60,616 nt of DNA, taken from positions 401,905 to 462,520 of the forward strand of contig NW_003114957.1 of assembly GCF_000003605.2 (NCBI RefSeq). Reading direction: 5' to 3'. Origin of the DNA: Saccoglossus kowalevskii. Its lineage: Eukaryota; Hemichordata; Enteropneusta; Harrimaniidae. Below are positions 1-60,616 of the stretch, one piece after another. Both the position numbers and the translations under genes were made by a program. Each line of letters starts with the position of its first letter. The first letter of the stretch is position 1. Under the pieces are notes generated by a model. That model saw nothing but the letters and a program-made list of their open reading frames with translations. It had not been told where the DNA came from and made no database searches.

Positions 1-151
1 ACGTTACATAAAAAACACATCACATACGATGGGCTATGAAGGAAACTATTTTACCAGCTAGGCTGCGCCTTAGAATTTTCACCAATAAATAGTCAATTAC
101 AAATAGTCACGACAAATTAAAACAGACAAGACATTGCCGGGTGTTACTTAC

Positions 152-208
152 CTTGCTGACAAATGCCAGTGCCAGGAAAACAGCTATGCAATGTAGACTA
201 CTCATCAT
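152..208 (-). CDS. First coding exon (signal peptide) of a secreted or membrane protein; gene continues off the left edge
   Basis: Reading the minus strand from 208 gives 19 codons, MMSSLHCIAVFLALAFVSK, ending exactly at a strong splice donor (AAG|GTAAGT, intron starting at 151). A short polar start followed by a hydrophobic core (IAVFLALAFV) and a small residue near the end is the standard form of a cleaved signal peptide. The exon ends in phase 0. A TATA-like box lies about 50 bases upstream of the ATG, so the promoter, short leader and first exon sit together as in many secreted-protein genes. The remaining exons lie beyond position 1, so the family cannot be named. Seen: ORF, donor and TATA. 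Inferred: secretion and gene direction. Confidence 0.6.
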
Positions 209-255
209 GACTGCTTCGATTCACGACTGTTAACAATTGCTTACTACATGTCTAA

Positions 256-263
256 TATATATA
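256..263 (-). promoter_or_regulatory. TATA box of the signal-peptide gene
   Basis: The minus strand reads TATATATA here, followed about 50 bases later by the ATG at 208. A start site roughly 30 bases downstream of the box would fall near 228-233, giving a leader of 20-25 bases. The spacing is what a TATA-driven Pol II promoter needs. The AT-rich background makes chance matches possible. Confidence 0.4.
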
Positions 264-3200
264 CTTATCGTTGTAGTGGGCTATTAATATCCCACATATC
301 GATGTACAAAAATAAACAAGAAGTACAAAGAAGTCAAAATGTGTTGATCCGGTCACTTAGCAAATTGCTGGTACCTTCAGACACAAAAATAAAAAAGGGC
401 CACAACACAAAATAAAGTAAGGTGGCAGTAAGCATACACTGTTGACCAGTCTATATTATAACGGGCGTGTACGTTTATACAAAAGTTCCCTAACATTTCA
501 CACATTGAACGGAGCATTCCGAATTAGCGGTCATGACGCATGCGCAGTATTTTTTTTTAAACTAAACTTTTTTTCTTGTTTGCAAATACCATGTTATAAA
601 TATAAGATTTTTTTTAAAAAGTTTATTTTGCGTACAAAGAGAAAACGCTACAGGATTCTAGGTATACTGTCAGTTTGTGAGGCTATTTCTTTAACCATTT
701 ATGCTACCAGTCGTATTACATTGATTTGACTAGATATTGGTTAAAGTAAAACAACACAATTTCTAAGAGACATCATAGTAGTAATTTTAAGAAGATTCTC
801 AGAGACAATTCTAGAGACCACCTCCCACCTAATTCGCAATTTTTAAGGACAGTGTGACCCCAGTGGTAATATTTGTTGTGTATTTGAAATTAGAGAGCAG
901 TGAAAACCTTGTTCTGTACCTTGAAAATAGAAAAGATACATTTTTAGCACTACTGTTTATTCGAAAATTATTGTGAAATTGTCTTGTTGGGGAACGTCAA
1001 TACTAGACGACACAATTAACAAACAATTGTATGACATGACATGTACAAATCTCTCTTAATTTGATAACTAATTACGGGAATGAGGCTGTAAGTTTAAGAA
1101 AATATATGCATTTAGGTATCAATCCAAGTCCGTAATAAACGTTGTTTAATAATATTTACTGGTAAATATACATACAACTTGTGTTTTATAACGAAGCCTA
1201 TTGTAACGTTAGAATGATGCATTGCGGGTATAATATACTATTAACTGTGTTTCTATGCGTGCTCAATAAGAGTATCTAGGTGTATCTAGGTGTATCTAGG
1301 TTTCTAGGTGTCGCGTGTGGTAAATAATAAGATGTGTATGACAGGTGTGTGGGAAATTCATGTGTTAAAGTATTAAGTACTGGTACCGTGACTCAGAAAA
1401 AAAAACTATGTTGCTATTTTGAAAAACGGGTTCACGTGCAGGAAACATGCGACATGCGATGATATGATACTAACAAACTAATACAATTCAAATGAGAAAA
1501 TTAACGGTTATGGCACTTGATCGTACTCCTCGTTTCTTTTCCGTAATTTTGAAAATTGTGAAAAGGCTTAGCTAACTTTTGACCACATGGTACAGTTCTC
1601 GGAATCTCACAACAGAAATAAAGACCAAATGAACATTTATACGGGCGGGCATGGTTTTGACATGTTTTTTGGAAGACAGTAAGAATTGAATTTCACACAA
1701 TGGGGTCGTTGGTGTCTATAGTAAACATTCGTTGTAATTACTGTAATATAAATTGATAAAGTGATATAAATTAAGAGTTAGTTGGTTTATTGGTTAGTTG
1801 AAGAAATGTTTTTTATTTATTTATTGCCCAGACGTTGCCATAGAAAAATAAATGTCAGCCAGTTTCGCCAATTTACCAACATCTGGACAGGTTGTCGTTT
1901 TATTATTTTTGATCTAAATAATCTTCGTCATATTGGTTGTTTGGTTTATCGAGAAACTGAACGGTCTACAATGTGTAATGAACATTTTTCAACATATTTA
2001 TCATCACTTGTAGTAAGCAGTATTAGAAGTGGAATTATTTATGCGATATGTACTGGTAAAAAATTGAAAATGAAACACAAAACAGACATCGTTTGATGAT
2101 ATGAGACTGGTCATAGACAACTGGGTACTATTGCACTTGGCCGGCTTTTCTGGGACACTGAATCAAATATCTGATCTTGTTTATGTCCGTTATACCATAC
2201 AGATTTACTGGCATTTAATTTCACTATTTTGATGTTTTGAGCAATTCCAATGGCGTTCACGAACTTGACAGGCAAACGATGAGTTCTATCGTTATTCTAC
2301 AAAATTGGTTCCCAATGTATATTTATTGTATTTTTCATTATCAACCGTCATACCTTGTTCATTCCCGTTATTAACCTATTTGCCTCGCCTCTATGCCGTG
2401 TTTATAGCGCCACTCTTGTATTACGCAGCAAGTATGTGAGGATACAACTACAAAGTAAGGCTATAAAGCACTGAAACACTTCAACTGAACTATCAAAGTA
2501 AGGTTATGTCCCCATGAAAAATGCAATAATGAGTGCAACTTCCTCCTCAAGACCCAGAACTCAAACTCCCTTTCGTTAGATGATCCACGTCATGAACTAC
2601 AAAACAGCTAGCTATGCTAGCATGTGAGTGGTGAAGACATTCTGCAAGTGGCCCATGATTATGTATACGTATCCCAGTCGTTTTTTCCAGCTCGTTGCTC
2701 CGCTGTTTATCTTCACAAAACGGTCTCACAGCATATTTAAGTAGCAATGATCACTCCAGGTAGAGTGTTCGTGGCTATGGCCGTAAATGTGTTTGTTGAC
2801 CTGGAAAGGCTTGCAGGACACGTGTGACATGTCCGTAAAGTTGCAGGTATCGGCTATATGACCTTTATAATGTTAACATGCACACACGCTCGCACACCCA
2901 TACACGAACATGAATTAGTGTTTTTCACACACAAAAAAAGTAGAAAGTAAATTTCGGACTTTATAGAAAGAAATTATATCAAATTCAAGTTAGAAACTGA
3001 GAATATATGGTAACATTTATCGGCATATTTGAGTTAAACATTAACACTAAATATAGTTTACACGCAAAAGCACTTGTAAAAATAGAATATGTAAATAGCA
3101 TGCGAAAACAATTTCAACTTCAATATGCAACACAGAAAGAAAAATATTCATTAGAAAAGAAATTCCACGTTTGCGTATCTTGTAACTAGTGAACTAATTG

Positions 3201-4584
3201 TTGTCTTTCATTTGTGTTAATTTGCATATCGCGTCAACCATATTACGAAAGTTATTCTTTAACGTGTTCATAATGACATTGTTGTCTTTACATAGTAAAA
3301 AGGACATTCACTATATCTGAAGACAACTGGATTTGTAATTCGCCTGCTTTTTCTTCTTGTTTTTACTTATTTTTCATGACAAATTAATTTGGGTCAATTA
3401 TTATTTTTTATTATTTTCAGCTAGATGTTGTGGGGATGATTTCTAAAACATTGCCACGGTACATTGCCAAGCAGACCAGAATTGACATCGTTTGCCACAC
3501 CATTCTTCTCCCAGTAGTATTGTTTAAACTGTCAACGCCAAATATAACGTGCCGTCACCAACAGTCAACAAATGCTATCTTACTTGACTATGTCGTCTGG
3601 TTTTAGATACAGTCATGGACGCCACGTTCATGACGAGTTCCAAATTTAAATTATAATATTTCGTGATTAAAGTATGCACCAATACTAATTTATTACACAT
3701 CCATCTATTCGGTGTAAGGAAACTGGTTAACTGAAGTAAAGGCTAGAGAGTTCACGACATCTAACACGAAGTCTCTAGGTACCACTTGTCATGGATGCGA
3801 CATTTTATGTACCTAGTATTGGTTAAACATTATACGGGCTGTTCCGCTTCCGTCTAAAGGGAGGTTTACAAGCAACACGCCGAACAGCGCATCGGGAAAC
3901 TCGGCGACAGTAACGGCTGATAACTTCGGTGAGTGACAGGCGACTAGCTACCTGAAAACCGACATATTATTTTTTTCCAGGCGACGGTTTCTTGCCCAAT
4001 TTAGCGATGCGGATATGAAATACACACGGACCAACGATGAGACATCGTATAACTTGCTCAGTACGTTGCCTCATGATTTGCCTTAAAATATTGGTGCATA
4101 AACTACTTTAATATTGTGTTGACTTATTTAATCCATTGTTGCATTATAAAATTTGAATAAAACTAGTTTTAATATTTGCTATGGGGAATGCAGTGATCTG
4201 ATCACTTAACCAGTTTCAAATAATGTATACAGTTCCGTCTTGGCTTCAAATTGAACAATTATAGCTTCTCTGGTCGAATATGGGCACGAAATAAGAAAAT
4301 ACCGTACAATTGGAAGTGTTGTTATGTTTCGCCATGCGTCATACATTGCATCACAATACTTACTTACACATTGAACGTGGAAATTTGAAATCAGAATTAC
4401 GATAAACGTTTCATAAGATGAACATTTCTCCCGAGAAATAAGCCTAATAATTAGTTGTGTGTAAGGCGGTAGCAATAATAAATTCGAATAGATATATAGG
4501 AAATCTTACTAGCATATCAAAACTAAACAATTAAGTAATATAAGCGAACAAGAAAAGTTGAAGGATGCACTAAGACAAAACAGC
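264..4584. other. Gene-free, AT-rich stretch
   Basis: I see no convincing coding exon on either strand. Open frames here are short and have biased compositions. A small tandem repeat of the 10-mer tgtatctagg (about three copies plus a degenerate one) lies at 1271-1310. Nothing else is recognisable. Confidence 0.5.
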
Positions 4585-4680
4585 ATTTGAACGAAAAAGC
4601 GCTGCAACGAAAAGACAATGGCTGGGACAAAATGGCCTAGGAACGAATCGACACTCCTCTCAAATAAAACTACAACGAAA
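4585..4680. repeat. Degenerate short tandem repeat of ACGAAA/GGACAAAATGGC-type units
   Basis: The stretch is built from loosely repeated 13-16 base phrases such as gaacgaaaaagcgctg, caacgaaaagacaatgg, tgggacaaaatggc and ggaacgaatcgac. Each has an (A/G)ACGAA or GACAAA core followed by a G/C-containing spacer. The units are too diverged for a firm period. It may be an eroded minisatellite or the tail of an old mobile element. Confidence 0.3.
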
Positions 4681-5392
4681 CCCATATTATTGTCTAAACG
4701 TTTTCATACGGCCAGAATATATATCAATATTTTAAAAATACAAAAGAACATTCAATTATTGAAATATTTATATCAATTTAAAATGTAATAAAGAACATAA
4801 TAAATATTGTAAACGAATTGATTATTCAGTGCGTTTTAATTCTGTTATCTTCGCCGATGAATAACATTCACTAAATATAATCCACGTGAAAATTGTTTCT
4901 CTGGCAAATTTGTGAACTAAAAATTCAGTGACTGTATTCAAAACATCTAAATAGTAAAATCAACTGCTAGAGAAAATACATGGTTTCACTGTAATTACAC
5001 ATTGGTTTTGATATTAGACAAATGATTGTGATATACGAGAAAACAAATGCCTTTTTAGAAGGTGCATACATTATCACATTTCAATATTACAAATTAACGG
5101 CTACAAATGCCAGTTATTTTCCTATTTTAATACGCGTTTATATGACTTTTATCAATTTAACGTATAACGTCCATCATTGCATTTTGAAATTGAAATGAAT
5201 TGGTCAAATTCATTGACGCCCATACTAGTATATAGAATAAAGTAATGTATGAGGGCTATCGCGTGCAATGTGAATGTATCGGAAGTGGTCAATAACGTTT
5301 AATTGTGAATAAAAAGGTGCGAAATGGCGACTACAATGAAAACTGTTATCAGTGTTTACATTAAATATTCATTACATTAAACCGAGCAACAG

Positions 5393-7014
5393 TTACTTTA
5401 AAAAATGTGTTATGCTTGCCTGCCGTTGTTTCCTACTTTGGATTGTTTTACAACAATCAATAAGTCCCTTTAACTGCATCAACTTCAAACCATCAATGTC
5501 GTTACCAGTGGCCGATTCAAAAAACTCTAATGCAGTTTCTAGTCCTTTTATTGCGTCTGTTGAAGTTGGAGGAGGTTCCATGTTTTCCTTGTCTGTTTCC
5601 TCTTCATCGTCGGACGGTATTGGTGTTTCACAGCCACTGATCAGAGCTGCAATGCCCCCATCAGATAAAAGTTCAAACGTGGGAATATCGTTGTCAGCAG
5701 TAATCCAATCCATTAATGTATTCTCGGTATAGTCCGTGGCCAAACCATTTGAAGCGGCAGTGTCGATCAGCTGCGAAACAGATTCCTGTTCGGGGTTATT
5801 GACGACCTCGTCATTGGTGGACGGTTCTATGCTAAAAGCAGGTCCAAGTCCTTTCATCCAGCACTTCTCAATTGACTCCGATTTAACTTGTCTCCATGCC
5901 TTTGCAGTTATGTAACACGTGTCTTTGATCGTGTAGGATTTCAAGCCCGTGTTCAGTGATGAATACTCTGGATCCAGCAAAAGTTGCAACAGTAGTTCGC
6001 GGCGATAATTTGCTTTGAATGATCGGATAATGCCTTGATCCATTGGCTGAATTTTACTGGTTGTGTTTTTCGGCAAAAACAATGCTTTAATTTTCCCATC
6101 TCGTATTACTAGGGCATCTTCACGTGGGTGAGCTGGGCACTGATCTAAAAGCAGCAATGCTTTCGATTCAAGTCCGTGCGATGACAAGTGGCGACGTACA
6201 CTTGGGACGAAATGGTTAAAAAACCAGTCCTTGAACAAAAACTTGTCATCCACGCGTTTCCAGAAGCCATATACACAATCGGCAAATTGTCAGTGTTCAC
6301 ATGATGAAAACAGCGTGGTCGAAGACTTTTTCCAATCACAAGGGGTTTAAGTTTGTGACTGCCGGTCTTATTAGCAGTGAACATGACAGTAATCCGCTGT
6401 TTATTTTGTTTGTGTCCAACGTTCTGTGAGTTACTTGCCGATGCCTGCGTCTTGGATGGCAACATTTTCCAAAATAAACCTGCTTCGTCAGCATTATAAA
6501 TTTGTTCCTCTGAGTAACCACCAGCTTCGATAATTTCTTTCAATTTTCTTGGAAAGTTTCTTGCAGCCTCAATATCCGCTGATCTAGCCTCCCCTTGTAC
6601 AGAAATTTCATGGACAGCGTGTCTATTTTGCCAACGCCAGAACCACCCAGCGCTGGCCTCAAAGTCGAAGTCCTGTCCTCGCAATTGTTTAGCCAGGATG
6701 CGAGCCTTCTCCCGTATGATAGGACCAGACAGTGGCGTTCCTGCAGATCTTCCTTGAATAAACCATACATATACAGCTTTATCGATGTCTTCATTGGATG
6801 CCAGTTTAGCTCGTTTTCGTTTAAGTCCAGATTCCTGGTCCACATCGAAAATGAACTTTCTCAGCTTAGTTTCGTCTTTCACCCATCCGCGAATAGTGGA
6901 CTCACCTACGCCGAGGTCACGTGCAATCTTCGCCTTGGTTTCACCTTTCCTTACTCGGTCGATCGCTGCAAGTTTATCTCTCACGGAAACGCTTGTTAAC
7001 TTTCGTTTAGACAT
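5393..7014 (-). pseudogene. Tigger/pogo-type (CENP-B/jerky-like) transposase, broken by one frame shift
   Basis: Two overlapping minus-strand reading frames (7014 to about 6244, and about 6253 to 5393) form one transposase of roughly 540 residues, the usual size for Tigger elements. The first carries an N-terminal helix-turn-helix (about residues 18-50, with K-I-A-R-D-L-G-V-G-E-S-T-I-R-G-W), then a second CENP-B-type DNA-binding region containing F-W-R-W-Q-N-R-H, then the first catalytic Asp in Y-N-A-D-E-A-G-L-F-W (D176). The second frame carries the other two acidic residues, in L-L-L-D-Q-C-P-A-H-P and I-Q-P-M-D-Q-G, and a C-terminal tail ending S-I-T-H-F-L-K. The break lies just after A-W-M-T near 6244, in a motif where related transposases continue into L-F-x-x-W-F. 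It looks like a single-base loss, either real decay or an assembly error. Otherwise the frames are free of stops, so the copy is fairly young. Confidence 0.88.
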
Positions 7015-7365
7015 ACTGCTCAGTTGAAAACTTGAGATCAGAATGAAGCCAGTGGCTGTTTCAGTGAGTTTTTAAACATGTTCATCAAAGTAAACCCGAA
7101 AATGGTGTTTATTTCTGGACTGATAGCCGATCACACTTTCACACCTAGCCATTGTTTATGTTCACTCGTTGGCCGCGTACTCGCGGTGTGTACCGGGCAT
7201 ACCTTTGAAATACGGTGCTAATTGATGGCACTGTTTGTAATCATAGTCGGCATGCTTTTATCATTGCCGATTTTACAGCTGTTTAAAACTTCGCACATTT
7301 ATGAATAAAAACAAACAGACTCATGCACAAAGATGTACTATGATTTTGGGAGCCATGGTGATACC

Positions 7366-7420
7366 CGCGACTTAGCCGGGACCGCGAGTTAGCGAGGCGC
7401 GAGTTAGCGAGGGGCCACTG
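7366..7420 (-). repeat. Terminal repeat of the Tigger-like element with an internal 15-bp duplication
   Basis: Read inward from 7420 on the minus strand, the end begins CAGTGGCC. Two direct copies of cctcgctaactcgcg follow, then a diverged third (ccggctaagtcgcg). Iterated subterminal motifs of this kind are commonly transposase binding sites. Confidence 0.5.
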
Positions 7421-7422
7421 TA

Positions 7423-10400
7423 TTTAGATATTTCAAGAAAACATGTTTCAAAATCCGGTTATAGAACGGAAGTACAACTAACCAGTCATGAGCTGTGCAT
7501 TATCGTCGTGTGGCCGACAGTATTTTCGCTGAGCGACCTCACTATGCCTTGCTTTGTTCCGTCACTTACGTTCAGAGTAACCGCACAACATTTAATTTGG
7601 ACATTACAAACAGGAAATTGCTAGTGTGATTCTAATATAATATGATAATTTAGTGCTACCAGGGTCACAGTATCGCAAATGAATTGTTTTAAAGATCTGC
7701 CTGAAGTTCTGTCATCTTTGCGAGGTTCTTGAGCACTTCCGAGTCGATCGCTTGAATACTTTCTATTCTGCTTGTTTAGTTATTTGTTTCATAAATGACT
7801 AGCAATGAATGCTCATAGAATTATTAGAGATTTACGACCTATCCTTCCTCCTAGCAATGTTTTGATTACTAGTATTCTTGTAGTTTAAGATGTACTTGAT
7901 TATTCTGGCTGCTGCTCCAACTGTATGTATAACTTATCTATTTCTGTTCCATCAGGCGCCCTCTATCGTCAGCAATTATCTTTTTTCTGCGTGAAATCCA
8001 ACGTCGTTCATATGAAATATGTTGTACAAGAATTTGATAGGGAATTTCCAACTTCTCGAGAGATCTCTCTTCACAAATTTAGAATCTTGTGACAAAGATA
8101 TTTTCTGCTATTCTTGGCGAGCGAGAGTAATTACTGGCGATATTTCCAATTTCTCATCGTGATCTGTGCTCAAAAACGTCTTAATGTCGTGTCACATGTG
8201 CATAGGGCTCGCACAACTTGACGAATGAATGAATTGATAGCGGTCGGTTGAAGAAGTTTTTTAAAAAACAGTTAAATGCAAGCTCGTAAATTCGTTATTA
8301 TGTGTCGTTCTTAGTCATTGTTTTGTGTTTCAATAAAGTACTAGTTACGACCATGGGCAATGTGTATTGCGTTTGAATGAATTGCGTGATGCGGGTAGAG
8401 CGTGCGATAAATATCAAGAATAGAACAATAATATGTGCACTTACGCAGTTCATTTGACAGTGGCTTTTTACATATTAAATGTATTGCAGGTAGAGTATCC
8501 TAATTACATACATCTGTACTACCAGTAATCTAAAATTTAACGTTTCGAATAATAAAACATTTTTTCAAACAAATAAAAAAATAATGTTAGATTTGTAAAA
8601 AGAAAAAATATACCAGTCCACTTTTTGTAAACAAAATTTTGCAATCGTGGCTCACTGTTTAAAATTAATTTTTATAAACAAATTATCACTCTGTGATACA
8701 AGTATGTACTTTACCTCGAAAAACACTATCTTATGACGCGCTCATTTGACGATTCACGCGTGATCTACAGGGCACTAAAATATTAGGACAAAAAATAGGT
8801 TTTGCTTTTATCGTCGCGCGTCTCATTTTGAAACCTTTGCCTCACGCATTTTTTGCAATTTTGCATGTTTTTGTTGTTCCAAATCAACTTTCAATGCATG
8901 TATTTGAAACTTACAATATATATCTTGTTGTTGTGTTGTTGTGTTTAATATTAATAATAAAAATAATAAAACCGTGTCACCGCATCACTTTTCAATTTTT
9001 TTATTTTTGCCTTGCTAACGCAGATCATTGTAATCAATATTGAACATTCACTTGCTTAGAATGGTCATTGTTCTTTTGAATAATTTTAATATGACTGTCT
9101 GTGTGTATTCTGTTTGCACTTCGACCATTGCATGTATTCTGTTTATTTAGTTGAAGTAATTCATTGTGCATTGATGAATAGTTATTGAACGTGGTACATT
9201 ATCTCTAGAACTATTTGGAAGATAATGACAGATATATCGTCTATTTATAACCCCACCCCTTCTAGCGCCCTCTGCCATCATCCATAATCATATTTCATGA
9301 ATGAAGTGTAATGCTCCCTGTATTGTTTTATTTATTCTTGTAAAGCAATAGTACTTGCATGTTTGGGGTATTTGGAAATGTTGTCTATGTTATTTCCAGC
9401 TGTTCAAATAATTCTTAACGACGACAAAGTTTGTGCCACCTCGTTCAGTATTTGGTACACCATTACCTTTCTGAATAACATATTCAGCGTAGTTTGCTTG
9501 TAGTATTGTTATGAGATATGTTATGTTTGAAAAATAATTGACGATATTTCCGCAAGAAGGAAGTTAAGGACGTGACAAAAGACGTTTTTCTGTATTTTTA
9601 TAGCAAGGGGTAATTTATACTAATTCTGACTGAATTCTGAATTCAAAACGTCATTGTCGCCAACACATTCCTGGAAAGAGTCACACGTGACGAATGTTTA
9701 AATGTTGATAGCGGCCATTATTTTAGCTGTGTCATGATAAAAGCAATCAGTCGCACGCGAATTCCCCCATAATGTATTCATGAGGGAGGCTTCCATTATG
9801 AATCAGTGCTGGTGATCAGTATCGGACCATAATAGAGAGCCTCCAGTACTGGACCAGAATTATTGTACTTGATTGAATGATTTGATTGATTGTTCAGATC
9901 AGGGGACAAGCGTGCAAAAGAATCATGTGCTGGAGATCTGTCCTGGACAATTATGGAGTGCAAAGATTATGGTTTAGTGCTGGACACGTATTATAATTAT
10001 GCATTTACTTTCCAATCTTATGAATGAGGCATACAAACGAACCTTGAAATTATGGGGATTCGTTATGGATTGTCAAGAAACCGAATCTATATTTTCCTGT
10101 CTCGATATGTTGATCCTAGTGATATGAAATAAAACTTACAAGATGGACAACACATCGAAGCGACTTGCAAAACAAACATCATGTCAGCTGTGTTTAATGA
10201 CAGAGAAATAATATATAATAATTATAGAATAAAGCAATTACACAATGTAACACACAATCCCGCGATGATATAACTAATAATCAGAAGAGCAAACTAAGGA
10301 TGGTTCACGAAATGTAGAAGAGTAACAAATTCTATACCTTGTCAAGGCGTACAGAAGTGTTTCCTGTGTTGCCATTGCCAATTAACACAGCATGGTCGAC

Positions 10401-11569
10401 AACGTTTTTTGTTTTTTTTGTTTTTTGTAAACAACAGTATAACACCCAAATATAATAAAAATAAGTGCAATATTGAATTATCAAGTTTTCACCATCGTTT
10501 TAAAGCATTACATATGTAAAACATTAATCCAAAACAATCCCCGGTTTAAGTGGCAATAGCTGAGACATTATGGTTTTTTATATATAGAGGTGATTAAATC
10601 TCATCAAAATATTACTTTAAAAACAATTGCATAGACAGAAATAACACTACACAAGGCTGTACCACAACCAATGCGATGATAAAACTAACGGTCAAGGTGT
10701 CACCATTATATTGTTGAAAGGTCGCCAGAAAGATGCACACTCTGGGGACCTGGACGCAAAACAGCGGTCATCTTTTTTTGCTTGAAAGTGATTTAATGTA
10801 CAACGTCGGTATGTGCCGCATATAATATGATTTTAGTATCCTCATTTTGCAGACGGCCGGTACAAATTGACACAGGAAAAAATTATTAAAATTAAAAATC
10901 GCAGAAAAAAATTAGAGGGGTGAGAATACGTATATGTTATTGAAAATTGACGTTACTCTTGTACTATGTGTATGTTGATAGTGATTTCAAAATACCAAAC
11001 AACAAAAATGCAGAAAAAATATAACTAAACTGTTGAACAACTGGTGTACAGTTATTATGTGCGATAGCATGTATTTCGTAATATTAATATTCATAAATAG
11101 CGTATAATGTACGAAATATCAAATAAATGTGTGCCATTCTGTGAGCCGGATTTTACTATTAAGTGTCCTGTCGCGTTGTGCTATTTAATCTCATATGAGT
11201 CGGCTCTTTACTGAACAGGTATGACATGAAAGCAATGACCATACTAGTTCAGGAATTCAGTGTTTTTTTTAATATATTTATCTACTGAATATGTAATGCA
11301 CATTACAAAAAATGTAACGTACATTTCAATAATACCTTCTGATTTTATATGATTTCAGAAAAAGAACGATACACTGCTAATTATGCAGCCATTTATTGTT
11401 ATACCACACGGACGACTGAAAATGAAAACATTGAAGTGGCGCATGAAACCACTAGCAGCGGCATTATGGGTGAAACAAGACAATGAATTTGTAACGTGAC
11501 AGTTCATAAAATAATTGACCAAGAAATAATAATGCAAACAATACTTATGTCGCTAATTGATCTTCAAAA
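7423..11569. other. Gene-free AT-rich stretch
   Basis: No supportable exon. Poly-T/poly-A runs (for example near 10405-10430) and scattered simple sequence occur. Two copies of a gcgccctct motif lie at 7956-7964 and 9265-9273. A loosely repetitive stretch around 9800-10000 has recurrent gtgctgga/gaccataat phrases, but I could not define a period. Confidence 0.45.
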
Positions 11570-12530
11570 TGTGTAGTGTAGAAACAAAAACAATTAAAAG
11601 AAATATTGTAGCCACAATAAAAATTAGAAGAATCAGTGTAGACCCAATGCAAATAGAAAAATTATTGTACACACAATAAAAAAATCAGTGTAGACATAAT
11701 AAGAATTTGAAGAATCAGTGTAGACACAATATGAATTACAAGAATGATTGTAGACACAATAAGACTTAGCGTAGACACAATAAGAATTACGAGAATGATT
11801 GTAGACACAATAAGAATTAGTGTAGACACAATAAGAATTACGAGATTGATTGTAGACACAATAAGAATTAGTGTAGACACAATAAGAATTATGAGAATGA
11901 TTGTAGACACAATAAGACTTAGCGTAGACACAATAAGAATTACGAGAATGATTGTAGACACAATAAGAATTAGTGTAGACACAATAAGAATTACGAGATT
12001 GATTGTAGACACAATAAGAATTAGTGTAGACACAATAAGAATTATGAGAATGATTGTAGACACAATAAGACTTAGTGTAGACACAATAAGAATTACGAGA
12101 ATGATTGTAGACACAATAAGAATTAGTGTAGACACAATAAGAATTACGAGATTGATTGTAGACACAATAAGAATTAGTGTAGACACAATAAGAATTACGA
12201 GAATGATTGTAGACACAATAAGAATTAGTGTAGACACAATAAGAATTATGAGAATGATTGTAGACACAATAAGACTTAGTGTAGACACAATAAGAATTAC
12301 GAGAATGATTGTAGACACAATAAGAATTAGTGTAGACACAATAAGAATTACGAGATTGATTGTAGACACAATAAGAATTAGTGTAGACACAATAAGAATT
12401 ACGAGAATGATTGTAGACACAATAAGAATTAGTGTAGACACAATAAGAATTACGAGAATGATTGTAGACACAATAAGAATTAGTGTAGACACACTAAGAA
12501 TTAAAAGAATCAGTGTAGACACAATAAACA
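11570..12530. repeat. Minisatellite, 51-bp unit with three-unit higher-order repeat
   Basis: The array is made of the core gtagacacaataagaatt followed alternately by a short spacer (agt or agc) and a longer one (acgagaatgatt or variants). The basic period is therefore 21+30 = 51 bp. Fifteen regular units run from 11744 to 12508; degenerate copies extend left to about 11570 and right to about 12530. Variant letters recur in a fixed order: a unit with cttag, then one with cgagattg, then one with atgagaatg, giving a 153-bp higher-order unit. The last two cycles carry extra units. Because 51 is a multiple of three and the unit has no stop in one frame on each strand, long artificial open frames exist on both strands. 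These are not genes. Confidence 0.93.
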
Positions 12531-13817
12531 TTCGGTTATTATATCACATATATCCCCATACAAGGATTGTATATAAATTACGTGCAGTTGTTTCCTAGGA
12601 AACACCATATAGATTGGTTATTGATTGTTTAATCTGTTTGTTGGGGAAAACTGTCAAATTGCTAGCACAATTGATTAGACGACTCAATGAAAACCTGTTT
12701 TCTCATTTATAAACCAGTTACTATAATGTAAGACATCCCATAATGTGTTCATCCTATTTCACCGGCAATGGCTAAATCGGGTGTTAATTCGATTTTGAAT
12801 TTATAGCGTACATTAATTTGGTAATATGAAATGTCACGTATATAAGGATAATATTTCTTAGTGTGTATATAGGATTGTCTGAAAATGACCAGATAGGTTA
12901 AAATTGAATCCATCTATCCAAATGTACTAAATTCGTCCATGGTTATATTTATGTAACACAAATAAAGTCTCAGTTCTAAAACTTACCACTTNNNNNNNNN
13001 NNNNNNNNNNNNNNNNNNNNNNNNNNNNNNNNNNNNNNNNNGTGAAGGTAAGAAAGTGAGTTTTCACGGATTGAATACTTAAGTAAATGGCAAAAGATTA
13101 GTTGATCAATTATTGGGGCCTGTCGTGTTTGAAATTCTCAGATAACATAAATTTGCACGGAAAAACCATCCATGAGATTTTTTAGTGGAAAGCCATTAAA
13201 AACGGTCAGTAATAAGTCTGGTATTTAAAAATGTAATTTATACGACATTATTACATAGCTGCTTTTCATAAATGACGGATGTAAAGTATATCTCACATAA
13301 CGTTTAACACGTTAGTGTCGTTTGAAAGGAGCATATGGCAATTCTGGCACAGAAAGGTTATTATGCAAATTAGCAAATTTGCATAATGTTTATTTCTGAA
13401 AACTTGACAAGAATTTCAATTTAAAATCGCTTCAATATCCCTTGCTTGATAATTTTGACAATTTTGTTGTCACATACCTACAATATGTTGTATTTTTTCG
13501 TCACAGGACAATTGATAATAAAATTAAATGTAAAATATGCACACAAGTGTAGTTTACGATTGATTGTTGTATCAAAACATCTTTCAATACAAACTTGTTC
13601 TATTCATTTTTATCTTCCGAAAAAGATGTTTTAATTGAAATCAGATCAAACTTGTATAAGACGTTTTCTGTAATGATTTTTGACCCACAAAAGGATGTTT
13701 TGGGGCACAAATCATGTTCCTTTTAGGAATCAAATTAGGTAATCGCATTTTTGTGAAGCTTCCATATCTAGTTTTATGAATTCTTACAACCCCCAAACAA
13801 CGTGAGACTTTATAAAA
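12531..13817. other. Noncoding stretch including a 50-base assembly gap
   Basis: Contains an N run at 12992-13041, exactly 50 bases and so probably a fixed-size placeholder. The rest is AT-rich with no recognisable exon. A TTTATT (minus-strand AATAAA) at 13389-13394 could serve as polyadenylation signal for the receptor gene ending at 13818. Confidence 0.5.
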
Positions 13818-14984
13818 TTATACTGTGTTTGTGCAATATGAACGTGTTCTGTCGATGGTGACATTGCCTTTCTTATAAGTACGAGAAGGTACTCTGTAGG
13901 AGCATCGTTTGAATGACGATAAAAGTGTGTCTTCCGTGGTTGACGAATAACACCTTGAACGCTTCGATGACGTTGTGGTCATCACAATCCTCTTGTTCGG
14001 AGAACTCACATGGAAGTGTTTCTTTTCACGGCTTCGACAAAGAAGAGCTAGATTTCTTCTGAAATTCTCCCCAGCGTAAGTATAAATAATTGGGTTCAAG
14101 CAACTGTTGGCGTAGCTCAGACACAGACTAAAGTAGAATGCGATGAGAAATGGCATGGTGATATTATAATTATTGAATCTTTCAAAAAGTCGAAGGATGT
14201 GTACGACCCAAAACGGCAACCAACACACGATGAACAACAAGACAACGAGAAGCACCATGATGGTTACTCGATGCGATCTGTGTGGCCTTTTGTTTAGTAT
14301 GTTGTCACGGCAGTTGAGTTGAGTGAGGTGTATAACGATGCTTGCATAACAGACAGAGATAATAGCGAGTGGAACGCAGAAACCTGTGACGAAACCGTAT
14401 TGGATGAATACGCTCTGTGGCATCCATTCAGGTGCTGCCACCTCGCAGAGCGTGATACCGTAGAACTCTATCGTGACGGCACTCACCCAGAGAGGTACTG
14501 TAACAAGGAAAGCTAGGACCCAGATCAAAACACAGGTCATCCGCGCCGCTTTTATTGTACGATATTTCCTAGACCTCAAACCATGGACTACTGCTAAATA
14601 TCGGTCAAACGATAGTGCCACGAGGGTAAAAATGCCTGCAAACATATTCAAACCATCAACACCGTGCACTAGTTTACAAACAGCCTCGCCCATTATCCAA
14701 TTGCTACCAGAGTTTGTGTATGCAAGAAACGGTAACATGACTACGAACAAGAAATCCGCCGAGGCCAAGTTAAGAATATAAACGTTGGCAACTGTTTTGA
14801 TTTTTGACCGTCGCAGTAACACGTAAATAACCAGAGCGTTGCCGATCAGTCCAGAGAAGCAGATGATACCGAAGATAACTGGAAGAATGGTGTTGAACAG
14901 CAGTGGGGATACTTGCCCAGCAATTCCAGGAATGTAATACGATCCGGTACTTTCGTTGAACGTGCTGTTGCCGCCTGTAACCAT
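13818..14984 (-). CDS. Somatostatin/opioid/allatostatin-C receptor-like GPCR (single exon)
   Basis: This is a complete 388-residue class A receptor in one exon. The N-terminus has two N-glycosylation sequons (N6-S-T, N10-E-S). Seven hydrophobic segments follow, with the expected landmarks: GN in TM1 (N49), LASAD in TM2 (D77), the C103-C180 disulfide pair, DRY at 127-129, CWLPFW at 254-259 and NPIIY at 297-301. TM3 contains V-D-G-L-N-M-F. D110 in that motif is the aspartate that binds the basic group of somatostatin and opioid peptides, and TM7 has L-S-Y-A-N-S-C. Together these place it in the somatostatin/opioid/allatostatin-C group rather than among amine or chemokine receptors. Members usually couple to Gi/o; this is family knowledge, not seen here. 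The C-tail has Cys316 near the membrane and many Ser/Thr. Ligand and exact subfamily remain open; it could be one of a local expansion of orphan receptors. Confidence 0.9.
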   Translation of the reverse strand: MVTGGNSTFNESTGSYYIPGIAGQVSPLLFNTILPVIFGIICFSGLIGNALVIYVLLRRSKIKTVANVYILNLASADFLFVVMLPFLAYTNSGSNWIMGEAVCKLVHGVDGLNMFAGIFTLVALSFDRYLAVVHGLRSRKYRTIKAARMTCVLIWVLAFLVTVPLWVSAVTIEFYGITLCEVAAPEWMPQSVFIQYGFVTGFCVPLAIISVCYASIVIHLTQLNCRDNILNKRPHRSHRVTIMVLLVVLLFIVCWLPFWVVHILRLFERFNNYNITMPFLIAFYFSLCLSYANSCLNPIIYTYAGENFRRNLALLCRSREKKHFHVSSPNKRIVMTTTSSKRSRCYSSTTEDTLLSSFKRCSYRVPSRTYKKGNVTIDRTRSYCTNTV

Positions 14985-17900
14985 GGTAAATCTAGTTCGT
15001 AAAACTTGCAGATTTGTAGTCTCGCGTGCGTTGTTGTATTATATAAATGCACAATGTGATCGAGTAATGTTGAAACTAATACCGCTACGTACACAGCGCA
15101 TCTAGGAGTGTGGATGACAACGCAGTGGGTGCTCTTATTAACTTGACGTGTGCTATGAAGTAAATTATATCTAAACTAACACAAACAAAATGATTAAAGG
15201 TCAAAGTACCTGTAAACGAACGCATAAATCTCGGAATGCGCTGAATGCAAGTATATGCTTGTATAAACAATACAGCTCCTTGAACTACTTCCTTTGTGAA
15301 TAGCCTCTGATATGCACATATTTGCACAAGAATTTAAAACATCTTTCAGTTGTATCTTGGTGTCATCAGATTCATTTGATTATTCTGAGATATATCAAAA
15401 ATTAATATACAGTGTATTACTATACATATATAAATAATTATATTTTGTGATTTCCCTTAGAATACACGGGTCTCATCTGAATTGGATGTTTATTTAGACG
15501 GCAGTAGAACACAGAGCAACCTAACTACGTCATTATACACGCAGAACGCGATGCGCGGGCATTATAAATTAAATCAACTACCTCATACATTCTGGTAATT
15601 TTCGAGATAGCCTCGAATTTTGCATATACGCCTGCACATAATTCTTCATTCTAATCAAAGAATATATCATCCCTCATTTGAGCTATTCAGTTGTGTAACA
15701 CATTGTTGCCATGACAATCTAACTGAAACATAGTCTATACGATATATGAATAAACAACAGGAAAAGGTAGCTTTCTTTAAATCCTGACTATTACTTCTTT
15801 TGGTGAAAGTTACTAAAAATTCTGAAAGATTATTTTAAGTGAATCCTTGTTGTTTTGTAGGATCATATTTTAATATACTATATATTGGATTCCCAGGCAG
15901 AGCTTTGACCTTACACTCGCAGATCTCGCGGGATCTTACTCAATGTTTACATGAGCAGTACAATTCTGAATTTGTGTATTGAAAACCACATAGACACAGA
16001 CGTACAATAAAATTATATTGAGTATTTGTTAGTTTGATATCGAATATCATTTTAGGACTATTAATGATACCGATTAACGAGATCACGTGGCACCAACGCT
16101 GGAGTGCAATTAATACAATTATTCTTGTCTCTGGTCATATTACATTTTTATTATGAATCACCATCGTTATTGTACGCCCAGAAGCAACGATCACGTCATT
16201 CATTCATTACCTTGGCGACAGTAGAAAAAAATCATACACCTCAATGATATGTGGCGTTCAGATGGGGGATAATTACCGAGACGTCACGATTTCCGCCGAT
16301 TCATATTGATTTAGCATTCTCATTAATCGTTATACCTAGAAATGTAAGAATACAAGATCCATCAACGTCCGTAATGCACCATTTGTAGGAGTGTGGTGCG
16401 CCTGATAGTAGATCTGATTACGTCAACAACTTTTAACCTGGTTCCAAGTCGGTTTATGATTGCGCTGTACACGTCAGTCGGAAATTTCCCTGCAATGCGG
16501 TGGATTATTAGACAGATATTTAGCGTTGATTTCAGTGATTATTGCACAACTGGTTACGAGCGAGGCAGATGATTGATTACCTACTCGGACAAAACTATCA
16601 CGTTATAGTTAATTTGAGAATCTTAATCTTAATTTGAGAATGCATAACACTAGATGAAATACGCCGTGTGAATACATCTTTCAGTAGCTAGACCCAGAAG
16701 AATAAAATAATAGCATGTTCTTTTCCTAGCTTGTCTTGTAATACATATACTAATAATATTAATGTGTTGTATCTGTTGACTTATATTTTGATGGTATCCA
16801 GAATGCAATGTGTCAATTACTACCAACATAGACAGCGAAGCACAAGGGAAAGACGTGTGTTTTTGATTCGCACAGCATTTACTTGCTTCACTTCCTATGT
16901 TATCAGTTACTACGTAGATGATGCTGCTGCAAATATAACAGAAACAACATAATAGTGAATATTGGCTGTACGTGATGACTGAAAATAATTTGTAATCATT
17001 ATAAATTGATTGTTCCCGTAGCTGTTACTTAGTATGCATTGTTAACTGTTGGTCAGTATGACTTATTCGTGGCCCCTAGGCATATCATCCTGATACATTG
17101 ATAGTGAATTTTGTACCTCAGACAGTACAAGGAAGTGTGAATTGTTGGTGGTTATACACCAGTCCTGTTGCCAAATGATGATACTACATTACAGACAGGT
17201 GCTTAGAGTGAGCCTGAAATGAGTGTATTGGCGTCGCACAATTCACTATTCTATCTGCTCAATAAGTCATTAGCAGCTATTTACCGATGCGCTTAAGGTC
17301 GGTCTCCATCACTACTCAGAAATAATTTGTGCGTTGAAGCAAATAACCCGTTCGTCAATATTGAATGTAGCTAGTAACATGCATGTCTCACTTTTCTAAC
17401 TGCGTAAACTACAATGTAAATAATGATGAAAGATTAATTGATTAGATGTCCTTCGTCCCACCAATTGTCTCAGTGACACGTGTTGAAACTTCGCGAAAAC
17501 AGTTCATTGCATATCAACAGTTAAATAAATCAAATGTTGGTTCTTAACGTTCGTACCATGGCACAAATGTACGAACACGATATAAGAGTTCTGTTGTTGT
17601 TGTTTTTTATCTGAACGACTTTTAATTAACTAACATTCAAACAAATCTGATCCATAGTTCAAGCATTGAAAACAAGAACTAATTAGTCTCGATGTATACT
17701 TCATTTTTCGTTCATCTTCAATATTCAAAGAAAGTCCGATGTTTTTCATGTGATAAGGGGATGATTTGTGTTAACGAAATAAATATTAAACTGATAGTTG
17801 AATCTCTGTAACATAATAACACTTGAAATTCACGTTAAAAATATTTACCCAGAGGAAATATTTTAATATAAATTTTTTGTGACTGTCAGTAGTTGTCAAG

Positions 17901-18010
17901 GGGAAATACTCATTGCATTTATATATATATATATATATTGCATTTGGCATACCACAGTCGGTACGTACGTTCCCGTTCCTCTCATACTCGTATATTCATG
18001 TACGTCTGTG
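14985..18010. other. Noncoding stretch upstream of the GPCR
   Basis: I see no coding exon. The region would hold the promoter and any untranslated first exon of the minus-strand receptor gene, but no clear core promoter was found. An (AT)n microsatellite lies at 17921-17938. Confidence 0.45.
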
Positions 18011-18293
18011 GTAGCGTGTCATTGTTGACAAACAAGCATCCACCTATGAGCCTTTGCGTGCGCAGGTGATGACCCCTCCGCTTTAATGTGTTAGACTAGA
18101 AAATTTTTAACACGTTGATCAACGTTGTATTAAAGCGGGGGAGTCGTCACCTGCACATGAGCCAGATGGCCATAGCGTGTCATTGTTTACAAACAAGCGT
18201 CTACCCGTGAGCCTTTGCGTTTTAGCGTGTGCTGTTATCGTCGCTTGGGACTCAATTCCCGCGCTTGCGCAGGTGACAACGCTCCCCCTTTAA
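18011..18293. mobile_element. Two adjacent copies of a small TTAA-ended inverted-repeat transposon (MITE)
   Basis: The complete copy is 18130-18293. It is bounded on both sides by TTAA and has imperfect terminal inverted repeats: ttaaagcgggggagtcgtca on the left, and on the right the reverse complement of a tail ending ctccccctttaa. The left neighbour at 18011-18086 repeats its right half (gcgtgtcattgtt, acaaacaagc, gagcctttgcgt, gcgcaggtga, ctttaa) but lacks about 50 internal bases and the left terminus. A palindrome, acgttgatcaacgt, sits between them. A third, inverted copy is at 39240-39402. TTAA flanks suggest mobilisation by a piggyBac-type transposase, which is not present here. Confidence 0.7.
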
Positions 18294-21200
18294 CTGAAAT
18301 TGCAAGTCGCTTAAACAAATACGTATAAACCTACGCAAAACTGCTTAAAATACATACAATACTATGTGCACATACAATTATAGGTAAGGATCGTTATTCA
18401 TCATCAGCGACACGTTCACATGACAATGCCCATTGACACGGACACAGGCCGGTAAGCTGATTGGTAATCCGTTCCATTCAAAAAATAATAATTTTTCTCG
18501 GGTGGTATTTTTTTTTCAAAATTTGTCAACCTAACTATTGTTCAGGTGTGACCAGTCTGTCAAATTTGAAACTTCTATAGAGATTTATTAACACCGCTGA
18601 AGTCGAATGTAAGTAACGATTTTGGCTATCACTGAATGCGCGTCTTGTGCATGTCAATCTAGTAAAAGTACCGGCGTCAACTCAAAAACAAAACAGTAAT
18701 TCCAAGCACACATACAATTAGAGTAAACAATTTTAGAATGAGATATGTGCGAAATTTAGATTCACAGATTTATACGAAGATACATTTTGCGCAAAGCTAC
18801 GACTAAAAACAGTAGGGCAAATACCAAACCTTCACGGCCAAACTATTCGTTTAGGCAAGATTAAGCCAAACGCTATTAAAATTGGAACGAGTTCGTTGTT
18901 TTTGTGTGGAAAAATTCCTTGAATACGAACACCTAATTACACAAATAACCTAGAACCCAATGTTCTTTGGTATTTTTACCCGATTTTAGGGAATCTGAAA
19001 ACCCCGTTTCTCAAATTGTCTGTTTATTTAGTTTCAAGTCGTATTCAAGATGGCTGTCCATAGTAAATATCGGTAATGTATTTGATAATCACGTGTACGT
19101 CAGCTGACAGTGATTGTGCTCGCAATGTATCTTTATTGTGTTACGTAATTGCTATACATTATATTACCATAGAGATTTACTCTATTGTACTTTATTGGCC
19201 CCGAATCTGCATAACGTTTTGACATTATATTATAAAGTGCTTTCGTTATCAAGCAACTATTTCGGTGCTGCAGGATTTATGGTGTAAATAAACTTAAAAA
19301 TAAAACAAAATTAGTACAAATGCCCTTTTAACATTTAACATTCGTTTAGGAATCGTCCCACCATACCCGGTCGTGAATGCAGGAGAGCGCCCTCAATCAC
19401 CGTATTATACATTTATTTCTCGACCCGCTCGACCATTTATATCACGCTCCTGATTTTGCTGATTGAACGCGTTAAGTAGCAATTCGCGCTAAGATTGGCT
19501 GTTTTGGGAAGAGAACGAAGTTCCGTTCGTAAGGAATGGTCGGGTGACGGGCGTATTCGCGACTGTGTAATAATTACTCGTGCTAATAGATGGACTTATT
19601 TGGCACAAACCGAATTTTAATCGTCATATTCTAACGTTTAAATAATAGTCGTTGTATTATACTCACAATTGAAGGACTAATGATAATTATTGAAATAGCG
19701 CCACCGTGCGATCATTTGATTTATGTTAAAGGGTGGTAGTCGTCGTGCCGCGTCCTGTTCGATATGAGACTCATAGCGACGTATACAACGCGTGTAAAAT
19801 ACATTGTTTATATCCTCGGGGCGTACATCCGGGCATCTTCACTGCCTGGCAACCCTCGCAGTGAAAACAAAGGCCAAAAACTCACAGAAAACGGTACTTT
19901 GGAATGGTTGTTGAGACTCCCCTGAACAGTGTAACAAGATTAGCCCTACTTGTGTAACATATATAAATTTGGTTGTTCAGGATTACTTCAAAGTTGAGTT
20001 TGTGTTGTTTTCTCAAATTTTCACCGGCTCCATCGGCGTTCCACAGCAGCGCGCACAGAGCCCATAGAAATGCATGTAGAGTGGTGCGCGTCTTAGCAAC
20101 GTGGAACGTCTTGTGACGTAGCTCCGCTCCCGAGGGTACGTGAAATTCGAACACGCGCTGCGCTACGACTACCGGGCTTTAACGCTCACTTGACATTTAA
20201 CATTACCGAACGTCGATTATTCGCAATGACAATTATTTTACGGTTATGTATTCGTCGTCCTAGATTTCGTCCACCTTCTTGGCGACACTTTCCACGTACT
20301 TGTAGATTACTCTATTACTGTATTACAAAGTCACGTGATGATATGAGTACGCCGTTATTTACATATATATGCTATGCGCCGACGGCGCCATTGAAAGAGT
20401 GGAATCAGCCTTTCCCAGTTTATATGTTCGAATTACTATGTTTTTATCGTGCTATTTTTGAGTCCGTGGGGCCCGGGGGGAATCTCTATCAGAAAATATT
20501 TACGAATCGGATTCATCGTTGTTGCATATAGTCACTATGGCGACAGGTGATGCAGTTGTTACTAAGGGTCATAGTTCATTATTTATTTGAAGAGCAACAT
20601 TTGTTGTGACTATGACTATGTTCGACTTTGGACGTTGGTGGCGTAGTTCCAAAATTCTGTAAAAGACTAAACATGGGAATAGCGATAATACATAAACGGG
20701 AGGCTTCAAGACAAAACAATACAAACGAAGATAAAACCAATTGCTACACATTTCTGTCACTAAATATTATAATTATATCATAAACTACTGCTCCGGATAC
20801 TGTTTCATTAAGTTCCTTATACTGCTGTGCAACTGTATAATTCAAGTTTGTGATTCGGAACGAACGACCCATTAAAAAGGTAATAAGTAGTTGTAATTTT
20901 TGACATGTTTTGTTTAAATATAACCACATAAAGATAAAGTGATCCTTACATAAAGCGAATGTTACGAGCAATGCGATGTGAAATCTAAGGGTCGAGTTCT
21001 CGCTATTGCGTTAAAATCGCTCATGTGATGGGAACCAGGCACTATCACGGTAAATAACACATATGATCATCCGTGAAAAGACGCCAGACAGATGCTTAGC
21101 CCCTCCAGATGGCGGCATTGCCCATGTCTCCCGATAAAGTTGTCATCTTGTTCCTTAAATCCCTGAGGTTCGCTTGAAAAAATAAAACATAACCCGGTTA

Positions 21201-22004
21201 CAAACAGTCCTAAACCGAGGGTCCTAGTTTGTCTTATTTTAATGAGCTCCTATTGTAACAGTATGCTGTCCGCAAAGTCACTACAAGTCATAGTCACAGA
21301 GATGCAAGGATGTAAAACTGGGACGTACTATTAGCAATCAATCAAAAAACACACACCTTGGATTGTAACTACGGGATTAATTGTAAATGTTTACCAGAGA
21401 TAGAGCTAATATATACATATCAATCATATACATATCAATCACTTTTGATCACAAAGTCCCCCTTGAGAGAACCAGAATCCACTCACCACTAACTTTGTAA
21501 CATTTTCTGGGTATCTGAAGTTCAGTCAAGCATGATAAGCCAGCATATTTACCGCAATTGTTTGTTTGTTTTTTTCTGTGAACATTCTTCACATCTATAC
21601 ACAGGGTTGGGTGGGATTAAATAAATGGAGAATATCACTGAATCGACACTTAACAGCGCAAGTCGTTCCAGTCGTTGCCACATTGCAAATTATTTCAGTG
21701 GTTTCAAAGACCCACGGTAGATTTGATCCACGGGCTAGAACAGTATTCATCCGAGGATTATTGAATGACTAAAGCGTTCGTCAAACATATCCATGGCGCT
21801 CTTGGTGGGTGTAAAACATAAATATCGGGCGTATGAAACTACTTACAAGATTGTGCCTGATTGGCTACCCAACCATAACACCTACCATTCGAACCAATCA
21901 GAAAGCAGCTTGTTTGTTGACAGGTTTTTAACGTATCAAATATTTCCTTATATATATTGAATGAACCTTAGCTCTAATGTGTTGATAACAATCTCAATAG
22001 CTAA
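18294..22004. other. Noncoding stretch
   Basis: No supportable gene. Between about 19700 and 20500 the base composition becomes less AT-rich and CpG more frequent, which may mark a promoter or unmethylated island. The reading frames crossing it (for example 20190-20531 plus) resemble no family I know. Confidence 0.35.
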
Positions 22005-22090
22005 AAATAACAAATTTAATGACACAAAATATATCAGAAATGACTAAAATACTATCACAAAGACTAAAGGCGACACAAGAAGAGCTATGG
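22005..22090. repeat. Dispersed repeat, second copy at 31.6 kb
   Basis: The stretch caaatttaatgacacaaaat, then atcagaaatgactaaaatac, then tatcacaaag, ending in agagctatgg, matches 31622-31709 with only scattered differences. It is probably one arm of the fold-back element described there. Confidence 0.6.
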
Positions 22091-25000
22091 ACCCACAGTT
22101 AGCCGTTCAGATGCACGATGATAACCTACCATAAATAAATAAATACCGTAACAGCAAATGAATATGATTTCAGTAAATTTATTTTTATTATCATAAGCGT
22201 TTCTTTGTCATGTTTGGGTTAAATACCAGATCGACGAATGAGAACGTGATTTTCGAGTGGCACGAGCCGTGTTGACCCAAACATAAAGGATTAAAAATTT
22301 CGGCACGTGCCGAGATCCCGTAACATGAACGTAGCTAATAAGCTAATTGCATTTAGCAATAAGCTAATTATATCGCGTTGTATAATATTTCTCGAAGACA
22401 CATACAAACATTAAAGGACTATAACATCACATGCATACACGTGCGAACAATACCAATAATGCGACGATGACGTCAATTATTGATCCATTGTTAATGTTGA
22501 GTGTTATTGTTGTTTCAAAATACTGTCACCACTGGCCTGAACTAGTTACTTATTAATGGCTACTTGGTTTTCAGTTTGACCAGTGTCATTATCAACAGTC
22601 TCCAGTCGTGACCTTGTCACCACAGGAATGTGTCCCGGTATACATAAAATCTATTGATTTTTTTAGTGTTGATGTCAAGGTGTATATATGGGCGTGATCG
22701 AGAGACACTGACAACCGAAACATTTTTTTACTAAAAATCGGGCGGTGTTGTTTAATTGTATCCAAATGTTTATGATATGATGATATCATGTTGATATAAA
22801 TCTCGGTTCAAAGCTATCGGCGTGAAAAGAAAGAGCCCGCCAACGTAGCGAACGCTGTGAACAAACTCGTCCAATCGGGGTCAGTGTTTTCAAGGCGTTA
22901 CCCTGACATCAATCGACACCCTAAACTACGCCGCAGTTACTTATTCGTTTACTGTTTTGTGATTGACAGACACACCGTCCCAAATTCAAGTGCAATATGC
23001 GCTGATCTGAATGGGATATTTGTGTTTCATCACTGCCGAGTCAACATAACTGGTTTCCTTTTTCAATTTTATTAAATAAAACACACATTTTTCACAGCAT
23101 GCTACTATTCTCAGCACGTTTGGCTCTATTCGGCTTTAACGACCCAGTAACTTTTCGTTTGACAGGTTTCAGTGCTCTATGGAGCGTCGTTATTGAAGCG
23201 GTACAATACATCTGTAGATGGGTACAATGTATTCTTTGGGTTTTTATATCGTTCCTATCATCGCTCATTAGCATCATAAAGACTGGAAGCTTCACGTATA
23301 CACACACTTATAGTGCGGGGAGAGCTCCGTATAGCTTACAGCGTCAGCCTGTGTGGGGGCACGTAGCTGCCACTTGAAGTCAACATGTTTGCACAACACT
23401 GGCTTTTCAAACAACCTGTCATCGTATATGGCCAAATCGGGGGATAATACCATGTAGCAACGTCACAGCGAAGAGTGGTGTATACGGTTTTACTGAGCAC
23501 GCTTCGTTGGACGAGTAGTTGTAAGAAGGGGGATTATTGTAATGACAATTAGGAACCAAGGTGAAGTGTTTCCGACTGATCAGATATACTGCCGATATTT
23601 GCCGTAGATCAGGTAATGATTCACTCTAAAGTGTCGCTGTGTGTCCGTCACACGCATGATTTTATTAAACAGCACGTCATCAACCCGCTTATTGATAGTT
23701 TTAATTATTTCGCAAGTATACTTCGTTACAATAACCACCTGTTGTTCCGGTACCTGGCACGTTCATTTCCATCCAAAATTTTGCTTTAATGACGACGAAC
23801 TCAAAGCGGCAAATCGACAATAAACATACGGTAACTACGCTAACAGGTGACATCCTGGTCACTGCAGTGCAACCATGACGAGAACGCCTAAGTAAGGTAC
23901 CCATTGATCTGCGGAGCTAAGATGACGAGGGGCTAATTCGTGAGTGACATTGTGAGCCCGAGTACACATCAGTTGTGTCAATGAGGGAAAGAAACATATT
24001 GACTTCAATCTTAAGGACCAAGAGTTATTACGATGACAACAGGTTAAAGGGATACTTATAACTCTAGTACGTAACACCATGGTTACGTAAATGTACGAAG
24101 GGGGAAGTTCCGTATATTGCTGATAGTTTACAGCAAATACACTACGTCTGTGCGCACCAATGTACGTCACTGTCCTGGCTACCCACATGCCATTATACCC
24201 ATTTATTCAAACATCTATCCCAAGCGTCCAAATGCCCCGACGTTATACGTGTCAGACGGAGCGAGGAAAACGTAAATGATACATTATACTCAAATTGTTG
24301 GATCGATAGATTCGACAAAAAATGTACGAGTTTGTCAATGTATAAGCCTAATTCGATTCACGTTTTGAACAGGTGGGGATATATTTACATTACGACTACT
24401 TGTATTAAACGAAATGCATGAACCGGTTAATGAATACCACTGGTTGTAATGCTTATGTAAGTTCGACACAATGGTACTCACTTAGGTTACTATGGAAACC
24501 GAAACAGTACCCTTCATTCTATACATAGAAGGTCTGTTTTTAAATACCCAGTTTAAAAGATCGATATCAAACACTCGTGCGCACTGTATTCACTGTGTAT
24601 AGTACAAGCCAATGCCGTGAACCCGGCCGCTGCCTCTCTACAACAGATTTTATTGGATCTTTAACGAACGTCATCCGTTTTGGTTAATGCATCGTTGTTT
24701 AGTTAGAATGCGTGGTATCACGGGTCGGGTACCCAGATCCTTTCTATACTGAGGGGTTTCTGTACAAGCGCTTTATTTTAGAAAAAAACGTACACGACTG
24801 CAAATATACTTGGTTAATACCATTTCAACGAACTGAAAGAACGACACTCTAAAATGGCGGACAGAATTCAAAGTTCAGAATAAACATTCGTCTTGGACAC
24901 GTAGTTATTTACTGTGCCACAGTTAATTGTGTGTCACGGGTTTATCTAGGTGGATTAGTGTGATTTATCGCAGCTCATTCTTGTCGCCAAAGCAAATTTA

Positions 25001-25097
25001 AAGTCAATAATAATACCAATCTATAAGATAAAATTGAGTCCACGCACTAAACTAGCTTGACAACATGAATTGATGCGACAAACATCGTGATCCTTGA
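22091..25097. other. Noncoding stretch
   Basis: Short open frames exist (for example 23099-23377 plus), but none has splice context or recognisable composition. I see no gene here. Confidence 0.4.
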
Positions 25098-25708
25098 CCT
25101 TGACGAATTTAGTTATTGTATATATGTATGAAGATTGTTGAAACGTNNNNNNNNNNNNNNNNNNNNNNNNNNNNNNNNNNNNNNNNNNNNNNNNNNNNNN
25201 NNNNNNNNNNNNNNNNNNNNNNNNNNNNNNNNNNNNNNNNNNNNNNNNNNNNNNNNNNNNNNNNNNNNNNNNNNNNNNNNNNNNNNNNNNNNNNNNNNNN
25301 NNNNNNNNNNNNNNNNNNNNNNNNNNNNNNNNNNNNNNNNNNNNNNNNNNNNNNNNNNNNNNNNNNNNNNNNNNNNNNNNNNNNNNNNNNNNNNNNNNNN
25401 NNNNNNNNNNNNNNNNNNNNNNNNNNNNNNNNNNNNNNNNNNNNNNNNNNNNNNNNNNNNNNNNNNNNNNNNNNNNNNNNNNNNNNNNNNNNNNNNNNNN
25501 NNNNNNNNNNNNNNNNNNNNNNNNNNNNNNNNNNNNNNNNNNNNNNNNNNNNNNNNNNNNNNNNNNNNNNNNNNNNNNNNNNNNNNNNNNNNNNNNNNNN
25601 NNNNNNNNNNNNNNNNNNNNNNNNNNNNNNNNNNNNNNNNNNNNNNNNNNNNNNNNNNNCCTTGACGAATTTAGTTATTGTATATATGTATGAAGATTGT
25701 TGAAACGT
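25098..25708. other. 513-base assembly gap with identical 49-bp flanks
   Basis: The N run covers 25147-25659. The 49 bases immediately before it (25098-25146) are repeated exactly after it (25660-25708), both beginning ccttgacgaatttagttatt and ending ttgttgaaacgt. This is what results when two overlapping contigs are joined with an estimated gap, or when a tandem duplication collapses. Frames crossing the Ns are meaningless. Confidence 0.9.
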
Positions 25709-26210
25709 AATCAGGTTCGGTAAATCTCTTAAAATAGCAACCCCCGTAATGAAATCAATGACGATGCGCGTCGTTGGACTGTATCCACATGAATCACAAT
25801 ACACCCAGCATTGTTCTTCCAACTATAACAAATTCTACGAAGTATTTAAATTAACACGAGTGAACGAGTGGCACCAGGTCATTGCACAACGCCGTAGGTA
25901 AACAAGTTGACCTTATTTGTAGCAATTACAGTTTTATCGGGCGTGTCAAGAAAAAAATAATAACTAGTTTGCGTGTAGAACACTGTCCATCGCTATGATA
26001 TTATATAACAAAAAATTCACTCTATTAAAATTTGTATCTTGTTTCGATTTTTAAGAAAGTTTAGAGTAGAAACCCGGCGAACAATGATAATCATGGATTC
26101 GGAGCCGATATGTATATTTTACGTCCCGGTTTATATGCTATTTAAAGCCGACAACCAACCAACAACTGTCTCTATCCTATATTTAAGTTTGAGGACATTA
26201 GTTGCGTTCA
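25709..26210. other. Noncoding stretch right of the gap
   Basis: AT-rich, no recognisable gene or repeat. Confidence 0.4.
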
Positions 26211-26377
26211 CGCACACCTCCTTAGCCCGTGCTAAGCAAACGTGCGTGAATGCTTAGCACGGGCTAAGGAATGCTAAGTACGGGTTAAATCTGATCCGAA
26301 TTTAAGACGCGGTCTAGACCCTTAGCACAGGCTAACGAAGTGTGCGCGAACGCTTAGCCCAGGGCTAAGCGCCCTCT
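26211..26377. mobile_element. Palindrome-rich short element built on TTAGCCCGTGCTAA
   Basis: Two arms, ccttagcccgtgctaagc (26220-26237) and its perfect reverse complement (26252-26269), are separated by 14 bases. Inside that loop is cgtgcgtgaa, which can itself pair with ttcacgcac just upstream, so a nested cruciform is possible. Further diverged copies of the same phrase occur at 26274-26287, 26320-26335 and 26352-26368. A related block lies at 26787-26920. This looks like a family of small fold-back elements. Confidence 0.6.
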
Positions 26378-26786
26378 GCAGCGACCTTTGGGTGTGAACA
26401 ATATGCACGTGATCAAATATATCCAACTTTCTTATTCCCAAAATGGCAACCGAGCTCAGTTGTACACGCTTCCACACTGATCGGGTCGCTGTAGTCATGG
26501 ATGTACTAGTACATCCATGCTGTAGTAGCGCGTACAGCAGCTCCAATCGTAGACAAAATAAATTTGGTTCGCTGTCTACGACATGCATTAATACAACTCC
26601 GTATTCTATTACGCCGTTGTATACTGTTTCTGTGCATCCAAATAAGTTGGGTTCGTCTTCTCTCGCGTTCCTGTGCACGTCGCTTCAAAATTAGAACGAA
26701 ACATGTCAGCAGCAGAAATAGAACTTCGCGCGTGTCATCCATTTTTTGTTCGTAAATAGCGGCTTACCAAAGGTTACCAACTAATG

Positions 26787-26920
26787 GCGTTCCTTAGCCC
26801 GTGCTAACGACTGGCCCTCCCTGTGCGTGGACGCAATTGGATCTAGCCAAAATGCAAATATGCTAGATAAGCCTAAATCAGCTTAAATCTTAGCCCGTAC
26901 TTCGTGTAACGTGAACACAA
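26787..26920. mobile_element. Related fold-back element
   Basis: Starts with ccttagcccgtgctaac and ends with a diverged ttagcccgtacttcgtg followed by aacgtgaacaca. The same terminal phrases bound the element at 26.2 kb, and a similar gttcac phrase bounds the one at 40.9 kb. The interior differs. Boundaries are approximate. Confidence 0.45.
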
Positions 26921-27893
26921 CTATAGTGTCCAATGCTTTGGTGAACAGTTGTAAATTCTGAAGCCTGTGGTCAGATGTATCAAACAAAGGAGAACAAAGA
27001 CGACATTTCTGCAATAAATTCGAGCTTGTATAACTATAAAATACTTTCAACAAAGCCGATACGAGGTTTAAACAAAAAAAGAGAAATTGAAAATATGAAT
27101 AGTTGAATAAAATATAATACAGACTTCGTAGAAATGAACGGCATGAAAAACATGAACAAAACAGTTAAAATAGCAAAACAATCTACAAAAGAAATTTTCT
27201 ATTTTAACTGACTTGTTCATGTTTTTCATGAAACATAAAAACAGAAAATGGAAATATGAAAAAGATGAATGAAAATATACCGTCATAAACTTGTAGCGCT
27301 AATCGCTTTTTGAACGCACCAAACACTGATTGCAAAACTAGGTACCTCGCAAAGAAACCCAGAATGAATCCAAACTTTAATGATTTTTTGTTTTAATTGT
27401 GAAATACACATTTATGTATTAAGCCAACTGGCATCATAAATACAAATGCAATAAATAAACGTGGGTGCATACATCAGGACGACGGTAAACAGAACCAAGA
27501 TTATCATAGATCGATCGTTACGGAAGGGGAAAGTGTTATACACAAATTAACATATATAGTTGTACATGCTGCGTCTATTGGTTACATCTGGAATTTGCTA
27601 AAGTTAGCAATACCGAATAGCGTGACCGGTGTATACGTACAATAACACTTTTCACGTTTTGCCAGGAGTTTGAAGTCAGCATCTCAGACTGTATTTGCCA
27701 CCTTGATAAAACGACTATTATCGCAGAGAGGAAATCAATTAAATGCATATGACTTTCTAATTTTGTGTATTTTCTAACATTTCAGATATGATCTGGTGCT
27801 AACACAGTTTTAGAATTAAATCCGGGACATACCTTGCTATGGAATAACCAACGTACATGATCGCAGCCAAAATTGGTTTCACAAAGAGAATCC
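26921..27893. other. Upstream region of the 760-residue protein gene
   Basis: AT-rich with no exon seen. It contains an inverted phrase, aaaaacatgaacaaaacagtt at about 27147-27168 against aactgacttgttcatgtttttc at 27205-27226, which could form a hairpin. Any promoter of the gene starting at 27894 should lie here. Confidence 0.35.
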
Positions 27894-30176
27894 ATGTCAG
27901 TGTTGGGGCAAGCTACAAGCGGCACGTATCCCGAATCGGGTGGCGTAACCATCGCAGGTGTAGATTATATAGACGGCAAAGAATATCTGCCGAGAGCAAA
28001 TGACATACTGAAACACACGATGAAGTACGAAACCGACATTTCAAAAAGACGAGAAATGCAGGCGTCCATGGTGACGTACACGGATCGGACCCGTCAACTG
28101 CTGAAGGAAAGGGGGTTGTACGACCAGGGCGATGGCGATGTCGTAAACTCGACAAAACAGACGCATCGGGTTGAAAGCAATCGGAGAGTATTCATGTCGT
28201 CAATAACCGCGAGCGACATGCACAATTCACTCTCCTTAACGAGTAAATACTTTTCTACCAAAACGCATCTCAATAGGAAGGGTATTAATGCGGGAATGCC
28301 GTCATATAGCGGTAATAACGCGCGCTTACCAAATATATTATCAGCTAGTGATCCAACAGGCTATAGTTTTGATATCGTCAGGCGAGGTGTGTCTAGGTTA
28401 CCTGCTGTAGACGAAGGAGAATCAAATAGTCCGCCGGAAATCATTTCTGGTGTGAATACAAATAAAACAGAAAGAAAGGCAAAAAAAATTAGGACAAGAC
28501 TAGTATATTTGAAAGATGAGTCACAAACTAAAGCGGTGCGCAAGGCGAAAAAGAAGTTATTAAACTGGGTGCGTGAAGACGAGGGGACACTCCGAATAAA
28601 TGTCCAACTTCCGACTGTTGAATATGACCCAGAATCGCCCGCGCGGTCGCTGATAAGCGAACTCAGTATTTATCAGTGTGAATCAAATAAAGTTAGTGGC
28701 TGTAGTAGTGATATCCAGTGCATTATGTGTAAGTTGGAGAATTGCAACGACATGGTTCGGGAACATGACGGAGAAGGGGACGCACAGAATGACGAACTGC
28801 GACAGAACGAAAATAAAGAACAGGATGATAGACAGGTCCCTATGTTTGATTCAGATAGACTGGTAGATGATCCAGAAGAAAGGCTTAGCGATGATGCTGT
28901 CGACAAAAATACTGGTACATCACCAGAGTCGAGCGATGAAGGACATAACAAACATACGACCACATCATTGAAAAAGAAAATGAAAAAGAAGGCACGAGCT
29001 TCAATTATTAGGAAAACTAAATTGGCAGGCACGTTACCAGAATCCACGGCTACGTATAGAAGCGAGGTTCGGAGGAAACGCGCAGAAGATAAAAGACTGA
29101 TTCGGCATTATGAAAATCATGATCGGCCTAAATTGGCAGCGTTGCCAATAAAAAATGGTACAGGAATCCTCGATATTGACACTGAATCATATCACAGGTC
29201 TTATAAAATAATTCATCGAGACCCCCCGTCAGTTAAAAAAATCAAAACGTGGTTAGAGAGCAACAATTTAAGTAACTCGTCTCCAGGGGACGACGATAAC
29301 GGTGACGTGTTGAGAACGCTGTATCGAAGTGGAGGGACACTACAGGACGATAACACAAACCATGGTTCAGAGGCTATAAAACAACGATCGCGACTATCAC
29401 TGAAAGCAGATTATGTGAGCAACAGCACAGCGCTGCCTCAAAATCGAGATAAAACAACTCTTGGTGAAAGTCACAGGATACTTGCCAAGAAAAAAGATCA
29501 AGAACGTTCATCGCGATACACTGTGATGTACGACACCAGCTCCAATCCATCTAAATACCCAGGTGGCACGATCACCTTATCGGATGTAACATCCTTCGTG
29601 GACGAATCATTCATGCACTCAACCGTGCTGGAGGATAAGCGATCAAAAGGGAGAGTACGAAAGCTGGGTGGAAGAAACGGCGAAATGCTATGTATCCATG
29701 GAAACAAAACAGGGAGTTGTCACAACTGTCAAGAGATTGAAGAAGCCGAGGTGATGCTTGGGAAACAAATCGAGAATTTCACGAAGTCGAACGTCCAATG
29801 GAGTGTTGTGTCAGATGGTATGGACAGGTCAAGATGGGGGCGTAGTCGACTGGTTAAGGGACCGCAAGAGGGAGACGCACCAGTTTTGAAACATAGTGCA
29901 GACAAAACTCAAGGCGACACAGCGGAACGCTCTCTAGCTGTCCCGAGCATTGCTTCTGGCGTAGAATTCACCAATGATGCATCGATGAAGTCGTATCTTG
30001 AAGGCCTCAATGATGATGAGTCTGTTTTATCAGCATTTACAATGGGAAAACGAAGAGTACGATTCACGGAGCATGTAGAAGTACACGAGATTGCCCTTTA
30101 CAGACGTGATCCAAATAAACCTTTACGGAAGCCACGAAGAGGAAAGAAAAAGAAAGCTCTTCCAGTGCACATTTAA
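27894..30176 (+). CDS. Uncharacterised lysine-rich, mostly disordered protein with RVxF motif (paralogue of the gene at 34355-35743)
   Basis: Single open frame of 760 residues. I chose the ATG at 27894 as the first Met codon; the frame stays open upstream only to a TGA at 27858. Residues 48-75 contain D-I-S-K-R-R-E-M-Q-A-S-M-V-T-Y-T-D-R-T-R, closely matching residues 9-27 of the convergent gene. The middle is acidic and Lys/Ser-rich with KKMKKKARA-type basic stretches. C600, H602, C609 and C612 (CIHGNKTGSCHNC) could form a small zinc knuckle. Near the C-terminus K-R-R-V-R-F (RVRF at 721-724) fits the RVxF docking motif for protein phosphatase 1, and the tail (RKPRRGKKKKA) resembles a nuclear localisation signal. 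I do not recognise the family. An AATAAA lies at 30426-30431. A phosphatase-targeting or chromatin/cytoskeletal scaffold role is possible, but this is inference. Confidence 0.75.
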   Translation: MSVLGQATSGTYPESGGVTIAGVDYIDGKEYLPRANDILKHTMKYETDISKRREMQASMVTYTDRTRQLLKERGLYDQGDGDVVNSTKQTHRVESNRRVFMSSITASDMHNSLSLTSKYFSTKTHLNRKGINAGMPSYSGNNARLPNILSASDPTGYSFDIVRRGVSRLPAVDEGESNSPPEIISGVNTNKTERKAKKIRTRLVYLKDESQTKAVRKAKKKLLNWVREDEGTLRINVQLPTVEYDPESPARSLISELSIYQCESNKVSGCSSDIQCIMCKLENCNDMVREHDGEGDAQNDELRQNENKEQDDRQVPMFDSDRLVDDPEERLSDDAVDKNTGTSPESSDEGHNKHTTTSLKKKMKKKARASIIRKTKLAGTLPESTATYRSEVRRKRAEDKRLIRHYENHDRPKLAALPIKNGTGILDIDTESYHRSYKIIHRDPPSVKKIKTWLESNNLSNSSPGDDDNGDVLRTLYRSGGTLQDDNTNHGSEAIKQRSRLSLKADYVSNSTALPQNRDKTTLGESHRILAKKKDQERSSRYTVMYDTSSNPSKYPGGTITLSDVTSFVDESFMHSTVLEDKRSKGRVRKLGGRNGEMLCIHGNKTGSCHNCQEIEEAEVMLGKQIENFTKSNVQWSVVSDGMDRSRWGRSRLVKGPQEGDAPVLKHSADKTQGDTAERSLAVPSIASGVEFTNDASMKSYLEGLNDDESVLSAFTMGKRRVRFTEHVEVHEIALYRRDPNKPLRKPRRGKKKKALPVHI

Positions 30177-33100
30177 ATACTATAACTACATAGTACCTTA
30201 TTTGTCTGGACGTCGTTTACGTTATTTTACTTTGTCACCAATTCCATTTAAAAAATACAACACAGAAGTTCTTAAACTAATATAAACGCAGGGATTCAGT
30301 TTTACAAACTAACCATAACTAAGCCTGTGCAATTTCCCGGAAAAATGTGTACAGAAAGTGCAAAATACTCAGGTATTTAATATGTTAAACATGAGGGGTA
30401 AGCTCAGGTCAGTAGTGTTGATGCTAATAAAAAGAACACGTTGTACATGTTGATTTAATGTTGGTAGATTTCTTTCTCTACCCATATCTTGTTAGTCGAT
30501 GTCGATTTGCGCTTATATAATGTCATTGTTACTATTGGTCTCTTCCAATTACATGAACAATTGTCTTGAATCTTATTAGGCAGGTATATTGACATAGACA
30601 TACCTAGGAAACGAAGATAATGATTCTGCGAGACCGATTCTAGAAAATATGTCTGCAAATGGTTTAAAATTGAAGAAACTCACTTGGTACTTACAACATT
30701 GACTTTCGGGTGTGTATCATATAGTTTTATTTTACTGGCTTCATATATGGGTTATATTAGTGTACGATAAATTGGAAAAAGCTGGTCAGGAGACAAACAA
30801 ATCACTGGATAAACTGTTGGTACACTCAAGAAAAGAAAATTGAATAGATAGGGCACCACGAAAAACTGGACTGGTCAGACCCTCACCAATCCACACCAAT
30901 GATTTGAAATGGTTTAAAATGTAACACTTCATTGTCAGTTATGTGCAACACTGTACCGATCACGTCGACAATAAAATAGTTAAGGACGGTGACGCGAATA
31001 TATACCCCACCACTACAGTGACATGATACAGTAAATGTAATGGCATATTACCAATACTGATCTGGTCTCAATGTTTTGGAACACTTGCATCCAGATTACT
31101 GGCAATTTATTTACAGGGAATGCAAAGGGAAATAATAACAGTTATATTCAACGTTTTCGCAATCTCCGATCAGATTTCATTATTATACATATATACATTT
31201 GAATGATCTATTGCGATGCGTAACAAATAAATCGAAGTCTGATTCATTATTATAATGATTTTGTTCGCTTATTGTTTTGCCTATTCGCTATGTGAAATAT
31301 AATAGTATGATCGTCAATATACGAGTTTCGATCGAATACTAGTATGCGTAAATAAGACAATAATTCAAACACTGAGGCCCCCCCTCAAATACTTGACGAG
31401 CCGGCTAAGTGAATACAATCATACTCGCTATTATCTTTTCGCGATCTTTCTTGTTTTTTATTATAACCATTAGCTGTGGATCTATATCTTTTCTTGTGTC
31501 GGTCTTTAGCTTTTGTGATGGTATTTGGTGTCATTAAATTTGTTATTTTCAGATATTAGTTTGTATTACGCAAGTCTATGGGAGGAACCATAGCTCTTCC
31601 GAGTTGATAAAAATCATATTATCTGAAAACAAATTTAATAACACAAAATATGCCAGAAATGACTAAAATACCATCACAAAGTTTAAAGATCGATATAGGA
31701 AGAGCTATGAACTGACAGCTATATTACCACGAGTTTGTAAAATGAGGAGTTCCTCAGCTGCATCCATACCGCTTTAAAGTAAATTGCCCAGTTTTAACTT
31801 GTATCATTGCTATGGCAACATCTGGGATCTCGATTTATACATCACATGACAGCTTTGAAATTACGTTTTTTTTAGATATACACTATTCTTTGATCTACCT
31901 GAAACTCGATGGCGGTGGTCATTGACTCTTGAAACAAATCGTGAATATTCATGAGTTAATCATTATGCATTAGTTATAAAATGCAAGATTGTAATACCCA
32001 TGTACTCTGGGTATAAAATTCTCTCAATGATAAAAGACCTCGAGCTGCGGCCTCGGCTTTATTTGCGTAATGCCCTCTCATTCGGCTCATAAACATAGAC
32101 CATTGCTGGCGTTACCTACGGTAGGACCATATAATTCCCTTCCAGTCAAAAACACTGAGGGCGCCCTGTACTTGACTAATAAGCATTTCAATTTAAATGA
32201 TGGTTATGCCTTATTTATTTGTTGGCACTGAAAAAAATATTGTATTTTGCTATTTTCAGAAAGGTAATTTTAAAATCCCACTGCACTGTTCACTTACCTC
32301 GTTCCCCAATTATCTATCTACCACACCACTAGATAGCTGATAAATATTTGATTTGAAACACCGAGAAATCCTGACAAAGTTGCATTCATTTGGTGAATTT
32401 ACACTAGACGGTGGCTATATGCAAGGGATGGCTCCGTGTGCGTCATAATAAGAAACGCGACAAGATCATTGATAACGAGTCCCTCTCCACTCCGTAGATA
32501 AATACAAAATGTATTAGTATTCACGGCAGTCCATCACTGGGCCCTGTTTAGAATACTTTATACCCACATCTCTAACCTTCCCAAAATTGGTTGGCATTTT
32601 GAGCGAAAATAAATTGTAAATAAGAGGCTACTTAAGATAGATATTAATGAAATGCATTAATGATATGCATTAATGAAATATGTCGTTGTATCGAGTGTTC
32701 ATTTCGTTATTAAAGTAAACATCGAACGGGAAAAAGTAGTAATTAGTTTTAACAGTCATGTAATCAATCGTGTAAATTCAGATTACGTCAGTAGTCATTT
32801 ACGAGTCACTACAAAGGTTCCGCTGATTCTATTAGCTGCCAGAGTGTAATGAATTGTTCAGCGCCCTCTGCCGTTCATGTAGAGCAGCGATAGGAAGTAA
32901 AATTAAAGAGCGGTGGTCGTCGCGCTACGAGTGTGCGACTTTTAAACATCGATTTTCCCACAATCAAATGCGCTTTTCTAATGGAAATCACAAGTAAGAG
33001 GTTTGACCTGGGCGCGATCGACTTGCACTAATTACCGCCGGTGACTCCTTCGATACCTTCCAATCACCTAAAAAATACCTGGCGCTCTATGGTGTTTTTA

Positions 33101-34354
33101 AGGTTTATATACTACAGAGGGGCGTATATGTGATTAATTTAATCAACTGTTTCGACATTATTTATCGGTTAAACCTTCTCAAATCTAGCTTCATACTAAT
33201 CTAATAACATTGTTAACATATTCTTGTACCCTTTTGAATACTGAATATCCTAAAAAAAACGTTTCGGCAGTTATTAATAAGGGAATTCATAGTCTGTGTT
33301 CGCACACATTCAGGTTATTGTATTTCTAATTAACCGATGACTAATTCGTACACGTAGATTCAGACTGAGTCAAGTTCAAATATATAAATGACAACGTTTG
33401 TTTACAGTTTTAATGTCCTGATGTATAAAAACAAACAAACATAAGAAGTATGATCAATATTATAACTTCAGGTGAAAATACAAGATATTAACATCAGATG
33501 GCACAAGCGATGCACATGAACACACATTTCATAAATGAGCTTTTGACATGCATAATGTCGGTTCTATGACGTCATGGTGTTCATCATTATACGGGTGGTG
33601 CAAATACAATAACACAAAAACAATGCATTGTAAATATAGCAGTTACTCAGCGACCAGTTCAAATCAGAGTCACTCGACAGGCTAAACAAATGCGTGAGAT
33701 ACGTTTGAGCAATTTCAATAGTATAGCTGACAATAACCAAGTTGAACTCACTAAACCAAAAATCGTGACTCTGAAATTTTACTTTAATTTAACTACCGCC
33801 CCCCCTAAATATAATTTAACCGTCATTCCACCCAGCTGGCTATAAATACTATGACGGTTGAGTTGGGAGGAGATAGTGTCACACAGCGAATCATGATCAG
33901 TGCATAGTTGCCACAATTTAGCACAGACATTATATTATTCATAACATATTTACGTATGACGTCACGACGTTCGATTCAGTTAAATTTGCCAGACAAAACA
34001 AACTCTTCTCTTCTGAGTCGTGGGTATACGCGACGTTTTTTTTTAATTCACTCCTAGCTTGTAAAGGTGGGCCTGGGAATCAATGCTGAATGATTTTTGT
34101 TAAATCCACAATATATTACTATTATAGATGTATAAGCACCAATCGTTATACACCATTTCTTTAAATCACGCCCTCTAGTGACGAAAAAATGACGTATATT
34201 GGTGAAGGCAACGATCGTTTCAATCGACTACTATGTTTGGTTGGGGGATCGTTCGTCTTCAGATCAAAACGACATCGACGCTTTGAACGAACGTCGTGTC
34301 CCTCATTTACGTCATAGAAGAATATAATATATAGGAAAGGTGTCAGAGGTCAAG
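30177..34354. other. Intergenic region between the two convergent paralogues
   Basis: No gene seen. It holds a fold-back repeat (31491-31709), a direct repeat of atgcattaatga near 32650-32680, and gcgccctct motifs at 32861-32869 and 34169-34176 (the latter within acgccctctagtgac). Confidence 0.45.
31491..31709. mobile_element. Fold-back element (MITE-like)
   Basis: The left arm (31491-31552) read on the minus strand gives ataacaaatttaatgacacc, then ataccatcacaaaagctaaa, then gaccgacacaagaaaag. The right arm (31622-31709) carries the same sequence in plus orientation with about 20 extra bases. Inner matches catagctcttcc (31589-31600) and ggaagagctatg (31698-31709) are exact reverse complements. 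A single-arm copy is at 22005-22090. Confidence 0.6.
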
Positions 34355-35743
34355 TCATGTCATGTCAAGCTCATTCTTTGATGACAATCTCGAATTTGCG
34401 GATATAGGAAGTTCCACAGGTTCAACTGATTTCAGCTCCACGACTATGGAGGAAGGGGTGAACGTTCTCCCATCCTTGTTCGGCGTGTCCGAACTCCGCG
34501 GCGACGGATTGCCATTCTCCGCTCCATTTGAGCGGGACCCGTCGCTCCCCGATTCTCCGTCGCGAATCCCCGTTAATAATGATTCTTCGTTACTCGGGGG
34601 GCTTTCGTTTGAGCCACTATCCTTAGTCTTGCTGGATATTTCTTGCGAGATCTCTTCATCCAAATCATATTCTTCATCACTGCCTTCGCTACTGCTATCA
34701 CTATCTCGGTTACTCACATAACCTTTAGGAAGAACAAATTTCACTTTCTTTTTAGCTTTTTTCTTTGCTGCCGCTGCCTCACGTTCAATCTTTTTTCTGG
34801 CATTTCGCTCCATTAATGCCTTGATTTCGTCGGCATAAGCCCCGCTAAGCTGTTTTTCAGCTGGCGATTCCATGTTTCTCGTGACAAGTTTTTCTAATCC
34901 GATTTCAATCGGCCATTCAGGTATGTAAATATCGCCCTCTGGTGTTCGTTTGTACATTGGTTTTAAATTGCTACCTGGTTGTCGCTCAGGAATGTAGCTT
35001 TTCAGTTCTTGCTCCATCAGTTCAGACCAAAGAAACTGTTTTTTGATGGGGAATTTCTTGGCATCGTCTTTTCCTGAAGCTCCCTTGCGTTTTTTCTTCT
35101 TAGCGCGTCTTTTCCTCAGCTGTTTATGACTTATTCTTGGCGGGGTAGGCGGTCTTTTCGTATTCTTCTTTGAATAAAAGTTTCTTTTTTTACCAAAATT
35201 GAGCATCGGGGAGTTCTGCAAGGACATCGGTTTAACTACTCTAGGGGTAGAATATTGTGAGTCGACATCGAAGTCTGGATAAGGCAAAATGTCGACGATT
35301 TCAATACGCGAACCGCCGCGGTTCCGTTGTCGCCTAATGCTGTTGGACACTGATGTCATTGAATTAAAGAGTTCCGACATGCTGAATGACTGTGACGACT
35401 TCTGGTCGATGGCGGGAAGAAATGGCTTCCGCCAAATCTCTGGGTGTGTCCGTGAATCGGGTAGATCGGTTCTCAGGGTACACGTGCTTGCTGATCGATA
35501 CAGTGGTTCAATCCTTACATCCGGGTCCGGCGACTCAGATGGTATCTCTTCGGACCGGCTAACGCGGTTTAAATTGGCAACTTTAAAACTGTATTGAAAG
35601 GCGTCGTCGTTCACCAGGGTAGGTGAACGAACTGAAGATAAGAGTCTTTGGTGAGAAATCTCACGCGCACGGTCTGTGTACGCCAACATTGATTTCTGAA
35701 TGTCTTTCTTCGTCACATTAATTTCTGCCATGGTAGTAGCCAT
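34355..35743 (-). CDS. Uncharacterised lysine-rich protein, paralogue of the 760-residue protein, with KVKF motif
   Basis: Intact 462-residue frame starting MATTMAEINV. Residues 9-27 contain N-V-T-K-K-D-I-Q-K-S-M-L-A-Y-T-D-R-A-R, the same segment found near the start of the convergent gene at 27894-30176. That shared motif, both products being basic and low-complexity, and the absence of introns in either suggest an old local duplication. Residues 209-221 form a strongly basic stretch. Residues 237-290 hold a more ordered segment (F-L-W-S-E-L-M-E-Q-E-L, then Y-I-P-E-W-P-I-E-I-G-L). Residues 305-332 are an Ala/Lys-rich predicted helix leading into K-K-V-K-F (KVKF at 333-336), an RVxF-type PP1-docking motif, and an acidic Ser-rich tail follows. 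Function unknown; the two genes point at each other with 4.2 kb between their stops. Confidence 0.75.
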   Translation of the reverse strand: MATTMAEINVTKKDIQKSMLAYTDRAREISHQRLLSSVRSPTLVNDDAFQYSFKVANLNRVSRSEEIPSESPDPDVRIEPLYRSASTCTLRTDLPDSRTHPEIWRKPFLPAIDQKSSQSFSMSELFNSMTSVSNSIRRQRNRGGSRIEIVDILPYPDFDVDSQYSTPRVVKPMSLQNSPMLNFGKKRNFYSKKNTKRPPTPPRISHKQLRKRRAKKKKRKGASGKDDAKKFPIKKQFLWSELMEQELKSYIPERQPGSNLKPMYKRTPEGDIYIPEWPIEIGLEKLVTRNMESPAEKQLSGAYADEIKALMERNARKKIEREAAAAKKKAKKKVKFVLPKGYVSNRDSDSSSEGSDEEYDLDEEISQEISSKTKDSGSNESPPSNEESLLTGIRDGESGSDGSRSNGAENGNPSPRSSDTPNKDGRTFTPSSIVVELKSVEPVELPISANSRLSSKNELDMT

Positions 35744-38700
35744 AAATACAGGTTTATATTGGAAATATGTCGATCCGCCGCAGACGAACCCGATGTGTAG
35801 TTATTAACAGTAAGATAGGCGGCTACATCTCATTGCTGGCGTCAGACTAACATGTGCGTTTTTCACACACCACAGCCACAGTATAAAGTCCGTTAACAGT
35901 TACTAAGGCAGTCTGAAGAGAGATAAAAACGAAGGAGCTATATCAGTTATTGTTAATGCAGTATTTGTTAATTTAATAATGACATGATACTGTGATCGAA
36001 ACGGCTAAGGGGACAAATATGCTTACTAATAATAATTGAGGGTGGGAATAGTGCATATACTAAGTATATCTCAATACAATGACGAGCAATGCATCGCCAC
36101 TTCCATGACAATCCTTACAGACTGACACGCACGATCTTGCATTCGGTTACTTCCATTAGACAACCACTGCCCTTTAAGTTGAAAACAAGTTTTGAAGGAG
36201 CTCCCCTGCCTTAATCATAATTACCCTAAATTATTATAAAATATACTCCTCGACAAATCGTTTACACGAACAAGAAATACACCGGGATCGAAATGCAAAC
36301 GTTCACGTTCTATAGTAGGCCAATACGGGCAAGGATATCTCGACCAGACAGGAAATGGCAGTTATGCTGCAAAGGTCAATAGCAAATGCATTACAACGAG
36401 CAAAGATCTGTTCGGTGTCGACAGAACTTAACGACGGTAGATGGTTAAACGATTTAATTATTTGCATACGCCTCTAATTATGTTAGTTAGACTCCCTGCT
36501 GTGAAGAGAATATGCTTATGAGTATCGACGGATACTCATAAGTCCACATAAAAATAATATTTGCCGTCACATTAGTTGACGTTTCCACATCAAAATATTA
36601 TCAAAGACCGAGATGAATTACATCTTTGCCAACGTAGGGTATTATTATTATCACCAAACAAAAAGGGGTGACACATTTAGTTGTGTCTGTCTAGGTTATA
36701 AAAAAAGAATAATTGAAAATAATGAAAAAAGAGATTACCCCATCATAACGTTTGTTTAGAGTGATTTTCGGAGAGCGTCGATCATCGTACCTCTGTATTG
36801 CCATACGGCTATAGGGAACATCTGTAGATTTCACGATAAAGTTATGTGTTAATGGGTTGTGTGCTCAATCGCAATACTAGCGAAAACGCTTGCCTTGCTT
36901 TGACAGTAATCAGCCAAACTCCCGTTTCACTGGCGATTATCACAAAAACAGTGAGCACATTCAGTCGTGTAATAGGGTTTTAAGTCCAGAGAAACAAAAA
37001 TGTCCTGGTCGATTTTTCGTGCCAGCGTTTGCAATCCGAGTCCGATAAGCCCATGCAAGTAGTCAAGAGAAGACGTGAACAAAAAAAAAACGACTGACTA
37101 GTGTTGCCAAGGGCAGCAAGCACGAGTCAATATTGTTCCAGTATCGACCCGCCAGTGTTTGAACGACACGAGTCAGTATATAGCACGGACGTCAACTGTA
37201 CATACATTCCCAGCCCATATATCGATGTAGACAATTATTTGCCAGTCACCGACAGACTGGTTTTCGTGTGGAATGAAAAATGTCGCTATCCAGCAGAAAA
37301 GTGAATTCACCTTCACAACATTCCACTAATTCTTAATACACTTAATCGACGGCTGAATTAGATAATTATTGTTATCGTCAAATAATATTGATTAATTTAT
37401 TAATATATTCAGTGTCATTAAATGATGTCATATGCATCCCGGTCAATCACCAAATATCAGTTATGGCTGTCACATGGTTAATGATATACGGATAAAAAAA
37501 AAATGGCGTAAGGCGAAGACCCGAATTTCAAATATTAACAGTTATTCAACGCTCCTGAACCACCATCTGAATAAATCGACACTAACACAGTACCGATACA
37601 TTGTTGCACTGACAGGCTGCGTTATATGATTCGTTGAAAAAGGTTATCGTGAAAGTGACATTGTTCTCGCCAATATTCAGTGCATTTGAAATACGTAAAT
37701 CTAATATTTAATGCTGTCACTGAGTAACAATTTAGGAAACTGTGATTATTTAGGGTATAAAGGGCGATATACTGTCCATTATTGCGTGATAAAAAAAAAA
37801 CCAACAGCGTCATATTGGCTTCAGGGAAAGGTCTAGACGCGATGTGCTCGCCTGCGCCTCATACACTATCTTACATGATTGTACAATATTAAAGAACGTG
37901 ACAAAGATGGAGGAGACGCAGTTACGGCCATTATCACGCAATAATGTGTAGCGCGGAGTCCTTTATTTCAATTACTGATAATACATTTGAACTCGCTAGT
38001 ACAAGTCATTCAGTGGTCAGTTTTCGAACCTTGGTTTCAAAATGTAGTTATAACAATTCATAAGTTGATTATACAAAAATATGTGATGAATGAAAACAAA
38101 AACACGTGTACACATTTATGCTAACAAAATCAGTTGAATGTGACTAGCCAGCCTGAGTGCAAACTCCTAGGTGTGGTTGACGTATTGTAAGTCAGATAGT
38201 GCACTTGTGTTGTGCATTCGTTCACATATTTGATCCCAACTCGGGCGCATGGTTCTCGTGTCAGCCATGTATGTAACGAATTACTGTAGTTGTTTGGATA
38301 TAAGATTTTTGAAAACAGACCACCTGATCTACTTACATACAAACCAGTCCGCAGAGACATTTCTCCGATCCGCAACAGCCTATATACGAAAATACGCACA
38401 TAGTGCGTACGCTGACTCGATTAACTAGTCAACCACCCAAACATCTCCACGCTCGGCCGCCAACGAATCATAACAATCAGCTGTATGCGGCCGAGGCATC
38501 CAAAAACTCAACCCTTTTGCCAATCGGCCACCTCGAATTTCACAATTATTCTATATCTCCCACTGCAATGTACACCAATACAGCATTTACCACATTTGTT
38601 AAAATATGTAGTTTCCATAAATTCAAAAAAACAGCCACTGAAAATGCATCAGTGTTTTAGTGGAAAATTAATTTTGCTGCAAACTGTAGTCAGACGCAGT

Positions 38701-39239
38701 TATACAGTTGCGTTTTGAGTAGTGCGACATTAGCGCTCTACATTATTCTTGCCTGCTAGGTTAAAAGTCAAAGTCAATGTTGAAAAGATTCGGTATCAGT
38801 GTGTGTTGAGTTGTTTTCTGAAACTAGTTATAGCGTCCTACCACTTTGATGACGTAATGCGACTTACATCAATTTTTCATTAACAAGTTTCTTGTTTTAA
38901 TTTCCGGTCTGTAGGTTCATTTTACGTTGATGGACGGAATATAATAAAACATGTTCCATATAATGACAGAAAATTACTCGGTAAATAAATCTAAGTCCCG
39001 TCATTGGACAGATCGTTATTTCAGACTAACTCATTCGAAAGACGAAAGGAAATTTAGCGCGTAACTAAAAAGTGAAATTGACGTCTGCATAGTACAAGTT
39101 GGGAAATAACCACATCCGGCGGTAGTAACGGTATTTTCTTTTTAAATATATATACTCTTGGTCTGATTCGAGCTGTTCGATGTGAGTTCTGGTTTATGAG
39201 ACAGTAACATATATCGGAAAACGATTCGAATTCGAGATT
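35744..39239. other. Mostly noncoding stretch
   Basis: Contains a perfect 12-bp hairpin at 36515-36542. A reading frame at 37101-37304 (plus, 67 codons, S-I-D-P-P-V-F-E-R-H-E-S-V-Y-S) has fairly protein-like composition but no ATG in frame and no clear splice sites, so I do not call it a gene. Nothing else is recognised. Confidence 0.4.
36515..36542. repeat. Perfect 12-bp hairpin
   Basis: cttatgagtatc, a four-base loop gacg, and gatactcataag pair without mismatch. No run of T follows and no gene is adjacent, so its role is unknown. Confidence 0.85.
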
Positions 39240-39402
39240 TTAAAGCGGGAGGAGCGTCACCTGCACACGCGCGGAAATTGAGTCCCAAGCGACAATAACA
39301 ACACACGCTAAAAACGCAAAGAGTCATGGTAGACGCTTGTTTGTAAACAATAACACGCTTTAGCTATCTAACGCATGCGCAAGTGACGACTCCCCCGCAA
39401 AG
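39240..39402. mobile_element. Third copy of the TTAA-ended MITE, inverted
   Basis: Begins ttaaagcgggaggagcgtca and ends gcaagtgacgactcccccgc. Internal phrases such as ttgagtcccaagcga, acacgctaaaa and agacgcttgtttgtaaaca match the reverse complement of 18130-18293 at most positions. The left TTAA is intact; the right one is mutated. Confidence 0.75.
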
Positions 39403-39639
39403 GTTTACACCTTTATTTAAGGCGAATTGTGCAATAATAAGTATTATTATTCCTCATAGCCCTATCAGCCAATTTATCGGCGTTCCCAATGTAATTGTAA
39501 ACAGGTTGAACAACTGAAAAATATTCCGGCCAACAATGTATCGTGCCTCGACTTATTTTTTACATGAATACGGTGAATACTGGGAGATAATTATGGACTC
39601 GTAAAACGACTATATCGGTCGGACAGTCTTTGGTCGCCA

Positions 39640-39870
39640 CACTACACGTGGCTAGCGCTGAAACTGGAACTCCGCACAGAATTTCAGAATTGGTCGAGGC
39701 CGTAGGAACCGTGCCGGCCATACCGGCTATGGCCGGTGTACTTCTGCACGTCCCCCTTAGCAGACGTGATCATTCGGCGCACGTCAACATACGCCTCGGA
39801 CCTACGGCCCTCGATGGATGGCCGGACCAACTAATGTTTGCTTCCTACGGCCTTGTTGGTTGACGTCGTA
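39640..39870. repeat. GC-rich island with nested inverted repeats
   Basis: This block is clearly richer in G+C than its surroundings. It contains ccggccata (39714-39722) and tatggccgg (39728-39736), a perfect stem with a five-base loop. These are enclosed by cgaggccgtagg (39695-39706) and cctacggccctcg (39801-39813), which pair with one bulged base. It may be a small inverted-repeat element or an inserted fragment. A 77-codon open frame crosses it but resembles nothing known. Confidence 0.45.
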
Positions 39871-40869
39871 TATCGTTTGGTGCTTCTTATTTTATGTCTC
39901 GTGTGTCAGGAGTGGTTCAGTTTGTCGCTCTTGTTTTATACTTGCGCCCGCGTCTATGTGTAAACACGGCTTCTGAAATGTCAGACGGTCGCCCGTAGCT
40001 AGTTTATACTCACTTAAATCATAAATGTCACCATAATTTATGGAATATGTGTGTACATACTGACCATTAGAAATGTGATGAAATAGCTGATTGCGAATGG
40101 AGAAAATTCTGGATGTTTTTATTGGAAGCTGGGTCCAATGGAGAAATTGCAACGCAACCTTTTACAATTGCATGTTTCATTCTGTATAATAATACCAATT
40201 TTAGCCAGTTTCAAGGCCGGACCATTTATTCTTCTTTTTCATTGTTGAATAAACAAGATTAAAATTTGGATCGCTTTTACATTGTTGGGACGTTATTTAG
40301 ACGATGGAAAGGAGAATTGTTACGTCTAACGTCTTGTTTCTTCTCGCAGTTTGTCAGTATTTACGTAGCCAATCTCGACGAAGACGTAGTCTGTAGTTTC
40401 ATCGGAATGGTGTTTTAAATCGCCCTGGAGTTCTTCCAAATAATTTGAGTCGTTGAGTGAGCACAAAATAATTGTTTAATTTGATTTGGGATACGACACA
40501 GTTTCAGTGGATAAACTGTGTATATGGTTTGTTTTGAACTATTGAACGGAAACTCGGAAACAATGGTGAGACGAGACAATAATTGGTACACACAAATAGT
40601 TTTGAGAACATGTGAAAAAATCGCAAGACTTTCGCCACTACGATGGTTGTTGTCAACTACTGCCTTAAAATCCGCCAACTCATATTTCTTTTCACTTGTG
40701 CTTCCGTTCTCTCTATCTATCTCCTAACCGGGCTGCGATTTTTTCGTGTCTTTCATGATTTTGTTTTTTCGGCAGTCAAATTGGCTTCTCTCACACTCAC
40801 CTTCGTTGTCACGGATTGTGAAAACTTTGGATATTGCGCAACAAAGCTCACGAAATTGATTTGATCAGG

Positions 40870-41035
40870 TGCTTGTTCACATTATAGTTAGGCCGGCCTA
40901 ACTTTGGTATTAAAATTAGGGCCGGCCTCGGCACCGTTTCTCAGCACGACTTATTTAAGCCGGCCTAAAGTTAAGTTCATGTTCACACACAAAATTTATG
41001 CAAGCCTAAAATTTCGGTAAGCCTAATGCCTGGCT
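40870..41035. mobile_element. Short element rich in GGCCGGCC palindromes
   Basis: Opens with gttcacattatagtta, contains the perfect 16-bp palindrome gttaggccggcctaac (40887-40902), then agggccggcctcgg and taagccggcctaaag, and ends near gttcatgttcacacac plus diverged aagcctaa phrases. The organisation, terminal gttcac phrases around self-complementary TTAG...CTAA cores, parallels the elements at 26.2-26.9 kb with a different core. Boundaries are approximate. Confidence 0.45.
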
Positions 41036-44000
41036 TCATTATATTATGACGTGAACCCACCTATTGACCCCATCCAATATATATTTTTTTTCATTTGCAT
41101 ATACTAGATACCTCCACATACCAGCCAATAGCCCCACCCCTTCGTACAGGCTAGACGTATACTAAGTAGTTTATTATAGTTCCTGAAATCCCTGTGATCG
41201 AACACGATGGTAGGGCGTTAACGACTCGGTTGTATTTTGGTAACATCGTTTTACTTCAGAAAATCAGTTCGAAAAAAGACAATTACTCGTTCCGGCTAAT
41301 AACCACACAGACGTACTTTGAATGTTCTTTTAACTAAATAACTGGACCTCCTTACCATTTAACGTGCTTCTCCAAAATACGTCAATGCATATTCCAACTG
41401 AAGCATAGAGGAACGAATCAAATGTAGCCAAGACTCTCAATATAACCCTCAGATGTTTTTCAATGTAACACAACCGTAACATAAGTACCTCAGAAAATGA
41501 AAGCACTACAGCGTTGTTATGGACTGTCGTACCAGATACAAGACGAGTGTCACGTAGCGCTGAGAGTAGTATTCCGAAATGTGGACGGGGAGATTAACGT
41601 TATCCCCTTGTCTGACCCGTAAACGAGCAATTTATACCTGTCAGCGAAAGTCCAATTCACACTGGCATCGTCATTAGGTCAATCGTCACATGAAGGCGTA
41701 ATGGTACCTAATCTCAATGTCACCAGAAGACTTTGTAGTAGTGGAATGAATTTACAAGGTACGCGGCGGCGTCCGCAATGTCGGACGGGAGCTGAATATG
41801 TGTCACAGTACACGGCGGGCACAGCGCAGTCGTCAGGGGTAATAGCTAATATAAATTAAACCTATACACGTTGATAAACAATGCATACATGTATTTTTAC
41901 AATAGCACACGGTATGCTTACCTATCGATTGATCTCAATATGTCTGAACGACCCACAATGCCGACCAGTCACGCCAAACTGGCGGTTTTCACCTCACATT
42001 CTTTGTTCCCCATTGAGTGGGCGCTTAGTTTCCATAAGCACACACATCAAACGATTTTACAATAATACTACGCACCTTTTAATGTACTGTACCGCCACGT
42101 GAACGGTGAACGCATTAGGTTTAAATTTCGACTATTTTCAAAATAGTGACCCGAGAAAGACTATGACGTGACATGATTAGAACAAGCTTTTATACCAAGG
42201 TTGAGTTTACACGTCCCATAGCCCCCTCAAGTCACGCTAAATTACGCAACTGTATTTAATATATTTTTTTAAATAAGATAACTATTTAGTGATTTGACGT
42301 TTGCATAAGCATTCATTCAGTCCATTCGTCACCGAGTACAGTCGGAAGGGGAGAGGAGCAACGGCTCCGTAGAGCTGGCACTCTGTGTGGATTAAACGTG
42401 ACAACATTCTAAGTCCGCGAGTGTTTGTTGAAATTCGAAACCGGGCAAGTAGCGGTGTTACAACTTAAAGCACAGCGAGAAGAACCCTCGATGAAGACGT
42501 TTGAGGTTGCAATTTTGAAGAGCTCCCATTTGTGAATACAAATCATTAAATCCCATACATAAATACACCTAGCTCGGTGACAGCAACGTAAATAATGCGA
42601 CATTATTGATAGCAATGGGATAGCTAACAAGTGCGCGAGAACGCACGCCACAGTGCACGATTTTCAGTAGTATTGAGCATTAGTGATTTAAACAGTTATT
42701 TCACCAATAATGAAATAACAACTGCAACTTGTCACAACGTACATTTCTGCACCACTGGAACTTGAAAATGCTGGCCTATATCAATGCATGGCATTATTTG
42801 TACACAAAAGACGAGGCAGAAGTAATTTTCCATCTGATCTGGTTCTAGCTATGTTCAGCACCCACGGCACAATGTTCGATAAAGCCAATCCCTGAGATGC
42901 GCCCAGGGATTGGCGATACAGCAAATAATCGTGTCTTGGGGCTAGTATGAAAAGACATAGAAGCTGAGAAATTCACGTAATTCAGTTTCTAATCGCTGAT
43001 CCCGGGGTCACTAGACAAAGCACACATCGATACAAAGAACGGAGGTTTCAAACACATTTAGTACCCCGAAATTAGTTTTCCTCTGATGAATCTATGGGCA
43101 GTGCATGGTGCATTTACACGTAAGGAAATGGGGCGCAAAGTTAATATAAAACAACTAAATGACAATGAACTTGATCTGAACTAATTATACACGTATCAAT
43201 AGTTTTTTTCAGTTCAAAAAGTTATCGACCATGTGCATATAACGAGATAGAGCACGACCCGATATCGTTGTTTATGAGGGATATTCTTCAACTTGAGATA
43301 AAGCACAGCACGATTGCGATACAAACTTTAATCTAATCGTAAAAGGTATTAACAAGCCGATTGCAAGATTAAGACGTTTTAAAGTGTCCTGATTTATGTT
43401 CTTAAACGATTAAATACACGGGTTTAAAAAATAAATCGCATGCCCAAACGTAACAACGTGCGTGACGTCACCGGCTTTAGCCCGAGGGTGGATTTGGTGA
43501 ATTACGATAAGTTTATAACCAGCACGGGGATCATAATTATTTGTAAGAACATTTTCACCAAACATTTTGTTATGTTAATTCAGTAGGTGATTTGATCCCT
43601 AACAATTCATTTGAGTAAATAACAGCGTGAGTATTGAGCATGAATCACCGTATTTTCATGTTACCACTTTCCCTCAGTGCATCACTCAAGACTATTTGCA
43701 TTAACTGAACATATGTGTTTGTATAAATGTAGCACTATCATCGTAAATACTAATGGCAGTGAATTTGTTTTGTTCAAAAGAACTATTGAGTTCATTAGCT
43801 CTCACTTCTTGTGGTGTATTGTGGAAAGGAATTTTCAACATTGAACCAAACTGTGCCTATATGCAATTGTATATTGACTACTGCATAATGAAAGTTAACA
43901 ACGACAGGTAAGGTGTTGTTGAGGAATCTAGTTAGAGCAGATCTGACAACCGACTTTGACAGTACCAATACTCTGATTGTCCATGTTAATATCAGTTGTC

Positions 44001-47000
44001 AGAGAGAGGTAGGGCGAGGACGGACTGTTCCTTTGATGGTCTCAAAACCGCCGTGTGAAAGTGCGTTAAATACAAACGAAATGCCACTAAAATGTTTCAA
44101 TTCCATATCGAACCACTTTATAAAAGACAATAAAACAAGTCAAAAGAATCTGATTTATTTTACTAGTTGCTGGAGGGAAATGGTTTACCCGCTAATAGGG
44201 TTGTCATCAGATCTCTAATTGACTCAGTGGCAGTAAACAACGGGGCATTAAACTTATACAGTTCACGACCATTAAGTGATATCGCATGTTCACTTTGTCC
44301 ATGGCCGTCAACAAGGTTTGTTCTGTGGCCATGACAGGAATGTCAAGAGGGATTTAGGACAAGAAAACAACACAAAGATAGACATGGCGAATCGTGTTTG
44401 AGGCTGATTCTTGGCTCAGATTTGAAAGTTGTGGGGACAACGGCGGACAATAAGTGATGGGTATATTGTCGTATCACATGTTTTGTAAAATAGTCAGTAT
44501 TATCATTAAACAAACATGATTATAAATGAGCTCGAATTCGTCCACCAATATATTTTGGAGAAAGATAGCGGTGATATAAACTATGTGCTCGAATCATGAT
44601 GATAAACCACATCATTTGGACAGATATATCATATGATCTTACCGCCAGTGTCAGACATATTTAATAGTAACTCCCCCTCCACAGAGCTTCGAAATTAGCC
44701 CTATAGCCCGGTGTAAAATCGAAGAAAACAAACCACTGTCTGGTCGCCGTGCTTATACGATTAAAGCCATAGGGTAGAATTAATTCATATCTAGAAGACC
44801 CATTGTATTTCTTCAATACTGGACCTTGGGCCACTCAAAGTGCCCAGTAGTAAAGTGCAATCATACTTATGGGTCGACGGTTTTTCACTAGCCTGGGGCC
44901 ACGCACTAAGGCATGAAACCAAGTCATAGCCACCACAGAGTGTTGCTTACCGCGTTGCTATGATCAAACGTGTGTTAAATACCTGTTATACTCTCCGGAA
45001 TTGCCAAGACGCTGTACCCAGTAAACAATTCCGACTTGCCCCGTCGCAGGTGGGGAATGCTCCTTGGGTAACTGCGTTGGATCCAATGAGCAAAGCGTTG
45101 TGAACTACATTGAAATCATAAAATGACAAACATTGTTGTGATTCAGGGGTTGACGTGGGGGCCAGGTGAAATTATGGCCGCTTAGGCTAGTATTACACGG
45201 CTCTTCAGCCTCGTCACGGTGTATACATAATGCAACAGGTGTGGTTGGGCTGAAAAGGGATCGTTTTACAACCCACGAATCAGCCTGATTGCGTGTAAAG
45301 TAACTTCATGTTCTGTCGGTTATTGCTAAGATACGCACAAATATTCGCCACGTAATTATTTTACTCTCTCACAGGAATGCGAAAAAAAGCTCATTCATTT
45401 GGGAGTGTCAAGGTGGTTAAACAGAGATCAAAACTCTTCACTCGTTGCGAAAGGGGGATAAATGAAACTGTTTCGGTTGTCACGCAAAATGCAATCAATC
45501 GGTAATACGTCCTCGCTCTCTGTGAGTCGTGTGGAGGCGCAAAATACATACGTATACGTACCTCGGTAGTCAAAAACAAACTATACAATCGTACTGGGTG
45601 CAACGAGTGGTAACCACGGACTGAAACAATGTTGGTGTCAATGTAAGGGTATACATAAAGCTACATTTCCCTCGAGGCGACTTCACAGCAGTCCGAATGG
45701 AACACAAAACATGACTGCATGTAGCGATGCGGAAAACGGATAGCGCTCCAATCAGCGTGGCAACAATTGACCATCTCTTATTCCCTAAACATATACAATT
45801 GCAGGTTTCATGTTTATGACACAGCAGAACAGACAGAAAGTGACCAAATTACCGAAAAATAAGCAAACACACGTACATACACGCTCCCGTACTGAGCTGA
45901 TCCAATCATATAATCATGTCTATGATATCATGCCTATGCGGGGACTGAAATTAGCGTCCTGGAAGTTCAGAACATAGAAGCTGTGCAGTATCACATTTCC
46001 CGAACACTCGAACATTTAAATACATTAAATAGAGATACAGTGTTAGAGTGACTTTGCACCCACGGTCAGTCGTTACGCTGCCTGATTTACGGCATATAAT
46101 GTTAAAGGTGTGCGTATGTGACACCACGTTGGTTTTTAGTGATTATTTATCGATTTTTGAGCTCGCGTTTTACTGCGCGATAGCCAATCAAACGTCGAAA
46201 AATGGACCCCATGTAAGTTAATCAGAATACCTACCGTCGTTGAATATCTAAGCTGTTAAATAGCATGGTCTGGTTACCAGAAAATCGGATAGCACGTTGC
46301 ATTAGCTGCTTTAATGGGGAAACTGTTTTTGTGTTTGTTATTAGGGGTTATTTTTACATAACCGGAGTTGGATCATTCTGACACCAGTTTGCGGCAATGT
46401 TCGTCTTTTGTTGCATGTGAACAATATTTTGAATGGCTTACCATGTATGCCAGTTTGTGGGCGTGGGAAGTGTGTATTCAACAAGCGGTTTACAATAACA
46501 ACCGACTCGGAAATCTATTATATTTAAAGTTTCTAATAAAACAGCTATTGTATTTGTATAACTCGCTCATAATTTTACGAAATTTCCACTCAAGGTATTT
46601 TGTTGATTATCGAATTATCGCCGGTCCTAGTCATTAAGTTGGTCGCGGTTAGTTACCGGAGTCTGAACGCGCGGTCATTAACTTAAAATGGACCTGTTGT
46701 ACATTTCACTGTGGTTTTTAAAACGATGGATTGCTTGTCGAAACTGTTGTCTACTTCATTTGCGTCATTCTGGTCGTTGATTGTACTACATGTACTTTGT
46801 ATGTCACAGCGGGGATATAGGCTTCATGGCCACGTTACTCGTCATTTCCCGGCGGACGAGGGTCGTCAGTCGGCTTCCACTAAATATGTGTTCACAATCA
46901 TAACCAAGCTGTGTACTGTAACATTGAATTGTCGTACTAGTTGTTTGTTCTAGGATACAGGTACCATCCATTCATGATTGAAATAAAGCGAACAGAAACA

Positions 47001-47356
47001 CGAAAGAAACTTAACAAAGGCAATTCATTTACTTGTATTTGCACCAAGGTTGTGGGTACAGCATGAGCACTGGCTTCGACAAAGCGTACAGATGAAGTCG
47101 AAAGAATATGTCATTATATACATATATATATATTCGTAGTACGTCACATATTCATCTATTTATCTTGCCATCGGGGGAGTAATTTAGTGAATAATAGTAA
47201 TAACTGCCATTGTCTCATGGTTTTCTCCAGTTTAATCGTTGAAAAATGATTGGAAAGGGCATCATGGTGGCTGGGATCAATCGTTAGCAACGAGCGCTCA
47301 TTAAAATAACACACAGTAGAGCAAAGTTCGACATTGATAAAATATGACCGACTCAC
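41036..47356. other. Noncoding stretch
   Basis: Apart from an 11-bp perfect hairpin at 42884-42914, I see no gene, tRNA or recognisable repeat. Open frames here are short and have biased composition. Confidence 0.4.
42884..42914. repeat. Perfect 11-bp hairpin
   Basis: gccaatccctg and cagggattggc are exact reverse complements separated by the nine-base loop agatgcgcc. Function unknown. Confidence 0.85.
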
Positions 47357-47546
47357 CTGTGTTGTGGATTTCAGGCCAACGACTGCCACAGTTCTTGTTC
47401 GGCACCGCTTTCCTCGCGGGCTGCAGATCCCTGATGTCTTGGTAGCCTATTAAAATATGTTTCACTATATCAAAACCTTCTCTGTAGTTAACCGCACATG
47501 TCAAGTATCTCCAACTGCGTGTTACGTCCGTTACGTGTTCGCTCAT
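47357..47546 (-). CDS. Candidate coding exon of an unrecognised gene
   Basis: From an ATG at 47546 the minus strand encodes 63 residues with natural-looking composition (starting MSEHVTDVTRSWRYL and ending CGSRWPEIHNT) and reaches a good donor, ACAG|GTGAGT, in phase 1. The frame is also open for 25 codons upstream of the ATG, back to a TGA at 47622-47624, so this could be an internal exon rather than a first one. I could not find a matching next exon to the left and recognise no family. It may be a pseudo-exon. Confidence 0.25.
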
Positions 47547-47624
47547 CAGCGGACAACGTTCAATTACGTGTACTCGCCCTTTGGTGAAAATGAAAACGGC
47601 GTTGTCGTCACTAGTTTGTGTTCA

Positions 47625-49706
47625 CGTACGGTACAGTTAACATCGGCGACGGCGGCGAACACTCTTATTCATAACGACGATGGGACTCAGTAGGTCGGTC
47701 TTCTACTGCACTGAATTACACTTCATAGACGTAGAGGTCGAAACACCGCGAGATCAAAAGTTACCCACCCCTTTATTCTAACTGTGTAACCGAGGTAGCG
47801 GGTCTTGTTAGATTACGCAAGTAGATCGATGAGCGATTTGTGTAGGCAGCCTCCAAAACAGTAAACAGAAGGAAGACAGCAAAACACTATTGTTAACAGA
47901 CGCGCTTTCACAGTTCGTTCAATAAATTGAAATCTATTGTATTTAGAAACTTTAGTCAATCCAGAGAAAGAGATACAGGTAATGACAGTAAATTGGCCGA
48001 TCTCAAGGTATTGAGCATGCGCAGTGTATTTTTCGTTGAGCGGTGGTTTACCGGTACGTCGTAAAACTAGACTACTAACTATAATTACCCGTTGAAATGG
48101 TCGTAACAGAATATTTACACAATGATATTAGGGTAGCCCTTAAGGGTCACACATCCTGGTACCTATAGGAGAGAGGGTGTCAGTACTAAACTTTATTCAA
48201 CTCAAAAAGTCGACCTTGGACATTTCATAACTACCGCAAACTTATAATAGGAATAATTTTTTTTTTTTTTTTAATATTGTTTTATTTGCGTCACGTTGGT
48301 TCCCAATGAGAAAACAAGAATTGATCACAAACTCCATGGAAATGGCCTGTTTGTACTATAATACCTCACTGGCGATGAAGGCGACGGAGACATTTTGAAC
48401 AATTGTGAAACTGTTACTTCTCATTTAAAAATAAATCCCCCTATTTTGTCCATTTCAAAATATATCATTGTGAAGTTTCACTAGCCGGATTGTTAACGCC
48501 ATGGTCGTCGGACCGTGACGTGGTCGATATGGGTCACACGCGAGGTATACAACGCTTAGAACATGTTTCAAACATCTTCCGTTTGCCGGGCGCACTCTAG
48601 TAGCCGAAGCACTCCAGACTAACGCTAATGGGGCGATTATACTTTAAACCGAGCGTTGCTGTTTAACTTATCACAGCCTGTTCCCAGAAACAGTGCAGTG
48701 ACAAACCCAGGAATTAATTAGGAATAAAGATCGCGACTAAAAGGTACATTTGCCTCTCTGAAAGCCTAGCAAGGGCAGTGATAGACTCTGGTAAAAAAGG
48801 GCCGGACATGTTTGTTTTCCTCAGTAAATTACCATCTATGTTTTTGACATTTGTTGGTTATTTTTTTTTCCAAGACGAAGATTTAGAACAGTACCACGTC
48901 ATGTATATATACCATATTTACAAAATCTTCATAGTCAAGATCCTGACATTCGACAGCTTAGAGAAGTCATGCGATCTCAAAACGTGAACAAAAAAAGCAC
49001 ACACGAATGATACTGGTGTAACAGGAATAGAACAAAAATGCTTTAAAGATATGGTAGAGACTTCCAGGAAATAAAATTCACATTAATCATTTTCATAGCA
49101 GAATTGTTTTAATAACCATAATAAATATATATTTTATGAAATCTCATAATTCATACTACTAAATACAATAAATAGTGTGTGAATAATATTTTGTGAACAC
49201 TGATTTATTAGTAAAACGACCGTATTTGGCACACTTGATCAGTAGTAATTACAATGTATCAATAGAAAACAAGACATTTGGCAAAAACCAATTAAAATGT
49301 ACATATATCTATAAAAATCTAAGTTGTAGGGTGATACATGATAACACAACGTCCTGAGAACCTGAATGACATCATAATCTCCACAATTGCATATAAACGT
49401 TTCCCTGCACACAATGCATTGTTCGTCGCCAAACACCTGCTCTCAATAACACACCGACACGTTTGAGGCAACCGGAAAACTTATTTAGGACATATATGGC
49501 ATCCATCATGTTGAGGGCGCTACATCACAATCGCCATTTCAGTTCATGGATCAGACCATGATAAAGTGAATACTGTTCAGTTTGCGAAGAATGGTGACGT
49601 CAGTACAACAAAAAACATAATTTCATCAAAGAGAATAACAGATACTAGTAAATGATCACGTGGTAATGATGGTTACCACTACGGGCATCACATGTTCAAT
49701 CAGCTG
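47625..49706. other. Noncoding stretch downstream of the TIR gene
   Basis: Contains a poly-T run near 48258-48272. TTTATT at 49204-49209 reads AATAAA on the minus strand, about 500 bases past the TIR-gene stop, and is a possible polyadenylation signal. No other gene is seen. Confidence 0.4.
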
Positions 49707-50137
49707 TTAATATAGTTGCTCCAGCGATTTTGTAAATGTCATCATGTCGGTTAAATCCACCAGTTGGAAATATGTCTCTAGGTAGTGATGGAAGAACTCA
49801 GGAGCCTGAAATGATATAATACGATTTGTGTAAAGTAAAAATGAAGCTATCTTTCTGGATCGCACAGTATTTTGTAATTGATCGAATTATATAACATACC
49901 TCTCGCCGAAGTTCTTTCAAGTACAACAGCTGCTCTCCCGAAGTGATTTTTTCCAGTTTCGAACTGAAACATAAACATAAATTACTGAAAATACTTTACG
50001 GGTATGTCATTTTACAGAAATCATATCACTGTTTGATGAAAATATCAGCTAATTGGCTACAACGAAGAAAGCATGTCACCGCCACCGGGTTGTTAGCTGG
50101 ATGAATAATGAGCCTAAACATCAGTCACGTGCTTACC
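49707..50137 (-). other. C-terminal SAM-like domain of the TIR gene (end of exon 11, exons 12 and 13)
   Basis: Residues 1159-1228 start W-T-K-E-N-V-E-K-W-I-A-E-N-D-L, the usual opening of a SAM domain. They continue S-G-E-Q-L-L-Y-L-K-E-L and end D-M-M-T-F-T-K-S-L-E-Q-L-Y. SAM domains multimerise, as in SARM1. Module 1 has no equivalent; it was lost or never present at the fusion point. The middle part is shorter than a canonical SAM, so I call it SAM-like. Introns occupy most of this interval. Confidence 0.55.
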
Positions 50138-53100
50138 GGTTCAGATCATTTTCAGCTATCCACTTTTCGACGTTCTCCTTTGTCCACATGCGGGCGCTAT
50201 TCGTCGATGAGGATGTTACGTCACCACTCCCCGCTCCCGACACACTGGTGGCGTTCACCATTTTCTCAGTGATTCTGGTCTTTGTTCCCCGTTTTGTCCG
50301 AACACCATTTGTCACTTTTCCCCGCGTGCCGAGCTCTTTCATCATAGCTTGTAACGAAGATTCGAAAACGTCCTCGCCAAGAAACTGGAAGTAAAACTTT
50401 GTACCAAGTATAGCTCCCAACCAGCCATCCGGGTGATAATCGGATCGTACTTTTATAGGAACGATCTTTTTACGACATTGGAAAGCATATTCAGCCTCTA
50501 TGGAAAATAAGTTGAAAATTGATATATTGATTGAAATGCAATATGTTGACGAATTACCTATTATTATCTTGAACGAGGTGGCAAAAGAGAAGACGTCAAA
50601 CGTGTGCGCACATGGTGATGCACGTAACCACTCAAAATAACGTTGAGACTACATACCAGTTCGACAATTTGGACTGTCTTTATAGTTCTGTGTCATACAG
50701 ACGACGATGGCAACTGCATTTTCAACGGCATCCGCCATAGCCGATAAAGTAGACCCGCCCATTTGTTCGATGTCCATCCATACGTTGTATCCCTCCGCAC
50801 GCAGCCGATCTTTTATACGTTTCATCAAATTCTGGTTATCCCATTGGTAGCTGATCATCACGTGACCAACCTCGTCCCTGGCATCAGTTTTGAAGATGTG
50901 TTCCATTTCATTGCTTGATCTTTCTACGGATGCGAATGCAAGGAATAATTGTACGCACAGCAAGTAATTACATTAACATATTCGTATACTACTTCATTGA
51001 AAATGAATATCTCCCGATAAAGGTAGATATTAACATATTTGCGATGCATATTTTCATGTTTACCTTGTTGGGCATCTTGGTCCTTTAACACCCATAGTGC
51101 GCCCTCACATGCCCTTTTCAGTTGTGTATTATTGCTGCTGCGAAGTTGTTCCAGTTTCTCAACCAGGTGGGCATGCTTCAGTATCGTATTTTTGTTATCG
51201 TCGTTGAAAGACAATTCCCAAACTGTTTCCGTCGCCGCTAAATAAACGAAAAAGACAAGAAGAATTATTTTTATTATTCCGATTTGCGGTTTCAGTACTA
51301 ATATGCGTGGTGTTTTTGTTCGGGCGGTGGTAATTCGGGTGAGCTTATCTCACCATTGTCCATGCAGCTTATAATTTTAATTTTCGGGTCCATAAATGAG
51401 ACATACAATATGACTACATATTCTAAGTGAGACTTATCCTCAAAGAGATACCAGTGGGTGGCAGATAGAAGGAATAAAAGCCAATAACAACAACAAATTG
51501 CAAAGATATAACACAACACGAGAACAATGTAATAATTAAGTCAGATTCAGAAAGAAACGATCACTGCTGTCAAACGCCATCAGTAAAAAAAACTGGCATG
51601 ACTCAAAACTGCCCTAATTATGCTAACAATAGATTCTTTTAACCCCATTTGCACACACCAGACATGTCGGATATTTGTAGGTCATAAATACTGTTTTCTT
51701 GTTCGTATCCAGTCGTGTAAATTCGTCGTCGACTTTCTTATCTATCACAGCACTGCATTGAATGTTTTATTTGCGATACTAAAACATTCTGAACAAGTTG
51801 CATTAGTCTAGCTTCATGGCATAGGGGCGGTAAACCATTCGCGTCATGAACCACCTTCGAACAAGCCTACGTAATGAACCAGTTTTGCCGTTACTTTAGA
51901 AACTTGCGCGCTTTGGCGTAAAAACGTTTAAATTTCGTATGCGAAGAGAATATTATCCAAGCCCCGACTGATTTCTGCAACGGACGACATTTTACACGAC
52001 ATTTTTTTCACATATTTATATATTTTATATAAAAATATTCCCTCAAGCCAAAATTGGGCAACTTTGATAAATAGCCATGGAAACAAAAAAACAAAAATAA
52101 CAAAAAAACGAAGTTGCTAGGAAAACAGAACGTTGTTCCTTCCCAGTTTTAGTGTATCACGTGCACCAGTTCATTACAATAACATTACTTCCCACAACGT
52201 AGTCCGCGATAAAATTGTTCATATTTACGTTACATAAGTCAAACATTGATAAATAGCTCGGTTATCAAACAACTGCGCAAACACTTGCCATGAGTAGTTA
52301 GATGATTTACCGCAAAATTGAACGCTGCCTGTGGCAGAGGTACTATTGCGTAAAAATCAACCTATGCAAAGAAGATTGCGTAGGGAGTTGATTTCGCTAC
52401 GTAAGCGTTCGATAGCTCATCAGAACGTTGGGAACCAGGGAAACCAAATTGAACGAGCTAGAAATCACCCCCGCCCCCATCCCATTCTCGCACAGAGACC
52501 GACTGATGGCGCTGTAACTCGAAACTCGTCTGTTTGAGCGAAGAATCACGTGCACAAGAAAGTGGAATATTACGGTCTATACTGTGATATACTGCACAAA
52601 CAATATCTGGAGTAGTCTGTACTCAACACTTGACCTAATGTGAAACAATTCTGAAGCAATTATTTAATGACCAACTAACCTATTTGTTCATCCTCTTCTC
52701 CGTCCAAAATCAGGGAGCTCAGTGGTGTAAGGACGTCGGCGTTCACGATTTGCACTTTATTAGAATCGTTGATTGCGAGTCTTCTCACGCCTGTAAAACC
52801 AAATACAAACAAATGAATGGAAAATACTTGCAATTAACTGTCTTTCGACGAACAATCGATTTAACATTATTTCGAACTACAATCATTGATAAACGCCGCG
52901 GTTTGCAACCACATGACGGTATCGGCAAAACTGGGCTGTGTTTTGTGTGCACTTATTTTCAAATGTTGACTATTATTAAAGAGATGCCGAATTGTTCGAG
53001 TTAAAAATGACACCGCCCATGTTCTAGAAACTTTGCCCACTTTTACGGAACCAGGCCTAAATTATAACTCGATGTGCAATTAACCGCGACAGTTACCGAA

Positions 53101-56100
53101 CTTCGAGTTACGGGCAACATAGATTGATGTTTTATTGTTGAACGTCCGCATTTAGTAACTCGAACTTCAATTAACAGAATGGACATTTTGATTCTACTTT
53201 TTTCATAATAAAGATTTATCATATTTGAATTTATATTTAGCTTAATTGAACATAGTACAGTGCTTTGGTGTAATAACGGAGCCCCCTTCTTTTCTACTTA
53301 TATGACCCGTGAACAATTATTTCTTTCTCAGATGGAATTTTCCAGACAACTAATTTTGCATGTTTTATGCTTCCTTACCTTTAGTCAACTCTAAAGCGCT
53401 GTAACCACCGTCTAAGTGGGAAGGATGCTTGACAGCTTTAGCCAACCGACCGATGATGTAACGAATCAACTCTTCATCCGCGAAGAAACGTTCGCTTTGC
53501 TCCTCGTTCAGTGTATATGCCATGATGAAAATTATGTAAGTACGAGGGCGCTCGTCCTGGAGTCCGATCATAGGGGACAAGATTTTATCGACCACGTTTG
53601 CTTCTCGCATCATCTGACGAGATTTGGCATGGAGACAGCAGTTGTAGAGGCAGGCCAAAGTAGAACGAGTTGCACGACCAGCGATCTACAAATTGTTAAA
53701 GTGGTTAGAGGTTGGAATGATTTGAATTATATGAACTATTAGATCGTTATCATAATACGTGGACATTGTAGATATTTACACCATTTGCCTATTTCGTTAT
53801 TTCGAGTTATTGCGACCCAAACTAATTCCCGAGAACCCATTATGATATTTCCCGCAATTCGTGCATTCCTACCAATAAATATGTAAATGTGTATTAAAGA
53901 CGGTGAGTGTAGTCTAAAAACGTCAATGAATAACCTGAAGCGACAGAGTCGAAACGCAAAATACACATGGAATTCAAACGCGCTTCGTTGACTATCGCGC
54001 TATAAACTTACCGCATCCTGGGGATTGCCCAGGTATCTCAGTCCCTCGCTGTTCTGGATCTCTTGCACCAAATCAAGAAAGCCTTCTTTCAGAAGAAATT
54101 CGCAAACTTCCGAGCTGGCATCAGTGAAATTCCACATCATGGAGATGGACGTATTGAAGGGTCTCCAGTACGAATCATCAACAACCCCCTGATCATCTCT
54201 CCAACCGTGCTTTACGTTGTACCGAATCACTTTCAGTACGTACTCCAACCCATTGTGGTTCATGAAAGTTTTCAATAACACGGCTTTGTACTGTCTCCTC
54301 GCCTTTATCGACAGTTCTTTTAACGCAGAATATAAACTCGCCATGGAATATAACGGGACGCGAATGTTATCATAAGAATTAAACTCTCCTCTGGAAACAG
54401 ACGAGGTCACTTTCTCAAGACTATCCTCGAACGACTTTTGCTTTATTAAAATCTTTGCTTTTTGTTCTTCTGAAACATCAGTTAATATATCATCAAATTC
54501 GTGGGTAAAACGTGACCCCCCGCTCTTCACGTTCTGTACAAGGTTAACCACATTAATAGCCGATTTGCTTTTCTCATAATCATTAATCGCCTTCAACAGT
54601 TTTTCCGTTGTTGATTCGAAATCACCAGCAGTACTTTCAGTAAATTTGTAGTATAGTTTAGCACCTAACAGGAGACCCAGCCAACCATCAGGAGAATAGT
54701 TGTCCTCCATCATCAAGGGGATTACTTTCTTTCTTAGTTGAAACGCATATTCTGCTTCTGGTGAACGATTAAGCAGTTGGTAATTAGAGATATAGGTCAT
54801 ATATTGAAAAGAGAAGCAATCTACAAACAATAACACCAGGAAACAAAGACTACAGTAGGAATTTTCAGGGACGAAAATACTTGTTTTTAAAAAAAATCGC
54901 ATCCATGTTCAAGTTTAAGAAAAAAACACCAGCATCTTAAAATAAAATAAACTCACCCCAAATAGGTGAAAAACTGGTAGTTTATGTTCTACCCTCAATT
55001 TCTAAATGACCAGCTCCTAGTGTTACTAAGACCGGATGTTTGGGTGCAAGGCTGGCATATAAAATCGTGTTATCGTTGTACAACAGAATATAATATAAGT
55101 ACATGTAGTGTACATAGTTCATTGATGACGTCCAACTCAATTAAAACATATATACACGTATTCAAATACTAACCCATCCGACAGTTTGCACTTTCTTTGT
55201 ATTTCTCAGAGATAGCGATGAGTACGATTTCGGATTGCTCCACGGCATCAGCCATTGCGGACAGCGTCGACCCTTCCATGTTTTCCACATCGACCCATAC
55301 TTTAATTCCACCCTTTTTAAGATGTTTAACTATATCGAGGATCGTTGCCTGGCAACCCCATTGATAACTTATCATCACGTGTTCGTCTTTGGTGTCAAGC
55401 TTACATTCAGACATTTTTGAATCTAGCAAATAGTAAAAATTTTGCAAATAAAAAAAAAAACTATATAATAATATAGTACACTGCAGTAGTACCATGCAAT
55501 TCATAATATTACTATTTAGGGCCGGAATACAGAAGAGAAATGATGACGGCGTAATTTCGAAGTCAAACAAATAGTAATATGTTGGTGATGATCGGACCGT
55601 CTTCATAGTAGCCGTGTGGAAACCTTGACTTTCATCATGGGATACAAATATAAATTTTCACTTCGTTTTGTTGGCAAACTTATGTGACTCGATATTCATG
55701 TTCGCATTATAATTTCTTCTGTTTTATCGGTACGTATCAGTAATGCTGAGAGTTTACTATGCTTACCTCTGTTCTTTAAATTCCATAATGTACCCTCTGC
55801 CGCCTTTCTCACTTTGCTGTTATCGTGTTTCTGTAGGGTCTCAAGTAATTCTACTGCGCCCTCTGTTTGCAGAATGATCGCTTGGTTTTCTTCGTTAAAC
55901 GAGAGGTGTCTAAGCGCCTCAATGGCGGCTGTCAATTTCAAGAGAAATGCATTTATTAATTATAATAGTAATATAGCGTGTTAAAAAGTAAAAGACAAAA
56001 TATCTAAAACAAAGGTGAAGACAACAACAATGATAACGACAAAAACAATGACAACAACACAAATAACAACAATAACAACAATAACAACTTACAACTACCA

Positions 56101-58031
56101 ACTACCTTCCATGCAGCAACAAAAATGGCGGAGACATTAACGACGATGGCCCGGGAAATACAGTAAGACGTCACGTTGTTGCCGTGTAGAAATGCTAAAA
56201 TGTATCAACATGGTATTTGTATATCGCACCAAAACACTATATCGAAGTTGGATTGACATACGATGGTTCAAAACATATGGCTAACATAATTGCTCTCATC
56301 TTTGGTTCACTGTCTACAGGGGCTTGTGACCAGTGTTGCACATACTTTCACGGTTACTAGCTAGATCACATTGCATGCAAGATATGAATGTTGGACAAAG
56401 AACCAACAAATTTACCGATTTTCTCGTCTATCAACTTGTCCCCTTTTACGATGCCTATTAACAGCGGCACGGCACCTGCCTTCACGATACTCGTCTTGTT
56501 GACATCGTTGACAGCCAGTCGGCCAATCACTGGAAGGGAAATACGGTAATAAATGGCCTCTCAGTTATTGGAAAAAGTTAGAAATAAAGGGAAGAATGTC
56601 ACAGGGAATCACTACAAGTCTGCATGTTTTCGTTTTTTCAAGTTGAAAACAATACAACGGCAAATCAACAGGTTCAATGCAGCACCAAGGAGTAGCAAGA
56701 GGCGATCTACTTTCAACGTTTCAACTTTTGGACTGAAGTAGTCGTTTTTCGAAATATACCACTTTTTAACTGAAGTTTCCATGTTTATAAAACTATGCAT
56801 AACCGATGAGCATTATAAAACAGATTGGAGTAAATATACAACATTGCAACAATAAGAAGATAATGTTTGTATAAAATTTAAATCAAGCTTAAAAGAACAA
56901 TAACACAGGAACTTACGAACACAAAGTTCATGAACTGAGAATCCACGACTCCTACGATGTTTCTGTTTGGTGGCTTTCTCAACATGTTTAACGATGTTGT
57001 TAATGATGCTTTGATCGTGAAATAACTTTTCACTCTGCTCTTCGTTGACAAGATACGCGGGTATAAGAACGAAATAGATGTCCAGGTCATCGAGGCCTGC
57101 TGTCATCAAAGGGGACATCACATCCAGGATTCGGGACTGTTTCACAACGCCTCGTGAAGCCTCGTGAAAGGAACAGTTTGCAATGACAGCTAAACAAGAT
57201 TTCAGGATTTTCTTCGTAGCCTGGGAAATAAATAAATAACTATATCACGTCATTGTGATTGACAATGTGATTGGTTAGGAATAAATTAAGAGTTAAACTC
57301 ACGTTATCCATTGCGTACGTCATGGAGAACTGGTACGATGTGCTGAGTACCTCTTGGATCAGTTCAATTACGCCCTCATCGACAATCTCTTTCGCAAGAC
57401 GGTCACTCGCGTCAGAGAAGTTCCAGAAAATCTGCGCACCATTGTAGAAAACATTATAATATATGGGAATGACTTGTCCTTGTTCGTCCCTCCAGCCGTG
57501 TTGATGGGCCGCACGCATGATATCTATAATTATGGTAATCGATTTGCTTTCCACCATATAGAGCGACAGACTTTTTCGATAATATTTCCTTTTCATTAGG
57601 CTCTTTTTATTTAAGAAGTACAGCCCGTTTATCATTTGCAGTGATTTTTTAACGATTTCCGATGACGGATCGGCTTCGGTCTGAATGATGTCAATATTGT
57701 GTTGACAAATCTGCTTGCTTGTACGTAACTTCGCTTCCACTTCTTCGTCTGTTTCTGCAACAACTTTGAATTCCGACCTCTCTGCTTCTTCCTTCTGGCG
57801 TCCGGGGTATATGTTGTGATTTTTACTAGATTTGGTTGGACTCATCTCTAGGGACAATTTTGAACTTTGACATTGAGAAAGGCCCGTTGTCTTCAAATCC
57901 CCGTCGTTTTCATCTGGTGAAACAAGGTCATTGCCAACGTCTTGTTTGTACCTGGCATCCAGCAAAGTGTTTAGCTGATTAGTATGGCGCCCTCCCACGA
58001 CGCTTGACACTGTGCTTGGTTTTGAACCCAT
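49707..58031 (-). CDS. Tandem ARM-TIR-ARM-TIR-SAM protein, 13 exons, predicted N-myristoylated
   Basis: Minus-strand exons: 58031-57303, 57220-56917, 56529-56416, 55928-55767, 55422-55174, 54757-54012, 53685-53379, 52790-52680, 51237-51064, 50923-50657, 50497-50137, 49963-49900, 49805-49707. All introns are GT-AG and all phases join, giving 3687 bases or 1228 residues plus a stop. The start MGSKPS fits the N-myristoylation consensus. Residues 130-436 are alpha-helical ARM/HEAT-like repeats, 451-555 the first TIR, 660-965 a second ARM block, 986-1090 the second TIR, and 1159-1228 a SAM-like domain. Each TIR has H-V-M-I-S-Y-Q-W, then G-S-T-L-S-A-M-A-D-A-V-E, then E-A-E-Y-A-F-Q. E520 and E1055 align with the catalytic Glu of SARM1-type NADases. 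ARM plus TIR plus SAM recalls SARM1, which has one set only. Signalling or NAD+ cleavage is inferred. An upstream untranslated exon (acceptor near 58046) is possible. Confidence 0.85.
50657..50923 (-). CDS. Exon 10 of the TIR gene: N-terminal part of TIR domain 2
   Basis: Residues 966-1054. Contains H-V-M-I-S-Y-Q-W-D-N, then Y-N-V-W-M-D-I-E-Q-M-G-G-S-T-L-S-A-M-A-D, and ends in S-P-N-C-R-T. Its donor splits the codon for E1055 at the same position and phase as exon 5. The distance from the His of H-V-M-I-S-Y to this Glu is 69 residues in both TIR copies. Confidence 0.9.
54012..54757 (-). CDS. Exon 6 of the TIR gene: fusion exon joining module 1 to module 2
   Basis: Residues 520-768. One uninterrupted 249-codon exon starts with the C-terminal part of TIR 1 (E-A-E-Y-A-F-Q-L-R-K-K) and runs through a charged linker (about 560-650). 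It ends in the start of the second ARM block with H-G-W-R-D-D-Q-G (703-710) and W-N-F-T-D-A-S (728-734). The equivalent sequences in exon 1 are H-G-W-R-D-E-Q-G (178-185) and W-N-F-S-D-A-S (203-209), at the same 25-residue spacing. This exon is the physical proof that the two modules belong to one protein. Confidence 0.9.
55174..55422 (-). CDS. Exon 5 of the TIR gene: N-terminal part of TIR domain 1
   Basis: Residues 437-519. Contains H-V-M-I-S-Y-Q-W (strand A region), I-K-V-W-V-D-V-E-N-M-E-G-S-T-L (BB-loop region) and Y-K-E-S-A-N-C-R-M. It ends one base into the codon for E520, which is completed by the next exon. Flanked by a ctag acceptor and a G|GTTAGT donor. The rest of the domain, including Y-S-P-D-G-W-L-G, opens exon 6. 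Confidence 0.9.
56031..56092. repeat. (AAC)n-type microsatellite in intron 3 of the TIR gene
   Basis: Runs of aacaacaat, acaacaac and aataacaac repeat imperfectly for about 60 bases. It lies between exons 3 and 4 and has no coding value. Confidence 0.8.
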
Positions 58032-58396
58032 TATTGTGGTAGGCTGTGCATATTACTCCTATAATATAAACAGAAATATTTATCCAGCAAATATACATTG
58101 TGATTATGATACTAAGTCCCCGACACAGTCCATGTGCACAGAGCTACACACAGTAGGGAGGGAGGTCGTAAATCGGCAAAATTCATAGGACGAGCTACTG
58201 AGACCACGGACATTCAAATCACCACACATTTTTTGACTGCGCCTCGGTGAGTAATTATCACATCGGGGCGACAAATATACCCCTCAGTTGCAGTTAATAA
58301 ATCTTTAGTGTGTGACAGACATTTTAGTTTAGTTTCTGTTGTGTTCTAAAACTACTCGACTAGTATATTTTAAAACAAGCAGCCTGTCGGCTGAGA
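58032..58396. other. Upstream region of the TIR gene
   Basis: No exon is certain. On the minus strand atgcacag|CCTACC, about 15 bases before the ATG, could be the acceptor of a 5' untranslated intron. A CCTGCCTCG|GTGAGT near 59811-59825 would be a suitable donor for such an exon. Unproven. Confidence 0.3.
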
Positions 58397-59262
58397 TAGC
58401 TCCGCTGTTAGCAATGCGCATGGCAATTAAAGAACAGAAGATATCATTAGAAAATGAACAAATCTGAGAGAGGTCCACATGTAGTACCTATATGTATAAT
58501 ATATCAAAGCAATTGGACTTGCGGTTTTCAACAAGAAGTCGAAAATATCACTTTTTACCAAAAATTACAAAAATATTCATCAAAATTAGAGAATTAAAGA
58601 TATCATTACAAAATGAACAAACCTGAGAGAGGTCCACATGTAGTACCTATATATGTAATATCAAAGTAATTGGACTTGCGGTTTTCAACAAAAAGTCGAA
58701 AATATCACTTTTTACCAAAAATTACAAAAATATTCATCAAAATTAGAGAATTAAAGATATCATTACAAAATGAACAAATGAGAGAGGTCCACATGTAGTA
58801 CCTATATATGTAATATCAAAGTAATTGGACTTGCGGTTTTCAACTAGAAGTCGAAAATATCACTTTTTACCAAAAATTCAAAAATATTCACCGAAATTAG
58901 AGAATTAAAGATATCATTACAAAATGAACAAATCTGAGAGAGGTCCACATGTAGTACCTATATATGTAATATCAAAGCAATTGGACTTGCGGTTTTCAAC
59001 AAGAAGTCGAAAATATCATTTTTTACCAAAAATCACAAAAATATTCACCAAAATTAGAGAATTGAAGATATCATCATGAAATGAACAAATCTGAGAGAGG
59101 TCTACCCAAGGTACATATACACCAAGTATCAAAGCATTCAGGCTTGTAGTTTTCAAGAAGAAGTCGAAAAAGTAAAACATTGACACGGACGACGGACGAC
59201 GGACGACGACGGACAATCACTCATATGATAAGTTCCGCTCGACAAAGTCGACAGCGGAGCTA
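58397..59262. mobile_element. 866-bp non-autonomous element with 12-bp inverted termini and internal tandem repeats
   Basis: The left end tagctccgctgt (58397-58408) and right end acagcggagcta (59251-59262) are exact reverse complements. Inside are five head-to-tail copies of a unit starting near 58426, 58593, 58750, 58904 and 59061 (spacings 167, 157, 154 and 157). Each unit contains gatatcatta, aaatgaacaaa, gagagaggtccacatgtag, ttggacttgcggttttcaac and aaaatattca. The fifth is the most diverged. A (gacggac)n run (59190-59213) and an imperfect hairpin, ccgctcgac / gtcgacagcgg, precede the right end. The plan (arms, roughly 160-bp tandem core, terminal hairpin) recalls the Helitron-related 'pearl' elements of molluscs, but I infer this from layout only. 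Confidence 0.75.
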
Positions 59263-60248
59263 AAAAAAAGCGCAAGGACTACAGAAAATTATGTATGTGT
59301 GGGACTGTACATGACAGCGACGTACTTAGTACGGCCATCCCTCTATATAAATGCGCTACCCTGGCCTGTCGAAAACACAATGCCTCGTCGATTCCAGCTG
59401 TCTAGGACTGAACGAATCTTGGTCAGAGGAATTTGCTTTCCCCCATGATTGAGTCTGTGGTGGCGTTGGGGCATACTAGCCCATGCACCATAGACCTCTA
59501 TGTCCAGGGCAAGTACGAGAGCGAACCGAACTCAACGGTGGGTCACCGGCACAATAACCGGCGGTCTGACTGGTACTAGTACTAGCCGCGATCGCTAAAT
59601 CTACAAGTATATGCAACAACAATCAATGAATCATGCATGGTGACGTGGGAGAGAAGGCAACGAAGTGCATACCTTTGAATCAGATGCATGAATATTGAAA
59701 CTTGCGATTCACGGAAGTGTTCTTGACGCCACTCCGATCAAGGAACTATAGTTTATAGTTCCATGCTCCGATCGAGTCGCCGTGAGTACAACATGTACTA
59801 CTACTACTCACCGAGGCAGGTCCCCCACAACGGTCACGGCGACTCTGTATCACGTCGTATCTGGATACTAAGAGATCTGTGGTACAGATAATTTAACAGA
59901 AGAGACGTGGGTTAAATGTGTACATTCCTCCAGCTAAGTGTTCTTCTCCCAAACTGACGGCGAATACGAAATGCCCTGCGTATAGAAACGAAGAAAGTGA
60001 ATATTGTTTACGCCTGTATAGTAACTACGTAACCTTTGACCTATGTGATGTGCGTGCGCATAAATGGAGAAAATGGAGGGCTTGCTGCGATGTGCATACT
60101 ATTTCGGAGACGAACGCTTAGCATAAAATACAATCTAAAAATGAAGTAATATATAAATTAACAAATTGAAAATATGACATTACATAATATGCACATCTAC
60201 TATTCAGTAAATGTAGTAGGTTTTAGCTATACTAACCAACTCCATGAA
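59263..60248. other. Region between the element and the tRNA gene
   Basis: Less AT-rich than average between 59340 and 59880. Holds a 9-bp perfect hairpin (ggaactata / tatagttcc, 59742-59762) beside two copies of ctccgatc (59732-59739 and 59766-59773). No open frame here is convincing. A minus-strand GTGAGT donor near 59811 could belong to an untranslated first exon of the TIR gene. Confidence 0.35.
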
Positions 60249-60319
60249 GCATCGGTGGTTCAGTGGTAGAATTCTCGCCTGCCACGCGGGAGGCCCGGGT
60301 TCGATTCCCGGCCGATGCA
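60249..60319 (+). tRNA. tRNA-Gly (anticodon GCC)
   Basis: A 71-base intronless tRNA. The acceptor stem GCATCGG pairs with CCGATGC and is followed by discriminator A. The A box is tggttcagtggtaga and the B box ggttcgattcc. The anticodon stem is ctcgc/gcggg with loop ctgccac, and the anticodon is at 60281-60283. It matches the highly conserved animal glycine tRNA, which makes it very likely functional. CCA is not encoded, as expected for a nuclear gene. Confidence 0.97.
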
Positions 60320-60323
60320 ACCG

Positions 60324-60330
60324 TTTTTTT
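60324..60330 (+). terminator. RNA polymerase III terminator
   Basis: A run of seven T begins five bases after the tRNA end, the usual Pol III stop signal. Confidence 0.9.
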
Positions 60331-60616
60331 ATTTTTATTATTCATTTTTCTTTCGAAAATTATAATAACTTTGTTGTCGTGTTCTACTGAAAAGATATTG
60401 CTACATTCTTCAATTACGAAATACTTTTTCGTTTTCACAAATATCTCCAAAAATATATAAGCCAGTCACGCCATGTTTGAACAGCATGGAGATTATACAT
60501 AGATTGATATTATTAACAAAAAGTCCGCTGACACGGAAATAATTTTTGAACTCCTGACTCCTGATTCTCGAGCTTAAAACACTTTCTAATTGGGAATAGA
60601 AGCAGTTATTCAATTG

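Follow-up and report, generated by a model that had tools for sequence, protein, structure and literature searches.

The window analysed here is a stretch of 60,616 nucleotides of the hemichordate Saccoglossus kowalevskii (contig NW_003114957.1 of an assembly of 572 Mb in 4830 contigs), and all positions below are window positions unless a locus is named. On its minus strand lies a gene whose predicted protein has the domain order ARM1-TIR1-ARM2-TIR2-SAM-like in 1228 residues. Its parts are the following.

49707..58031, minus strand: whole coding gene, 13 exons, 1228 amino acids, single open frame
58031-57303, 57220-56917, 56529-56416, 55928-55767, 55422-55174, minus strand: exons 1-5, independent rebuild
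54757-54012, 53685-53379, 52790-52680, 51237-51064, minus strand: exons 6-9, independent rebuild
50923-50657, 50497-50137, 49963-49900, 49805-49707, minus strand: exons 10-13, independent rebuild
55767..57740, minus strand: ARM1, about residues 98-436, from the 3' part of exon 1 to exon 4; aligns with ARM2
54585..55422, minus strand: TIR1, about residues 449-577, exon 5 and the 5' part of exon 6; Pfam TIR_2
54012..54757, minus strand: exon 6, one unbroken frame from the C-terminus of TIR1 through the linker into ARM2
54429..54584, minus strand: inter-module linker, residues 578-629, the last of which overlap ARM2 as aligned (from residue 614)
51064..54476, minus strand: ARM2, about residues 614-965, from the 3' part of exon 6 to exon 9; aligns with ARM1
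50316..50923, minus strand: TIR2, about residues 983-1115, exon 10 and the 5' part of exon 11; Pfam TIR_2
49710..50195, minus strand: SAM-like domain, about residues 1156-1228, from the 3' part of exon 11 to exon 13; paralog tails and PDB profile

The original prediction, a model of 13 exons and 1228 residues, was rebuilt independently and stands. All 12 introns have GT-AG ends, the phases are compatible, and the 3687-nt coding sequence translates into 1228 residues with its only stop at the end; the span from 49707 to 58031 contains no N. Seven codons separate the start ATG from an in-frame stop upstream (the stop-to-stop frame begins at 58052). The N-terminus, MGSKPST (58011-58031), fits what we take to be an N-myristoylation pattern, which is weak evidence since the pattern is common. 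A 157-bp tandem repeat (58425-59170; 4.7 copies, 92% matches) starts about 0.4 kb upstream of the ATG.

What domains does the predicted protein contain? A domain search of the translated model, proposed along with the original prediction, gave two TIR_2 stretches and ARM families in Pfam. For the whole protein TIR_2 scored 2.4e-44 (two stretches); among the ARM families, Arm (3e-5) and ARMC9_ARM (2.2e-6) came out above their cut-offs, and ARM_ARMC5 (2e-10) fell below its own. Exon 5 starts at residue 437, with an exon match for TIR1 listed at C843:457079-457282; exon 10 starts at residue 966, and the best TIR_2 stretch for TIR2 spans residues 987-1099. Taken alone, neither ARM region passed a Pfam cut-off, the best values being ARM_ARMC5 1.1e-9 and Arm 7e-4 for ARM1, and ARMC9_ARM 2.3e-4 and Arm 0.018 for ARM2. 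The ARM part of the module profile matched Vac8 in the PDB at 1.3e-15. A structure model of exon 6 reached a mean pLDDT of 61.9; its residues 1-89, where half of the TIR is absent, lie under 50, and the ARM2 helices alone are usable (block pLDDT 65-87).

The C-terminal tail by itself stayed under every Pfam cut-off, SAM_PNT being its best SAM family (E 0.076), and the search with the whole protein returned neither a SAM match outside this tail nor a Death domain match at E<=1. When the tail is aligned with those of three complete paralogs from the same genome (C1913a, C1913b and C4441, described below), 12 columns are invariant, including W5, W13, G30 and an APEFF block. For SAM_2 the tail of C1913a scores 21.4, over the cut-off of 20.5, and the tails of C1913b and C4441 fall short of it, while the best PDB match to the tail profile is Liprin-beta-1 (whole-sequence E 4.7e-5). 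The putative SAM-like C-terminus named in the original prediction holds, by homology to the paralogs, because of these homologous tails (one of them over the SAM_2 cut-off), the APEFF block and the Liprin-beta-1 match.

The two modules are similar far beyond chance. Module 1 and module 2 are identical at 177 of 497 positions (36%, E 9e-102), which bears out the earlier claim of two complete ARM-TIR modules. Each contains five introns, and the phases are 0, 1, 1, 1 and 1 in both. Four of the five fall at common alignment columns (155, 257, 296 and 443) and the fifth falls at 350/354, within a gapped stretch; in the numbering of module 2 the positions are 156, 258, 295, 353 and 442. Since dS between the modules is saturated (NG86 returned no value), no age can be given.

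At least 43 TIR_2 matches were found in the assembly, two of them in the double-module gene. Module 2, used as a genome query, gave 39 matches (12 in its own gene and 27 elsewhere), and module 1 gave 33. Read from these sequences, the genome holds at least three single-module ARM-TIR-SAM genes, two in tandem at C1913 (C1913a and C1913b) and one at C4441; in all three, which were read to the end, a stop follows directly past the SAM. Three other paralogs were read in part, C255 and C166 as ARM and TIR pieces and C563 as a TIR; for C255, the following 8.5 kb that were read did not yield the C-terminal TIR exon. No second module occurs in the read stretches of these six paralogs, of which C255, C166 and C563 are incomplete. 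Relatives of the ARM region, 25-31% identical, lie at C2502, C1808, C4067, C993, C2917 (two), C2921 and C3272, on contigs without a listed TIR_2. Two of these eight were read; in C2502 the ARM frame ends in a stop and contains an Arm repeat (2.3e-7), and relatives of this type are perhaps an ARM-only sister family. An open frame of 9244 amino acids at C4202 was set aside, because most of the stretch that was read is one run of N.

Is this one gene or two? The strongest sequence support for the single gene of the original prediction is exon 6, which is open from the end of TIR1 through the linker into ARM2. This 746-bp exon contains no stop in the coding frame, and the other two frames have 21 and 22. 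Likewise, the 52-residue linker is free of stops in its own frame, and the other frames have 4 and 7. Among 1949 overlapping intron windows of linker length, 124 are open and 23 match or exceed the codon score of the linker; that score, 0.076, is at the low end for the gene (mean 0.226, minimum 0.011). An alternative is that two adjacent genes, an ARM-TIR gene followed by an ARM-TIR-SAM gene, were misjoined in the model or are both read through. There is a precedent at C1913, where two single-module genes stand in tandem and the first has its SAM and stop ahead of the second. In addition, exon 6 contains an AATAAA and several introns an AATAAA or ATTAAA, and a transcript that entered intron 6 would run for three codons before a stop, but it would by then already include the start of ARM2. 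Against this alternative, a single stop-free exon holds both the end of TIR1 and the start of ARM2, and the first of the two genes would have neither a stop in exon 6 nor a SAM, unlike all three complete paralogs; we regard it as quite improbable. The AATAAA and ATTAAA motifs, which are found in exons as well as introns and also past the end of the gene, decide nothing about one gene or two. It is more improbable still, to the point of being barely credible, that the assembly joined two loci in error: it is a draft in 4830 contigs, but the gene span is free of N, the joint would lie within an open exon, and a frame is rarely kept across a chance joint. A single gene is much the best reading of the sequence, and we infer one mRNA with all 13 exons.

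How did the double module arise? In module-2 numbering, the introns of C1913a and C1913b are at 270, 322, 408 and 442, those of C4441 at 322, 408 and 442, those of C255 at 272, 355 and 395 (its exon for position 442 was not found) and those of C166 at 384 and 442. Unbroken matches show introns 258 and 295 to be absent in all five paralogs that cover them (C1913a, C1913b, C4441, C255 and C166, the last by a weak match, E 0.088). Both C1913b and C4441 lack intron 156, and so does C1913a as judged from a match that starts just three residues ahead of it. Similarly, intron 353 is absent in C1913a, C1913b, C4441 and C166, and C255 has a near one at 355. Intron 442 is present in four of the five covering paralogs (C563 reads through) and is not special to the double-module gene. 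Among the paralogs covered, introns 258 and 295, and probably 156, therefore look exclusive to the two modules of this gene. Because the layouts of the paralogs differ from the layout common to both modules, duplication of one module is favoured, and the intron positions point to one module having been copied within this lineage.

In protein trees, a sister relation of the two modules finds neither support nor rejection (p-AU 0.24 for 8 rows and 0.59 for 6 rows). C4441 and both C1913 genes form a clade at 94/98 and 97/99 that excludes both modules, and the end branch of module 1 is longer than that of module 2 (with 8 rows, 1.01 for module 1 and 0.49 for module 2; with 6 rows, 1.24 and 0.50). 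The same gene could have been produced by a deletion between two diverged tandem ARM-TIR-SAM genes in which the first SAM and the second start were lost. A tandem pair exists at C1913; the modules are about as distant from each other (40% identity) as from the three complete paralogs (33-41%); and the trees leave the order open, with C255 beside module 1 at 76/86 in the 8-row tree and no settled order in the 6-row tree, where C166 has a long branch. On the other hand, the modules have intron positions in common that no covering paralog shows, so any two such tandem genes would themselves have been copies of one another, made after the layout arose. We consider the deletion rather unlikely and keep the copying of a single module as the preferred reading.

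How does this protein compare with known ones? In SARM1 the order is ARM-SAM-SAM-TIR, with two SAMs between ARM and TIR. SARM1 and the double-module protein both combine ARM, SAM and TIR and have Glu at the catalytic position. The distinction that the original prediction drew between the two was sound, as domain order and SAM number differ: the double-module protein has one SAM-like domain, placed after TIR2, and two TIR_2 stretches, neither of them C-terminal, whereas SARM1 is described with a single C-terminal TIR (PMC7075850). No SARM1 chain is found among the best 60 of 71 PDB matches to the module profile. The nearer relatives are C1913a, C1913b and C4441, which share with the double-module gene the order ARM, TIR, SAM, TIRs that are 50-54% identical and an intron at the CRx/EAEY codon; they differ from it in having, in the stretches read, one module each, a stop after the SAM and their other introns elsewhere. 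As judged from these sequence comparisons, the double-module protein looks like a duplicated variation on the invertebrate ARM-TIR-SAM proteins, not on SARM1. ARM-TIR proteins are listed for oyster (PMC4346834) and for Aplysia (11 in the table and 10 in the text of PMC9334734), and an amphioxus TIR-SAM gene is reported with cDNA (PMC2575513); compared by description, none of these is presented as a double ARM-TIR module in the accessible parts of those sources.

Several known chains carry two TIRs. A clam protein of ecTIR-DC family 6 is described as combining two TIRs and a Death domain with ARM-like motifs (PMC6836662); it resembles the double-module protein in its two TIRs and its ARM-like region and differs in its Death domain, and the available portion of the description gives no second ARM. 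C4186, in the present genome, has a Death domain (Pfam 4.3e-11, from two hand-joined exon pieces) followed by two TIR starts, an order of Death-TIR-TIR that resembles the description of family 6 as far as it is accessible. It has two TIRs like the double-module gene, but its TIRs are directly consecutive and come with a Death domain. Likewise, a mollusc Toll-2 with tandem TIRs, reported to give stronger induction of antimicrobial peptides (PMC4929906), has an extra TIR in the chain, but it is a Toll receptor whose tandem TIRs, in the portion of the report available, are C-terminal and have no ARM between them. Dictyostelium TirE is mentioned with two diverged tandem TIRs in a 2026 preprint (PMC13142454), which also describes uncharacterised TIR clades that are exclusive to eukaryotes and common in non-model animals. 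ARM-TIR proteins and two-TIR chains are therefore already in print, and two TIRs per chain are not new. Neither the full order of the double-module protein nor the orders ARM-TIR-ARM and TIR-ARM-TIR turned up in the literature searched, a body that lies outside the main ecTIR-DC classification (Gerdol et al. 2017).

Are both modules likely to be functional? TIR1 and TIR2 each keep 25 of the 26 TIR columns that are invariant in five or more paralogs. TIR identity to C1913a, C1913b and C4441 is 50, 50 and 51% for module 1 and 53, 50 and 54% for module 2; for module 1 and module 2 respectively it is 62 and 62% to C255, 44 and 42% to C166, and 40 and 47% to C563. The corresponding ARM identities to C1913a, C1913b and C4441 are 21, 26 and 25% for module 1 and 33, 32 and 31% for module 2, with 35 and 35% to C255 and 18 and 22% to C166. 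Both TIRs thus look about equally constrained, and ARM1 looks to have drifted further than ARM2 from the C1913/C4441 type.

The Glu that follows CRx is present in all seven TIRs that have this column, TIR1 and TIR2 included (C255 is without the exon). The best PDB matches to the TIR profile are the CRISPR-associated TIR Cat1 (5.7e-4), RPS4 (2e-3) and a TIR named as an ADP-ribosyl cyclase (6e-3), and among the five printed PDB alignments, which are with proteins other than SARM1, the Glu of both TIRs lines up with that of Cat1, RPS4 and 7xoz. These observations speak against a serious rival to an enzymatic role, in which the TIRs would be non-enzymatic adaptors and the protein would scaffold signalling with Toll-type receptors. 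That rival has several points on its side. Most studied animal TIRs are described as scaffolds (PMC13142454). The same Glu is reported in more than 90% of TLR1/2/6/10-type TIRs, and its conservation is said not to track activity (PMC7075850), so a conserved Glu is no proof of catalysis. Finally, the TIRs of SARM1 match the profile weakly, at E 0.015 and above, behind Cat1, RPS4 and others. We give the adaptor role an appreciable chance, short of even. Searches for prokaryotic or viral TIR kin used a pattern from a two-row TIR alignment, of limited reach, and none of the resulting 47 stretches in genome contigs and 71 in viral contigs was confirmed. The pattern CRxEAEYAF gave no stretch in viral contigs and seven in genome contigs, none of which lay in a TIR frame when checked with tblastn and by eye; the window itself gave none because an intron splits the motif. 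With TIR2 as query, tblastn returned one weak plasmid TIR (E 1e-3, 46% covered) and no phage match.

An in-gene tandem duplication of the ARM-TIR part, together with two regulatory inputs and one output, is the joint explanation that we judge somewhat better than an even bet. We propose that an invertebrate ARM-TIR-SAM protein gained a tandem copy of its ARM-TIR part, fused in frame through exon 6, which would have left one SAM at the C-terminus. The protein would be intracellular, self-inhibited and part of innate immunity. By analogy with SARM1, each ARM solenoid would restrain its own TIR and sense on its behalf, the SAM would gather several chains and, once the restraint was released, the TIRs of neighbouring chains would pack and either cleave NAD+ or recruit TIR partners. 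The models for ARM restraint, SAM assembly and TIR packing are SARM1 and the plant TIRs; a review reports that TIR NADase activity takes two or more TIRs close together and that the ARMs of SARM1 keep its TIRs apart (PMC9153377).

The original prediction had taken a chain with two TIRs to be pre-dimerised, and this part of it finds no support. TIR1 and TIR2 are separated by about 400 residues and the entire ARM2, and because ARM2 sits between them the chain alone makes no TIR dimer. A lowered activation threshold from two TIRs in one chain is possible by analogy. That both TIRs are intact while ARM1 has drifted further suggests that two regulatory inputs feed one output, in preference to a TIR dimer built into the chain. 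A more specific version, which we think unlikely, is a covalently doubled sensor-effector in which a diverged ARM1 and a conservative ARM2 would each gate an intact TIR and share the SAM, so as to act as an AND or OR gate or to make module 1 the built-in partner of module 2. A genome that has this protein, with its two ARM-TIR units and single SAM, as well as single-unit relatives offers a ready comparison of copy number and sensor divergence with activation threshold; an inactive protein, or two separate transcripts, would make the gene an ordinary duplicate.

Elsewhere in the window, two overlapping open frames on the minus strand (5393-7071) have the look of a pogo/Tigger-type transposase by eye, and a single 406-residue open frame on the minus strand (13818-15038) has that of a rhodopsin-type GPCR. 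Two frames on opposite strands, at 27861-30176 (771 amino acids) and 34355-35800 (481 amino acids), have similar N-terminal stretches (TYTDRTRQ and AYTDRARE) and are possibly related to each other. A tRNA-Gly (GCC) gene lies at 60249-60319 on the plus strand.
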